DNA of 64,000 nucleotides from Eublepharis macularius (Eukaryota > Chordata > Lepidosauria > Squamata > Eublepharidae). The translations under genes and the position numbers were made by a program. Below are positions 1 through 64,000 of the stretch, one piece after another; position 1 is the first letter of the stretch, and each line of letters begins with the position of its first letter. Where the stretch lies: positions 31,007,368 to 31,071,367 of the forward strand of contig NC_072791.1 of the NCBI RefSeq assembly GCF_028583425.1. Direction: 5' to 3'. The notes beneath the pieces were generated by a model that was not told where the DNA came from, made no database searches, and saw only the letters and a program-made list of their open reading frames with translations.

Positions 1-469
1 TACACACTGTAGGCCCCACACTATTCCTGAGGACACCCCAACTCTGGGGAGTGCTTTTTGATGGTGTGTGAGACTGCAGAGATGGGAGGAGACAAGAAGG
101 TGCTATTCTGCAAGGGCATCTCTGCTTACGGTTCTTTGGATCCATCCCTGAACTTTTTATTATATTCCTGTATAATGATCGTGGCTGTATGAGAGTGTAA
201 GCTCTTTTGTATGGGTTCTATGGGGCTAACTAGGAAGCAAACATTCAATACAAATGTAAGTTAAGAAAATTTCTTCACATCAACCTTTCAACAAATCAGA
301 ACAATACAACTGTTTTTTTCTAACCAAACTCATAGGCACAACAAAGAACCAGAAACTTACAGCCAACCAGGTCTTTTAAGTTCAGTCAAGTAACTGTTTG
401 TCTCTGAAACCTCTCATGGTAAGCAAGTTCAACTTTATGGATCCAATCCAGGGAGTCCTTTGCCACAAT

Positions 470-730
470 CAGGGCTTTTTTTCTGGGAAAAGAGGTGGTG
501 GAACTCAGTGGGTTGCCCTCGGAGAAAATGGTCACATGGCTGGTGGCCCCTCCCCCTGATGTCCAGACAGAGGGGAGTTTAGATTGCCTTACGTGCTGCT
601 CCAGCGGCACAGAGGGCAATCTAAACTCCCCTCTGTCTGGAGATCAGGGGGCGGGGCCACCAGCCATGTGACCATTTTCAAGAGGTTCTGGAACTCTGTT
701 TCACTGCATTCCAGCTGAAAAAAAGCCCTG
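470..730. mobile_element. hAT-like MITE, snapback type (261 bp)
   Basis: The ends form terminal inverted repeats: CAGGGCTTTTTTTC on the left against GAAAAAAAGCCCTG on the right. Flanking 8-bp duplications are GCCACAAT (462-469) and GCTACAAT (731-738), with one mismatch. Most of the interior is one long hairpin: the arms around 541-597 and 605-675 are near-perfect complements (the block GGGAGTTTAGATTGCC recurs inverted). It has no coding capacity. The 8-bp duplication and the CAGGG-type end fit the hAT superfamily. Confidence 0.8.
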
Positions 731-738
731 GCTACAAT

Positions 739-963
739 TAGGATTGTGAGCTCCAAGTTGGGAAATTCCTGGAGATCTAGGGGGTGAAACCTGGAGAAAC
801 CTGGAGAAAGTGGGGTTTGGGGAAAGGACCTTGGCATGGCATAATTCCATAGAGTCCAGCCCCCAAAGTAGCCATTTTCTCCAGGTGAACTGATCTCTGT
901 GGCCGGGAGACCAGTTGTAATTTCGGGACATCTTCAGCCACTACCTGGAGGCTGGCAACCCTA
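739..963. mobile_element. TAGGGTTGCC-family hAT-like MITE, abutting the previous element
   Basis: Begins TAGGATTGTGAGCTCC and ends GGCTGGCAACCCTA, a degenerate inverted-repeat pair. The 8-mer GCTACAAT lies on both sides (731-738 and 964-971). This is the commonest MITE family in the window. Recognisable internal blocks are TTCCTGGAGAT, CCATAGAGT, CATTTTCTCCAGG and GAACTGATCTCTG. Confidence 0.75.
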
Positions 964-1330
964 GCTACAATCCTCCTGATATAAAGCAACCTCTTCTTGG
1001 GAATTACAGCCCTGAAATAATACTATGATTTCAATACTAATACCAAAATAAATATAACACATATACACCACTTTTAGTCACTATTGTCCACATACATGTG
1101 TTTCTGATTACCTTATTCATGGTGATAACAACAAATTAATTGTTATCAAGCTCCCCAGCAACTGGCCTCTTCCCCAGCTGTTTGGCTCTAGGTACTGGCT
1201 CCACCCTACTGGGCTAAACCAATTAGCTCATGGGGATTACAACAGCTGCTATAACATAATGATTTGTTAGTTCAATTTTCTTTAACCAATTTTCTTTTTA
1301 CTAACTATTTTAATAGGTACCTGTCTTTCC

Positions 1331-2680
1331 CTCTACTGTAGCTAATGTCAACTCTGGAAGGTGTGTGTGATTTCTGTCAAGGAAAAAGTTGTGTGGAGAA
1401 GTTAGCACCCCCATCACCCCCAAACATTAGATTCTTGATACAAATTGGTACCCTATACCTGCTATTCAATGCAGTCAAAGCCCTACATTTAAACCTCCAT
1501 TATGCCTCCCTTTTCTAAAAAGTGTGTGGTGATGTTTTCCCTCTAGGTGTTTTGATCCTGTTCTTCTTATTTAAAATCACATGCATTTATTTCCAGAATG
1601 ATACCTGAGGGTTTTTTTTAAAAAAAAATCTAACAAATAATTCCTGGTTTTCTGATCTCCCCTTCCTCACTTACGCTTGTATTATTGCTGTATGGTGTGT
1701 TTATCTTGAGGGTAGATATAATCCAGGAACCTGCCACGTGTGTTAAGTAAATGGCTATTTTTAACTGAGTTAAATACTACACACTTCTGTGGTATGTTGT
1801 GCAAGAGATATCCTCTAGTGTCATCTGACATTTTGTCCAGACACTTGTGCTAAATTTAACTTCTGAAGAGAGATAGGACAAATGACCCAATGTCAGTTTT
1901 TCAAAACAACCTTGTGGCATGAACATTTTAAAAAATACTTTTAAAAAAATGATAGTGCATAGAAAGCTCCCTTATGCCAAATCATACTGTTCATCTACAT
2001 ATCTCTAAATTGCCCATCCTAACCAACAGTAGTTCTCTGGTGGCCTGGGTAGAAAAGGATATTTCCACCTGCTACCTGAGATCCTATAGCTGGAGGTGTC
2101 AGGGACTGAACCTTCCAGGGCATTCTAGGACCTGGGAACGAAAATTCATTTACATTTCAGAAGCACCATTGGGCTGCAGAGGAGGGGGAGAGTGAGAAAT
2201 GTTCTGCAAGCAGAAATCTTTTCATCCATGGAAATGCTATGGGGGATCCAGACCCTAACTCTGAAGGTTAGTTCTGTGGTGCAGTCCTTTGGAACCAAAG
2301 CTCAAGTTCTCTCCTGCTTATGGTAGGACAGCCTCTTTCCTCCATCAATCACGCAGTTAAGTAGAGTTGCTTTCACTATATTTCTTAACATTCAAGAAAA
2401 GCGCTTTAATTAAAAAAATTCCTTAAACCTCATGGTGAAAGACAAATGCTGTTTGCAAAGCAAAGAATAGCTAGAGGGTTTTGACTCACCAAGGAAGTGT
2501 ACGCTTTTTTACATTCATGATATATTTTAATCAACGTTCCTTTAGTAACTTCAAGCTCCCCCCTTTTGTGTCCCCCTTCATTTTGAAGTTGTGTACATGA
2601 CCTTCTTGTGATATTTACACAGAGTGAAGCTGAGACTGTAATAACAGTGAGTTCCCCTAAGGTTTGAGTGGCCAGCCTGA
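1331..2680. other. AT-rich intergenic sequence, nothing recognised
   Basis: Open frames here are short and none resembles a known protein. I see no inverted-repeat element, SINE head or conserved exon. Confidence 0.4.
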
Positions 2681-2864
2681 GTCAGCAAGCAGCTAAAACG
2701 GTGCTGAGAAGCTCAGATAACTTTGTTGCTTGAAGTGAGGGCGGGGGATGTGATTTTCTGTCAACCACAGATGAGGGACTGCTCAGACAAGAAATATTTT
2801 CAGGCAGTGAGTTGGTTCCACAGAAAATTTCCACTGACAGAAGGGGAACAATTTCCCCTGTTAT

Positions 2865-2995
2865 CTCCCTCCTGCTGAAGATATCTGACTCCCCCTCATG
2901 CTGTTCTTGGGTGTCCTCCAGGGGAACTGATCTGTGTGGACTAGAGATTGGTGGTAATTCCAGGAGAACTCCAGGCTCCAACTCTAGGCCCAAGC
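2865..2995. repeat. Partial TAGGGTTGCC-family MITE
   Basis: Contains the family blocks CTCCAGGGGAACTGATCT, GTGGTAATTCCAGGAG and ACTCCAGGCTCCAACTCTAGG. The left part is missing or too diverged to see. Confidence 0.5.
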
Positions 2996-3149
2996 CATTA
3001 GCTCTGTGCAGAGTAAAAAAATGTACAAAGCACTGATTTGTGATGGTGTGTGTATTTATGTTGCCATGTGCGCTCTCCTGAAACTGCAGCAGAAACACTC
3101 AGAAGGACAAAAAGTGGTCCTGCTGAGGTGAATATAGCAAGAGTTTAGC

Positions 3150-3760
3150 ACTACCAAACAAAAGTTGTGTGTTATGTACCATCAACTTCCAACTTGTGGA
3201 AATCCTATGAATTAACAACCACCAAAACATCCTATCATTAAAGGGCCTTGCTTCAGCAAACTGAAGGCTTTATGGAGTCAAGCCATCTTGGATCTTCTTC
3301 TTTTCCTACTGCCTTCAACTTTTCATAGCATTATTGTCTTTTCCAGTGAGTCTTGTCTTCTCATGATATGACCAAAGTATGATAGCCATTTCTTGTTTTA
3401 CGGTTTTGAGCTTACTTGGATTCATACTGCTCACGTTCCATGTTCCTATTATATATGTTGCACAGCTTTGGACTTTCCTTTTGCAGCTATTCACATCAGC
3501 AACTGGACATCCTTTCAACTTTAATCCAGTCCAGTCATTAAGAACAATGCTGTGTATACTTGTCCTTTGTTCTTCTCCAGTAGCCAACTGATTGCCTTCC
3601 GACCTAAGGGTCCTATCTTCTAGTACTAGATCTTTTGTTTTGAGTTGTCTCGTCATAGTGTATTCAAGGACAGTATTCTGCACAATGCTAACTAGGGTTA
3701 GCTGAAGTGTTACTGCTGTTGTCTGTGAAAGATCCTCCACTAGTGGCGCCTTCTACTACT
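3150..3760 (-). mobile_element. RTE/BovB-type LINE fragment
   Basis: On the minus strand an open stretch within 3315-3740 contains IIGTWNVSSMNPSKLK followed by TVKQEM. This closely resembles the start of the endonuclease domain of BovB/RTE LINEs (GTWNVRSMNQGKL...VKREM). Only this N-terminal piece is seen. The downstream endonuclease and reverse transcriptase motifs are absent, so it is a truncated fossil. BovB is abundant in squamates and supplies the tail of Sauria SINEs. Confidence 0.6.
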
Positions 3761-3769
3761 GTTGCTGCC

Positions 3770-6700
3770 TAGTAGTTACCCTTCAAGAATTCCTCTACCC
3801 CCATCACAACTGTCAATTCCCTTCTGTTGATGTGACCGTTGATTCCTGAAGGGGGTGGATGTATCTTAGTCTAGTGTTTCAGCTTTGACCATTCCACCTT
3901 AAGTAACTCTGTTTATACTCTTGACTGAGTCTGAACTCATGATAATATTGCTGTCAGCTTCACTAACACACTCAAGCTCCCTTACCACATTAAAGTATGT
4001 ATTCACAACACTTTTACATGACCCTGTTTGAAATGGAATGACAGCATTTTTTGTCCTGTTTACATAGTAGCTACTATGTAATTTTTCTTTCCTTCACGCT
4101 TATTAAGCTTTAGTGACTGACAATGAGATACAGAAATATGTGTGTGAGAGGGGTTTTCTAGAGGGTAATCATGGTCTCTGTAGATGACAAGACCCCTAAC
4201 CATGTAGAAAAATAACAAAGGAGAATTATTTCATCCTCCTCACAAAATAATTTTAGTGGAGAGGAATGGAGGAGCCAACTGAACACATTTCTCAAGCCAT
4301 CAGGTATTTCTATGCCATTGAAAACATATGCAGGTACCACTGCTAATGGAGACATTTCATATGTTAAGCATGAAAATAACTGAGTGCAGCTTCCTCCCTC
4401 CAGCGTGAGAGAAGGTTCCCCCAGGTCACCTAAAGGACCGAGTTCAGGTGAGTGAGCAGCCAAGCTTTGACCCTGAAATAAACACTGGAGCACTGACGTT
4501 GGATAGAAAACAGATGGTAGGTTACTGTGCTCAACCCAAGCCCCCAGTAACTCATGTCAGCTGGAAAACTGCTGGTGCTGGGCCTCCTACTCACTGCTAC
4601 TGCTACCAGGGGTTATTAGTAGATTAGTTTAATAGGAAATAAACAAGATAATACAGTTCAAATTAAGGCACTCCAGTGGGGTTTCCAGGCAACCAGTGCG
4701 AGACAGGAAGCAGGAACAGGTGGGTGCCGTTGGCAATGTCATGATGTCACTTCAGGGGAAAACCTGGAAGTGATGTCAGTCCTCTCTAGGAATTGCCAGA
4801 AACCTGGCAATTCCTAGAGAACACTGATGATACTTCCAGGTTTTTCCATATTACTCTTGCTTCACTCTCAGTTGTTTACAAACACCACATGAAACCAGGT
4901 GTATATATTTGCTTTTTAAATCCAAGGAACTGAAATCCAAGGAATTACTTTGAATCAATTAAAATTTTGGTATGGGCCTACAGAATGTTGAAAGGGAAAT
5001 GGCTATAATATTATCACATGAAGTTCCTGATTGATACAAGATTTCTAATATGTCTGTTCCATTACTTTACTGTGTGTTAATTATTATAGAACAACTACCA
5101 TTGCAGAAATATTAAAGAGATCTATTCACTACCCAACCTGTTTAAAATAAGGTTGTGGCTAGAGTTCAAGCAGAATGTTGCTTTTTCCAACCATCACTGT
5201 GTGCGAAAGCAGAAGCAGTGCTTGTGAACTTGTGTTTGAGATTTAGTAATGCTATTTTTATGTTATCTGTTATCTTCCTCCTTTGCTAGGCTGGCTTCCC
5301 TTTCATAGACCAAGTTTGCAAGCACTTGATCGGCCCTCTCCTCGAGCAGCCCTCTCTTTCGTGTGTGATGATAGCATGAGAGCAGGCGGACAATAAAATA
5401 CAGCACCTGGTTTTTCAGAGGCACCCCTAAAGTGACAAGACCTCATGGATTTATTTTTGCAGATGACTTTTTATAATCTTTTGCAGATGTTTGGAGATTA
5501 AATATTACATTTAAGAGCAGCAAGCTGAGATAGTCCTGGAGGAAATTATTATCACCACCTTTGCAGTGCTAATAAATATTGATTATTGTTACTGAGCATT
5601 CCCAGCTATGCGCTTCTATGGGACAACTGTTCAAACATGCAATATGGTTTTTTCTTAACAGTCTTCTTTTCTAAAAAATAAAATGGAAATGATATTATGA
5701 ATGATATATATTTTGAAAAAGTAAAAAAAAAAAGAGTAAGGAGAAGCCGGTATTGTATGCCCTGGGAAACTAAATTAAAACGTTTCAGTGTGAGCCTAAA
5801 TATACATGTAATTCAGAGCACAGCTGTCAACTGATAAAAGAATTTTTGTTCATTATTTATATGCCTGTTAATTAGGGATGCTCACAGTATTCTCTATCAC
5901 CAACATTTTCTTCTCCCCTCATTTTTCTTCCTACAGATTGACAAAGGAGAAAGTTCATGTATGTATTCAAATACATACCTTCAGAAACTGTGTTCATTCA
6001 TTCAACCAAACAGATATAAAATACTTGTTGGTCAATATCAAATATATGTTCAGAGAGATAGCGCTACCTACCCAGTTCTAGATGCAGGAGCAGAAAATTA
6101 GAAGTACTGAATACCAGTGTATAGATAGATATTCAGATGAATTATGACAGAACACAGAGGCAATGGGACTTACTTGTTTCTACTCTTAATGGATTAAATA
6201 ATGAATTAATCAAGTTTACACAATGTCAAAATTGCAAAATGAGCTTTGGAACTGCTGTAAAATAATTCACAATCTAATAAGCAAAAGCTATCACTGATTG
6301 GTAGGCCATCTTTAATGTTTCCTTTTTCATTTCCTAATTGTCTTGATTTTCAGTCTTATCAAGCAGTGGATGGATACCGGAAATTGGGAGTTCAAGGTCA
6401 GGTAGGAGAGCTTCAATCTTGTTTAACAGCAGTGAAATGGAGATTAATGAAGAAGTTGAAGAAACAAAACTGAGAAATGGACTCAGGTCATAAGAACAGC
6501 TAGAGCACCATTTTAATATTTTGCTTAATGCATCAACAACATATTTAAGACAATCCTGAGAGGAGCGAATGAAGCGGTGGCACTTGAGAACTAGAGAACA
6601 GATTTTTCAGATGTCTGGTGATGTCCATCAGTCTTAAGATTCTTCTTTATCATTGCCTAAAGGTCTTGTGCCCACACAAACAAATAGTTTCCATAGTTTG

Positions 6701-7180
6701 AAGTCTCACCAATGGCCATTAGCTGCATTTGATATTTCTGTGCAAGGCAATGCCTTTGCGTTCTTGACACAACCAATTATCTCTTCACAGTCTGTAGAGA
6801 CCCCAAAACAGCTCTAAATATATGCTGTCCTTGGGAGATGCATGCCTTGAATTAAAAAACAATTACCTTTATTTTGTTCTAAGAAATGTCATTTCTAATA
6901 AACTGCATTGCATTTAAACCGGTTAAGGATTGCAGAAGACTAATGGACCATGTTAATATATAGAAGGCTGTTAAATAATCCCCCCTTCTCTTGTTTCAGA
7001 ACAAACTATGCACTTACCCAAATTGCTAGAATTTATCCCTTTGAGACCTACCAATGCATCTTGTTGGTTGTACTGATTCCCTTAAGCTATTAGTTTTATC
7101 CCAAAAGGTATCCACAATCACCTGTAATGGCCTTCTATAGTCCAAAGGGTGACAAAATACCTGCTTGTTTTTTCTAGTAA
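3770..7180. other. Intergenic, mostly unrecognised; possible conserved element near 5150-5640
   Basis: A hairpin fragment lies at about 4740-4850 (arms around CTGGCAATTCCTAGAGA), related to the AAGTGATGTCA repeat family. The part at 5150-5640 is unique-looking, lacks repeat signatures and has homeodomain/forkhead-like AT motifs such as ATAAATATTGATTATTG. Whether it is conserved cannot be told from one sequence. The open frame at 4158-4493 (minus) resembles nothing I know. Confidence 0.3.
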
Positions 7181-7532
7181 GACTTTACCTATATACATCT
7201 TTGGTATCTCACACTGAAAATATTTTTGCCTTGCCAAGGTCAGCTTAGGGTTTTTTTGTTAATGGTAGGTACTGGTAGTGAACTTGCAATAATGTCTTGT
7301 TCAAATAGCTTAGGTCTATGCAGTTGTGAAATTTACCTGATTTCTCTATCCCTACCATATGTTTGATGAGTTCTGTCACTTTGGCTCTGATGTTATCAAT
7401 TTCTATTCGTTTGATTGCTTTCATGGTTTTGCCTGTCAATGTTATTGGGACTGTATGTAGCAGAAAATAAATAAATAAGGTTTCTGTTTGCTTATCTGTT
7501 ATTTGCATGGGTGTGATGTGACACTGACAGTT

Positions 7533-7652
7533 TTCAAGAAGAGGCTGGATGAATACTTGTCAGAGATGCTTTAGGCTGATCCTGCACTGGGCAGGGGGTT
7601 GGACTAGATGGTCTGTATGGCCCCTTCCAACTCTATGATTCTATAATGTATG
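7533..7652 (+). mobile_element. CR1 LINE 3' end
   Basis: Matches the well-known amniote CR1 tail: AAGAGGCTGGATGAATA, GGGCAGGGGGTTGGACTAGA, TGGCCCCTTCCAACTCTATG, then an ATTCTAT-type terminal repeat. It is a typical 5'-truncated copy of about 120 bp. Confidence 0.85.
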
Positions 7653-7861
7653 TAATGTTTGATATTTCATTTGTCCACTAGTACTTGCTGATAGCATGAA
7701 TTTCTACTGGAAATTCCAAATCGCCTCCTTTTCCTTGGTATGCTGCTGCCTCCAGTACACATTGCCTTAGTGAGAATAGTACCAGTATACAGTTTCAGCT
7801 TTTACTTCACTTTGTGATACTTGTGCTGCCCCATCTTGCATAATGTTGAGGAAGTCTCTAA

Positions 7862-8931
7862 TAGAGATGGGCATGATCCAAAAAATTTTAACGATCCAGC
7901 GGATTGTAGATTGGTGCTGACGACAATCCCGAATTAACGATCCACGCCGATCATCTCCCATTCCCGAGCCGCGGATCGTGGATTGTGGATCGTGGAGGCA
8001 AAAGCAGAGGGGCACCCCGCTGTTCTCAGCGATACAGGAACGGTGGGTGATGCCGACGGCATCTGTGTTTGTGTTTGGCCGTCTGTGTTTGGCCGTCAGA
8101 GCTGTCTATCACGGTTTGCAGGGATGAGATTGGAGTGCCCATGGCTACAGAACACCCCCTTCCCCCTCCCTCCCCTGCTTAAGATGTTTATAAAGCAGTG
8201 TTTCGTCAACTTTTAAAAATGTCTTGATTAAACAATTATAACTATTTTCATTGTAATGCAAAGCAGCATCAGGAGACTGCTGTTGTTCAGCAAATGAGAA
8301 GTGGGGAGGTTAACCCATTACTTTCCAGCTGTTGCTCTGATCCAAGTTTTCCTGAAGCTTTTTTTGTCCCCTGCAGGAGAAAAGACAGGAGTCGCCATAC
8401 CTTTTTCCTATAGAAAGAAAGCAGTTCATGCAGTAGTGTTGTCAACTTCCAGGTGGGACCTGGAGATCTCTCAGAACTAGAAGTGATCTCCAAATGACAG
8501 AGATCCATCCCCTGGAGAAAATAGTAGCTTTGGAGGGTGAACTCTATGGCATTAATATTCCCCTGAAATCCCTCCCGCCGCCTTCCCCCTCCCTCCCCTG
8601 GGTGTCTTCTCCCAACTTGTGACTGCTTTGCTGCTCCGTGGTTGGAAGGAAGTCCTGCTGATCCAGGAAAGCTGGGCTTCCATTCTGGTTTCCAGGGCGA
8701 CAGAAGGAGGGCAAACAGAGCTCAGGCTTTCCCCTGGCTCCGTTGCCAGGGGAATAGATTCCTGGCGCCTGAGTGTCTGGATCCCCGATCCGAGCCCGAA
8801 TGCAACAATCCAGGCCTCTCCCGATCGCTGGATCGTTGGCCGTGGCCGATCACGATCTGCCGGTTCGTGATCGCGCTATCGCCATTATCGTGGGTTTTTT
8901 CCAATTGTAATGCGGATCGTGCCCATCTCTA
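7862..8931. mobile_element. hAT-like non-autonomous transposon, 1,070 bp
   Basis: Ends are TAGAGATGGGCA and TGCCCATCTCTA, perfect inverted repeats flanked by identical 8-bp duplications GTCTCTAA (7854-7861 and 8932-8939). Subterminal sequence is rich in GGATCGTG/CGATC motifs on both sides, typical of transposase-binding repeats. A TAGGGTTGCC-family fragment lies inside at about 8433-8575. No transposase frame is present. A relative with the same ends is at 27694-28449. Confidence 0.85.
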
Positions 8932-10391
8932 GTCTCTAACCCATTCCATTTACTGATGCCATACTGCCTGTTCAGCACTCAGTTTCATGCTTAAGCCAGC
9001 AACACAATGTTTCTTTGCCAGATGCTAATATAAGCTTAATAACCCAGTTTGATATTTTAGTATATCCTGTTCTGATGTTATGGATGTAGGAAAAAAATCA
9101 CTGTCCAAACTGCTGCATTGATCATCATTGTTCGCTTATCTCAACTGAGAGGCAGGTTTGTTCTGTTTTGAGCATTTGCAGACTCCAGCATAATCATTCC
9201 TTCTACAGCTTCTGCCAAAGACCAAAGGATGGACATTTGTTGGGATTATGTTGTTTGCCACTGTATCCATGGTTTTCATTTTGAGATCTCTGTGCTTATT
9301 CCTGCTCTCATTTTGTTGATCACTGTGTTTGCTTTTGTTGATACAGTGCATGCTTTCAGCTTCTGAAGGATGGATCACTTGCATTTGGGCTAGAGTTCAT
9401 TCACTAGCTCGGCATATGCCTATGGCTCTTTGCAGAGTTAATGTAGACCTTTTGAGCACTATTTGGGTTCCTTTGTCTTTAGTGCTTATGGCTATTCTGT
9501 CTAAGCACCATATGTACATGAATCTGCCATTTTGTGCACCCTAGCAATATAATGCTCTATTGTTTCAGCAGGCTCTTGTTCACATTTATTAAAGAGAAAG
9601 CTTTCATGTATGCTGTTTCTGGTAGGTTCAAAATGCTTTTTCAGCGCTCTGATAACTTGGAGGGATCTGACTGTTGATGGTATATCCGGATGCTGCTGAA
9701 GCTAGTGACTTTCCTTCCCCGTCACAGGGTTAATAATGCTGGGAGCCTAACTTTTTCCCTTTGTCGTCCAATTCTGTTGCTGCCATTTCCAGTATATCTG
9801 TTTGTTCCATTGATGTTTGTTCCTCTTGAAGGCAGGGCTCCTTGAGCTGTTTGTCTTCAAAAAAGTTCTGACACTACATTTTTAATATTTTTGAGTTATA
9901 GATTCAGTAACTGATATTTTATTGAAAGTTAGCCAAAGGGAGTTTGCCAAAGTAAGATAAGCCAGAATAGGTCTACTTGGAAGTAAGTCCCATTTTATTC
10001 AGTGGATTTTACTCCTGGGCAAGTAGGATTGCAGTCTATGGCTCTTCCATTAGCTCTCTGACTTAAATCCCGGAGCTGCATTTCCAGTTCCTCATACAAG
10101 TCAGATAAGTCTTAGTTGCAGTTCTCCCTGTTAAATGGGAGAGCTATCTATCATAACACAGAAGTTCAAGTACATGTTTAGACATAAAGCTTGGGTAGGG
10201 TTGCCAACTCTGTCTTGGAAAATTCCTGAAGATTTGGGGGCAGTGCCTGGGGAGGGCTGAGCTTGGGGAGGGGAAAGAGAGCTAGGCAGGAATGTAATGC
10301 CATAAAGTCAGGGTTGCCCACTCATGGCAGGCAACTAGCAGGAGATCACAGAGGGCAGGGACTTATGTTTTCAGTGTTGTGATAACACCAT

Positions 10392-10603
10392 GGCCGATTC
10401 CAGACGACTAACCTTAAGCCGTTTCATGCCGCCCTCTTCCGGATCGCGACGGGGAAAATGCGAAATATCGCGTTTCCTCGCACGAGTTTTGTGCGATGAC
10501 GCGCAAAACTCGCGCGAGGAAACGCGATATTTCGCATTTTCCCCGTCGCGATCCGGAAGAGGGCGGCATGAAACGGCTTAAGGTTAGTCGTCTGGAATCG
10601 GCC
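10392..10603. mobile_element. 212-bp near-perfect snapback MITE, CpG-rich
   Basis: The whole element is an inverted repeat: GGCCGATTCC..GGAATCGGCC, with ~100-bp arms differing at very few bases around a ~12-bp loop near 10497. Flanking CAT trinucleotides (10389-10391 and 10604-10606) may be a 3-bp target duplication. It is dense in CpG, which suggests a young insertion not yet eroded by deamination. The open frames on both strands read the same peptide because of the palindrome and are not genes. Confidence 0.8.
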
Positions 10604-10795
10604 CATGACATCACTTCCAGTGTGACCCATAAGTGACATCATTGTGCCAGGGTAAAAAACAATTTAGCCTTTGTCCAAAACTCTATGGTTTAGCCATAGA
10701 GTTTTGGGCCAATGCTAGAGTGTTGCCTGACACAATAGTGTCATTTCTGGGTCATGCTGGGAGTGATGTCATGTCATCAACATATCACTGATCAC

Positions 10796-13700
10796 TAGGG
10801 GTGTGCAAGCCAAAAATTTTCGGCTATAGCCGAAAGTAGAAAGCCGAAAGAAGATTCTCTATCGTTAAAGCCGAAAGCCGAAACAAGAATCTCTTTCGGC
10901 TTTCGGCTTTCGGGATTCTTTCGGCATTCTTTCGGCATTCTTTCGGCTTTTTTCTATGGGAAAATGCCTCCGTCTTCCAGGACGCCTGGAGGAGGCATTT
11001 TCCCACCGAATAAGCCCAAAATTGGTGGGGACCTTCCTCTAACCCTTCTCTAACAACCACCCAAGTTTCAGACAGATTGAACTTCCAAAGCAGGTCCCCC
11101 CATCCTCCCATAAGAAAGCGAAGGAGCAGCATATTGTTAGCATGCTGCTGCTCATCTTTCTTCATTATTTCCTATGGGGAAAAAATGAAGAGGCAGGCTT
11201 CCTTTGCCAGGGGTGGCATTTTGCATGCAAAATGCCCCCCAACCCTCTGGGGCCCTTCTCCCACCCCTCCTCCCACCCCCCACCAAGGCTCAGCCTGCTC
11301 CCACTTGGGGGGGGCATTTCATGGCCTCCCCAATTAGGTGCTCTGCTCTCATCTCTACCACTGACAGCTGGGGGAGGCTTGTCTTGCCAGGGGTGGCATT
11401 TTGCATGCAAAATGCCCCCCAGCCCTCAGGGGCCCTTCTCCCACCCTTCCTCCCACCCCCCACCAAGGCTCAGACTGCTCCCACTTGGGGGGGGCATTTC
11501 ATGGCCTCCCCAAGTAGGTCCTCTCAGCCCCTAAAGTCCACCCCTTACAGCCCCACACAAACCCAATTCCCCCCAGCTGCCACACACAGACCCAAATCCC
11601 CACATTAGCCCCTCACAGACCCAAATCCACCCCCACCTGCCCCATACCCATAACCCCAGGAACAGGCTGGCAAAGGCCAGCCCTCTCCCTTTGTTCCCTA
11701 TGCTGGGAACTAAACTCTCTTTCCCAGGGCAATTCTGCACAGCCCAGGGGTGCCACAATGGTGGGCACACTTCTGAGTGCCAGCTGGTCCCTGTGAAAGA
11801 GCACCTGAACCACAGACACCCTCCCTCAAATTCCCCCACCACCTACAGAGATGGCTGGCCAGCCAGCCCCATTGTTCCCTATGATGGGAACCAACTGCAC
11901 AACAAAGAATAAAACAAGAACAACACAAAATAAAGTTTTAAAAAAATATTTTCTCCCTTCCAAAGTACAAGTAGGCAAAGCATTATGACACATTACACCA
12001 GCAGTCCCCCACACAGAAAAATTAAAACAAAACTCACTTAACATCAGAGAATCACAAAACACGATTCCTGTCAAAAACACTTTATTTCTTGAACAGCTTT
12101 AGGTTACACAGCAGGGGGGAACACCAAAGGGCATGGCAGCACTATCTTACACAAAAATAACACAACTCACTTAACATCAGAGAATCACAAAAACACAATT
12201 CCTGGCAAAAACACTTTATTTCTTGAACAGCTTTAGGCTACACAGCAGGGGGGGGGGACACCAAAGGGCATGGAAGCAGTATCTTACACAAAAATAACAC
12301 AACTCACTTCACATTAAAGAATCACCCCAAAAATTGCTGTCAAAAGCACTTTATTTCTGTAACTGCTTTAGGTTACACAGTAGGAAGGCACCACAGAGCA
12401 GGAAAGCAGTGTACTACACAAAAATAACACAACTCACTTCACATCAGAGAATCACACAAACACAATTGCTGTCAAAAACGGTGAAGTGGGTTGTATTATT
12501 TTTTGTAGTACATTGCTATCATGCCCTGTTGTGCCCTCCTACTGTGTAACCTAAAGCTGTTCAAGAAATAAAGTGTTTTTGCCAGGAATTGTGTTTTTGT
12601 GATTCTCTGATGTTAAGTGAGTTGTGTTATTTTTGTGTAAGATAGTGCTGCCATGCCCTTTGGTGTTCCCCCCTGCTGTGTAACCTAAAGCTGTTCAAGA
12701 AATAAAGTGTTTTTGCCAGGAATTGTGTTTTTGTGATTCTCTGATGTTAAGTGAGTTGTGTTATTTTTGTGTAAGATAGTGCTGCCATGCCCTTTGGTGT
12801 TCCCCCCTGCTGTGTAACCTAAAGCTGTTCAAGAAATAAAGTGTTTTTGACAGGAATCGTGCTTTGTGATTCTCTGATATTAAGTGAGTTGTGTTATTTT
12901 TCTGTGTGGGGGACTGCTGGTGTAATGTGTCATAATGCTTTGCCTACTTGTACTTTGGAAGGGAGAAAAAAAATTTAAAACTTTATTTTGTGTTGTTCTT
13001 GTTTTATTCTTTGTTGTGCAGTTGGTTCCCATCATAGGGAACAATGGGGCTGGCTGGCCAGCCATCTCTGTAGGTGGTGGGGGAATTTGAGGGAGGGTGT
13101 CTGTGGTTCAGGTGCTCTTTCACAGGGACCAGCTGGCACTCAGAAGTGTGCCCACCATTGTGGCACCCCTGGGCTGTGCAGAATTGCCCTGGGAAAGAGA
13201 GTTTAGAAGTTCCCAGCATAGGGAACAAAGGGAGAGGGCTGGCCTTTGCCAGCCTGTTCCTGGGGTTATGGGTGTGGGGCAGGTGGGGGTGGATTTGGGT
13301 CTGTGAGGGGCTAATGTGGGGATTTGGGTCTGTGTGTGGCAGCTGGGGGGGAATTGGGTTTGTGTGGGGCTGTAAGGGGTGGACTTTAGGGGCTGAGAGG
13401 ACCTACTTGGGGAGGCCATGAAATGCCCCCCCAAGTGGGAGCAGTCTGAGCCTGGGTGGGGGGTGGGGGGAAGGGTGGGAGAAGGGCCCCTGAGGGCTGG
13501 GGGGCATTTTGCATGCAAAATGCCACCCCTGGCAACACAAGCCTCCCCCAGCTGTCAGTGGTAGAGATTAGAGCACCTACTTGGGGAGGCCATGAAATGG
13601 CCCCCCCAAGGGGGAGCAGGCTGAGCCTTGGTGGGGGGTGGGAGGAGGGGTGGGAGAAGGGCCCCTGAGGGTGAGGGGGCATTTTGCATGCAAAATGCCA

Positions 13701-14149
13701 CCCCTGGCAAAGGAAGCCTGCTTCTTCATTTTTTCCCCATAGGAAATAATGAAGAAGATGAGTAGCAGCATGCTAACAATATGCTGCTCCTTCGCTTTCT
13801 TATGGGAGGATGGGGGGACCTGCTTTGGGGGGCCATAACATGGCCCCCAAAGTCCAATCTGTCTGAAACGTGGGTGGTTGTTAGAGAAGGGTTAGAGGAA
13901 GGTCCCCACCAATTTTGGGCTTATTCGGTGGGAAAATGCCTCCCCCAGACGTCCGGGAAGACGGAGGCATTTTCCCATTGAAAAGCCGAAAGAAAGCCGA
14001 AAGAATCCCGAAACGTTTCGGCTTTTTTCTTTCGGCTACCCGAAACGTTTCGGCATTCCCCGAAACGTTTCGGCATTCCCCGAAAGAAGCCGAAACACTT
14101 TTGTTTCGGCATTCTTTCGGCATTCTGAATGCCGAAACGCACATCCCTA
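10796..14149. mobile_element. 3,354-bp palindromic hAT-like element
   Basis: Outer ends TAGGGGTGTGC and GCACATCCCTA are inverted repeats, flanked by identical 8-bp duplications CTGATCAC (10788-10795 and 14150-14157). The arms of about 1.65 kb (10796 to about 12480, and about 12485 to 14149) are highly similar in inverted orientation. From outside in, each arm has GCCGAAAG/TTTCGGC clusters, two blocks holding GGCATTTTGCATGCAAAATG, a CCCACC-rich stretch, a ~200-bp unique block, and about three ~134-bp tandem units. No transposase is recognised. Open frames inside mirror each other and are shadows of the palindrome. Confidence 0.85.
12068..12880. repeat. Inverted tandem array of ~134-bp units at the palindrome centre
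   Basis: The left half has units starting at about 12072, 12206, 12341 and a partial at 12473. The right half has the same units in reverse orientation (AAGTGTTTTTG recurring at about 12571, 12705, 12839). Each unit contains AAGAAATAAAGTGTTTTTG or its complement, so canonical AATAAA hexamers recur on the plus strand right of centre and on the minus strand left of centre. Confidence 0.8.
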
Positions 14150-14460
14150 CTGATCACCCCTCCTCATTTCCTCAGCATTCCCCCCACTGACCCCCAGCTG
14201 AGCAGGGCTAGAGGGCAGGTGACCTCCTTACATACAGCCCACCCTCCAAATCTGCCATTTCCTCTAGGGGAACTGATCTCCGTTTTGTTCGAGAACTCCA
14301 GGCCCCACCAGAATGTTGGTAACCCAGAGTTTGGGTGACCTTGAGCCAATCATAACCTACTAGCTGAACATACCTCACAGAGTTGTGATGATGAAATGGG
14401 GATAAAACATGTGTGGCTACCTAAGCTCCTTGAATAAAGCATGGGATAAAAATTAGGTTT

Positions 14461-15828
14461 ATGTTCTAAAAAGAAAAACCCTTAAAATTTTTCTGTTCTG
14501 GTCAACAGAGTTTTTCTCTTCACGTCCCTTTAAATTTCAGCAATATGGCCATATATGGTTTACTTGTCCAGGACAATAAATAAATAATGATGTAACAAAA
14601 AAGGTCAGCTTTGTGTCATGTCGCAAAGGGATGTTGAATAAAGTAAAGTTCTACAGATAATGCAGCAGAGAGAAACCTTCAGAGCATTAAAAGTCACTTT
14701 GCCATAAACTTCACACAGGAAATCTGAGATCCAGAGCAACTTATATTTTGGCTTGTAATCGGTGATCATGGGGTGATCCAGAAATAAACTCCAGACTTCA
14801 AAGAGGGAGAGAGTTCAGAGCTGCTCTGCAGTTTATCAACACACAGAGACGGGAGAGAGATGCTTCCGAGGGGATTTTCCGAAATAAGATTTCATCAAGA
14901 AAAATAACTCTGGGTAAACTTTCCTACAGAGACAATAAGGTAATGCATTTATGCTTGCTTTATATGTATTGATTTGGTCCGGAACATGAAATACGTTTAC
15001 AATATACATAGCTGTTCCTTTTTCCAAATGTTGCATTGCATTGAATTAGGCATAGAAAGTTATTACGTGTACAGTACATTGGAACACAGAAGACTTTTCA
15101 AGCAGAATTTATTTGATTTCTAAAATATAAACATGTGATTAATGGTTCTCCACCCCCACACCCACGCAGAGGCATATGGTTGGCATGTTTTATGTCTTTT
15201 CTTTCAAAGCATAATATGCTGAATTGGTAGATGCTAACATAGGAAGCTTATAATGCAGTCTTAAGAACACTTTCCTGGGAGAAAGGCCCACTGAACAGAC
15301 CTGAGAAGGAGTCTGAGTAGACCTGCTTAGGATTGCTCACATTTAGTGCCACCCTAAGCAAAGTTGTACCCAATGGGCTTGGAAGGATGTAACTCAGTTT
15401 ATGATCAGCACTGTGCATACGTACAGTTTCTGGCCACAGAACAGATTTTTGCAAGAAAATGGTAAAGAAATGTTAAGTTACAATTTCCTTCTTTCAGATT
15501 GTTTCAGATGCTGTCTGAAAATGCTACAAATGGCAGAGGGAAGCAATGCGCTAAGGTTTAATATAGTATAAGAGTGAAAACCAGTTGCATCAAAGTGTTT
15601 GAGCAAAATCAGGAACCAATGGCAGTGTGTGCGATGTGCCAAACTAATTTCATAAACAGTCCGATGTATCTAGGCAGCTGCAGACTGATGAGATTTGTTT
15701 ACTCAGAGATGTTTCATCATCTGGAAACTTCATTCCCTGTCTTTACCGGCTTGCGGCAATCATTGCGGCAAAAATATGTTTGTCTGCTCCTGAACTGTTA
15801 CATGCGGTCGATCTAAAAATATTAGCTT
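14461..15828. other. Intergenic, little recognised
   Basis: About 15250-15345 resembles the short AGTCTTAAG..CTTAGGATTGC palindromic MITE family. The rest shows no repeat or coding signature. Confidence 0.35.
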
Positions 15829-16030
15829 GGAAAGTTTGCATGCTCATCTATGTGTTTTGAAGTCAGATGCCTGAAAACAGATAACTCTTGCAGTGGCCAA
15901 TTCTGGTCAATAAATAGCAGAGTTTTGCAAAGTAACCAATGGGGAGGAGACCCAGGAAAAGGATTAAAAGAGATTAAATTTACCACTTACACAGAAGATG
16001 TTACAGTTTTTTTACTTTCTTCCAGCTCAC
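15829..16030 (+). repeat. Arm 1 of a 202-bp inverted duplication
   Basis: The sequence from GGAAAGTTTGCATGCTCATC to ACTTTCTTCCAGCTCAC recurs as its reverse complement at 18989-19190. I count about two mismatches over 202 bp. It contains an inverted CCAAT box, TAACCAATGGGGAGG. No transposon ends or target duplications are visible. Confidence 0.85.
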
Positions 16031-16057
16031 TTCCACTGAATCCAGAAATCCATATGA

Positions 16058-16060
<3 letters not shown>

Positions 16061-16115
<55 letters not shown>
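16061..16115. repeat. (AT)n microsatellite
   Basis: About 27 uninterrupted AT dinucleotides lie just beyond the end of inverted-duplication arm 1. The six-frame IYIYIY peptides are its translation. Confidence 0.95.
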
Positions 16116-16116
<1 letters not shown>

Positions 16117-16845
16117 GGACCTTGAATATGTGCAAATATTTCGCATCCCTATTTCCGGTCTGCACTCCCAACGGAGCGTATGTGCATTTCATTCCTGGGT
16201 TCACATGTGTGCTTTTAATCCTTCTGTTGTACATTTCTACATGGGAGCAAGTGCACACATATACAACTGTAGGCGCCCCAAATACAACTGCTAGATCAGG
16301 GTGTCAAGCTTCAGTACTGTACTCAGATAAAGAGATGCAAGTCCCAATGATATCAGAAGGACTTGCATGTGCCTAAAGGGAACAGAAATGTAGCCAAAGC
16401 AATTGCAGATATGAGGCTGGAATATAAAATATAAAATATAAAACGATGTCTATGGCACTTATTGCATATAGTTCTTCAAGGCTAGTTCTCATTAAAGATC
16501 TATAATAATCAATGAAACTAGCTTCCCACACTACCTTGTTCTTCTTTCCTGCGCTTGTACCCTCTATTGATGCATCCTCTGTTTTTTTGATTTTAGCAAA
16601 AAAGACACATCACATGACTGGAAGCTTACTGGGAGTTTGGTATATTCTGAATCTAGCTGAGACTTGTAAGGTTTGCCAGTTAGTTGTACTCTGCACTGGC
16701 ATCCTATCTTTTGGTCGCTGACCTACAAGGAAAATTATAGCACCTACTGAAGACTCAAAGCAAAGGACAACTTTGCTAAAGACAACTTTGATTCTTAGAC
16801 CCAAGCAACAAGCAACCTTACACTTGGATGGTGGTTATATATAAG

Positions 16846-17096
16846 GCTGCCAACTCCAGCTTGGGGAATTCCTGAATATTAGGGAACAGTGCCTGGGGAT
16901 GGCAAAATTTGGTGAAAAGAAGGAGGTGGTTGGGGATTGTAATGCCATAGTCTCTCCCCTGCCATTTCCTCCAGGGAAACTGCTCTTTGCAGTCTGGGGA
17001 CAGGGTTACTCTGAGCTATCGTTGCTACTGCAGCAGTGGGGAGAATTTTTTGTCATTCCAAGGGAACTCCAGGCCCCACCTGGAGGTGGCAGCCCT
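16846..17096. mobile_element. TAGGGTTGCC-family MITE
   Basis: Begins TAAGGCTGCCAACTCCAGCTTGGGG and ends CTGGAGGTGGCAGCCCTA, an inverted pair. Internal family blocks CCATTTCCTCCAGGGAAACTG and CCAGGCCCCACC are present. The flanking duplication is unclear. Confidence 0.65.
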
Positions 17097-17132
17097 AGCT
17101 GTATGCGACCTTAGCTGTGCTGCCTCTACAAC

Positions 17133-17566
17133 CAGGGCTCATTTTGAGGGGGAATGCACAGGAATGCAGTTCCGGCAGTTCACCAAAGAGGTCACATGTC
17201 AGGTGGCCCTGCCCACCTGACTCTTGGCCATTTTGGGCCCGTTTCATCCTGGATTGGGACCGAAATGGCCCGGACAGGTGGTGGATCACTCTTCTGCTCA
17301 GGAGCGGCCCGATCCTGACCGTTTGGGGCCCCTTTTCAGCTATTTTCTGCTCCTTTTTGCCATTTTGGGCCCAATTTTGGCCCTGAATGGCCAGGATTGG
17401 GTCCAAAACAGCCAGGATAGGTGATGTCAGGGGGTGTGGCATATGCAAATCAATTGTACTAATGACACATTTCTGGTAATGTCAAGGGGTGTGGCATATG
17501 CTAATGAGATGTGCTAATGAGTCATGCAAATGAGTTCCTCCAGCTCTTTTTCTACGAAATGACCCG
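17133..17566 (+). mobile_element. CAGGGCTCATTT-family hAT-like transposon, 434 bp
   Basis: Perfect 8-bp duplications TCTACAAC (17125-17132 and 17567-17574) flank a copy that starts CAGGGCTCATTTTGAGGGGG and ends TTTTTCTACGAAATGACCCG. Near the right end there are repeated GGGGTGTGGCATATGC and TGCTAATGA motifs. Two more copies lie at 43964-44411 (same orientation) and 63081-63371 (opposite). Confidence 0.9.
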
Positions 17567-18258
17567 TCTACAACTATATTGAAAGCCGGGTTTGTGTAGT
17601 GGCCCTAGTGGCAGATGCATTCTCTTCCAGTCCGTCCAGACAGTTGTTTCAGAGCCAATACACAAACCCATCTTGAGTCACACTTTGCCCCAGTGAAAGA
17701 GCTGCTGTAGCTTAGCGATGATATTCCTTACACAGTGACCTCCTGTAAGCTGTTTATTTTTCTTTATGTGTCATACAAAATACTTGGCAATATCTGCTGC
17801 AACCTGACCCAAGTGGAGTATTTTTAAAAAGTGACACAACTCAGAAAGGGGAGGGAGAGTTAACAGCTGACATGTGACAGCTCTAACAAGAGGCCCCTTT
17901 TTAATTTTCTAGAAAGCACAGCAACCTGAAACTTAATACAAACTATTGGGAATAATCTACCCTAGCAGTTGTTGATTTTAAAAAATGTCTTATAATATTG
18001 CACAATTAAAAAAAAATCCCCCTCGGGTTTCATACTTGTTCCTTCAACAAAGGCCTACTTCCTCAAATAAAGTTGCATTTGCTAACAGCAACTTGGTGTG
18101 TATGTCAAGCTGCTTCCACATAGAGGTGATTTTCTGTGTAATTCTAATTACTGCTGGGAAAGCAAAGGCAACGGAGTGCCCACACAGCCGTTCCCCCTGC
18201 ACTTTATTTACCTCTGCCCTTCATGGCCACCATCCCCCCTTCACTGTCCACCATGTGA

Positions 18259-18510
18259 AGACAGCCAGTTTGCTGTAGTGGTTAAGACCAGCAGGACTCT
18301 AATATGGAGAACCAGGTTTGATTCCCCAGTCCTCCGCTTGAAACCAGCTGGATGACCTTGGGTCAGTCACAGGTCTTTGGAGCTCTCTCAGCCCCACCCA
18401 CCTCACAGGGTGATTGTCGTGAGGATAATAACACATTTTGTAAAGTTAAGTTGTCCTGAAAGGTGGTATATAAATCAAATACTGATGTTGCTGTTGTTGT
18501 TATTATTAAA
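18259..18510 (+). mobile_element. Sauria-type SINE
   Basis: A tRNA-like head (AGCCAGTTTGCTGTAGTGGTTAAG as A-box region, GGTTTGATTCCC as B box) is followed by GGATGACCTTGGGTCAGTCA, CACCTCACAGGGTGATTGT and a BovB-like tail ending in TTGTTGTTATTATT. The order and tail match the Sauria SINE family of squamates. Confidence 0.85.
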
Positions 18511-18988
18511 AAATCAAAAATTGCTAGATCACTATAGTGTTCTAAAGTTATAATAATCTTTTGCCACAAGCTACCAGTTTCTAATTTTCATCCAGTTGCC
18601 TAGATTAAAAAGCCCTTTGGGGGGGGGGGGGCTAGAAACCTCTTGCTTAAAAAAACCCTGTCTTCTTTACTTCTTTAAAAAATATGACTGCAATCTAGCC
18701 ATAGGGGAGTCATGAGGGAAATGGTGGCTATGTGGGTTGAGGAACTGATATGGGTGGGACCTGCAAAAAGGCACCCCATTCCCATCCATTGAAGGCACTT
18801 TGATTGCGATCTTCCCCGAAAGACTATGCCAAAGCAGGTTTGGGAAAGACTGCTGCAAAATGGGAGGAAAACACAGATGTGGTAGGAACGAAGGCTGTTG
18901 TGTGGATTCTCTTGAAAACAGTTGCTGCTATAATGGAGCCAAGACAGAGCAAATCATCCACATGGAAAAAGCATAAGGATGTGCAGAG

Positions 18989-19190
18989 GTGAGCTGGAAG
19001 AAAGTAAAAAAACTGTAACATCTTCTGTGTAAGTGGTAAATTTAATCTCTTTTAATCCTTTTCCTGGGTCCCCTCCCCATTGGTTACTTTGCAAAACCCT
19101 GCTATTTATTGACCAGAATTGGCCACTGCAAGAGTTATCTGTTTTCAGGCATCTGACTTCAAAACACATAGATGAGCACGCAAACTTTCC
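18989..19190 (-). repeat. Arm 2 of the 202-bp inverted duplication, upstream of the ASB2 beta exon
   Basis: Reverse complement of 15829-16030 with about 99% identity. It lies 446 bp upstream of the beta start codon. It carries CCCATTGGTTACTTTGC (inverted CCAAT box) and CTGCTATTTATTGACC, which is close to a MEF2-like site. It could therefore include ASB2 beta promoter or 5' UTR sequence that was copied to 15829-16030. The regulatory reading is inference. Confidence 0.8.
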
Positions 19191-19635
19191 TCATGCTAGA
19201 AACAGATCATTAATACAACTAAAAAGAGATAGAAACTCCCTCAGTTAGAAGTCTGAATAGAAAAAACTTTTTGGCCTGCTGTCTAAAGGAAAGTAAGGTA
19301 CTATCGCGAACAGGACCTAAGCATCATTTCACTGGGTCCAGCACTAATTTTTAAAATGGCCTCCATAACACGATTCTATCTTGTTCATGAATCATGATAG
19401 AAAATTTTTGTTTTATTTCTGAAAAAAAAGACTTACACAGATTGTCTGGAGAGGATTATGTTGTTCTTATATTTCCAAGTTTCTCGTTAAGCAAAAACTA
19501 GAGATTGTGTGTTCAAATTCCACCTCAGTGGAAAGCATAATACCAGTATGAACACACACAAATTTCATTTGCATATATTCTAGGTTTTCCTTTCCTACCA
19601 TTGCCTCTGACTCCTTGTGAACAAGACAGAAGAAA

Positions 19636-19865
19636 ATGACAACGCAGGTCACAGTGGCAAGAAATTCACAGACAGGGGCAATAAACCATGAAGACTACAG
19701 TCTCTACAGCAGCATGAGCGAAGAGGAGCTCATCGAGATGGCCATAGAGCAGAGTCTCACGGAAGGTCCATCAGAGCCAACAGCTGCCAAGACAGCATCC
19801 AGAGAGCAGGCTGTGCCCAGTGAACCTTACTATAGCCAGAATTTTTATCTTTACCCTTGGCAAAG
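19636..19865 (+). CDS. ASB2: ASB2 coding exon 1-beta (UIM-containing isoform start)
   Basis: Encodes 76 residues plus two bases, ending in ..FYLYPWQ and a split Arg codon before the donor AAAG|GTAAGT. The stretch MSEEELIEMAIEQSL (about residues 27-41) is a ubiquitin-interacting motif with the acidic run, central Ala and terminal Ser. It matches the muscle-type beta isoform of mammals (..EEYSLYSSLSEDEL.. and ..HFYPWTR). The first ATG follows AGACAGAAGAAA. Upstream untranslated exons cannot be located. Confidence 0.93.
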
Positions 19866-22800
19866 GTAAGTAAGCTCGTACAACCAGTGTGGTATAGTGG
19901 TTAGAATGAGGATCTAGGATCTGGGAGACCAAGTCTGAATCTGCTATGAAAGCTCCCTGGGTGACCTTAGGCCAATTACCTTCTATCGCCCTAACCCACC
20001 TCACAGGGTTGTTGTATGTAGATAAAATGTGATGAGGGAGAACTATGTTGTATGTTGCTTGGGTCCCTGTTGGGGAGAAAAGCAGAGTATAAATAACTAA
20101 ATATATAAGACAAAATGCGGGGGGGGGGGGGGGGGATAAACCCTGGCAAGAGTGTACATTTTCAATTTACTTCTCTCATCCTGGAATAAAGTGACAAATC
20201 AAACAGTAGCAAGGTTATTTTCTCAGCAGGGTGAGGTAAAGTGCAAAGATTTTTAGAGAGACAAGTAATTTAACAAGGAAGTGTGGTAGCAGGGAGGGTA
20301 TTTTAAAATTCAAAATAACACCCATGCTATAGTAAACCCATAATCTTGATTACCTAGAAAAGCCTATCAGTACTGGATTATTGGCACTGACAGGCATGGA
20401 GAGTTGTGTGTTAGATGTGATTTTGATGTCTGATATGGTTCAGCAGGATTTGAGTCTAGTGGCAACAAGATTTTCAGGGTACAACCTTTTGAGAGTCAAA
20501 GCTCCCCTCTTCACGTATCTGAAGGTATCTGAAGAAGGGAGCTCTGACTCTCAAAATCTCATACCCTGAAAATCTTGATGGTCTCTAAAGTGCTACTGGA
20601 CTCAAATCCTGCTGTTCTACTGCAGACCAACATGGCTATCCACCTAGAGCCACCCTCCATAGTGCCTTCTATTTTTTTCTTCCCCTAAAGGGCAGCAGGA
20701 TTTGAGACCATTGGCACCTTAGGAACCAATGAGATTTTCGGGGTATCTGATGAAGATAGCTTTGACTCTCAAAAGCTTATAGCCTGAAAATCTTGATGGT
20801 GCCGCTGGACTCAAATTCTGTTGTTCAGCTGGAGACCAACACAGGTACCTACCTGATTCAGTCTTTAAAGCTAAATAGGCACTGGAGTTCCTCAGGGTAT
20901 TGCAATTCTGATATCACCTTGGAAGTCACATCTGTTGTCCTGAGTTTCTTGAAAGAAGGGTAGAACATAAATGTTTTTTAAAAAAGATTTGAGGATTAAA
21001 TAATAAAGTAGAGAGTTTAGTAATCAGTTGCCAAGCCCTCCTATTTGAATTTCAGTTGAGAAATTTGATCAAATATTTTTGTTCTTGAGTACTACTGACA
21101 CACAGGCTTGAATCCCACTAAAAATTACCGCTGACAGAACAATTTCCATCTATAGAGCTTGACTTTCACACCTCCTGCTCAACCCAAAATGCCCCATCCA
21201 ATGCTGCTTTGGCGGGACATGGGACTCCTAGGTACAGAGGGAGAGGGAGCTGGCAGTTTGGAGGAGGAGGAGGAATTGACCAAAATCTCCCTCCTTCCAC
21301 CCATGGAAATGTCATAGGCAGGTTCTTACCCATGGATTCCAATGTTGGTTAATTAATGTTTTCGTTGGTATTCGTTTTGTTTGGCTCTGGGTTTATTTTG
21401 TGATGAAAAATAAATGGCTCTTCAGTATTTTTTCCTGGATTAAACATTTGGCCCTACATCTACAACCTTTATTAATCTTTAGGTGTGGTCGGGGACACTT
21501 TTTAAAATGAATCTTCACACATGCATCTGAACACCTATGTCTCAATGTCACTTAAATTAGTTTTACAAGAATCTTTTTCACTGTATGTTGAACACAACTT
21601 TGGCAACCGGTTCATGAAACATGCCTTCATCTTACTTGGGGCATAACAAGAAGAGAGCATTCTTATACTACAAGCTGTTTAAATTTTCTTTCCCATGACT
21701 CTGAGGGAGTATTTTATAAAACCCTCCCCTCCCCTGTCATCCATGTTAAGTTACAAACAGTATTCCATTACTCTTGACCACTGGCAATGGTGCCATGGAT
21801 ATCAGAAGTCTCCTTGGGGGAAATGTCCATGGACCAGAATAAACTTGATCACTTTGAAATTAGTTATTTTGACTTTGCCATTGCAATCTGGAAACAGCAT
21901 GTGACCTAAGATATGGCAGCAAGACTGTGCAATCTTAAATAGAGTCACACCCTTCTAAGGCCGTTGATTTCAATGGATTTAGAAGATGTACAGTGGAATC
22001 CTAAGCAGAGTTACTCCAGTCTAAGTTCATTGATTTCAGTGGGCTTAGATTGGAGTAAATCTTCTTAGGATTGCACTGGTAACGTTGGTCGAATCTACAT
22101 TACTCATTCTAAGTCGCATGTTCCCCACATTCCCCACACAATCCCAAGTGCCGGTCACATTACCTCATTAAACAGACGCATTTCATTCGCATTTCTCCCA
22201 AATATGTGGTCACAGGTTTTCAACGGGAGTTTCACGGTGGCCGTGAACGGGCCAATGCGCAATTTACGCGGTTTTTTTAAAAAACCACCCCCCTTCCTGT
22301 CTCTCCGGCCGTTCCGAGAGTTCCTATTGGCTGATTCAACTTGCAAGTGCTCCGTAGTCTGCAAAAGACTGTTTTTGACTTCATAGCATTGGATTTATTG
22401 ATTATGCTGTTTCTGAATCAAATCTGGTAGTTTGAAAAATCTTTTTGGGGTGAATCCATCCTCAGCACGGACTCGCAAAACTTCCTTTTTAACTGTTTTT
22501 TTTTTATTTTATATTACTGTAATATCGAAATTATGAAATATCGAAATAATGACACTTCAAGGAAGTGAAACTTCAGTAAAATTCAGGCATTGAACTGTCC
22601 TGCATAGGAAATGCCCACGAAAGCTTCCCACATGCTTCCAAATTTCCAAAAAAGAAATGGGAGAGAGCCATCAGTGCTGTCAGTGGGGGAAAGAGAGGCA
22701 TCATTATCTTCAATGATGTTTCTGTATAAGGCAAGATCGAAATAACGGAAAAGTGCGCTCAAAAAAATTTTAAAAAATGGCTGGGAAAAAAGGTCCCGCC

Positions 22801-24681
22801 CAAAAAAGCGGTTTTCAAGCGGCCGTGTGACCAGAGGGGCGCGCGAGAAAGACGGATTGGAAGCAGGAATGCGAACGAAGAGGAAAAAATCGCGGATTGG
22901 AGGCAAACGGAAGATATCCAATAAACATGCGGGTAATGGGTGAATGTGGATTCGACCTTTGTTTAGAATTGTGCTGTCAGCAAAACAAATAACTTGGCCC
23001 TGGAGCAGATGTATATAGCATGAGTAGTAGCTGCTGTCAAGGTCAAGAGGAAACTCCTGCATCTCATATGGCTAAAACCTAAAGAAATACTAAGCAATAT
23101 AGCTGTACAGAGCTTTTCTGCTTTTACATAATTAATTAATAAAGAGACCCAATGAAAATCTTGCATCAGTCTTTCATTTGTCCTTATTTTGACTGTTGAT
23201 CTAAGAAAAGTTAACTGGTACCATCCTGTCTGTGTATTTCTTTGGGAATTTTATATGCTGCCCTTCCAGAGACCTGCACAAGGCAGCTCAGAAAAGACAA
23301 ATACAACAAGATCATAAAAATAAGTAACATAAAAATTATCAGAATTAAAACAAGCTATAAAAACCTTAACTATAAAATAGCACTCAGACTAGAGGCAGGC
23401 CACGCTAAAAGGGGGGGGAATCAATAGTATTTTTTCAGTTGCTCCATCACGTACAGCTTCTCTAATCACTGCAAAATTGTAATAGAAATGATATTATCTG
23501 ATTAAAGACTTGGAACTGGGGTATCTGAAGGATTGCCTTCCTGCCCAGAAATTAAGATGGCAGGGGTAGGTCCTCCTGACTGTCCCGTCAGCTGAAGAAG
23601 CTCACCTGGTGGGTATTAACAGAGGGCCTTTTTGGTGGCTGTCCCATGAGTATGCAATGGCATCCTCTCTAAGTTAACTCAGAGACTTCAGTTGGTGCAA
23701 CACGCTGCAGCTCGGCTATTATCGGGAGCTAGGAGAACCATGAATATTACTACCATTCTAGTCACTCCATTGGCTCCCTATCAGTTACCGAACTCAATTC
23801 AAGGTATTGGCTATCACCTACATAGCTCTCCATGACCTTGGTCCATCGCATCTATAGGACTGCCTCTTTCTCTATATTCCGCCATAGCAACTTCGCTCAT
23901 CTGAACAGAGCCTTCTGCATGCACCACCCTTCACATGGGCAAAATTAACAGCTGCCAATACATGTGCATTCTCTGTGGTGGCCCCCACTTTATGGAATGG
24001 ACTGCCTGAGGAAGTTAGCTCCCACTCTCCTGGCCTTCCATAAATGATGCAAAACTGATTTGTTCAAGAGGACTTTTTGCTCAGATGGGAGTGTACTGTA
24101 AGGAAGTGGCCTCAAGAGATCCATCAGTAAAGGGATGAGGGACCAAAGACTTCACTACTATTTCTGTAAATAATGAGAGACCACTACTATTGGTGTAAAC
24201 GTTGAGGGACCATAATCTTCACTACTATTGCTATAAGTATGATCCTACTGGGTAGTTCCTACATTGTTTAATATATCAGTAATAGGAGTTGCTTCTGTTC
24301 TGTTTCAACATTGCTAAATCATTAAACCTTTCTTTTCATTCTTTCTTTTTCTTTAAATTTTGCAAATTGCATATACACCCATTACATGAAATGGCTTAAT
24401 ATTTACTGAATCACATTATGTAATCCGCCTTGAGTCCCAGTAAGAAAGGTGGACGATAAATGGCGTAAATCAATCAATCAATCCCCCAGGCAGAGTGCCT
24501 GGCCCCCTCACTGCTGGTCTCAAGAAGGCTGCTGAAGACGTTTTTATTTAATTAACTTTGTTCTTATATTTATTGGCAGTCCTAAACTGAGTTTCTAAAC
24601 TTTGTTTTATTCATTTTATGGTTGTTATTTTATGTATACTATAAGCTGCACTGAGTTCTGCAAGGGGGAAAAGGTGGCTAA

Positions 24682-24724
<43 letters not shown>

Positions 24725-27700
24725 ATTCTACCTTCAAAGCAGACCTGAAAAATTTTGCAGGTTTGGAGTTGGTACTTTCCCTGATCTCCTTAATCATACT
24801 TGTCCTCTGAAGACTTCCTTCCCTCATCTGCTTCATAACAGTACTCTCCGGCATTTCTTCTCTGTGATGTGAAGAATGCCTTCAAACCCATTTTCCTCAT
24901 CCTGTGTGGTGATAGTGGGATTCCTGTCATCTTATTTGGGCATTTGAATCCCCTGACACTTCCTCAGAGGGCCAAAAATAATCCAGTGAGCAGCTGAGGC
25001 CAGGGCCAGAGCAAGCTGAGGCCGTCTGCTTTTGTTTCAAGCCCCAAGGCTTTTTCTGTGTCACTTCCTCAGTGTCTCTGGGCCCTCCTTTAAGGGATCC
25101 TATTATGACTCGCTTTTCTTATTCAGAGTACTTCTCTCTGTTTCATTCATGCTGTCATCACTTCAGGCATGCTGCACAGTCCGGAGGCCAGACTCAAACC
25201 ACCAGCTCAGGGTCACCTAGTGGTGTCTGGATGAGATACGATGGCAGTCTCTTCAGAACACCTCAGCCAGAGTAAGTCCCCCTTCATGTTTCTCTCTTCA
25301 CTTTTGTTGAAAATAAGTTTTGTTGTCAGCTTGGCCTAACTAGGCAGCTGGGTGCTTTTATGTGTGGGGGTGGGGTGGAGGGGGTGATATTATGAACTTC
25401 ATGTGAAATTCATATTTCCTGTGGGAAACTGTACCAGCTTTATCCCTTTCCTCTGCCACTTTAACTTCCCATTCTCCCTAACCTATAAAGCAACCACTCT
25501 AATCCCATGTAAAGTAGCTATGTTCTTTTAAGATTCACAATTGCACTGAAATTACTTTGAGAAACAGGATGCTTGTCTAGTGATTTATTTAGACAGACAA
25601 GTTCCTATTTCAAAACACGATATGGATCTGACCCAGTTAATGTTATTTTGAGGCACAGGCATAAATAAATCTCACAAACTCCCCCCCCCCAACTCAAAAT
25701 CTTTAGTGAATCTAGCATAGCTCTTTGGATCCTGGCCTCTGTCCCATTATGGATGAGTCTACTTCAGACTAAACGGATTGGACAATTACATTTTAGTAAA
25801 GGCTATACATCTTTGAAATTGGTCACTTTTAATATATTTTATTTACTTGTATTATATTTTTAATTCAAGGAATTTTAAAGTCCAATTTCACCCCTTGTTT
25901 CCTATTAAGTAAACCACCTTCCTGCCATAGAAATTTTCTATGTGAAATTTCTGTCATTTCCTGCTTTCTCCATTGTCAAGGAATTTGGTTTCCGCTTCTT
26001 AGGTATAAGTTTGGGAGGCAACTGTTAAAAGCCTCTGCAAGTGAATGATGGACCACCAGGCAAAAGTAACTCCAATAGATGGAACTGCCATGCTGGACTC
26101 CATTGCAATCAGAGCGCACAGAATATTGGCTAGATTCAATTAATGCAGAAATCTGCAAGCTATGGCTTTAGAACCAAATATAGCTCAGTATGGAAACAAG
26201 TATGGCTGTTTGAAAAAGAAAATCAAATATTAAGTTATATTGGAGTGGTGGGTGGGATGCTGGAACAACCAGTATGTGAAGGGAATGGCAATAGGGTTGC
26301 CATGCACAAAGATAGCAACCAGTAGGGACTGGGAGACTGCTGGGGGGGCGGGGCTCGCCAGTGACATCACTTCATTGCTAATGACATGCTGACATCACTT
26401 CTGGAGGAACCAGAAGTGATGTCAGTGCATTTCCGGCAACACTCTAGCATTCAGCCAAAACTCTGGTTTAACCATAGAATTTTGACTGAATGATAGAGTG
26501 CCATGACCAATGCACAGGCATCACTTCCAGTTGTGCAGGAAGTGACATCAGTACATCAGGACCCTGGCTATTGCCCTCCCATTTCCTTTTCAATTTTCTC
26601 CCACCACTCAGCTGACCAGTGTCAGGAAGGCCCATGTGGGAGCAGGAGATCCCCCACTCGCATCAAATCCCATCAGATTTGATTCAGTATAAGGCAGCCT
26701 CATGCAAATCTTGTGAATGTTAAGAGGTATGTTTTCAGTTATGCAAATAGGCTTTCTGATACCAGCTCTTTGTCAATCTTTTGCTCTGAATTTTGATGTT
26801 GTTTGGCTGTTTAACTGTAAAAAGGTTGCTGAATCCTGATTCAATGTGAGTGCCTCCTCTTCAGGTTATTTTTGGATAAATTTTATGATATTGCAAAGGG
26901 TCAGAGGTAATTCTACAAAAAGTAACCCATTTGCTATTTTGCTTTAAAGAGTGCCAGATCCTGTTGTATCAGCGATTAAGGAAGGAGATGAAAAGGCCCT
27001 GGATGCCATGATGAAATCAGGAAAAAACCTTGCACAGCCTAACAAAGATGGATGGTTGCCGCTTCATGAAGCTGCTTATTATGGACAAGCAGGCTGCTTG
27101 AAACTGCTTCATAAATGCAAGTACCAGAAAAGGGACCGATTATGCATAGGATAAAAACATCAGATCACGTCTGGATACAGTAATCTGTATCCCGTTACTG
27201 TCTCTGTCTGATAATCTGTATCTGAAATGGTCCTATGACAGTGTTTTTTATATTTTCTTGTATGGCGTATCGCACATGATAAGTAAGAGAAAAGCCAGAC
27301 CAAAAATCTCCGGAGTTAAAAAGTCTGATAGCTACTTAATAGGGATTTTGTGGGCTGCTTCCATAGTTGCTCAGTCATATCTTTTCCGCAGTTAGCTGCA
27401 AGCAGAACTGAAACTTTAGCACTTAAAATAATTTTATGTTCCTCAATAACCCAAAATCCAGCAAAGTCAGTCCCCATGGGCAAGATCTTACTATATGTTT
27501 ATTTGGAAGTAAGCCCCTTTTAGCAATTGCTTCTTCTTGCAATTTCCTTTTGGTTTCTTTGTCTTATAGCCTAAACTTTCTGGGAATAAGCCTCACTGAA
27601 TAGCCCTGAATAGGATTCTGAGTAAACCTGTACCTCTGTATGTTACAGGTAACATCTCATATGTTAGGAACTCAGGTAGCTTCCTATCATGTATAGAGAC

Positions 27701-30700
27701 GGGCACAAACAGAAAAAAAAACCTGAACATGATGTTTGTTGTTCATTGCCATCCATGAACAGGGACTCATTAACACTTATGAGCATGACCTGTTCATGAA
27801 CATGTTCGTGGTTGGCTGTTCATGGGGGCCAGCAGGCTCTCCTCCAGCCATCATCCAAGTTTGGTCAAGATCCCTACTGCACCACTCCCAGAAACCTGAC
27901 CTGAGCAGGCAGCAGGAAAGGTACCAATAGTAAATAATAGCTTGGCCCCAGAGCCTGGCAGCCCCGGAACCTGAAGAGGTAGATCCATATCCCACCACAC
28001 ACACAAAAAATTCAAGCTCCAATGCACTCTCCCTGTTTCTCTATCAAAATGCCAACAGCAGCTGTCTCTCCCTCTCCAGTGTCTGCAAAGACTAGCCAGA
28101 ACTGGGAGCCCCCCCCTCCCCCTGGTCTTTGCTCTCTTGTAACAAATTTGGAGCTCCACACTTGGAAGGAAGACCTGCCTATCAAGCGAGATTGGGCTTA
28201 GATTGGGGTTTCCAGGGAAACAGCAGGAGTTCAGACAGAGTTCAGACAATCCCTGCCTAAGTTGGCAAGGGAATTGATTGCAGGTGCCAGACTGTCTGGC
28301 TTGACGAACAGCAACAACAGCAATGAACGAGGCTTGCAACAACCACCTGTTCGTTTAGAATGGGGCCTCATGAACAGCTTGTTCACGAACAGCAGATTGG
28401 GCTGTTCGTGGCTTTTTTTTGTTTGTATTGCTGTTTGTGCCCATCTCTAATCTTGTAATGATTTGAATACATTTATGAGGAAACTGGCAAATATTTGCCC
28501 CCTGGAGTTGTCTGAGTGCCTTGCTAATGTGGCTCAATGCTTTCTCTAGCATACCCTGGGACAATCGATCAGCGTACGCTTCAGGAGGAGACACCACTCT
28601 ACTTAGCAACCAACAAAGGGCACCTTGAGTGTGTGCTAGCTTTGCTGCAGGCTGGAGCAGAACCAGATATTGCAAATAAATCTAGAGAGACCCCTCTCTA
28701 TAAAGGTTAGTCTCTTTGATTCCACAGGCCTTGAACCAACACAAGAAACAACAGGTGCTCAATAACTATCAGTGTAACTCTAAGCAGAGTTACACTTTGC
28801 TAAGCCCATGGACTTCAATGGATTCAGAATGGCGTAACTCTGTCTAGAATTGCACTGGCATGCTACATTCAGGTGTTCAAACAGAGAACGAGCTTTAGAA
28901 ATCCCTGGGCTTATGCAGTCCTTCATTTGTTCCCCTTCTGGGCAGCTTGTAGGTTGAGGACTTCTTTTTAAAAAATAGTATAATTTGTGTAGCATCCAAA
29001 CTGGATTTAATACCCTCCCCTCCCCCCAAAATGTGCACCTTGCTTATAAATCATGATTCAAAATGGCCTTGTTTGAAATTCTGTTTGTAAGCAAGAAACA
29101 AATTAAAATTTGTCATTTCCTAGGGTTGCTAACTCTAGGGCTGAATCCACACTTACCAGCATAGCGCTAAACAGTTGGAATGATAATGTCTTCCTGGCGC
29201 TTTTTCTGATGTCATCGCGCCATGAGAGCGGCATCGTGGCGCGATGATGTAATAAAACACGCCAGGAAGACGCTATCATTCTGTCTATTTAGCACTATGC
29301 TGGTAAATGTGGATTTGGCCATGGTTAAGAAATTCCTGGAAATTTGGAGGTAGAGCCTGGGGAGGGCAGCATTTGGGAAGGGGGGGCCTTAGCAGGTTAT
29401 AATACCATAGAGTTCACCTTCCACAGCAGCCATTTTCTCCAGGGGAACTGATCTCTGTAGCCTGGATATCAGTGGTAATTCTGGGAGATTTCCAGGCCCT
29501 ATCTGGAGTTTGGCAACACTGTCTACCTTGGATATGACCAAAGCATGGATAAATGCGATCAGGTCACACTCTTCCAGAAAGGCAGCAGCTGGCAACCCAG
29601 TCAGTTTGTTTATACCATATTATGCTGTACTATGCTGTTCTATTATATTCTATGATATATGAAGTAACTCCATAAGCTTATTTTGCATGGGCAAGCCATC
29701 TGTGTGAGGAAAGTATGGAGGGAATTCTCTTACAGAGCAATGGCAAAGTGAGATCCATGGATTTTGTGTATCTGCCTTATTTTTTTATCCACTCTTTGGG
29801 CCAGTCGTGACAAGATGGCACACTTGAGTTCACCCCAGGGACACATTTTGTACAGAGTTCTTAATGGGGAATTTTATAACAGCACTTTGGGGCCTGATTC
29901 TGGTCAGGAGTCAGGACCACTGCCTTCCCTATGTCCCCCCTCCATGTTTTTCTGACCTGAAATGGTGCCAGGTGCGTGTTATTTGCAAATCCTCCTCAGC
30001 ATCGTTTCAGATTAGAAAAATAACATGTGGGGACAGGGGAGACAGAAGCCACTCTTATCCCCACACTGTGAGGGTCCCAACCTGAATTGGGCTCCCACAG
30101 TACTACAAAGTAGAGATGTGTATAGGGTGAACTGTCTCGTCTGGTTTGTCTCTTTCTCCTTTGAGGTAGTTTAAGCTGAGAAAGCATGACTGACCCAAGG
30201 AACCCAGCAAGTTTCATGGCAGAGTGGAGTTTTAGACCCAGATCTCTCCAATTCTAGTCCAACCCCCTACACCACACTGGCTATCAGTCACTGGAAAGCA
30301 ATACTCTAAGATGACATAAATGCCCATTTGATCACATGGTCTGCACTGTACCCAATGGACAACTTCTCCATCAAACATTTTCAAGATGCATCCTAACCTC
30401 CACCCTGCCTTATTTTTTTTGTCACCAAAGCCTGTGAACGCAAAAATGTTGACGCTGTACGGATGTTGCTGCAGTACAATGCTGATGCGAACCACCGATG
30501 CAATCGGGGATGGACTGCTCTTCATGAAGCTGTGGGCCGGAATGATATGGAAATAATAGATCTTTTGGTCAAAGGAGGTGCCAAGATCGAATCTGCAAAT
30601 TGCTATGGGATCACTTCTTTATTTGTGGCAGCGGAGAGTGGCCACTTGGAAGCCTTGAGATACTTGGCCAAGTGTGGTAGGTAGAATTGCATAAAGACCA

Positions 30701-33700
30701 TTTCACGCACATTCCTTAAATGTGCCAAAAAGGGAACTTTTTTTTTATAGAGTAAATGGTGTTTTCCAGTCATCTTTGTGTTTCTGTGAGGGCGCTATGG
30801 GGCTAATTCAAGAACAGAATTTGCAAGGCAAATTGATTTAAAATAAAAATTTCTTTAACTCAACCTTTCCACCCTACAGCAATACAACAAAACTGATGTA
30901 GTTATCACATAATTACATAGCAGTGAACAAGAAACCGCAACAGATAGTCTCTCTGAGTTCAGTTAAAGAACTGGTCCTTGCCTGCACAACTTCTCAAGTC
31001 TGCCAAGGTGCCTGATCCTTCTTATCCACTTTTCTTTCAAAAGGATGCAGTTCGAACAAACTGGACAATGTAGTAACCAGACTGTAATCTGCAACTTGAA
31101 AGGCATAGTCTTGCAATAACAATATAATTACTACAGTAATATTCACTAAACTAAAGGTAACCTCGCCTTTACAAATTAATTTTCACATAGGAAGTTTTCC
31201 AGTTACCTTACATAAGGTGCTAAGGGCTTTGAAATCCCCAGCAACCAGCTTTTTCCAACCAACTAGTTCTTGGGGAGTTACATTTGCCTTTTATTGGTTG
31301 TATCTATCAATTTTTCCAATGGAAGACTTTTAAAATACTAGTTTCAGTACTTGCACATTTAAGATAGCAATATAGCAATATAGATAATTTCTCCCACAAT
31401 CTCTTTGTACTCCCTAAAGGACAGGGTGTCTTTATAGGTAGCTGCAGTGAGTGGGGAAATTTTTTGCAAGGTTTTAGGGCCCTGTTTTCTGTTTAAGCAG
31501 CATTTTCAGTGCATTTTACATGATTAATTTAATATTATCCAACGCTTCTTCCAAAGAACTCAGAAAATCAAACTTGTGAAAACAGAAGAATTACAGGAAT
31601 AATCTTTGTAGACTGTAGGCATAATTATAGAAAATGAGAAGTGCTACTCGGAATTGACAGCCTTTGCCCTGGAAGTCTTTGCACCCAGGGTCAAATTAGA
31701 GGAGAGGTTCTGCCACAAGTTGGGCCTAGGTTCCTTGACCCGACTCTGATACATGCCACAGTGAGACAGCTGTTGCTGAGAACTAAGTTCCCAAGCACCA
31801 CAGGGGCCTGATTCAGATCAGGACCTCAGTGTGGCAGGTTGAGGCTGTTGTTGGGGCTCTTCTCCTGTGTTCTTTTCCTGAGCAAAACAGACTAGATGAG
31901 GGCTGTTATTTGACCTGTGAGGGAAGCTGTATGTGCAGTATTCAGGCAGGTGTTTTGAGACTGGCTGTGATTCTGCCATGATAAAACTGTGGCTATGCCG
32001 TGGTAAATTCTTAAGAGCCTATTTCACATGCCCAGATACAAAACGGGAATGAAAAGGGCCCCCTGGTAGCCTGCTACATGATGGCACACAAAAACATGAG
32101 CTGACTCTGATTGCTGGTGTGAACTTAGCAAATTTTCATGCCGTTTTAATTGGTTTGCATTCTTTCTTTACTGCAGAGTAGTGGGTAGTAAGTAGGGTTC
32201 CCAAGTGCCCACCAGTGGCACTTGGGAACCCTACTTACCCAGGGATTTGTCCTCTCATCCACTGACTGCCCAGCAGTCCGCAGGAGGGGGCAAACTCCCG
32301 GAGCTTGCTCACCACCAGCAGGCACCTCAGGAGCACACACATGGCATGCACTCCCTCCCAGCGTGGCAATGTCACTTCTGTAAGTGATGATATCACACCA
32401 ACTATGGGAGCGTCCCCTTGCTCCGTTTGGGGCAGTTTTGGGCCCCAAACTGGCCAAATCGGAACCGTGTGGAGTGTGGGAGCACTCCGGTGCGATGACA
32501 TCACTTATGGAAGTGATGCTGCCGCGCGCATGACGTGGTGACATCACTTCCAGAAGTGATGTCATCATGCCACCGCCGGAGCGTGTGCAAAGCACATGCG
32601 CAAAGATTTAAACTGTACCAGAGAAAGCTAAGTGCCAGGTCCCAACCCTCCCGGTGGGAAGCTAGAGGGACCTGGCAAGCCTAGCAGTAAGAATTGCCAT
32701 TACAGGCTTCTCAATTTCAGGTTGGGAAATTCCTGGAGATGTGGGGGGTGGAATCTGTGGAAGGAAGAGACTGGCAAGGGGAGCGAGCTCATCAGCAGGG
32801 ATGTGATGTCATAAAGTTCACCCTCCAAAGCAGCCATTTTCTCCAGGGGGAACTACAGCTACCATCTAGAGGTTGATATTGATTTACTGATTTAAAACAT
32901 TTCTAGTTCACTTTTATCCCAGTATGGAAGTTGTATAAATTTGCAAGATATAATGGGGTTGGAGGAATATGCACTTGACTGAATAATTTTAAAAGTTTTG
33001 CTTTAGAAAATGCTGAGGTCTAACTACTTGCATCCAGTTCTTTAACTATGTAATACTATACTTTGCATTTTGTGGTTTGCTTTAATTATCGTCAAGCTCT
33101 GTATCTAAACCATTAAAGGTAAATCGAAAGAGTAACTGAAATTGGATTTTAGTTTCCAAAGTTCAATTAGAGGAGGAAAAAGAGGAAATTCCAATAAAAC
33201 TTTCCAACCATTCCAAGCTTTAAAAGTTCCTCTGAGAACACCTATAATTTTATTACATATATAGAATGCACAAGGTTTGCCATAAAACAAAGATTCCATT
33301 TCTTTCTCGTTCAGAAGGAGCCCAGTGTTATTCTTTTGTAATTGTATTCCTAGTTATAATATTGTTAAAATTGCTAACCACAATAAAGAGATTTCAGCAG
33401 TGTGCAAAGGCATAGTATTCTCTTTTGCACAGAGAGGGCCATGCTAGTCCTCTGAATATGCACTAGGAAGTCAGTCCCTGTTTGTTCAGTTGGAGTTGTT
33501 TCCAAGTTAGCGCAGACTTTGTGATCGCAAGAACTAACTGGTTTGTTGGAAAGGCATAAGGCAGGATTTAACTTTCATTTAGGTGCCCCGTGGGTGTTCT
33601 CTCAGCTGGGCAGAGAGCCACTTATTTGCATATAGCTTTGGCACATTTGGGAGAATGTTTAAATGACTCTCCCAGCTATGTAGGCAGGGCCAGTCGTGTA

Positions 33701-36700
33701 GGCCTTCACCATGAATCAGCACCCATTTACACTAGTTCATTGGGAAGACTGATACAATCAACTTCCACTCACATGGGAGGGCCATTTAAATGTTAACACA
33801 TTAATGGTTAAGAGACTCCCACAACGGCAATGGGAAAATCTTTAAAGGGCACCTAAAAGTGAACGCATCTTCCATAGCCACTTTATAATGCTTTGACTCT
33901 TGCATCTCTCTTCTTTTCCCCAGGTGCTGAAATTAATACGCAGGCCAGCGACAAGGCCTCTGCTCTCTATGAAGCTTGTAAAAATGGGCATGAGAAGATT
34001 GTGGAATTTCTCTTATCCCAAGGTGCGGATGCTAACAAAACCAACAAGGACGGACTGTTACCCATTCACATGGGCTCCAAAAAAGGCTATTTTGAGTAAG
34101 TTGCATTATTTCTCAACTGTATTTTTTGCATGAGCATGTTAACAATAAATTTATTTTAAAAACCAGTTCCTTTTTACCTTTGAATCTCAAGCAGCAGAAT
34201 CCACTATTGCTATCCATACTAGACTCCTGCAGTGTTTGTACTGCAGGATATTTGAAAAATTTCGTATTTTGGGTGGCCTGTGTTTGTGCTGCATGTATGT
34301 AACCTGCTTAGATCACATTTTCTCACCACCATCTTCTCCTTCTGGTGTGTCTGTATTTTTTTACCCAATGTGTGTTTTCTCTGGGTCTGGATCTTTCATT
34401 ATTATATAAGCAAAGAAAAGACGGAGGGATTATGTTTCAAAGAGCTTACAATCTAAAGTTTGACTTTGTGGAAAGAACAAGGGAAAGATGAGAAGAAGCA
34501 AGGCTAACAAGAGATGGGTATAGGCAAACTGAGTTGCCCGTACTTAGACTCACTGATATCAGCTGGATGTGAAATCTGGGAACTGAAACAAGGGCTTCAT
34601 GGAGAAGGTTGGGTTATAGTTTTATAACTGCTCTACAGAGTTGAGCTTTGTTCATCAAGAACTGCCTATAATGTATGGTTAGTTTGAGTACCTGGAACAA
34701 CTGCTCTACACGCCACTGTGAAATCCTCCCCCTCTTCTCCTCCTTCTTCTACATTATGGTTTAGATTGTGTAGGTGGATCCACTAGAAGCTGGTGAGAGA
34801 GCAGGTGGCTCTTTCTTTTGGCAGGGCATTGAAATAGGAATCCTTTTGATCCTTAGTGGCTTCAATTTAGCAATTTTTATGCTGGTTACACACACACAGT
34901 TTATTCACCATGCAAACTGGTGATGTCAGGGGATGTTTCAAGTCACACTGGCTGGTGCAGAGGGTGGGGTCAGAAGGACCATGTCCTTGAAATGGCTTCC
35001 ATCCCATATAATATTGTTATATGGGTTCTAGTCTCTCATCCTATTCTAAACCCACTGACTTCAGTGGACTTAGAAGGGTGTAACTTTGTTTAAGATCAGC
35101 AGGATTTGAGCCCAATGGCACCTTAGAGACTAACAAGATTTTTAGCCAAAGGTCCTTTTTTCAGATACAAGAATTTGAAGAAGGGAGTTTGACTCTCAAA
35201 AGCTCATACTCTGAAAATCTTGTTGGTCTCTAAGGTGCCAGTGGACGCAAATCCTGCTGTTCTTTTGCAGACCAACACAGGTGCCTACCTAAACCTATCC
35301 GCTTAAGATTGCATTCTATCAATTTAGGATTCCGCTCTGGATCAAATTGCCTATTCCTAATTAGGCATACTTAGAAGTGAATCCCATTATTTTCAATAGG
35401 ACTTATTTCCAAGCAAATATGCTCAGGACTGAAGCATAAATAAAAGAAACCATTGTGGAGGGATGACCAAACTGCAAAGTAGTAGCAAAAAGTATTATAC
35501 CAACAAGGGGTCACCAAAGAAGAAATGTTATAGGTGCTTAGATAGTGGATTGGTACTAAAAAGGAGCCAGGAACTTGTTAATAGAATTGAACAGGCTGAT
35601 AACAATTTTGTAAATAAAAAACTACGTTAGCAGAGTTCTTGGCTTATTAAAAAAAATTAATAATCTGGATTTGTACTGTTCACAGATTGGTTAGGAATGA
35701 TTCACATCAATATATGAAATTACACTTAGTTCAGGTTCTGATTTCATGGGTTTCTATTAATTAGTTTTAACCAATCCACGCAAAAAGGAAAATCTGGCCG
35801 GTTGGATTTTAAATGTATATATATATATATATATATAATTGAAAACGTTAAGAAATGTTGGACCCAACTTTTCTTTGAACTCACTCCAACACTTCTTAGT
35901 AGTTCATGATGACCAAGTACTTTTTAAAAACTTGTAAGGTGAAAGCATTAAAAAGTTCCTCCTAACAAAATATTTATCCAGATTACAAACTTTGCCCCCA
36001 CGTGGCTGTTCATTTTTAATCCCCTTGGTATTCTGCATAACAATACTCTTCATGGTGACCTCTCTCAGTAAGCTTGTGGATTTAATACGTAATTCTGCAG
36101 GAATTCCATACTGAGACTTTCTGCCAGGACATGAAGGCTCCACAACATCAAAAAAAAAAAAAGAGAGAGATGATTTCTATTTTTTAAATGTTTGTTATTT
36201 GGGATGTGTTTGTTTTACACAATGCTGCTTCCCTGTTTGGGAAGGTTTATGTTCATACTGCTTCTTGTCAACTGCATGATCATTATGAAATATGCTTTAA
36301 CTTCCACAGTGCTGAAAATCTGTAGTGGTGATTGGATTTATTTTCTGTTGTGCATCCATTTGTGGATGCATTTTTATTAATTTCATACAACAGGAGCTCC
36401 TTTGATGCCATTAGCAGTGTTGATATGGGGCCTGGCAAATGGGGAGCCAGGATATGATGAAAGCCTCGTTGTGGAATGGATACAGCAGTGCTGTTTAAAG
36501 AAAAAGATAAAGGGTACTGTACAATAAATTCAGTGTGGAAAGGAGGATTTAGGCAGTCAGAACCAACCATTTATTAGAACTGATTCACATGATCACTGTA
36601 CGGCTGTGCATGGGGTGGGGAGACTGCCTGAATCATAAGTACAAAGCTCATTGTAAGTATAAATTGCCACTGTGCTAACGTTTTAGGAGGGTTTGTTGAG

Positions 36701-39700
36701 GAACCATCATTTCTAATGAGGGCAGACCATTTATTTGCCACTAGCAACGAAGCCCATTGTGGGGAAAATACAATGGACTCTAGAAAAGACAGGGCAGGTG
36801 GACTGGGCATTGCTGCCTCTGCAATGCCCCAGTCTGGGTGGAGGGATGGCAAGGCAGCTGGGCTGGGCATTGCCCCCCTCCGCAGGGCCCTGATTGGGGT
36901 GGGGGGGCAGGGTGGCCGGGCAGGGCATTGCCGCCTCCCCTGCAAGGGTCCTTGGAGTGCTCCTGCACTCCGCAGAGGCCTGATTCATCCCTGATTTGGG
37001 CAGCTGCAGGGCCCGGGAGTGTTGCCAGCGTGGTGGTGGAAAGGGCCCTAGAGTGCTCCTGTGGCCTGCAGCCACCTGATTTGGCCCCAATTCAAGCGGC
37101 TGCAGGGCCAGGAGCACTGGCAGCGGGGCAAAAAGGGTTCTGGAGAGCTCCTGTGCCCCATAGCAGCCGAATTGGGTCCCTTTTGGCTGGAAATCAGGCT
37201 GCTGCAGCAAACAAGAGTGCCACCAGGGAGCCACCTGGGAGGCACATTCCCCTGCCTTCCTCCTCCCTCTGCCAGGTAAGTGGGGACAGGGGGTGGAGCA
37301 GGGGATCCTCATCGGGGCCTCCTCAGCAAGCCATGTTGCTGAGCACTCACCTTTTATCCCCGCAGAGCGGCACTGGAGTGTGCCTGCGCAGGGTTAAAGG
37401 GTGAGTCGTCGCCAATATGGCTTGCCTTTTATATGGTAGGATATGCATGGCACAAACTGGTTTTGGGAAAAAAGCACTGGCCCTGTGCAGCACAGCCATA
37501 TGAATTAGTCCCAATTAAACAGTTGCCACGAAAGAAAGTGGCATGATATAGCTGAATCTTGCGAGATCGCGGCCTCACTCTACTTGGATGGGAGACCACT
37601 GAGGAAGGCCGGTGTCATACTGCAGAGGAAGGCAATGGCAAACCACCTTACTTGAAAGCCCCATACATTGGCTGTGACTTGACAGCACATGCATACACAC
37701 AAAGCAGTCGCTGAGTTCCAGCGCTATGCCTGCTTCCGAGAGAAAACAAAGGCTGCACACAGCTGTATTAGTTCGAAGCAAAATCCATAAAGAAAAATCC
37801 ATGCAATGTCTTTTAGTGGGATCGGCCAACACAACCACAAACACTATGCATGTTTTCCATGACTTTGGGTGGTTGTTCATAAAAGTTACTGCATGGCTGT
37901 TTAACAGGAGACGATGGCTTCACAGGCTTTTGAAGTGGGACTTTGTCAGGTTATATTATTATTTTCTAACTGTAGCATCATCTTTCCCAAGCCTTGGGGA
38001 ATGGATGGGCTTTTTATGTAGTACGTTTTCATCACAACTCCCTCTAAAGGGCTTGGGTGAGTGTACATTGCTCTCCCCTCCTCTGTTTTATCTTCACAAC
38101 AACCCTGTGAGGTCAGTTTGGCTAACAGAGCGTGACTGGCCCAAAGTCAACCAGTGGCTAAGGGTTTCAACCTGGGTTTCCCAGCTCCTAGTTTAGTATT
38201 CTAAACACTGTACCACACTTTCTACATGAGACACCTCTGCTCATGTTTGTTAAGTGTAGGGAGATGCAATATTAACTGGGAAGCATAGTTTTAAAAGACA
38301 TGGCCAGCTGAGATGCTCTTCAGGGGGTTTGTTAATTTCGTCTTCACCTCCCCAAGGTTCTGTCAATTTCATCTCTCCAGTCTAAAACCGCAAGGAATGG
38401 AAATGGGCTGGAGCTGTCTTCCAGAGCCAGGCTTGGACCAGGAGAGGTTATAATGGGCTGAAGATTCCCTTCTGGCATTTCACAGCCCCTTCGCACAGCT
38501 CCAGTATATAGCAAAGCCTTTGCCCTGCTGCTGACTCTGTCTTTTAAAACTATCCTTCCCAGCTAACATTGCATCTCCCGAAATGTGTTGTTCACATGGT
38601 GTCAGATGTCTCGTGTAGAGAGATTCGCTCTTTGTCATTGATCACATCAGATCGGCTAGTGTTGGCTTTTAGAGCCTGCTCACTGCCAGCAATTTAGAAG
38701 TAAATGATATCTACTTTACCCAGAAGGGAGCTACTTTATTCCTGAAAGGTTTTCCTTGGGCCATTAATGCGGCATTCATCTCTCACTATTCTAGGAGCTG
38801 CCTGCAGTGCTAAGCAAAGTTATGCCCTCTTAAGCCCATTGAAATCAATGGGCTTTTGAAGGGTGTAAGACTGCTTCAGATGGCACTGCAAGCCCCTCTC
38901 GATAACTAATCTTCTTATGGAGCAGCCACTTACAGAAACTTCCTAACACAAATCGCTCCCTTTAGATGGAAGATAGGGGAACGCGTTCAGGAAACTGTGA
39001 GCTATCTTTACCCTCCTCCGTTCTACTCTGTGTAGTTGCCTGCCAGTTTTTAGTTTATATGTGGATTCAGAAGTCTGCTCGTTGTAATGGCCCCTTGTTG
39101 TAGCTGGATTTGACCAGAGGCTTCAGCTCGCGCACACACCACCCTGCATGGCTTATGTTTTTTGTATTGCCGAAATTCCCTCTGTAACTGGAAGCAAAGC
39201 TTGTAATGTCTTTAACTCTTCCATAGGAAGCCTTTTGGAGAAGCCCAGCCCCTTTATTTTAACAAACCCCAGTAGATCAGGGGATGACTAATGATGGTGC
39301 TTGGTATACTCGCCTCTCAACAGTGTGTATGACATTTAAACTATTATGGATATTACAAAGTATTTGTTAGTGGTGGACAGCAGCCAGTTCAACAGCACCC
39401 AGGGCTCTTGCCTTCCAGGGAAGTCAGACTCTTTAAGAAATGACCTGTACATGAATTTCCTCTCGAGGCTCTGATTACTTTCTTTTGATGAGGTCATAAT
39501 GTCTCAAGATAATGGCAGGCAGGCTGGTAAATTGTTCCTTTCCATTTGCAGTCTTGTTCCAGCTGTTTAGACCTTTCCCCCGTTTGAATTGTTCCAAGCT
39601 GAGCTATTATATGGGATCATACAGGCCTGCCTCAAGCCAAACTCTTCAAGAATGTTCCAGGCAGTGCACACTGCCTGCCCTCTTAAGTGCTTTTCTATAT

Positions 39701-42700
39701 ACTAGATATATTTGGCCAGCACAGGCAATCCATGCAGTTCACAAACTAGTGGCATGTTTTTAAGCTGTGCTGGCCTCTCACCTACCTACATAATGGATGG
39801 TGACAACAGAGTTCTAACATGTATAATATTCATAGTGTATGTAATCCAAGGAACAATGTCGGGAAAGAGTCTAGGAAGGGTTTAGAAAGTGGGCCTGCCA
39901 CTTTAGGGGAAGGAAGCTCAATCACAGAAAGGGAAGACAGGAAGAACAATGAACTGGGAGTTGCAAGTTGGGGTGGAGGAAAGTCTAGTTTTCTCCAATA
40001 CAATTATGTTAGTGTTTGAAGCAGCTAAAGGTTTGAGCAGTGCTTCATGAACCAGGCAGAGTTTATATGTGTATATATATATAAACATACACACATATAG
40101 GCTTTGCACAGAGTTTACTTCTAAACTTCTTTTTAGTGCTAAGACACTCCAGAGTAAGCAAGAGATGATGCCTTGTGGTACCTGATTTATGATTTATTTA
40201 TGATTTATTAGGTATTAAATTATCTTCTGTTGATCAAGTCTATAGGGATTATAAATTGTACAGGATTTTGTGGCATCAGTAGGAGAGTTCTATAGAACTT
40301 GATTGCTTGCTGCGGAGCACTGATGGAGAGTTCTTGTTCCTAGATAAAGATGCCAGTCCAATGAGTTTTGATGAGTGGAATATATTCTTGTATCAGGAGG
40401 ACTGATGCTAGGTAGCTAAGGGCCAGCCCATACATTACAAAGCTCTCCCAACTCTTAGATGCTAGGAAAGGAAGCTGGAAGTCATGTCTGTTCTTCGATT
40501 CATTTCTGCTAGGATTGTCAAAATGCTGCTCCCAGTCACCAGCCGCACTCGGATCAAGCGCAGCGGCATCAGCCCACTGCATATGGCAGCGGAGTGCAAT
40601 CGTGATGACGTCTTGGAAGAGCTGGTAGAGGCTGGCTTTGATGTGAACGCCACCCTCTCTTTTGAGCGTGCCCGCCTCTATGAGGACCGGCGCACCACTG
40701 TTCTCTACTTTGCTGTAGCTAACAACAATGTCTATGCTACTGAACTGCTGCTCGAGGCTGGGGCGAATCCCAACATTGACCTCATCAACCCACTGCTCAT
40801 CTCCATCCGCCATGGCTGCCTGAAGATAATGAAGCTGCTCCTTGATTATGGCGCCAATATCAATGCTTACATTGCTTCCCACCCTACTACTTTCCCTGCT
40901 ACCATCATGTTCTCCATGAAGTACCTTGCTGTTCTGAAATTCCTGATGGATATGGGCTGTGATGGCAACTCCTGTTTTGACTGTCTGTATGGGTGTGGCC
41001 TGCATCCTGCCATAGAAACTAGAAGGGACAGATATAATGATTCCCTGGAGGAGAAACAGCCACATCCAGTACAGGTATGCTTACTTCTTGGAGGAAAGTG
41101 TATGATCGTAATTTAGTGGAAAGTGCATGATCGTAATTTAGTGGTAACATCATCTTTCCTTAGAAAAGTTTCCAGATTTAGTATCTGGCTTCTCTGTCCT
41201 GTCCTGTCAAGTAACAGGACTAGGAAAGGTTTCAACCTGATCTCCCAGAGAACCACCAACAGGGTGACAGTTAAGTGTCAGTTTGGTGTAGTTGGTGTCA
41301 GTTGGTCTGAAAATGTGGGTTTGATTCCTCACTTCTCTGCTTGAAGCCAGCTGGGTAACCTTGGGTCAGTTACAGCTCTTTCGGAGCTTTCTCAGGCTCA
41401 TCCACCTCACAGGGTGATTGTTATGAGGATAATAATAACACACTTTGTAAACTGCTTTGAGTGGGCATTAAGTTGTCCTGAAGGGCAGTATATAAATCAA
41501 AAGTTGTTGTTGTTAGATAAAACACTGGGCTAGCTTAGCTTAATCTTACAAGAGGGAAACAGGTCAGTAAGAACTGCTCAAACTCCAGTGGTGTCCAAAG
41601 TTTTATTAATATTTAAATTTGGATCACTTCTTGCTGCAGTTACTTATATTTATGTTGATCCAGTACTTCCTCTTGGTTTATAAAAATCTTTATCAGCCAT
41701 GATGCTCACTGTGTTGTCTTTTGTAACCAACATCCATCGGAACATCATAAGATTGTCATGAAGATTAAGAGAGGTCCCTAGCAGTGTAAAGAACTTTGTA
41801 CCCCGAAAAGTAGTAAAAGAATTAGGAACAATCGTTCAGTCCTCCATGCCAATGGAAAAGCAGGACATAACGCTTAAGGAATTGTAATAAGCATATAAGG
41901 AATGAAAGCTCAAAGTGTAATTTATCCACTAGAGGGCATTTAAACTATTTCACTGAGAGCAAAAGAGAACTATGTTTTTGACATGCTCTTGCTTTCTTCA
42001 GATATCTTGTTATATTACAAATGGGGTACAGGTATATGCAATACAAAATTGTCATTTCTGAGTTTTCCAAAAGTCCATCAACCCCAGGAGTAGGATTTCA
42101 GGAGCACAGAAGACTGTGGCAGCATGGGGCACATGGGGAAGTTCTCTCCTGCAAGCACTGCTGAGCTTATGGTGCATAGGATCTAGCCCTTAATACGCAG
42201 TAGTAAATTTGGTAGGTTTTTGTCCAAAGTAAGATAGCAGATATTTTACCTGATATAGTATCATAGTATTGGGCTCAAATTTGGTATATATCAACAAACT
42301 GGTACCCACCATGTGAAAATAAACAGTATCTGATACAGATGCAGTTGAAAATTATGCTTTATATTGTACCTTTTATTTTCCCCATTACATCTATACAAAG
42401 CTAGTAATCATTCTTCAAGAATTAGATCTGCCATTTGTAGACTCTCTAACAATATATATTGCCCTGACCTGGATAGTCCAGGTGAACCTGATCTTGTCAA
42501 ATCTCAGCAGCTAACCAGGGTTGGCTTTGGTTAGTAATTGGATGGGAGACCTCCAACAAAGACCAGGGTTGGAGAGGCACACAATGGCAAACCAGCTCTG
42601 TTAGTGTCTTGCCATGAAAACCCCACTAGGGGTCGCCATATGACAGCTATGACTTGAGGACAATCTCCACCACCACCTATATATCTTAATTGTATCACAT

Positions 42701-45700
42701 TTCTTTATGTTACAGTTTTGCGAAATTGTTTCTACCCCAGAGATGAATCGTTGGGCAGGGCCGATCATTGATGTTCTTCTGGATTATGTGGGCAATGTGC
42801 AACTTTGTTCCAGACTAAAAGAGCATATTGACAGCTATGAGGGTTGGGTTAACATTAAAAAGAAAGCAGGTGAGTTACTACCATGAATTGCTTAACACCA
42901 GTGCATAAGAATATAAGAGAAGCCGTGTTGGATCAGGCCAATGGCCCATCCAGTCCAACACTCTGTGTCACATAGTGGCCAAAAAACCAGGTGTCATCAG
43001 GAAGCCTGCCAGTGGGGAAGGGATACTAGAAGCCCTCCCACTGATTGCCCCCCCTCCAAACACCAAGAATACAGAGCATCAATGCCCTAGACAGAGAGTT
43101 CCAAAGGAAATGAAACCAGCATTTATCAAAATAAATCAGGATGTGGGTGATCATCTGAGAGCAGTTTCAGATGAGTATCCATGTTGGTCTCTAGTAGAAG
43201 AGCAAGGTTTGCTTTTTTAAAAAAAAAAATGCCAGAAGTCATATATATGGTTGCACTGATTTCCACCAGTTCTCCTTCTGAACTTGGGAGAGCCCTTAAA
43301 AAGGTGCCAGTACTCAGTACAGGTGAGTACCAACACACACACACACAGAGCCCTGCTTAACACAGATAAGAAAGAGTTCTCATTATTCTGTAATTCACTG
43401 ACAAGTTGGTACAAGCAACCTGCCCTGGACTAACCCCACCCCCAACTTCAATTGTCTGATGTCATAGAAATTTGATTTAACAAAAAGATAAATATTAGAA
43501 TCAACTGTGCCTATTCACTGATGGCATTTGGGATGGCTGTACTGGAGGAGAAAAAGTATGGCTTGATTCAGATATATTGTCAAACTCTGGTTTAATTTTT
43601 TTACTGTGGTTAGATTGTGAAACCAGGATTCTGTTCTCAGATGAGCAAGATATGTGATAAAGGGAGCACTAACTCTCAAAAGCTCATACCCTGGAAACCT
43701 AGTTGGTCTTTAAGGTGCTACTGGACCCAAATCTTGTTCTTCTACTACAGACCAACATGGATACTCATCTGAAACTGCTCTCAGATGATCACCCAAATCC
43801 TGATTTGTCTTGATAAATGCTGGTTTCATTTACTTTGCTCTGCAGCCAGGGAGACCTGTACAAGGGGAGAAGCTGAGATTAAGCCATCACATGAAACCAT
43901 AGTTAGCATTAACTGTGATTAATAAACCAACTTCCAACCATGGTTTCAAGTCCTAGTTTTATGCAGGGCTCATTTCGAGGGGGAACATGCCGGAACACAG
44001 TTCCGGTAGTTCTCCAAAGAGGTCACATGTCAGGTGGCCCCACCCACCTGACTCTCGGTCATTTTGGGCCCGTTTCAGCCTGGATTGGGGCCAAAATGGC
44101 CCAGATCGGGCCTCTGACAGGTGGTGGATCACTCTCCCACTCAGCAGCAGCCCAATCCTGACCATTTTGGGCCCCTTTTTGGCCATTCTCAGCCCTTTTT
44201 TGCCATTTTGGGCCCAATTTTGGCCTTGAATGGCCAGAATTGGGTCCAAAACAGCCAGGATAGGTGATGGCAGGGGGTGTGGCATATGCAAATTGGTTAT
44301 GCTAATGAACCATTTCCAGCAATGACAAGGGGTGTGGCATATGCTAATGAGTTATGCTAATGAATTGTGCTAATAAGTTCATCCAGCTCTTTTTCTACGA
44401 AATGACCCCTTGTTTTATGGATTCTAATGAACCATCATTAGTAGAGTGCCCTGAATTAAGATGATCACATAAACCATAGTTAGTTATTCGATGTATTGTC
44501 GAAGGCTTTCACGGCCGGAGAACGATGGTTGTTGTGGGTTTTCCGGGCTGTATTGCCGTGGTCTTGGCATTGTAGTTCCTGACGTTTCGCCAGCAGCTGT
44601 GGCTGGCATCTTCAGAGGTGTAGCACCAAAAGACAGATCTCTCAGTGTCACAGTGTGGAAAAGATGTAGGTCATTTGTATCTGCTCAGGAGGGGTGGGGT
44701 TGAGCTGAGTCATCCTGTAAGAGTTTCCCAGGGTGTGGAATGCTAATGGCGGGAGGCTTCACTGTATCCTGAGGAGGTTCTTTTGCATATGGATTGGTAC
44801 TTGATGTGCTAATCTTCTCTGCAGGGCTATTGTCAGGGATAGAATGTTTTGTTAGCCTGGCGTTTTTCAGAACTGGAAACCATGCTCTGTTCATTCTTAA
44901 GGTTTCTTCTTTCCTGTTGAAGTTTTGCTTATGCTTGTGAATTTCAATGGCTTCCCTGTGCAGTCTGACAAAGTAGTTGGAAGTGTTGTCCAGTATTTTG
45001 GTGTCCTGGAATAAGATACTGTGCCCTGTTTGAGTTAGGCTATGTTCAGCCACTGCTGATTTTTCAGGTTGTCCAAGTCTGCAGTGTCTTTCATGTTCTT
45101 TTATTCTTGTCTGGATGCTACGCTTTGTGCTCCCGATGTAAACTTGTCCACAGCTGCAGGGTATACGGTATACCCCTGCAGAGGTGAGGGGGTCTCTACT
45201 GTCTTTTGCTTACACAAAAACTCCAGTCACCACCCCCGACAGAAAAGAGGCATAATGAAAACATTAGTGGATCGTGCAAGACGGATATGTGAGCCGCACT
45301 TTCTCAATGAGGAAATTAATCATCTAAACCACGCACTTCAGGCAAATGGCTACTCCAGAAATGAAATCCGAAGAGCAATCAAACCCAGGATGAATCAAAC
45401 AACCAAGGAAAAACAGTCTCCTACAGGAAAAGTGTTTTTGCCATATATCAAAGGAATTACTGATCAGATGGGAAAGCTTATGAAAAAGCATAACCTTCAA
45501 GCAGTATTCAGACCCACCCGAAAAATACAACAGATGCTACGATCAGCAAAAGACACTGCAGACTTGGACAACCTGAAAAATCAGCAGTGGCTGAACATAG
45601 CCTAACTCAAACAGGGCACAGTATCTTATTCCAGGACACCAAAATACTGGACAACACTTCCAACTACTTTGTCAGACTGCACAGGGAAGCCATTGAAATT

Positions 45701-48700
45701 CACAAGCATAAGCAAAACTTCAACAGGAAAGAAGAAACCTTAAGAATGAACAGAGCATGGTTTCCAGTTCTGAAAAACACCAGGCTAACAAAACATTCTA
45801 TCCCTGACAATAGCCCTGCAGAGAAGATTAGCAAATCAAGTACCAATCCATATGCAAAAGAACCTCCTCAGGATACAGTGAAGCCTCCCGCCATTAGCAT
45901 TCCACACCCTGGGAAACTCTTACAGGATGACTCAGCTCAACCCCACCCCTCCTGAGTAGATACAAATGACCTACATCTTTTCCACACTGTGACACTGAGA
46001 GATCTGTCTTTTGGTGCTACACCTCTGAAGATGCCAGCCACAGCGGCTGGCGAAACGTCAGGAACTACAATGCCAAGACCACGGCAATACAGCCCGGAAA
46101 ACCCACAACAACCATCATAGTTAGTTAATTAAAGAGGTCATACCTTGGACTTACTGTTTCGCACTAAGCCATTGAAGAAGGCCTTGATTCAGAGTTGGAG
46201 ATTCAGCCTGAGCCTTAGTCTGACTACTGTTTACTTAAGGCAAGGGTGAATATGGCACCAACACTCCACAAAAGGGGGGCAGTTAAAATGGTCTGGCCAT
46301 GGAGGCTCATGGATTCCCACTGGATGCCCAAATGCTCAGGGGGCGAATTTAGGATTCCAAACAAATGCTCTATTGAGACTGCAGTAGGAGTGTGGAGTGT
46401 TAAGCTCCCTGAAACTATTGACAAGATTGCTCCTAGTTGACTTCCATTGCCGTTGAAGTGGAAGCTAGCTCTGTTCATGACCACAGTGTTGGATGATCTA
46501 AAAAGGGCTAGAAGATGCCTACAAAAACACTGATGGAAAACTTGCAGTGAATCCAACAGAGCATGCTATAGAGCCCATTGGAAGACCTATGAAGCGGCAG
46601 TGACTGCAGCAAAGAAACGTTATTGTATCAGTTAGTTCATAACCACCTCAGTTGTTTAAGGTATATAGATATCTGCCAACTCTAAAATCTGGTCCTTTAT
46701 TGTCTCAGAAAGAGACAGTCAGCTGATCTGGCTGCCAGCTGCAATATAGGCCAGGTAGAAAGAATGCCTAATACTTGGCCTAATACTTTTGACCAAGTTA
46801 CCATAATGGATGTTAACAGGAACCTGGGATCTGTGAAGGTTATTACTTGTTGACTGGATCCTTGTCCTCCTGGCTGCTGAAATCATGTAAGGACCATTAA
46901 TGAGCCCTTGATGTCTATCATAAATCAGTAATTAAATCAGGGCACCTTCCCTCACAGCCTCTCAAAGAGGTGGTTATCCATCCACTACTTTGAATACCAT
47001 CTCTAGAGAAAAATTATTGCCAAAGCTCTTGTCAGATTTTGCCTTGGATGCTATGGTGTGAGGCACTGGAGTGCCAGGCTCTGACCTCTCAAAGAGGTGG
47101 TTATCCATCCACTACTTTGAATACCATCTCTAGAGAAAAATTATTGCCAAAGCTCTTGTCAGATTTTGCCTTGGATGCTATGGTGTGAGGCACTGGAGTG
47201 CCAGGCTCTGACCCCAGGGGGGCATCAGGGATACTGCAGGACCCTGCTCTGTGGAAGGAGGGGCAGTATACATCATCCTGACACCCTCTCAGTCCCCTTG
47301 CTGGCCTGCTCAACCTGACCCAGCCACCACTTGCCCTTCTCTCCTTCTTCACCAACCTTCCTCCTTGTATCCTCAAAATCTTTCACTTCACACTACTCCA
47401 CTCCATCACTCCCACCCAACCCTGTGGGTGGACTTCCCTTTTATCCCTTCACCAATTCCCTCCTCCACCTGTCAGCCACACACCCCTCCTGCCCTCTAGC
47501 CATGCCCTTGGCTGACTCAGGCAGCTGCACCTGGGTTTGCTCTGCAGTTGGCCATGGGCAGTCACACCTGTTCCTTCTTGGCTGGCTGACAAGCTTTCTC
47601 TACTGAGCTGGCTACTTAGGGCAGGCATACCTGTGCCTTCTTTGCTGGCTGCCAAGCTTTTCCTGTAGAGTGCTCCAGGCAGCTCCACCTGTGGCTACTT
47701 ACCTTCTTGCCCACCTGGCTCTGGCTAATCCCTTCTAGCCTGCCTGCAGGTTGGGGTGTGGCCCTGTGGTGTCTTGACTGCCTCCCCTCTACTGCTGGTA
47801 AGATTTCTGTCTGGTTTGCTGCTGGCTGGCTGTCCTTGCTTTCTGTGCCCTCTCCTTCTGGTCTGGCCTCCTCATGGTTGCCCTTACTCTCCCTACCTGG
47901 GCTCCTAGACTCCCACTGAAGGGTGGGGCTAGCTGGCTTCCACCTGCCCCTTCTAACCCTCTAAGGCTTTGGTGCTTCTTTCCCTCCCTCCGGTGTTGGC
48001 AGGTTCTGGCCCTGGGTGTCTGCTGGGGTGGCTGGGTGACTGTATCCTGGCTGTCTCCTGTCCCCTCCTCCCAGCAAGTCCGGGGGCTGCACCCAAGACC
48101 CCAGACAGCTCTAACCTGCCCTTTCTAGGCAAAGTAATTGAGAGACCAACATCAAACCAATTTCACCTGTTCTTGGATAACTCATCTGTGCTGACCCTTT
48201 TCAGTCTGGTCACTGATGGCTGTCAAATGACCTCTGTCTGAACTGATGGACTGCATCATGTCAGACTGTGGGTTGCAGTCTCATATTTGAATATTCATGA
48301 ATTGAATGTTTGAATGTTTATATTTGAATGTTTCTTGCATATAGAAGTATAACTTATCAGGGAAACGTGTTCTAGCCAAAGGAATTGCTGATTGTGTAGC
48401 TCAGTTCCTAAAAAATCCCAAGGAATAGAAGAACCGCACCACCACCACTGCTGTTGCCAGCACATGACACAATATGCGAAATCATTCTCTCTCAGCACAG
48501 GTACTTCTATGCAGTTTTTTTTTAAGTGCTAAGATAACCCAAGTATACTTTGTTTTTTTCCAGAGCTTCCAAGGCCACTTGCACACCTTTGCCGAATCAA
48601 AGTTCGAACTGTGATGGGAAAGGACCGTATACCACTTATTGATACTTTGCCTCTGCCGGGAAGACTGATCCGCTATTTACAATATGATTTTACCCACTGA
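19636..48700 (+). CDS. ASB2: ASB2 gene, ankyrin repeat and SOCS box protein 2 (span of all coding exons)
   Basis: ASB2 is the substrate-recognition subunit of a Cullin-5/Rbx2 ubiquitin ligase and binds Elongin B/C through its SOCS box. In mammals it drives degradation of filamins in blood and muscle cells. Nine coding exons can be placed with consistent splice phases. Alpha (start 25105) predicts 586 aa and beta (start 19636) predicts 642 aa, close to the human 587 and 635 aa as I recall them. The protein runs: variable N-terminus, ankyrin repeats over about residues 60-490 of alpha (for example GWLPLHEAAYYG, GWTALHEAVGRND, DGLLPIHMGSKKG), then a SOCS box at 543-586 with PLAHLCRIKV (BC box) and IDTLPLPGRLIRYL (Cul5 box). 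No break is seen in the host frame. ASB2 is followed tail to tail by FAM181A, as in mammals. Confidence 0.95.
19879..20106 (+). mobile_element. Sauria-type SINE in ASB2 intron 1
   Basis: Head CAGTGTGGTATAGTGGTTAG, then TGGGTGACCTTAGGCCAATTA, CACCTCACAGGGTTGTTG, and an AT-rich tail ending AAATAACTAAATATATAAG. It lies only 13 bp past the beta-exon donor. A run of 17 G residues follows at 20119-20135. Confidence 0.8.
20425..20645. mobile_element. Palindromic 'CAGGATTTGAGTC' MITE
   Basis: Left arm CAGCAGGATTTGAGTCTAGTGGCAAC and right arm TGCTACTGGACTCAAATCCTGCTG are complementary. The middle has GAGAGTCAAAGCTCCC and its inverse. A second partial copy lies at 20690-20860. The same family recurs at 35095-35290, 43106-43836 and 55025-55265. 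Confidence 0.7.
20690..20860. mobile_element. Second palindromic 'CAGGATTTGAG' MITE copy
   Basis: GGCAGCAGGATTTGAGACC on the left mirrors CTGGACTCAAATTCTGTTGTTC on the right, with TTTGACTCTCAAAAGCTTATAG between. It is more diverged than its neighbour. Confidence 0.65.
20880..21920. other. ASB2 intron 1, nothing recognised
   Basis: No repeat ends, SINE heads or exon-like stretches are seen. Confidence 0.35.
21991..22078. mobile_element. 88-bp palindromic MITE
   Basis: CAGTGGAATCCTAAGCAGAG on the left mirrors CTTCTTAGGATTGCACTG on the right, around TTCATTGATTTCAGTGGG. A degenerate second copy precedes it (about 21928-21990). Relatives lie at 28770-28857, about 35040-35100, 38800-38885 and 57710-57785. 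Confidence 0.75.
22087..22957. mobile_element. 871-bp DNA transposon with GGTCGAATC ends
   Basis: Ends are GGTCGAATCTACATT and the inverse of GGTCGAATCCACATT. Subterminal segments share GCATGT and GGCCGTG/CACGGCC motifs. The centre has repeated ATATCGAAAT/ATCGAAATAA words at 22524-22550 and 22735. The ends resemble those of the snapback elements at 10392 and 29139 (GGCYGAATCCACAC type), suggesting one superfamily. No transposase is visible and the target duplication is unclear. Confidence 0.65.
23560..24480 (+). mobile_element. L2/CR1-like LINE 3' part
   Basis: Contains the familiar end of a non-LTR reverse transcriptase region: TTGGTGCAACACGCTGCAGC (LVQHAAA), CATTGGCTCCCTATC (HWLPV..), CAAGGTATTGGCTATC (FKVLA..), then TTTATGGAATGGACTGCCTG. 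It ends with a 3' UTR closing in CGCCTTGAGTCCCAG and a (CAAT)n-type tail. The frames are decayed. This is a 5'-truncated fossil. Confidence 0.7.
24481..24725 (+). mobile_element. Second LINE 3' tail ending in (AAAT)n
   Basis: CTCAAGAAGGCTGCTGAAGA, TTTTTATTTAATTAAC, ATAAGCTGCACTGAGTTCTG and a terminal ATAAATAAAT repeat (24681-24725) form a LINE tail in the same orientation as the previous one. Confidence 0.6.
24930..25104 (+). promoter_or_regulatory. ASB2: Candidate ASB2 alpha promoter/5' UTR
   Basis: This region lies directly before the alpha start codon. Two CACTTCCTC words (at about 24957 and 25062) match the core of an ETS/PU.1-type site, which would suit the blood-cell isoform known in mammals. 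No TATA box is evident. The assignment is by position and motif only. Confidence 0.3.
25105..25271 (+). CDS. ASB2: ASB2 alpha start fused to common exon 2
   Basis: The alpha frame begins MTRFSYSEYFSLFHSC, nearly identical to human ASB2 alpha. It continues without an intron into the exon shared with beta. The beta acceptor is at 25165-25166 (CACTTCAG|GCATGC), so 25167-25271 is common sequence and 25105-25166 is alpha-only. Both isoforms enter with two bases of an Arg codon, so the phases agree. No in-frame ATG lies upstream nearby, so this start is chosen. The donor is CCAGA|GTAAGT. Confidence 0.92.
25272..26949 (+). other. ASB2 intron after exon 2
   Basis: An AAGTGATGTCA-family element lies at about 26293-26580, starting TAGGGTTGCCATGCAC and holding GAAGTGATGTCAGTGCAT and its inverse. 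The rest shows no recognised feature. Confidence 0.5.
26950..27116 (+). CDS. ASB2: ASB2 exon 3 (first ankyrin repeats), GC donor
   Basis: Acceptor TTTAAAG|A. It encodes about alpha residues 56-111, including VPDPVVSAIKEGDEKALDAM and DGWLPLHEAAYYGQAG. The only donor that keeps the phase with exon 4 is AAAT|GCAAGT at 27117-27118, a GC rather than GT donor. It gives ..LLHK-S-YPGTIDQR, in register with human ..LQRAYPGTIDQR. The nearby GTACC four bases on would shift the frame. Confidence 0.88.
27694..28449. mobile_element. hAT-like non-autonomous transposon, 756 bp, in ASB2 intron
   Basis: Ends TAGAGACGGGCACAAACAG and CTGTTTGTGCCCATCTCTA are inverted repeats with one mismatch. Flanking 8-mers ATCATGTA (27686-27693) and ATCTTGTA (28450-28457) match at 7 of 8. 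TGTTCATG/CATGAACA and GTTCGTG words cluster at both ends. Same end family as 7862-8931. Confidence 0.85.
28550..28705 (+). CDS. ASB2: ASB2 exon 4 (ankyrin repeats)
   Basis: Acceptor TTTCTCTAG|CA, donor TATAAAG|GTTAGT. Encodes YPGTIDQRTLQEETPLYLAT then LQAGAEPDIANKSRETPLYK, closely matching human ASB2. About alpha residues 111-163. Confidence 0.95.
28770..28857. mobile_element. 88-bp palindromic MITE
   Basis: CAGTGTAACTCTAAGCAGAG mirrors GTCTAGAATTGCACTG. Same family as 21991-22078. Confidence 0.65.
29121..29520. mobile_element. TAGGGTTGCC-family MITE split by a snapback element
   Basis: Starts TAGGGTTGCTAACTCTAGG and resumes after 29320 with TTAAGAAATTCCTGGAAATTTGG. It ends TCTGGAGTTTGGCAACACT. 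The break falls in the family's ..AACTCCAGGTTGGGAAATTCC.. region, showing which insertion came second. Confidence 0.7.
29139..29320. mobile_element. 182-bp snapback MITE (GGCTGAATCCACAC ends)
   Basis: The left arm GGCTGAATCCACACTTACCA..ATAGCGCTAAA mirrors the right arm TTTAGCACTATGCTGGTAAA..GTGGATTTGGCC. The centre has GATGTCATCGCGCCATGA and its inverse GTGGCGCGATGATGTAAT. It is inserted in the MITE at 29121-29520. Confidence 0.75.
30165..30290 (-). mobile_element. Partial tRNA-type SINE
   Basis: Minus-strand head: AGCCAGTGTGGTGTAGGGGG, a degenerate B-box region and CTTGGGTCAGTCATGCTTTC. The 3' part is missing. Confidence 0.55.
30431..30676 (+). CDS. ASB2: ASB2 exon 5 (ankyrin repeats)
   Basis: Acceptor CACCAAAG|CC, donor AAGTGTG|GTAGGT. 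Encodes NADANHRCNRGWTALHEAVG and YGITSLFVAAESGHLEALRY, about alpha residues 163-245, strongly conserved with human. Phase 1 at both ends. Confidence 0.96.
30780..31440. repeat. Second copy of the unclassified repeat seen at 180-1330
   Basis: Shares CTATGGGGCTAA, AAAATTTCTTTAACTCAACC, CAATACAAC, GAGTTCAGTTAAAGAACTGG and CCCCAGCAACCAGC with the first copy. Lies in ASB2 intron 5. Confidence 0.4.
32193..32683. mobile_element. AAGTGATGTCA-family hAT-like element, 491 bp
   Basis: Flanking 8-mers GTAGTAAG (32185-32192) and GCAGTAAG (32684-32691) differ at one base. It starts TAGGGTTCCCAAGTGCC, immediately followed by a small perfect hairpin (AAGTGCC..GGCACTTGGGAACCCTAC). It ends GGACCTGGCAAGCCTA. 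Inside are TGATGACATCACTTATGG and several inverse copies. Confidence 0.75.
32700..32880. mobile_element. Partial TAGGGTTGCC-family MITE
   Basis: TTCAGGTTGGGAAATTCCTG, ATGTCATAAAGTTCACCCTC and CAGCCATTTTCTCCAGGGGG are present. It gives the uninterrupted version of the junction used to interpret the nest at 10196-14327. Confidence 0.65.
33572..33862. mobile_element. Inverted-repeat element just before ASB2 exon 6
   Basis: The left end CTTTCATTTAGGTGCCC and right end GGGCACCTAAAAGTGAAC are complementary. Further paired blocks are GGGAGAATGTTTAAATG and CATTTAAATGTTAACAC. Family unknown. Confidence 0.45.
33924..34095 (+). CDS. ASB2: ASB2 exon 6 (ankyrin repeats)
   Basis: Acceptor TTTTCCCCAG|GT, donor TATTTTGA|GTAAGT. 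Encodes AEINTQASDKASALYEACKN and EFLLSQGADANKTNKDGLLP, about alpha residues 245-302. Phase 2 out. Confidence 0.96.
34140..35090. other. ASB2 intron 6, nothing recognised
   Basis: A degenerate copy of the 88-bp palindromic MITE family is at about 35040-35100. Otherwise no signature is seen. Confidence 0.35.
35095..35290. mobile_element. Palindromic 'CAGGATTTGAG' MITE
   Basis: ATCAGCAGGATTTGAGCCCA on the left mirrors AGTGGACGCAAATCCTGCTG on the right, with TTTGACTCTCAAAAGCTCAT between. Confidence 0.7.
36741..37441 (-). mobile_element. Non-autonomous Helitron, 701 bp, GC-rich
   Basis: Read on the minus strand it begins TCCTACCATATAAAAGGCAA after a host A and ends ..GGGCTTCGTTGCTAG before a host T. 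TC start, CTAG end and insertion between A and T are Helitron hallmarks. The interior is GC-rich with imperfect repeats of GCAGGGC/GGGCATTGC and TGGAGTGCTCCTG motifs, and has no helicase. The ~190-aa frames on both strands are products of base composition. Confidence 0.7.
37530..37705 (+). mobile_element. 5S-rRNA-type SINE, partial
   Basis: CTACTTGGATGGGAGACCAC is the 5S rRNA internal promoter region. It is followed by AGAGGAAGGCAATGGCAAACCACC, and GGCTGTGACTTGACAGCA as in the fuller copy at 42462-42665. Confidence 0.65.
38060..38222 (-). mobile_element. tRNA-type SINE fragment
   Basis: Minus-strand head AAAGTGTGGTACAGTGTTTAG, B-box-like GGTTGAAACCC, then ACTTTGGGCCAGTCACGC and CTCACAGGGTTGTTGTG. 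It resembles the 19879-20106 copy. Confidence 0.6.
38230..40512. other. ASB2 intron 6, 3' part, mostly unrecognised
   Basis: One copy of the 88-bp palindromic MITE family is at about 38800-38885 (AAGCCCATTGAAATCAATGG). A short TATATATA tract is at about 40070. I see nothing else. Confidence 0.35.
40513..41074 (+). CDS. ASB2: ASB2 exon 7, long ankyrin exon
   Basis: Acceptor TTTCTGCTAG|G, donor AGTACAG|GTATGC. It is 562 nt, the largest coding exon. It encodes IVKMLLPVTSRTRIKRSGIS, NVYATELLLEAGANPN, SIRHGCLKIMKLLLDYGANI and MKYLAVLKFLMDMGCDG, about alpha residues 302-490. Closely matches human with no break. Confidence 0.97.
41278..41514 (+). mobile_element. Sauria-type SINE
   Basis: Degenerate head GTCAGTTTGGTGTAG, B box GGGTTTGATTCC, GCTGGGTAACCTTGGGTCAG, CACCTCACAGGGTGATTG, and a tail ending GTTGTTGTTG. 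Same family as 18259-18510. Confidence 0.8.
42462..42665 (+). mobile_element. 5S-rRNA-headed SINE
   Basis: The head reads like 5S rRNA: CCTGATCTTGTCAAATCTCA, GCAGCTAACCAGGGTTGG, GGTTAGTAATTGGATGGGAG. The body has CAATGGCAAACCAGCTCTG and GGGGTCGCCATATGACAGCT. A SINE3-type element ending 51 bp before ASB2 exon 8. Confidence 0.8.
42716..42869 (+). CDS. ASB2: ASB2 exon 8
   Basis: Acceptor TTATGTTACAG|T, donor AAAGCAG|GTGAGT. Encodes FCEIVSTPEMNRWAGPIIDV then LLDYVGNVQLCSRLKEHIDS, about alpha residues 491-541, linking the last ankyrin repeat to the SOCS box. Nearly identical to human. Confidence 0.97.
42902..43100 (+). repeat. Interspersed repeat, unclassified
   Basis: AGAGAAGCCGTGTTGGATCA, GGCCAATGGCCCATCCAGTC and CAACACTCTGTGTCACATAG form a repeat I recognise from many reptile genomes but cannot name. 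Confidence 0.5.
43106..43836. mobile_element. 731-bp inverted-repeat element with 'CAGGATTTGAG'-type core
   Basis: The outer arms are long and near identical: AATGAAACCAGCATTTATCA..GAGTATCCATGTTGGTCT on the left, and its reverse complement ending TGGTTTCATT on the right. The right side holds the usual CTTTAAGGTGCTACTGGACC core. It is longer than the other members of this family in the window. Confidence 0.65.
43964..44411 (+). mobile_element. CAGGGCTCATTT-family hAT-like transposon, 448 bp
   Basis: Identical 8-bp duplications GTTTTATG (43956-43963 and 44412-44419). Starts CAGGGCTCATTTCGAGGGGG and ends TTCTACGAAATGACCCCTT. Same structure as 17133-17566. Confidence 0.9.
44578..44619 (-). ncRNA. 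Hammerhead-ribozyme-like motif, minus-strand Penelope end
   Basis: On the minus strand: CCT, CTGAAGA (CUGANGA core), stem GCCAGCC/GCTGGC with one mismatched pair, GAAAC, GTC, AGG. This is the order of a minimal hammerhead. Hammerhead motifs are known from Penelope-like elements. Activity is not shown. Confidence 0.5.
46022..46062 (+). ncRNA. Hammerhead-ribozyme-like motif, plus-strand Penelope end
   Basis: CCT, CTGAAGA, stem GCCAGCC..GGCTGGC (7 perfect pairs), GAAAC, GTC, AGG. The CCT/AGG pair gives a short stem I and stem III is only about 2 bp. Such minimal forms are reported for Penelope-like elements and may act as dimers. Confidence 0.55.
46958..47211. repeat. 127-bp perfect tandem duplication
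   Basis: The block from CCTCTCAAAGAGGTGGTTAT to GTGCCAGGCTCTGA is present twice in a row (46958-47084 and 47085-47211) with no difference that I can see. Either a very recent duplication or an assembly artefact. Confidence 0.9.
47212..48110. other. C/T-rich block inside LINE debris, origin unknown
   Basis: Plus strand is rich in CTGGCTG, CCTTCTTG and CACCTG words (recurring TTGGCTGGCTG / TTTGCTGGCTGCCAAGC). It reads like a decayed minisatellite. Open frames of 65-90 aa are compositional. Confidence 0.4.
48564..48700 (+). CDS. ASB2: ASB2 exon 9 (SOCS box and stop)
   Basis: Acceptor TTTTTTTCCAG|AG. Encodes LPRPLAHLCRIKVRTVMGKD then RIPLIDTLPLPGRLIRYLQY and DFTH before TGA. The BC box (LAHLCRIKV) contacts Elongin C and the Cul5 box has LPLP. 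Equivalent to human ..LPLPGRLIRYLKYENTQ. Confidence 0.97.
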
Positions 48701-48954
48701 CCTCAGATATATCTGGCCATCAATAATATCCTGGAGGGACATCCATGTTTGTGACAGAACAGTATCACATGATGAAGATAGACTCAGAGAGACAAGGAAA
48801 GACTGGCTTTGCTATGTAAAAAGAAAAAAGATGCCTGCAAATCAGAATCACAGAAAGAACTTACCCCGCACTGTTTAGAGGATGGGAAAGAAGTGAGGGA
48901 ATCAGGGTTAAGGACACTGAGAGCAAGCAGCAAAAAATGACTATGCTATTGTTT

Positions 48955-48960
48955 AATAAA
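48955..48960 (+). terminator. ASB2: Likely ASB2 polyadenylation signal
   Basis: AATAAA 255 bp after the stop (GTTTAATAAAGCC). A second candidate is at 49567-49572 (CCAATAAAAATG). Confidence 0.5.
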
Positions 48961-51900
48961 GCCGTAAAATGACTACTAGGTCTGTAAGGAGATGGAAAAG
49001 AGAGAACCGACTGTTTAAGAAAATACATTTTTTTGTATTTTATGACCATCTTTAACACACTTGTATGAACTAATGTAACATGCGAATGGGGTGGTCATGT
49101 TTTCTTATTATTATAGTGGCACTTTCCCCTACTTTACAGTTATGAAAATTGCTGCCAATTATGTGTGTGTGCGCACATAACTATGTATATCCAAGGACAA
49201 TCAGGATTGCTCCTGTGGGCAACCCATGTATTTTGGGAATCATTCTGTACCTAAAAACAACTTGATCGTATGGGGAAAACATCTTTTTAAAAAATTCCAG
49301 CAACGTTTAAAATTTGGCATAATGGTTCAGTTCATTGGTTAGCCTTCATTTTAGTTTAATTTGCTAGGTTGGTCAACTTTCAGGCTGCTAATTCATTTGG
49401 CACCACCTCATTCGTATTTTCCTTCTAAATTATTTGGCCTTTCTGCTTTAATATGTACTAACTTTACCTCTGAGTGATGAAAGGCCCTGGGTCTTCACAA
49501 ATACTTTTTTCCTTCTCACATAAGACATATTGTTAATAATAGATCTAGTGAAGAATTCGTAACTCCAATAAAAATGAAATAAACACTTTACTAAGTATTT
49601 AATCCATGAGAAATGAATGTACATATATTAAATAAGTTTAAGAAACAGGGTTGTTACTGTACTGCAGTTCATCTGCTTGTAGTTCCGATGTCACTGAAGC
49701 CAATGACTGGCATAGCTCATGAATAGATGCTTCAGCTTATAGAATATGTTTTTTATGTTTATTTTTTAAGAATGGTGATTATAGCAATAAGCCCAGTAAC
49801 CCTATAGGCAGTATAACAAAATGAAATCAAGCAGATTTAAACTGTTTAATACTTGCATCTCTGAAGTGCTTCATGGAGATGCTCAAAATAGACTGTAGGA
49901 CACCTACTGGACGGCACTATCTTCTTGAATCTCTTATATCATAATACAAGAATGAGGTATAATTACTACTGAGTTAAAAAAAATCCTTTGTACAGTAAAA
50001 TTAACAAGGTTGCTGTTTTGTTTGTTGCTTTTTTTTAAGAAAATTAATTTAAAAAAAACTGGTTGTGGATGGAGCAATGAGGTACTAATTCTTGAATTTA
50101 CTGTCCAATGTTCGTATGATAGACGGGCGCTGAGGAGGAAAGTCAGCTTGCAACTGTTAGGGAAGACTTGTTTATTTAGGGTGCTGGAGAAAAACAAACC
50201 GAGAAAGGCATTCCTAGTTCTTCCCCATCATGCATCCACTGGTAACCTGTTGATTTGCCTATAAACCAGGAAAAATAATGTGTCAGATCTGCAATGCTGA
50301 AAAAGGTAGTGCAAACCTCAGGAGATTCAAGGACAGCTGTGCACATAAGCTGGCGGTGGGGAATCATTCCCTGAAAATCTCCACTGGTAATTTGTGCTGT
50401 CACTTGATTCATTTTGCCATCTTTTTTACATAGTGGGTTTATGTTTATTTTCATGCAGCGCTTTCTACCTCTCTACATCATTAGCCCTGATCCAGCAATA
50501 GCAATCTATGTAAAGAAGAACATTTTCATACACAGGTCAGCTGGATTCCATTTGGAACAGCCAACTACATGAACAATGGATTAACGTGTGTCAAACTGCA
50601 TGCATTACTTACGAAAATTCCCTATAGCAAGCAGCCTGTTTTGGGGAACCAAAAGCACATTAGGAGTTAGGCAGTCTTTCACTGCTCCACTGACTTTTTG
50701 GATCCAGGCAACTGAATTTTTATAAAAGTGTTTCAGCAGTTGTAACAAATCTGTAAAAATTCTACTTTTTATATAAAACTAATTGTACATTTGGAAAAAA
50801 AATTACAGGACTTTGTATGCATCTTGCTGTTCCAGTGCATAGAATGGTGGCATATATTGTGATTACAGAACAAACGCTTGTTATCATAGTATTAGATATT
50901 CTGGGAATATATTCTAGGAATTGTAGGAACTGATTAATGTATTATTTCTATAGGCATGTGTGCAATTCATTTTTTGTTATAATGCACTTTTAAATTTTTG
51001 GTTTTGTTACAACAGCTTTTTTTAAATTGGGAGGGCATGGGTGTGTGCGGTATTTATGAAAGTACTGTTTTTAGGTTTCACTGTTTGCACTAAATATGAA
51101 TAAAAATTCCCTTTCAGATACTACGGATCCAGAGCAAAATTTTTGCTTGTGCTATACCTCATGCATGAGCAGAAGTGCAAAGAAAAGACTGAGGTAGCCA
51201 TTTGTGCTAAATCAAACATTGTTTCCTCAATTGTGTTTCCACTTGGGCACTATAATATATAGGGATGAATGCACTAGGAGTTATACAAGATCTTGTACAC
51301 ATGGAACTATGCTGTCCATTAATGGTTCTGCTTTCACACAGTGGATTCAAGCCAGAGCTCTGCCAACAGATAGGGCAACCCCACAGGCACAATGTGCATA
51401 CAAAGCTGCTCCTTTCCTCCAAGTTGGTAGGGAAGGGAGAGCAAGTCTTGATGTGCTTTGGAGATGCTGTGCTCACATATGACTGGTTGATCAAAAACGT
51501 ATGATTCAAGTACTCAGACTAAATTTACTGAAGTTGGTTAAGGGAGCCTGAACCACAATGGTTACAGAGGGATACATAAGCCTGCTACGCACTTTGGAAC
51601 GCCTCACATGTTCCCTACCTACATTTCAATCCCATGCCCAATCAACCTAGTCATGAAAAGCACTCATGCCACTGAAATGTCATTCTGAGACAACTTGGCA
51701 AGTAAGTTCACAAAAGTTACTAGCCCACTTTTTTAATATATAGTTGGCCCACAAATACTCATTTGCCATTTGCGGAATATTGATAGCTTGAAAGAGAACC
51801 AGAGCCCAGAAACCTTACCATTTGCAAAAGCTTCCCTGCTTGGTTGCTTAGAGTTAACTGCTCCTTGCCACAGGTACTGAGGAGTGGCTATTTACAAGCC

Positions 51901-53564
51901 TCTTCTGGGTTACAGTTTTACTCATGCTATTACAGAATCACAAAGGATTCAGGCAGAAGCATATAAAGGACACAGAATTTCTGTACCTGCTGCAGTCGGA
52001 GGGAATGTTTTACATCTGCATGGTCAAGGACACATGCAGCAATGAACAAATGTCTCTGGTTGAAGAATGGTTGAATGCATTCACAAATCCACTGTCCAGT
52101 TCTAGAAATTCCAGTACCAGAAATAATGCTCTGTATTAACTGGTTTTGTAAAAGTATCTCTGTGTTTGGGAGAGGTATTATTCTGACTATTTTATTATGC
52201 CATAATTCATTGCTAGGGGATCACAATAAACAAAATAAACAAAAGCCAAAGGTATGAGCCCCCCTCCCCACCAAAAAACAGATGCAAAGTAACTTTACAG
52301 AAAAGCTCCTTAAGCCTCTGAACTTAAGATTGCCATTTCAGGATGAGGGGAGTCACACACAAGGTTCAAATGATATTTTCTTGAATAAAAACTACACTGT
52401 AAAACAGCTGTGTGCTTTATAAATATTTGTTGTGGTTACTTTTTATACCATGTAACCAGTATGGTTAAGGAACACGTTCTGAAAAACAGAGGGTGACTGC
52501 CTATCACCCGTCCTAAATAGCGCTCATGTTTCTTTTGTTTACCCCATTCTATATTAGTGGAATAAAAGAATCCAGAACTGACACATACAGAGTAGTCAGT
52601 ATGCAAAAAGACCCCTGAGCCCTGTCTACTAGAGGCCTTTAACTTCTGCAAACAACTGCAAATTTTTTGCAGGTCACCCACGTCTTATCTGTATCATAGT
52701 TCCACCAATCTTTTCAAGCCAATCTACTTTTGATAAGATCTTGATCATATCACCAAGCCTGCAGGGCAAGCCAAGTCCATTATATATGCACTCAGTGGTC
52801 TCCTTAACTTCACTATAGCTTTTGCAAGTACATGTATGTCGTTTTCAAAAAGGATTCGGAACATTGCATCTGAAAGATCAGGAAAATAACTGAACCCTTC
52901 TATATGTGACACCTTTATAACAGATCTCTCTTATGCTATAGAATATTATGTAAATCACTGCCACTTTCCCAATCACCCCCATTCTCCTGATCTCTCCACG
53001 CATATTTGACGCTCTATTATCCTATTAGACAGCTGACCTTTCTAGCCCCAACAGACAGTGGCCCTCTAGGGTCTTGAGGTGTCTCCCAGCCCTCCTGCCT
53101 GAGAAATGCTGGGGATTGAACCTAAGACCTTATTATGCAATAATAACATGCACTTTGACCTTTCCTGTAATGGGAAACATTAGTTGTCTATCCCAACAGC
53201 AAATATGTTACTTAAATCTAATGTATCTCCTGTGCCATTATAGATCTATGCCAAATATATGTGAGGTAAAAGTTTCTTGCTTCTAAAAGGGAAAAAATGT
53301 TTTTAAAAGCTAGCAGGACCAGCTACTCTCAGGTTACAAAGAGCAACTTGCAGAATCTGCAGCCAAATTTCCATCTTCGTTAGTCTGTTGCAGCAAAATT
53401 AAACAGGAGCCTGGTGACATCTTAATGACTAACATAATTACTAGTTTTTAAGGTGTCACGGGGCTTTTGTTTGATTTTGCAGGGAAGGGGTTGTCCTTTT
53501 CACTGACTGGAAGTCACTTTCCCACCTGAAGGCAATGTGAACTGTGGAGACTCCACTGTTTTGT
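48961..53564. other. ASB2-FAM181A intergenic space, no repeats recognised
   Basis: About 4.6 kb that is unusually free of the window's common repeats. It may include a long ASB2 3' UTR. No open frame is convincing. Confidence 0.4.
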
Positions 53565-53575
53565 TTTATTTTATT
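53565..53575 (-). terminator. FAM181A: Likely FAM181A polyadenylation signals
   Basis: Two overlapping TTTATT words (minus-strand AATAAA at 53565-53570 and 53570-53575), about 325 bp downstream of the FAM181A stop. Confidence 0.5.
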
Positions 53576-53879
53576 GTTCTGTTTGTTTTAACTCTCTTAA
53601 CATTTACACGCCCGAAGTAACTGAGTTCTTGTCCACCAATTTTCCCCCCTCTTATGTTAGACGTCCTTTTTGTCGCTGTACAAGCCCAAGGAAGCATTCC
53701 TTCTTTTTGCTTCCTTGGTTCGCTCCTGCTGCCAACCTGTCCGGTAGATTCTCTTTCTTTACTCCAGGTGCAACGTCTGAATGCTCCTTAGAGGGTCCGG
53801 AGGATCCTCTGCCTCTCTTCTCCTCCCTTTTTTGTGCGCTTCGAAGAGCAATTCCAAGACGATCCAGGCAGGGCAATGG

Positions 53880-54870
53880 GCACCATTCCCGCCCCCAGCC
53901 TAAATGTACCCAAAGACGCTGAAGATGGGCGGCGGCGCGGCTGGCTTGGTGGGGATCGGTTTCCACACTACGGGCCGGTGTATCTTCTGGCCCGCCCCGC
54001 CGCCGCCCGGCTTCAAGAAAGCGGCCCCTTCCGTGGAGGAGGCTGCGCTTTTCCTCCAGAGCCCCAAGCCCGAGAAAGGGGCAGCGGGTGGGAGGGCGGC
54101 TGTGAGGGCCGGCGGGTAGACGCCGCCGGGGGAGGCTTGTGGTCCGTGGTACTGAAAAGGGCAGCAGCTCCAGGCACTCAGGGCCTTATCAGGCCCGCTC
54201 GAGGGGCTGTCGGAAGCCGCGACCTTGGCGCCCTCGGGCGCTTTTTTACTTTTCTTTTCCTCATAAAGGGCTGCGTCCTTCGAGGAGGCGGAGGTGCCCG
54301 TTCGGAAGGCCCCTGCGCTGACGCCGAGCGGGCCCGCAGCCGGCCGGGGCTCTTCCCAAAACGAGGCGGGCAGCTGTCTTTTCCTCATGGGCACTTGGTC
54401 GGGCCTGGCTGTCGCCTCAGAGGCGCTCTGCTGCCGCTCGCTGCCGGGCTCTGCGGCCTTGCAGGCCTTGTGCTCGCAGTTGCTGCTCAGGCCCACGGGG
54501 GACTCCGCGCCCTCGGCGCTCGGGCCTCTCGCTCTCTCCTCAGGCGCCTTTCGCTCCCTGGCGTGTGGCGGCGGCGGCGGCGGCGGCTGCAGGGAGTGGT
54601 GGCCTCGGGGCAGGCGGGAGTATTTCTGCGAGAAGCGTTTGAGCTGCTTCTGCAGGTACTTCCTGTGGTCGACGGAGCGGCGGCAGGGGGCCGATTTGTC
54701 CAGGGCGGCCTTGATGTCGCTGGAGGCCAAGTTGACGAAGTTGAGGAGGGTTTTCACCTCGCTGTCCGCCGAGGCCATCTCTCACCAGGGGAGCCGCCGC
54801 GGGGAAAGGAAGGAAGGGTCGTCCATGAAGAGCCGTCTCGCTGGGCAGAACCTGGAAGCGACCAACGTAA
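53880..54870. promoter_or_regulatory. CpG-rich island over FAM181A
   Basis: GC and CpG content rise sharply across the coding exon and about 90 bp upstream, against an AT-rich surround. This explains the long antisense frame at 53834-55054. Whether the promoter lies here or at a distant untranslated exon is not visible. Confidence 0.6.
53900..54778 (-). CDS. FAM181A: FAM181A, TEAD-interacting protein
   Basis: A single uninterrupted 292-aa frame; human FAM181A is of similar size. The N-terminus MASADSEVKTLLNFVNLASS, with SAPCRRSVDHRKYLQKQLKR (about 29-48), is the family's conserved block. VPMRKRQLPASFWEEPRP (about 129-146) resembles the TEAD-binding omega-loop of YAP (LPDSFF). AWSCCPFQYHG, GLGLWRKS and the end KPIPTKPAAPPPIFSVFGYI are also conserved. 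A polyproline run (about 65-71) comes from a GGC-type triplet repeat. Family members bind TEAD transcription factors and are expressed in neural and embryonic tissue, so a nuclear role is likely. The start is the conserved MAS. Tail to tail with ASB2, as in mammals. Confidence 0.95.
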   Translation of the reverse strand: MASADSEVKTLLNFVNLASSDIKAALDKSAPCRRSVDHRKYLQKQLKRFSQKYSRLPRGHHSLQPPPPPPPHARERKAPEERARGPSAEGAESPVGLSSNCEHKACKAAEPGSERQQSASEATARPDQVPMRKRQLPASFWEEPRPAAGPLGVSAGAFRTGTSASSKDAALYEEKKSKKAPEGAKVAASDSPSSGPDKALSAWSCCPFQYHGPQASPGGVYPPALTAALPPAAPFSGLGLWRKSAASSTEGAAFLKPGGGGAGQKIHRPVVWKPIPTKPAAPPPIFSVFGYI

Positions 54871-55024
54871 ACATTTTTTAAAAAAAAAATTAGAGACAGG
54901 GAGGGATGAGAAAAATCGTTACTACTACTTCTACCGCTATTACTACTCCCTTTATAATCACCCTCCATACTGCCTTCTATCCTTTTCTTCCCCTAAAGGA
55001 AAGCACCTAGGAAAGAGATGGTTT

Positions 55025-55265
55025 CAGGTGAATACCCGTGTTGGTCTGCAGTAGAACAGCAGGATTTGAGTCTAGTGACACCTTAGAGACCAACAAGATT
55101 TATAGGGTATAAGCTTTCAAGAGTCAAGCTCCCTTAGTCAGATACCAAGGGACCTTGATTCTTGAAAACTTATATCCTGGAGACCTTGTTAGTCTTTTGA
55201 GAAGGTCCTGAACTCGAATCTTGTTCTTCCATTGCAGACCAGCATGGCAGCCCAGCTGAAACTAT
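55025..55265. mobile_element. Palindromic 'CAGGATTTGAG' MITE
   Basis: GTCTGCAGTAGAACAGCAGG and GATTTGAGTCTAGTGACACC on the left mirror TTGTTCTTCCATTGCAGACC on the right. GAGTCAAGCTCCCTTAGTC lies in the middle. Confidence 0.65.
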
Positions 55266-55269
55266 ACTC

Positions 55270-57911
55270 AAGACAACATGTGGGTAGAAAAACATCCAGT
55301 GAAACCACTTAGAGTCCACTGATTAAAATATAAATGCTTTTTCATAAACGTCTTTGCCTTTGGTGTAAAGTCACTCTAAGACCTGATTGAATTGTAATAG
55401 TTGGAGAGGACCTAGGCCTTTTAAAAGAAAAAAAAAGAGTATGCAATGCAGAGCTGCATTGACTTGCTATGCATGTTGTTGTATTATTAGTGGCCTTATG
55501 CTGCAGCTTTGTAACACATGCCTGTTAATGTGGTGAGTGAAGCAGCGCTAAGAAGGCATGTTGCATTCCCCTATCTGTACATAATACCTATACTTAGAAT
55601 GTCAATTCAGTGTAAAAATGGGTCCTTTTCAGCATTTTACCCTAATTTCTATCATCTGCACATGCACACAAATAGAGCAACAGAAACTTGAGGATGCTTT
55701 AATTGTCACGTGAGAAACTGCAAAGAAACGACACATCCCTTTTCACACATCTGCTGTCATCTTTGTATCATACACATTTTGTATGTGTATACAAATGCAC
55801 ATTCTAAACACCATTGGAAAACTTTTGCATAATTATTCATACTACAGCTTCACAATGATGCTCACATACTTTCACAGTTACATCATACACACAGTCTCCC
55901 ATGCTTGTGTTATGCATGCACATTCAGATTACCTTTTGCACAAAGAAAAATTCCCAGTGAGACAATAACTTTAGATGGATGAACAAGCATTTGATATCAA
56001 TAACTAGCAGATTCAAACAAGATCACATGCAGTTATTTCTGCTGCAGACTCTGCTTATTATACATACATATGCACACTTCCTTACAATTGTGCTACAAAT
56101 TACAAATTAGTGCACACCACATCATGCATATACTGTCATATCCACATCCATCCCCCCAAATGCGCCACCCCATCTTACAAGCCTCACTTGCTAGTATGGC
56201 CCCACTAGTTAATCTTGTTAGACAGGTAGCATTTAACCCTTGAGTAGAAATCTGTGCATTGCTTTCATGACCCTGCAGTCTGACTCATACACGCCTCCCA
56301 GCTAGATTGTCTGTCAAATATTGAGTGTTACTGTAACTCTGGGGTAGAGAAGAAGCAGCTCACCAGCTAATCTTGTTACATAGGTTAGACTCTACCAACC
56401 TTTAGAGAAGCAGCCGGACCCTGTGAGTGTTTTGCAGCACTTGAACAAGCTGAATGAATATCAAGTCCTTCTAGTTAGGAGGCTTTCTCAGGCCAATCAG
56501 AAGCCACTTTGCCAAATACAAAGCATCCCAATCAGGCATTAGGCTCCCCGTTCTCACATTCTTTGCCATCACAAATTGTCACCATGGGGACAGCCACAGA
56601 AAGACAGCTAATAAATACGATCATTTCCCTGTGATTCCTACCATTCTTTCCCTTCCAGCCTCCTCCTCCCTTTTTCTTAAATACAATCAAACATGATATG
56701 CTGAGGATGAGTAAAGAAAGTTTAGAGGCCCTTTTCTCTAAACTACTCCAAAGCTGTCTGAAGGCTGGCAGTAACCATGCTTGAGTAACACTGGACAATG
56801 CTAGTTTGGAAGACCAGGCTAGCCTGCTTTTTAAAAACTGTTCTTGATCGGGGCATTTTTTTCCTCCTTAAAGGGAGGGTGATGTCAGAAAAAGGTAGGA
56901 AAGGAACAAATCTCTAAAGAGATGTGCAGATATCCATGGAAAAGGAGCTTGAGCGCTCAAGAATCTTGTCTTTATGTTTGCCCCCTCAATTGAACCACAC
57001 AAAAGCTGAATTACCCATTCAAACCACCCGGACAAAGGGATGGAGTTGGATAGTACTCTTGCATCTGTAGTCAAACAGTTAGAGACTTAAATCGAGTCGT
57101 CATGATGGAGAAAGAGTTAGACAAAGCCCATAGAATTGCCATCAGCAAACATTTTCCTGTGTCATATTAGTGGGTCTCCATGACTCCCCCTGGCCTGGGG
57201 ACAATAGCACAAGTTTGCACACTCGACTACTGTCACCCTGCCAACGCTGGCAAGGAGCAGAAACAGGACAATCCTTTAAGGGGAAAGCATGCCCACTGCA
57301 GGGAAGGTAAGAAGAGAGGGAAGAAAAGCATGTGAAATGCTAATTGAGCTGCTTCCTTTATTGATCCAGAGTTATGTGAGTCCTCATCCTCCTTGCAGGG
57401 TTGCCCTTAGGGGTGGCAATCACTTAATAGCATGCTAAAGCCAGGAGTACCACACTCTGTGTTATCCATGCAGAGATCTTTCAGAACAGCAAAGGAAGAA
57501 AAAGATTCTTTTGAGCGAATTTCAGAAGTGTTAGACATTCAGGATTAAAGACAGTTTGTAATACAGTTCCTCCGGTCAAAACTTGATGAGAGCAGACAAT
57601 TACAACTGTTTTTAGTCTTAAACACTATCCAATGCCTTCAAGATACATAAAGTGATTGTAAGCATATGAGGAGACTATCAGAAATGGACGGGAGGTGGGG
57701 GTCAATACTAACAGCCTGATCCTGTCCAGTGGACTTACTCCCAAGTAAATGTACACCAGGAAAAAATATTTATGCCAGTTAATGGGATCCTGAAGACATA
57801 CATTATGGATGATTAAAATCTACCGTATACTTTCTTTTGAATCACAATTTTATCATTTAGAGGTAAAACAAAATTCAAGTCCAGGGTATAGGCTTGTATA
57901 AGCTCACTTCA
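55270..57911. other. Upstream region of FAM181A, no repeats until 57700
   Basis: Mostly unique-looking sequence. Two similar short segments, CTAGTTAATCTTGTTAGACAG (about 56206-56226) and CAGCTAATCTTGTTACATAG (about 56365), are a curiosity. A degenerate MITE is at about 57710-57785. Regulatory elements are plausible but not demonstrable. Confidence 0.35.
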
Positions 57912-58313
57912 TCTATATACATAAAGACAAGCGTCCTGACTGACTCATCAATGCCCAGCCCAAACCCCTAAGCATAGAAACCTGAAATTTGGGGAGACTG
58001 TTGTGATGTAGAGGCTCATTAAGAAGGGATTTTAAGAAATTTGCCCCCTACAGCGGTAAAAAGGAGGAGCTGTATCCCATAGGGATACAGCTTTCCTGTG
58101 TGGCTGGGAGGCTCCTCTTCCCCCGCCCTGCCAATTGCCAACTCAGCTACTCTTCCCTGATTGGGCTAGCTTTCAAGGCTATTTGCATATGTAGATCAGC
58201 CCAACATTCTAAACAGTTGCTAATGGAGTCATTGAATGTGTCCTGAGGTAAAAAGCTCCTCACAGTCTTCCCCTAAAAGTTCACTAGGTTTGCCAATCTC
58301 CCTGTGGTATAGA

Positions 58314-58497
58314 TTTGCCAACCTCCATGTGGGGGCTGGAGATCTCCCAGAATTACAACTGATCTCCAGGTGACAGAGATCAGTTCCCCTGGAGAAAATG
58401 GCTGCTTTGGAAAGTGGGCTCTATGGTATTATACCATTCTGAGGCCCCTCCCCAAACCCCACTCTATCCAGGCGCCACCCCCAAAATCTCTAGGAAT
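58314..58497. mobile_element. TAGGGTTGCC-family MITE inside the Helitron
   Basis: TTGCCAACCTCCATGTGGGG, GATCAGTTCCCCTGGAGAAA, GGGCTCTATGGTATTATACC and CCCCCAAAATCTCTAGGAAT. Its right end runs into the (TTTA)n tract. Confidence 0.75.
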
Positions 58498-58499
58498 TT

Positions 58500-58574
<75 letters not shown>
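58498..58574. repeat. (TTTA)n microsatellite
   Basis: About 19 uninterrupted TTTA units. It is probably the tail of an inverted LINE piece that continues at 58575 with CATCATTTATAGTCCAACTT and ACTGAGACTCAAGGCAGATT. Confidence 0.95.
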
Positions 58575-58862
58575 CATCATTTATAGTCCAACTTTCTCAC
58601 TGAGACTCAAGGCAGATTACACAGAATACAATCAGTATCAAGTAAGTATATTTCAATACAATACCATAAGTTAACCGTGGTATTGTACCGTAACATTTAA
58701 TGCTTTACATGAACCGTAACATTTAATGCTTTTAAATGTTTTTAAATGTATTATTTAATGCTTTTAAATGTTTTAATGGTGGGTGATGTTTGTATTTTGT
58801 TATCCGCCCTGAGCCTGCAAAAGCTGGAGGGCGGAATATAAATATAATAAATTAAATTAAAT
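58575..58862. mobile_element. LINE 3' tail fragments
   Basis: A minus-strand tail (58575-58665) is followed by a plus-strand tail ending TTATCCGCCCTGAGCCTGC and GGGCGGAATATAAATATAAT with an (AAATT)n end. These are L2/CR1-like tails common in lizards. Confidence 0.55.
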
Positions 58863-60656
58863 TAAACATATACAAGTTTAAAGACATAGCATTAGCAAGG
58901 ATCCAAGACATAGCAGAGATACTGAAGCAAAACATAATCATTTCTAGGACTAACATTAGACAGCATGGATCGATGGTTGGCCACCCTACTCTGATCCCTT
59001 CCTGCTTCCCCCCCCCCCACCTCTCTGATGGTTCAGTTGTGGAACTATGTGTTCTGAGGTAAAAATCGGGTCAAGAAACTGCAGACAGTTGAAGAAAGAC
59101 AGTACAAGACTCCTGAATAGGGATTTTATATGAAAGTCAGTATGGCAAATGAGTTTTTAAATGTTCATGGGGAGATGGTGCATGACCTTCCTAGGGGCCA
59201 TTTCAATGTGACCCTCTCACATGAACCTACCAAAGTGCCCACTACACCACTCCTCCCTCAGTCCAACTCCACCTCACACCTCTTGCAGCCATCACCTTTT
59301 ATTGCTCCCAAGAAGCCTCCAGGCAGACATCGTGCAGGATACTAAAAGGAGGAAGGGGTGTTTTGAGGCACTGTGTATAACCTTCAAAGATGTCAGGGGC
59401 TACAGGAGAGTGATGGGGGGAATCATCGGGCTGCTGGTTGGAGACTTCTGGCAGACTCTGCCAGTAGTCCCAAGGGAAACTCGAGCTGACGAGGTTATTG
59501 TGTGTGTCAAGGCATCGTATCTGTGGCCCCTCATCAGGAAACTCTCACTAAGAAAGAACATGAGGGTCCACTTGGTCCACTTGAGAGGCAAGGTGTCTGC
59601 TAGGGAATTCTCTGAACTCCTACTAAAAATAGAGGACAGAGAGTATCCTGAGTTCAAGGGAAAGGTGACCATACCTGCAGATCTGGGCACAGTAATGATG
59701 ACCCTAGCAGACCTAACAGCCACAATATACCCTGATATTGTCACTATAACAGAGAAGTCCATGGACTGGCTGTGCAAGTGTGCCATTCTGACCCCCAAGA
59801 ATGACAAGGTTGCCATCATTAATGAAACACAACTCCCTCAAAGGGGCAGAAATGGAGTACAGATCTGGGGTCTCAGTGGGGCAAATGGATGACATGGTCC
59901 ACTACCCGTGGAGTTCCTCAAACACACTCAACCCTCCTGGCATCCCAGACCACAAGTTTCTCCTCAAAGTGGGGGCTGCAATGATGCTGTTCCGGAACCT
60001 CAACTAACCCAAACTCTGCAATGGCACCAGACTGTGAGTTACAGCCCTCCACAGGAACGTCATCGAGGCCACATTGTTCACCAGCAGTGCTTGGGGTGGT
60101 GGTGGTGTTCATACCACACATACCACTCATACCATCAGAGAATCCCTTTGAATTTAAGAGACTGCAATTCCCCCTCAAGGCCTGCTTTGCTATGACAACA
60201 ACTCTCAGGGGCAGACACTGAAGGTGGCAGGAATTGACTTGAGGGAGGATTGCTTCTCTTGTGGGCAGTTCTACGTGGCCTGCTTCAGACTGAGCTCACC
60301 CAGCAGCCTGGTGATCCTAGCACCTGAGGGGAAAACCACCAATGTGGTCTACAAAGAGGTCCTTCAGTAGAAAAAAACCAGTTGTACATATTTTTCACTT
60401 TATTTATTGCACTACAATCTTTTCCTTTTAAAAATCTCTTAAATAACTGTTACATTTCGAATTTCACTTCATCAGTTTTCAGCATCAACACACTTCGCTT
60501 TATTTAAATACTTTTGTGAAGCTCGGGTACTATGCTATTATACTACAAAACCAACTGAAACCCCCCACCCAAACCAAAAAATGTTATATACCCATAAGTA
60601 GTATAGTTGGACTTAAAGTAGTTAAATGCTTTAGCGAAACACGGGTATCAAGCTAG

Positions 60657-61702
60657 TCAGATATAAAAAAGCATTGTTTTACTCTGAGGGTGGTATTATT
60701 GTGATTTGAGCACTTCAATTTAATTATGGTTAAGGATTAATTCATGCAACTCTTTGGTTGTGAGGAAGTAATTTGTGCAATGGAATGCTCACCCAAGATC
60801 GGCGTTCATAATGCAACATTTAGTGCTGTGCCTTGGGAGAAAATGTAACGGATCACTTTATTTCTCTTCAATTGTAATTCAAGTGTTTTTGATTTCGAAT
60901 TCTTGATTTTTTGAAATTATTCAGATCCCAAAATTGAAAGTTTATAAATCATCAGATGATTGGCTTTTTAAATAATTTCTGCCGCCCAGTAAATTTGCAA
61001 ATCTTGAAATTATGTGTAAGCATCAGCAGTTGTAAATGTGACCTTGTGAAAGCTATTGCAAAATAGATTCATTTGTTTTCATTCAGATGCTTTGGGAAGA
61101 TCACTTCAGATTTTGAAGTCATTACTCATTCACATTTGAGCCTTTGAACACACAAGATATAAATTACAGGTGGCTTTTCCTAGCATGCTCCTTTTAGTTC
61201 CTATGGTAGTGAATGTAAGTTGTGTGAAAGGGGAATTACTGGAGCATTCCTGTGAATCTGGCAGCTGCCAACATAGCAGCTGGTGGAGGATGCTGGAAGT
61301 CATAGTAACTTGAGTGAATTCAAAGATTGTACTAAATTGTGCTGGCAACAAGTTTAACTGCAGGGATGTGTTGTTGCCAATAGGTTCATTATTCTTAAAA
61401 GAACTTCTTAGCTTTGTCCTGTAATTTGAATCTGGTTTTTTTAACCTGAATTGGATGGAGAAGAGTTAAAATGCTAGAAAAGATACTTTAAATAAGAATC
61501 TGTCATATTGTCCAAAATCACATTTTAAAAATAATCTTTTCATCATTTCTTTCAGCAACAGTGACCCCTCACTGGGAGACGTATAGCTTACTCTTTATGC
61601 TGATTTATTAAAGGTAGGCCTTCTCAACATGGTACCATAACCTGGAAGATGAGTCTACACCTGTGTGAACAGGAAAAGAGACTTAGGAAGAGCCCTTCCT
61701 CT
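60657..61702. other. Intergenic, nothing recognised
   Basis: AT-rich unique-looking sequence with no convincing frame. Confidence 0.35.
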
Positions 61703-61784
61703 AATCAAAAAGAGTCCAGTAGCACCTTTAAGACTAACCAATTTTATTGGTTAGTCTTAAAGGTGCTACTGGACTCTTTTTGAT
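61703..61784. repeat. 82-bp perfect palindrome
   Basis: AATCAAAAAGAGTCCAGTAG..AACCAATTTTATTGGTT..CTACTGGACTCTTTTTGATT, followed by CTACTACAGACTAACACGGC. The right side is a repeat end widespread in reptile genomes. Here its end is mirrored exactly. Confidence 0.8.
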
Positions 61785-61849
61785 TTTGCTACTACAGACT
61801 AACACGGCTAACTCCTCTGGATCTATGACCATGGAAAGCACCCCTTCCT

Positions 61850-63070
61850 CTAAGTACCTCAATTTCTCACTGTGGATTAGCTTGAAGGTAAGCAGCTGAG
61901 ATGCATAAGGGAGTGGTTTGACAAAACCTCTGTTGCAGTTCAGACTGTCCTTGAAATCCCGACATGGTGGTGTGAGATTCTTTGAAGCTTGTGTTATAAA
62001 TATGCTTGTGATAAAGCAATAATGCGAAACGGGACCAGACCAACATGCTAGCGAAACCCATAGGCGGTGAAGTGAATGGTCACAGCTTCGGCGTGACAAT
62101 CACACTTCCACAGCTTTACTGCTTCACTATTTCCAGCAGCTTCTTCGTTATTTATTGTTAGGAGTGCTGTTGCACCATTGTGAATGAACTTAAATGATTT
62201 TTCCACCACTTGGATGAATTTATAGATGCTGTAGAACATTGAGACTTGAAGTTCTTTGTATTCATTGTATTTATTGTTATATGATTTGCTTGAAAAACTG
62301 GATACATTTTCACACCGTTGATAAAATGTTACTTTATTGCCTTACTTTGTGTATTACATATATATTGTTTCCTGGGATTAACTTTTTGTAAATTTCTAGT
62401 CCCAGGTTAAACCCTCTAGCTGGTTTAGCAGTTCATATTGCAAACAAGTGGTTAATGAGTTCTTTTCATCTGCCAGCTTTGGAAATTGGAAGCTGAAGTA
62501 TGTATGTGTGAATTCCATGTGAGTATGTGCAAGGCCATGAAGTACACTAGGGATGAGAGAAAACCCTTGGGAACCACATTTAGCACCCAGGCCTCACCCT
62601 AATATGTTTTATATAGGGGAGCAAAACCCTCTCTTCTTCCACATGGTTTCCAAAATGTCAGATAAATATACCACATCTAGGAGAGTATCTTTGGACTGAA
62701 AAGGAGAAAAACAACCTATCTCCCAGTGGTATAGTTTAGCAACTGCTGACAGCTTGGCCCATTGACACCAGTACTGATCTAAAATAATCTCATGATGGCT
62801 TCTAGCTCATAGGTGGCTGATGCTAAAGGACACCCTCTGCACAAGCTGGTATGAGTTTTGGCAAGGGGTAGGGAGGAACTAAACACTGTCTCAGGAGTTT
62901 ACATATTTAAAGGACCATCCTCTGCTCACTCCACACGGCAACCCCATAGCTATGTGTGCTCATAATATTTAACAGTAGTTAAACAGTAATTCTGCCTCCT
63001 ACCAAAAGTTTTGCAGTAATAATTGATGAAGCAACAGCAAGTTATTTTTGTTGAACTGTAGGCAAAATTA
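61850..63070. other. Intergenic, nothing recognised
   Basis: No repeat ends, SINE heads or homologous frames found. Confidence 0.35.
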
Positions 63071-63080
63071 GATTTTTAAC

Positions 63081-63371
63081 CAGGGGCCATTTAGTAGAAA
63101 AAGAGCTGCAGGAACTCATGAGCATAACTCATGAGCATAACTCATTAGCATATGCCACACCCCTTGACATCACCGGAAGTGTGACATTAGCATAACTGGT
63201 TTGCATATGCCACATCCCAACATCACCTATCCTGGCTGTTTCGGCCCCAATCCAGGCCGCAGTGGGCCCAAAATGGCCGAAAATCAGGTGGGCATGGCCA
63301 CCTGACATGTGACTTCTTTGGAGAACTACCGGAACTGCGTTCCTGTGCGTTCCCCCTCAAAATGAGCCCTG
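63081..63371 (-). mobile_element. CAGGGCTCATTT-family hAT-like transposon, 291 bp
   Basis: Identical 8-bp duplications TTTTTAAC (63073-63080 and 63372-63379). The minus strand starts CAGGGCTCATTTTGAGGGGG and the plus-strand left end reads CAGGGGCCATTTAGTAGAAA. It is shorter than the copies at 17133 and 43964 through loss of central sequence. Confidence 0.9.
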
Positions 63372-63598
63372 TTTTTAACAATCCTTATTTCCAATGGGGA
63401 TCCAAGGTGACTTACATCATTCTCCTGTCCTCCATTTTATCCTCACAACCATGTGAGGTCTGGCTGCTAGTTTATGTGACTGGCCCAAGGTCACCCAGCA
63501 ACCTTCCATGGCAAATTGGGAATTTGGACCAGGGTTTCCTTGATACTACTCTGATATTCTAACCACTGTATTGCACTAAACCACACTGGCTGTGATAG
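63372..63598 (-). mobile_element. tRNA-type SINE with the hAT element in its tail
   Basis: Minus-strand head AGCCAGTGTGGTTTAGTGCA..GTGGTTAGAAT, then TTGCTGGGTGACCTTGGGCC and a tail through CAAGGTGACTTACATC on the plus strand. The hAT element at 63081 interrupts its distal tail. Confidence 0.7.
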
Positions 63599-63599
63599 G

Positions 63600-64000
63600 T
63601 CAAGGCAGTGCAGGTCTCCAATGGAATGCTTCCAACAAAAGGAGTCACTTACCTGTTGGGATGTCCATATGAAGGCAACAAGGTTTACTCCACTGGAATT
63701 GGGATAGGGAGCATCAGCAGTGCCTGTGACAAGGTGATACACCTCCCTCTCAGTGGTAAAAGTTCTTAGAGTGTCTGGCAAGCATTAGCTGAAGCTGGGA
63801 CTGTGCCCTCTATCAGGTATAACATGACAGAAGAGTTAAGCGACTACATACATATCTCCTGTTGAAATCCAAATTCCTTACTTGGGCTGGATTGTGGCAT
63901 TGATTGCTTTTTAAAACAAGTCTTTTATCAAATTTGTCTAAGAACTGGCTCCTCTGTTAATGCACATGGCTGCTGAAAAATACCTGTGCCACTGAAAAGT
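63600..64000. other. Window end, nothing recognised
   Basis: No feature is supported here. Confidence 0.35.

Follow-up and report, generated by a model that had tools for sequence, protein, structure and literature searches.

The 64-kb window, the whole stretch of DNA that was analysed, contains a 3354-bp element that is a near-complete palindrome flanked by identical 8-bp duplications (Table 1). Self-BLAST of the region returns one inverted match at 10919–14013 over 3144 columns, with an identity of 93.1% when gaps are counted and 96.1% when they are not. The longest perfect complementary runs measure 231 and 230 bp. The first-pass annotation had described two long inverted arms between exact copies of CTGATCAC, and both features are present. 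Its description of a whole-element palindrome applies to the arms, which mirror each other, and not to the tips: the first 123 bp and the last 136 bp lie outside the arms and are distinct. The terminal repeats at the two tips are alike at 10 of 11 positions (TAGGGATGTGC for the right tip read inward, TAGGGGTGTGC for the left). According to the alignment, ~37 bp at the centre occur on the left side only and the arms otherwise nearly meet. Open frames in the palindrome have 70–163 aa.

Table 1. Features of the palindromic element and its target site in the window.
Feature	Position	Strand	Remark
Left target site duplication CTGATCAC	10788..10795		exact repeat at 14150..14157
Left tip, not part of the arms, with TAGGGGTGTGC as terminal repeat and subterminal repeats of the TTTCGGC type	10796..10918	+	
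Left arm	10919..12442	+	10844-11972 is 87.3% identical to the left end of the 9.7-kb element L052+L050
Two 153-bp direct repeats in the left arm, 180 bp apart	11192..11524	+	93.5% alike
Left inner tandem array, 137 bp x 3.4	12026..12479	+	contains minus-strand AATAAA
Central spacer, ~37 bp, left side only	12443..12479		from alignment; junction in 35/41 copies
Right arm, reverse complement of the left arm	12480..14013	-	
Right inner tandem array, 134 bp x 3.2	12484..12905	-	contains plus-strand AATAAA
Part of the right arm	12855..14013	-	87.4% identical to the inverted left end of the 9.7-kb element
Right-arm repeats, 175 bp x 1.8	13396..13710	-	
Right end	13982..14149	+	92.9% identical to the right end of the larger element
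Right-only tip, ending GCACATCCCTA	14014..14149	+	
Right target site duplication CTGATCAC	14150..14157		exact repeat of 10788..10795

The left flank at 10604–10773 is an imperfect palindrome of ~170 bp (76.6%) with many older copies elsewhere (71–86%), and the element is inserted beside or in this repeat. Elsewhere in the window, a 223-aa open frame on the plus strand (59221–59892) matches PIF1-like helicases (63 bits) and is perhaps a Helitron fragment, and a 292-aa open frame on the minus strand (53900–54778) matches TEADIR3 (34.9 bits) and perhaps represents a host gene. A 210-aa open frame with ankyrin repeats lies at 40484–41116 on the plus strand, and a 127-bp unit is present in two perfect tandem copies at 46958–47213.

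The ends of the element are found throughout the 2.24-Gb assembly (72 contigs). Allowing up to three mismatches, a 29-mer from the left end occurs at 3,469 places and a 32-mer from the right end at 3,312 places, and the reversed-pattern controls gave none. The right-end count covers both palindromes and the larger elements described below, which have this end in common; the left-end count also includes larger elements, because their left tip differs by three bases. A first sample was obtained by scoring the first 405 bp of the window element at 40 of 1136 candidate places, and 20 copies were fetched. Perfect 8-bp duplications flank 39 of 42 palindromic copies: 18 of the first 21, the window copy included, and 14 of 14 and 7 of 7 in two further sets selected by exact ends. 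For the set of 14, exact-end pairs were taken in the order in which they occur on contig C1, beginning with the first and skipping one that had already been sampled. In the three exceptions, the right end was not found (L013), no duplication is present (L017), or 7 of 8 positions agree (L027). L054 and L056 have the same duplication, are 99.6% alike and are perhaps a duplicated locus. Further copies with the same ends, as the first-pass annotation had predicted, thus exist by the thousands of ends and with their duplications.

On C1, 80 exact window-type left ends lie within reach of the right-end list. Of these, 66 have a corresponding exact right end at a spacing of 2568–4158 bp (median 3494) and 14 are unpaired. 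A palindrome-sized left–right pair at C1:86379819-86383521 of the assembly (G000) includes an additional left tip that points inward and lies ~370 bp short of the right end.

Of the 100 exact right ends listed on C1, 34 have no exact window-type left end. We read 901 bp inward from 20 of these and found 7 palindromes and 13 elements with another interior, which share just the last ~160–170 bp with the palindrome. Two of the 13 (L052+L050 and L049) were read further. L052+L050 is complete, extending over 9734 bp from TAGGGGTGTGCAAGG to GCACATCCCTA with the duplication CTGGAAAC; its right end is the same as that of the palindrome and its left end is nearly the same. Its transposase gene, oriented leftward, is broken into two overlapping open pieces and lies outside the stretch that the palindrome arms resemble. 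L049 has an uninterrupted transposase frame of 921 codons, in which a Pfam scan detects zf-BED (33.9 bits) and Dimer_Tnp_hAT (57.3 bits), both above the cut-off; the best solved relatives of this transposase in the PDB are Hermes structures.

The best 49 of 17,713 candidate genes, the top of that list and no random sample, are all uninterrupted 921-codon frames at a rounded identity of 100%. Seven transposase gene DNAs, six of which were chosen for identical protein, differ by 0–1 of 2763 nt. For each of the 15 top genes on C1, an exact larger-element left tip in the expected orientation lies 5.0–5.4 kb past the gene's 3′ end. The corresponding distance in L050 is ~2.3 kb, and its left non-coding part is therefore ~3 kb shorter than that of intact elements. 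The left 29-mer of the larger element occurs at 1,099 places with at most one mismatch. On C1, 27 of its 47 exact left ends have a corresponding exact right end no more than 25 kb away, while 20 are unpaired. Twenty of these pairs span 9.7–20.4 kb (17 of them 9.7–13.3 kb), and the other seven, at 2.3–3.8 kb, are palindromes with a larger-element-type left tip, one of them much reduced, all with perfect duplications.

Between the transposase gene and the right end, L050 contains two arrays of a 171-bp unit (4521–5404 and 5917–6568, with 5.2 and 3.8 copies), and related repeats occur in L049 in other numbers. The arm-like stretches of the L049 element are split up and partly repeated. Pieces of L051+L049 at positions 1–4000 match the L050 element at 1206–1428, 462–642, 739–901 and 1023–2281, in this order, so that the left part seems rearranged or partly repeated. 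A whole-genome search for the hAT dimerisation domain gave 4145 first-look candidates, and all of the 150 that were scored are above the cut-off; the genome is hAT-rich.

The hAT assignment made in the first-pass annotation agrees with the 8-bp duplications, with the short terminal inverted repeat common to the palindrome and the transposase-bearing element, and with the BED finger and hAT dimerisation domain encoded by elements with the same ends. A P-type transposase such as that of Galileo is not indicated, since hAT and BED domains are all that the Pfam scan detects in the partner. Duplications of Ac-type hAT elements follow nTnnnnAn. Among 39 distinct duplications (38 from palindromes and one from L050), 31 have T at position 2 and 29 have A at position 7, a bias with exceptions, and this pattern would place the element with the Ac type. 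Ordinary hAT MITEs are non-autonomous, have hAT ends and 8-bp duplications, and reach high copy numbers at a few hundred bases. The window element shares their ends and duplication, and the sequences of its arms and tips are similar to those at either end of the 9.7-kb element, although its direct parent was not found. At 3.35 kb, and within the range of the 66 paired copies given above, it is a hAT element far longer than usual MITEs. Taken together, it is very probable that the window element is a non-autonomous Ac-type hAT transposon that is moved in trans by the transposase of larger hAT elements, and that its palindrome was formed once. We infer that the 921-aa transposase of the partner would mobilise it.

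A search with the inner 1601 bp of L058 gave 34 places, the query included, that match over the full length at a rounded identity of 100% among the 40 best-scoring. Movement has thus been very recent, as judged by these near-identical places in one subfamily.

The arms of the palindrome exchange sequence. In the absence of exchange, two arms of one copy are expected to differ at least as much as arms taken from different copies. Among 34 copies, 27 had both arms long enough for the comparison; in these, the arm distance is 0.0174 within copies versus 0.0202 between copies, and none of 20000 permutations equalled this difference. After removal of L026 and a four-copy subfamily, the values for the remaining 22 copies are 0.0185 and 0.0197 (118 of 20000 permutations). 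Furthermore, a 35-bp gap is present in both arms of L053, L058 and L066, in which the outer left/right differences are kept; the same gap is found in L060 by alignment column and no other of the 59 arms has it. In L026 the arms are 0.16% apart, with the right tip kept. In a tree of the arms, neither the left nor the right arms form a clean side (two changes each, with the right arm of L026 and the left arm of L012 misplaced), with 20 of 28 inner branches open and the bootstrap not settled. The first sample had suggested that left/right differences change gradually from the tip towards the centre; a test on 34 copies and 56 columns did not support such a gradient (Spearman -0.06, p 0.64), which was dropped, part of the columns being muddled by the alignment of tandem repeats. 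L025 hints at a flip of the central segment, which we do not claim.

The two tips stay unlike. Exact tips on C1 (127 left and 100 right) form 73 left–right pairs of 1.5–6 kb, versus one left–left and one right–right pair of palindrome size, suggesting that unlike tips are needed. The palindrome is not fully stable: a large portion of one arm is missing from 6 of the 20 complete-ended copies of the first sample, counted with the window copy included (L009, L015, L016, L017, L022 and L027). It is conceivable, but rather unlikely, that the palindromic build is itself advantageous, with arm-to-arm conversion renewing the arms and passing new variants to both while selection keeps unlike tips apart. 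If this were true, a multi-kilobase palindrome would be a lasting, still amplifying vertebrate replicator and not a doomed by-product.

The sequence of the arms points to the left end of a larger element. Over its first ~1.2 kb, the 9.7-kb element aligns with the left arm in direct orientation and with the right arm in inverted orientation, and its right end aligns with the last 168 bp of the palindrome (identities in Table 1). Weak homology (66%) runs on to ~1.35 kb from the left end, and all inner tandem units match one single stretch of ~130 bp. Near the junction of the right arm and the right tip, within TTTCGGC-type repeats, 33 bp of the larger element's right end match the left arm of the palindrome perfectly in inverted orientation. 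A template switch during repair would fit this match.

From these comparisons, we infer a route with one origin. Repair after excision of a larger element would have copied its left end twice: a strand entering from the right end may have switched, within the TTTCGGC-type repeats that both ends have in common, to the left end in inverted orientation. The product of this step would have lacked the transposase and contained two arms derived from the left end, placed almost head to head. Expansion of the inner 134-bp unit would have followed, and copies would have spread by cut-and-paste while their arms recombined. The ~3 kb of additional left non-coding sequence in the intact elements and the split arm-like pieces of the L049 element weigh against this reading. 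The arms are 91–100% identical to the 9.7-kb element at ~160–880 bp from its left end, and the identity falls further inward to ~88–92, 81, 77, 68 and finally 43–58%. Because of this drop, the 9.7-kb lineage may not be the direct parent, which may be an unseen lineage; the drop may also reflect repeated end exchange or constraint on the ends.

Formation of palindromes in several separate accidents, instead of once, seems improbable. It could account for the seven palindromes (one much reduced) with the left tip of the larger-element type instead of the window type, for the nearly identical arms of L026, and for the 6 of 41 copies that lack the common central junction (L009, L017, L025, L063, L065 and L068). 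However, the other 35 of 41 copies have this junction in common at no more than six mismatches over 40 bp, among them six of the seven palindromes with the larger-element tip, and this shared centre disfavours repeated de novo formation. In addition, the outer left/right differences are nearly fixed, separating 31 of 31 left arms from 27 of 28 right arms at two columns, and the exceptions can be explained by arm conversion, tip exchange and deletion. At positions 171–560, the seven palindromes with the larger-element tip are 98.7% (left, six arms) and 98.3% (right, seven arms) identical to the larger element, compared with 97.7% (30 left arms) and 97.1% (27 right arms) in the other palindromes, a weak indication that the seven may have taken their outer arms from the larger element. 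The first-pass annotation had found it unclear how so long a snapback arises and stays stable; a partial answer is probably that the palindrome originated once, from a larger element's left end, that its arms exchange sequence and that deletions are frequent.

One may speculate that transcription of both arms would yield a double-stranded RNA of ~1.6 kb, as raised in the first-pass annotation. AATAAA is present at 11908 and 11929 on the plus strand and at 12982 and 13003 on the minus strand, ahead of the centre whichever strand is read, with further occurrences past it, so that a transcript need not read through both arms. The likeness of the arms might be kept by selection for a hairpin RNA, such as a source of small RNAs silencing the larger element, instead of by conversion and recency. 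The arms resemble the region downstream of the transposase gene, and a hairpin transcript might therefore match the 3′ untranslated part of that gene. We consider such selection very unlikely, given the AATAAA motifs on each strand and the six complete-ended copies that have lost much of one arm, four of them with perfect duplications and one with 7 of 8 positions. A scan of 10000–15000 against Rfam at gathering thresholds gave no match, and patchy conversion requires no selection. Finally, assembly programs can go wrong on long palindromes, yet it is scarcely credible that this locus is a fold-back of the assembly, or host DNA that was duplicated in place in inverted orientation without mobility, and both are excluded for the family by the many copies and their 8-bp duplications. 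No exact or close empty site of the window copy was found in the genome, but when the two window flanks are joined and the element is left out, the resulting sequence matches 13 older paralogues across the insertion point (71–78%) among the 42 matches listed.

Foldback elements of Drosophila resemble the window element in their very long inverted repeats, and have another transposase type and are not known to have hAT-type ends. The nearest known system by superfamily is gadMor-hAT-1784 of Atlantic cod, a palindromic hAT MITE that has lost its transposase, with insertions of ~1.3–1.4 kb and inverted repeats of ~600 bp made of 167–169-bp tandem units, which is discussed at inversion breakpoints (PMC12368964). 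Both are hAT-derived vertebrate palindromes without transposase and with tandem units in their arms. The gecko palindromes differ in size (2.1–4.2 kb), in their thousands of ends, in their unlike tips and in having uninterrupted partner genes; the available text on the cod element names no intact partner (PMC12368964).

By build, the nearest analogue is Galileo of Drosophila, which has very long inverted repeats with internal sequence recruited into the arms, and for which arm-to-arm transfer has been proposed (PMC4168063; PMC2775673). One copy has arms of 4.2 and 4.7 kb with ~140-bp tandem repeats and no transposase segment; in D. willistoni, no functional copy was found among 191 and markedly extended arms are described in only three (PMC4168063; PMC2775673). 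Foldback elements are named alongside Galileo (PMC2775673). The window element is like Galileo in its very long arms, in the tandem units of ~140 bp seen in that one copy and in the proposed arm transfer; Galileo belongs to the P superfamily and to insects, whereas the window element is a hAT element of a vertebrate. None of the titles and abstract openings found, which cover the literature in part, announces a 3-kb hAT palindrome at such copy number.

Near-perfect palindromes of several kilobases are thought to be fragile. Here, a palindrome of this supposedly fragile type has been copied thousands of times, in one subfamily very recently, and this very recent spread is accompanied by dozens of uninterrupted, near-identical transposase genes. 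The stability of palindromes, the conversion between their arms and the need for unlike tips can thus be measured over many natural replicates in one animal genome, and the larger element is a candidate active hAT transposon for laboratory tests.
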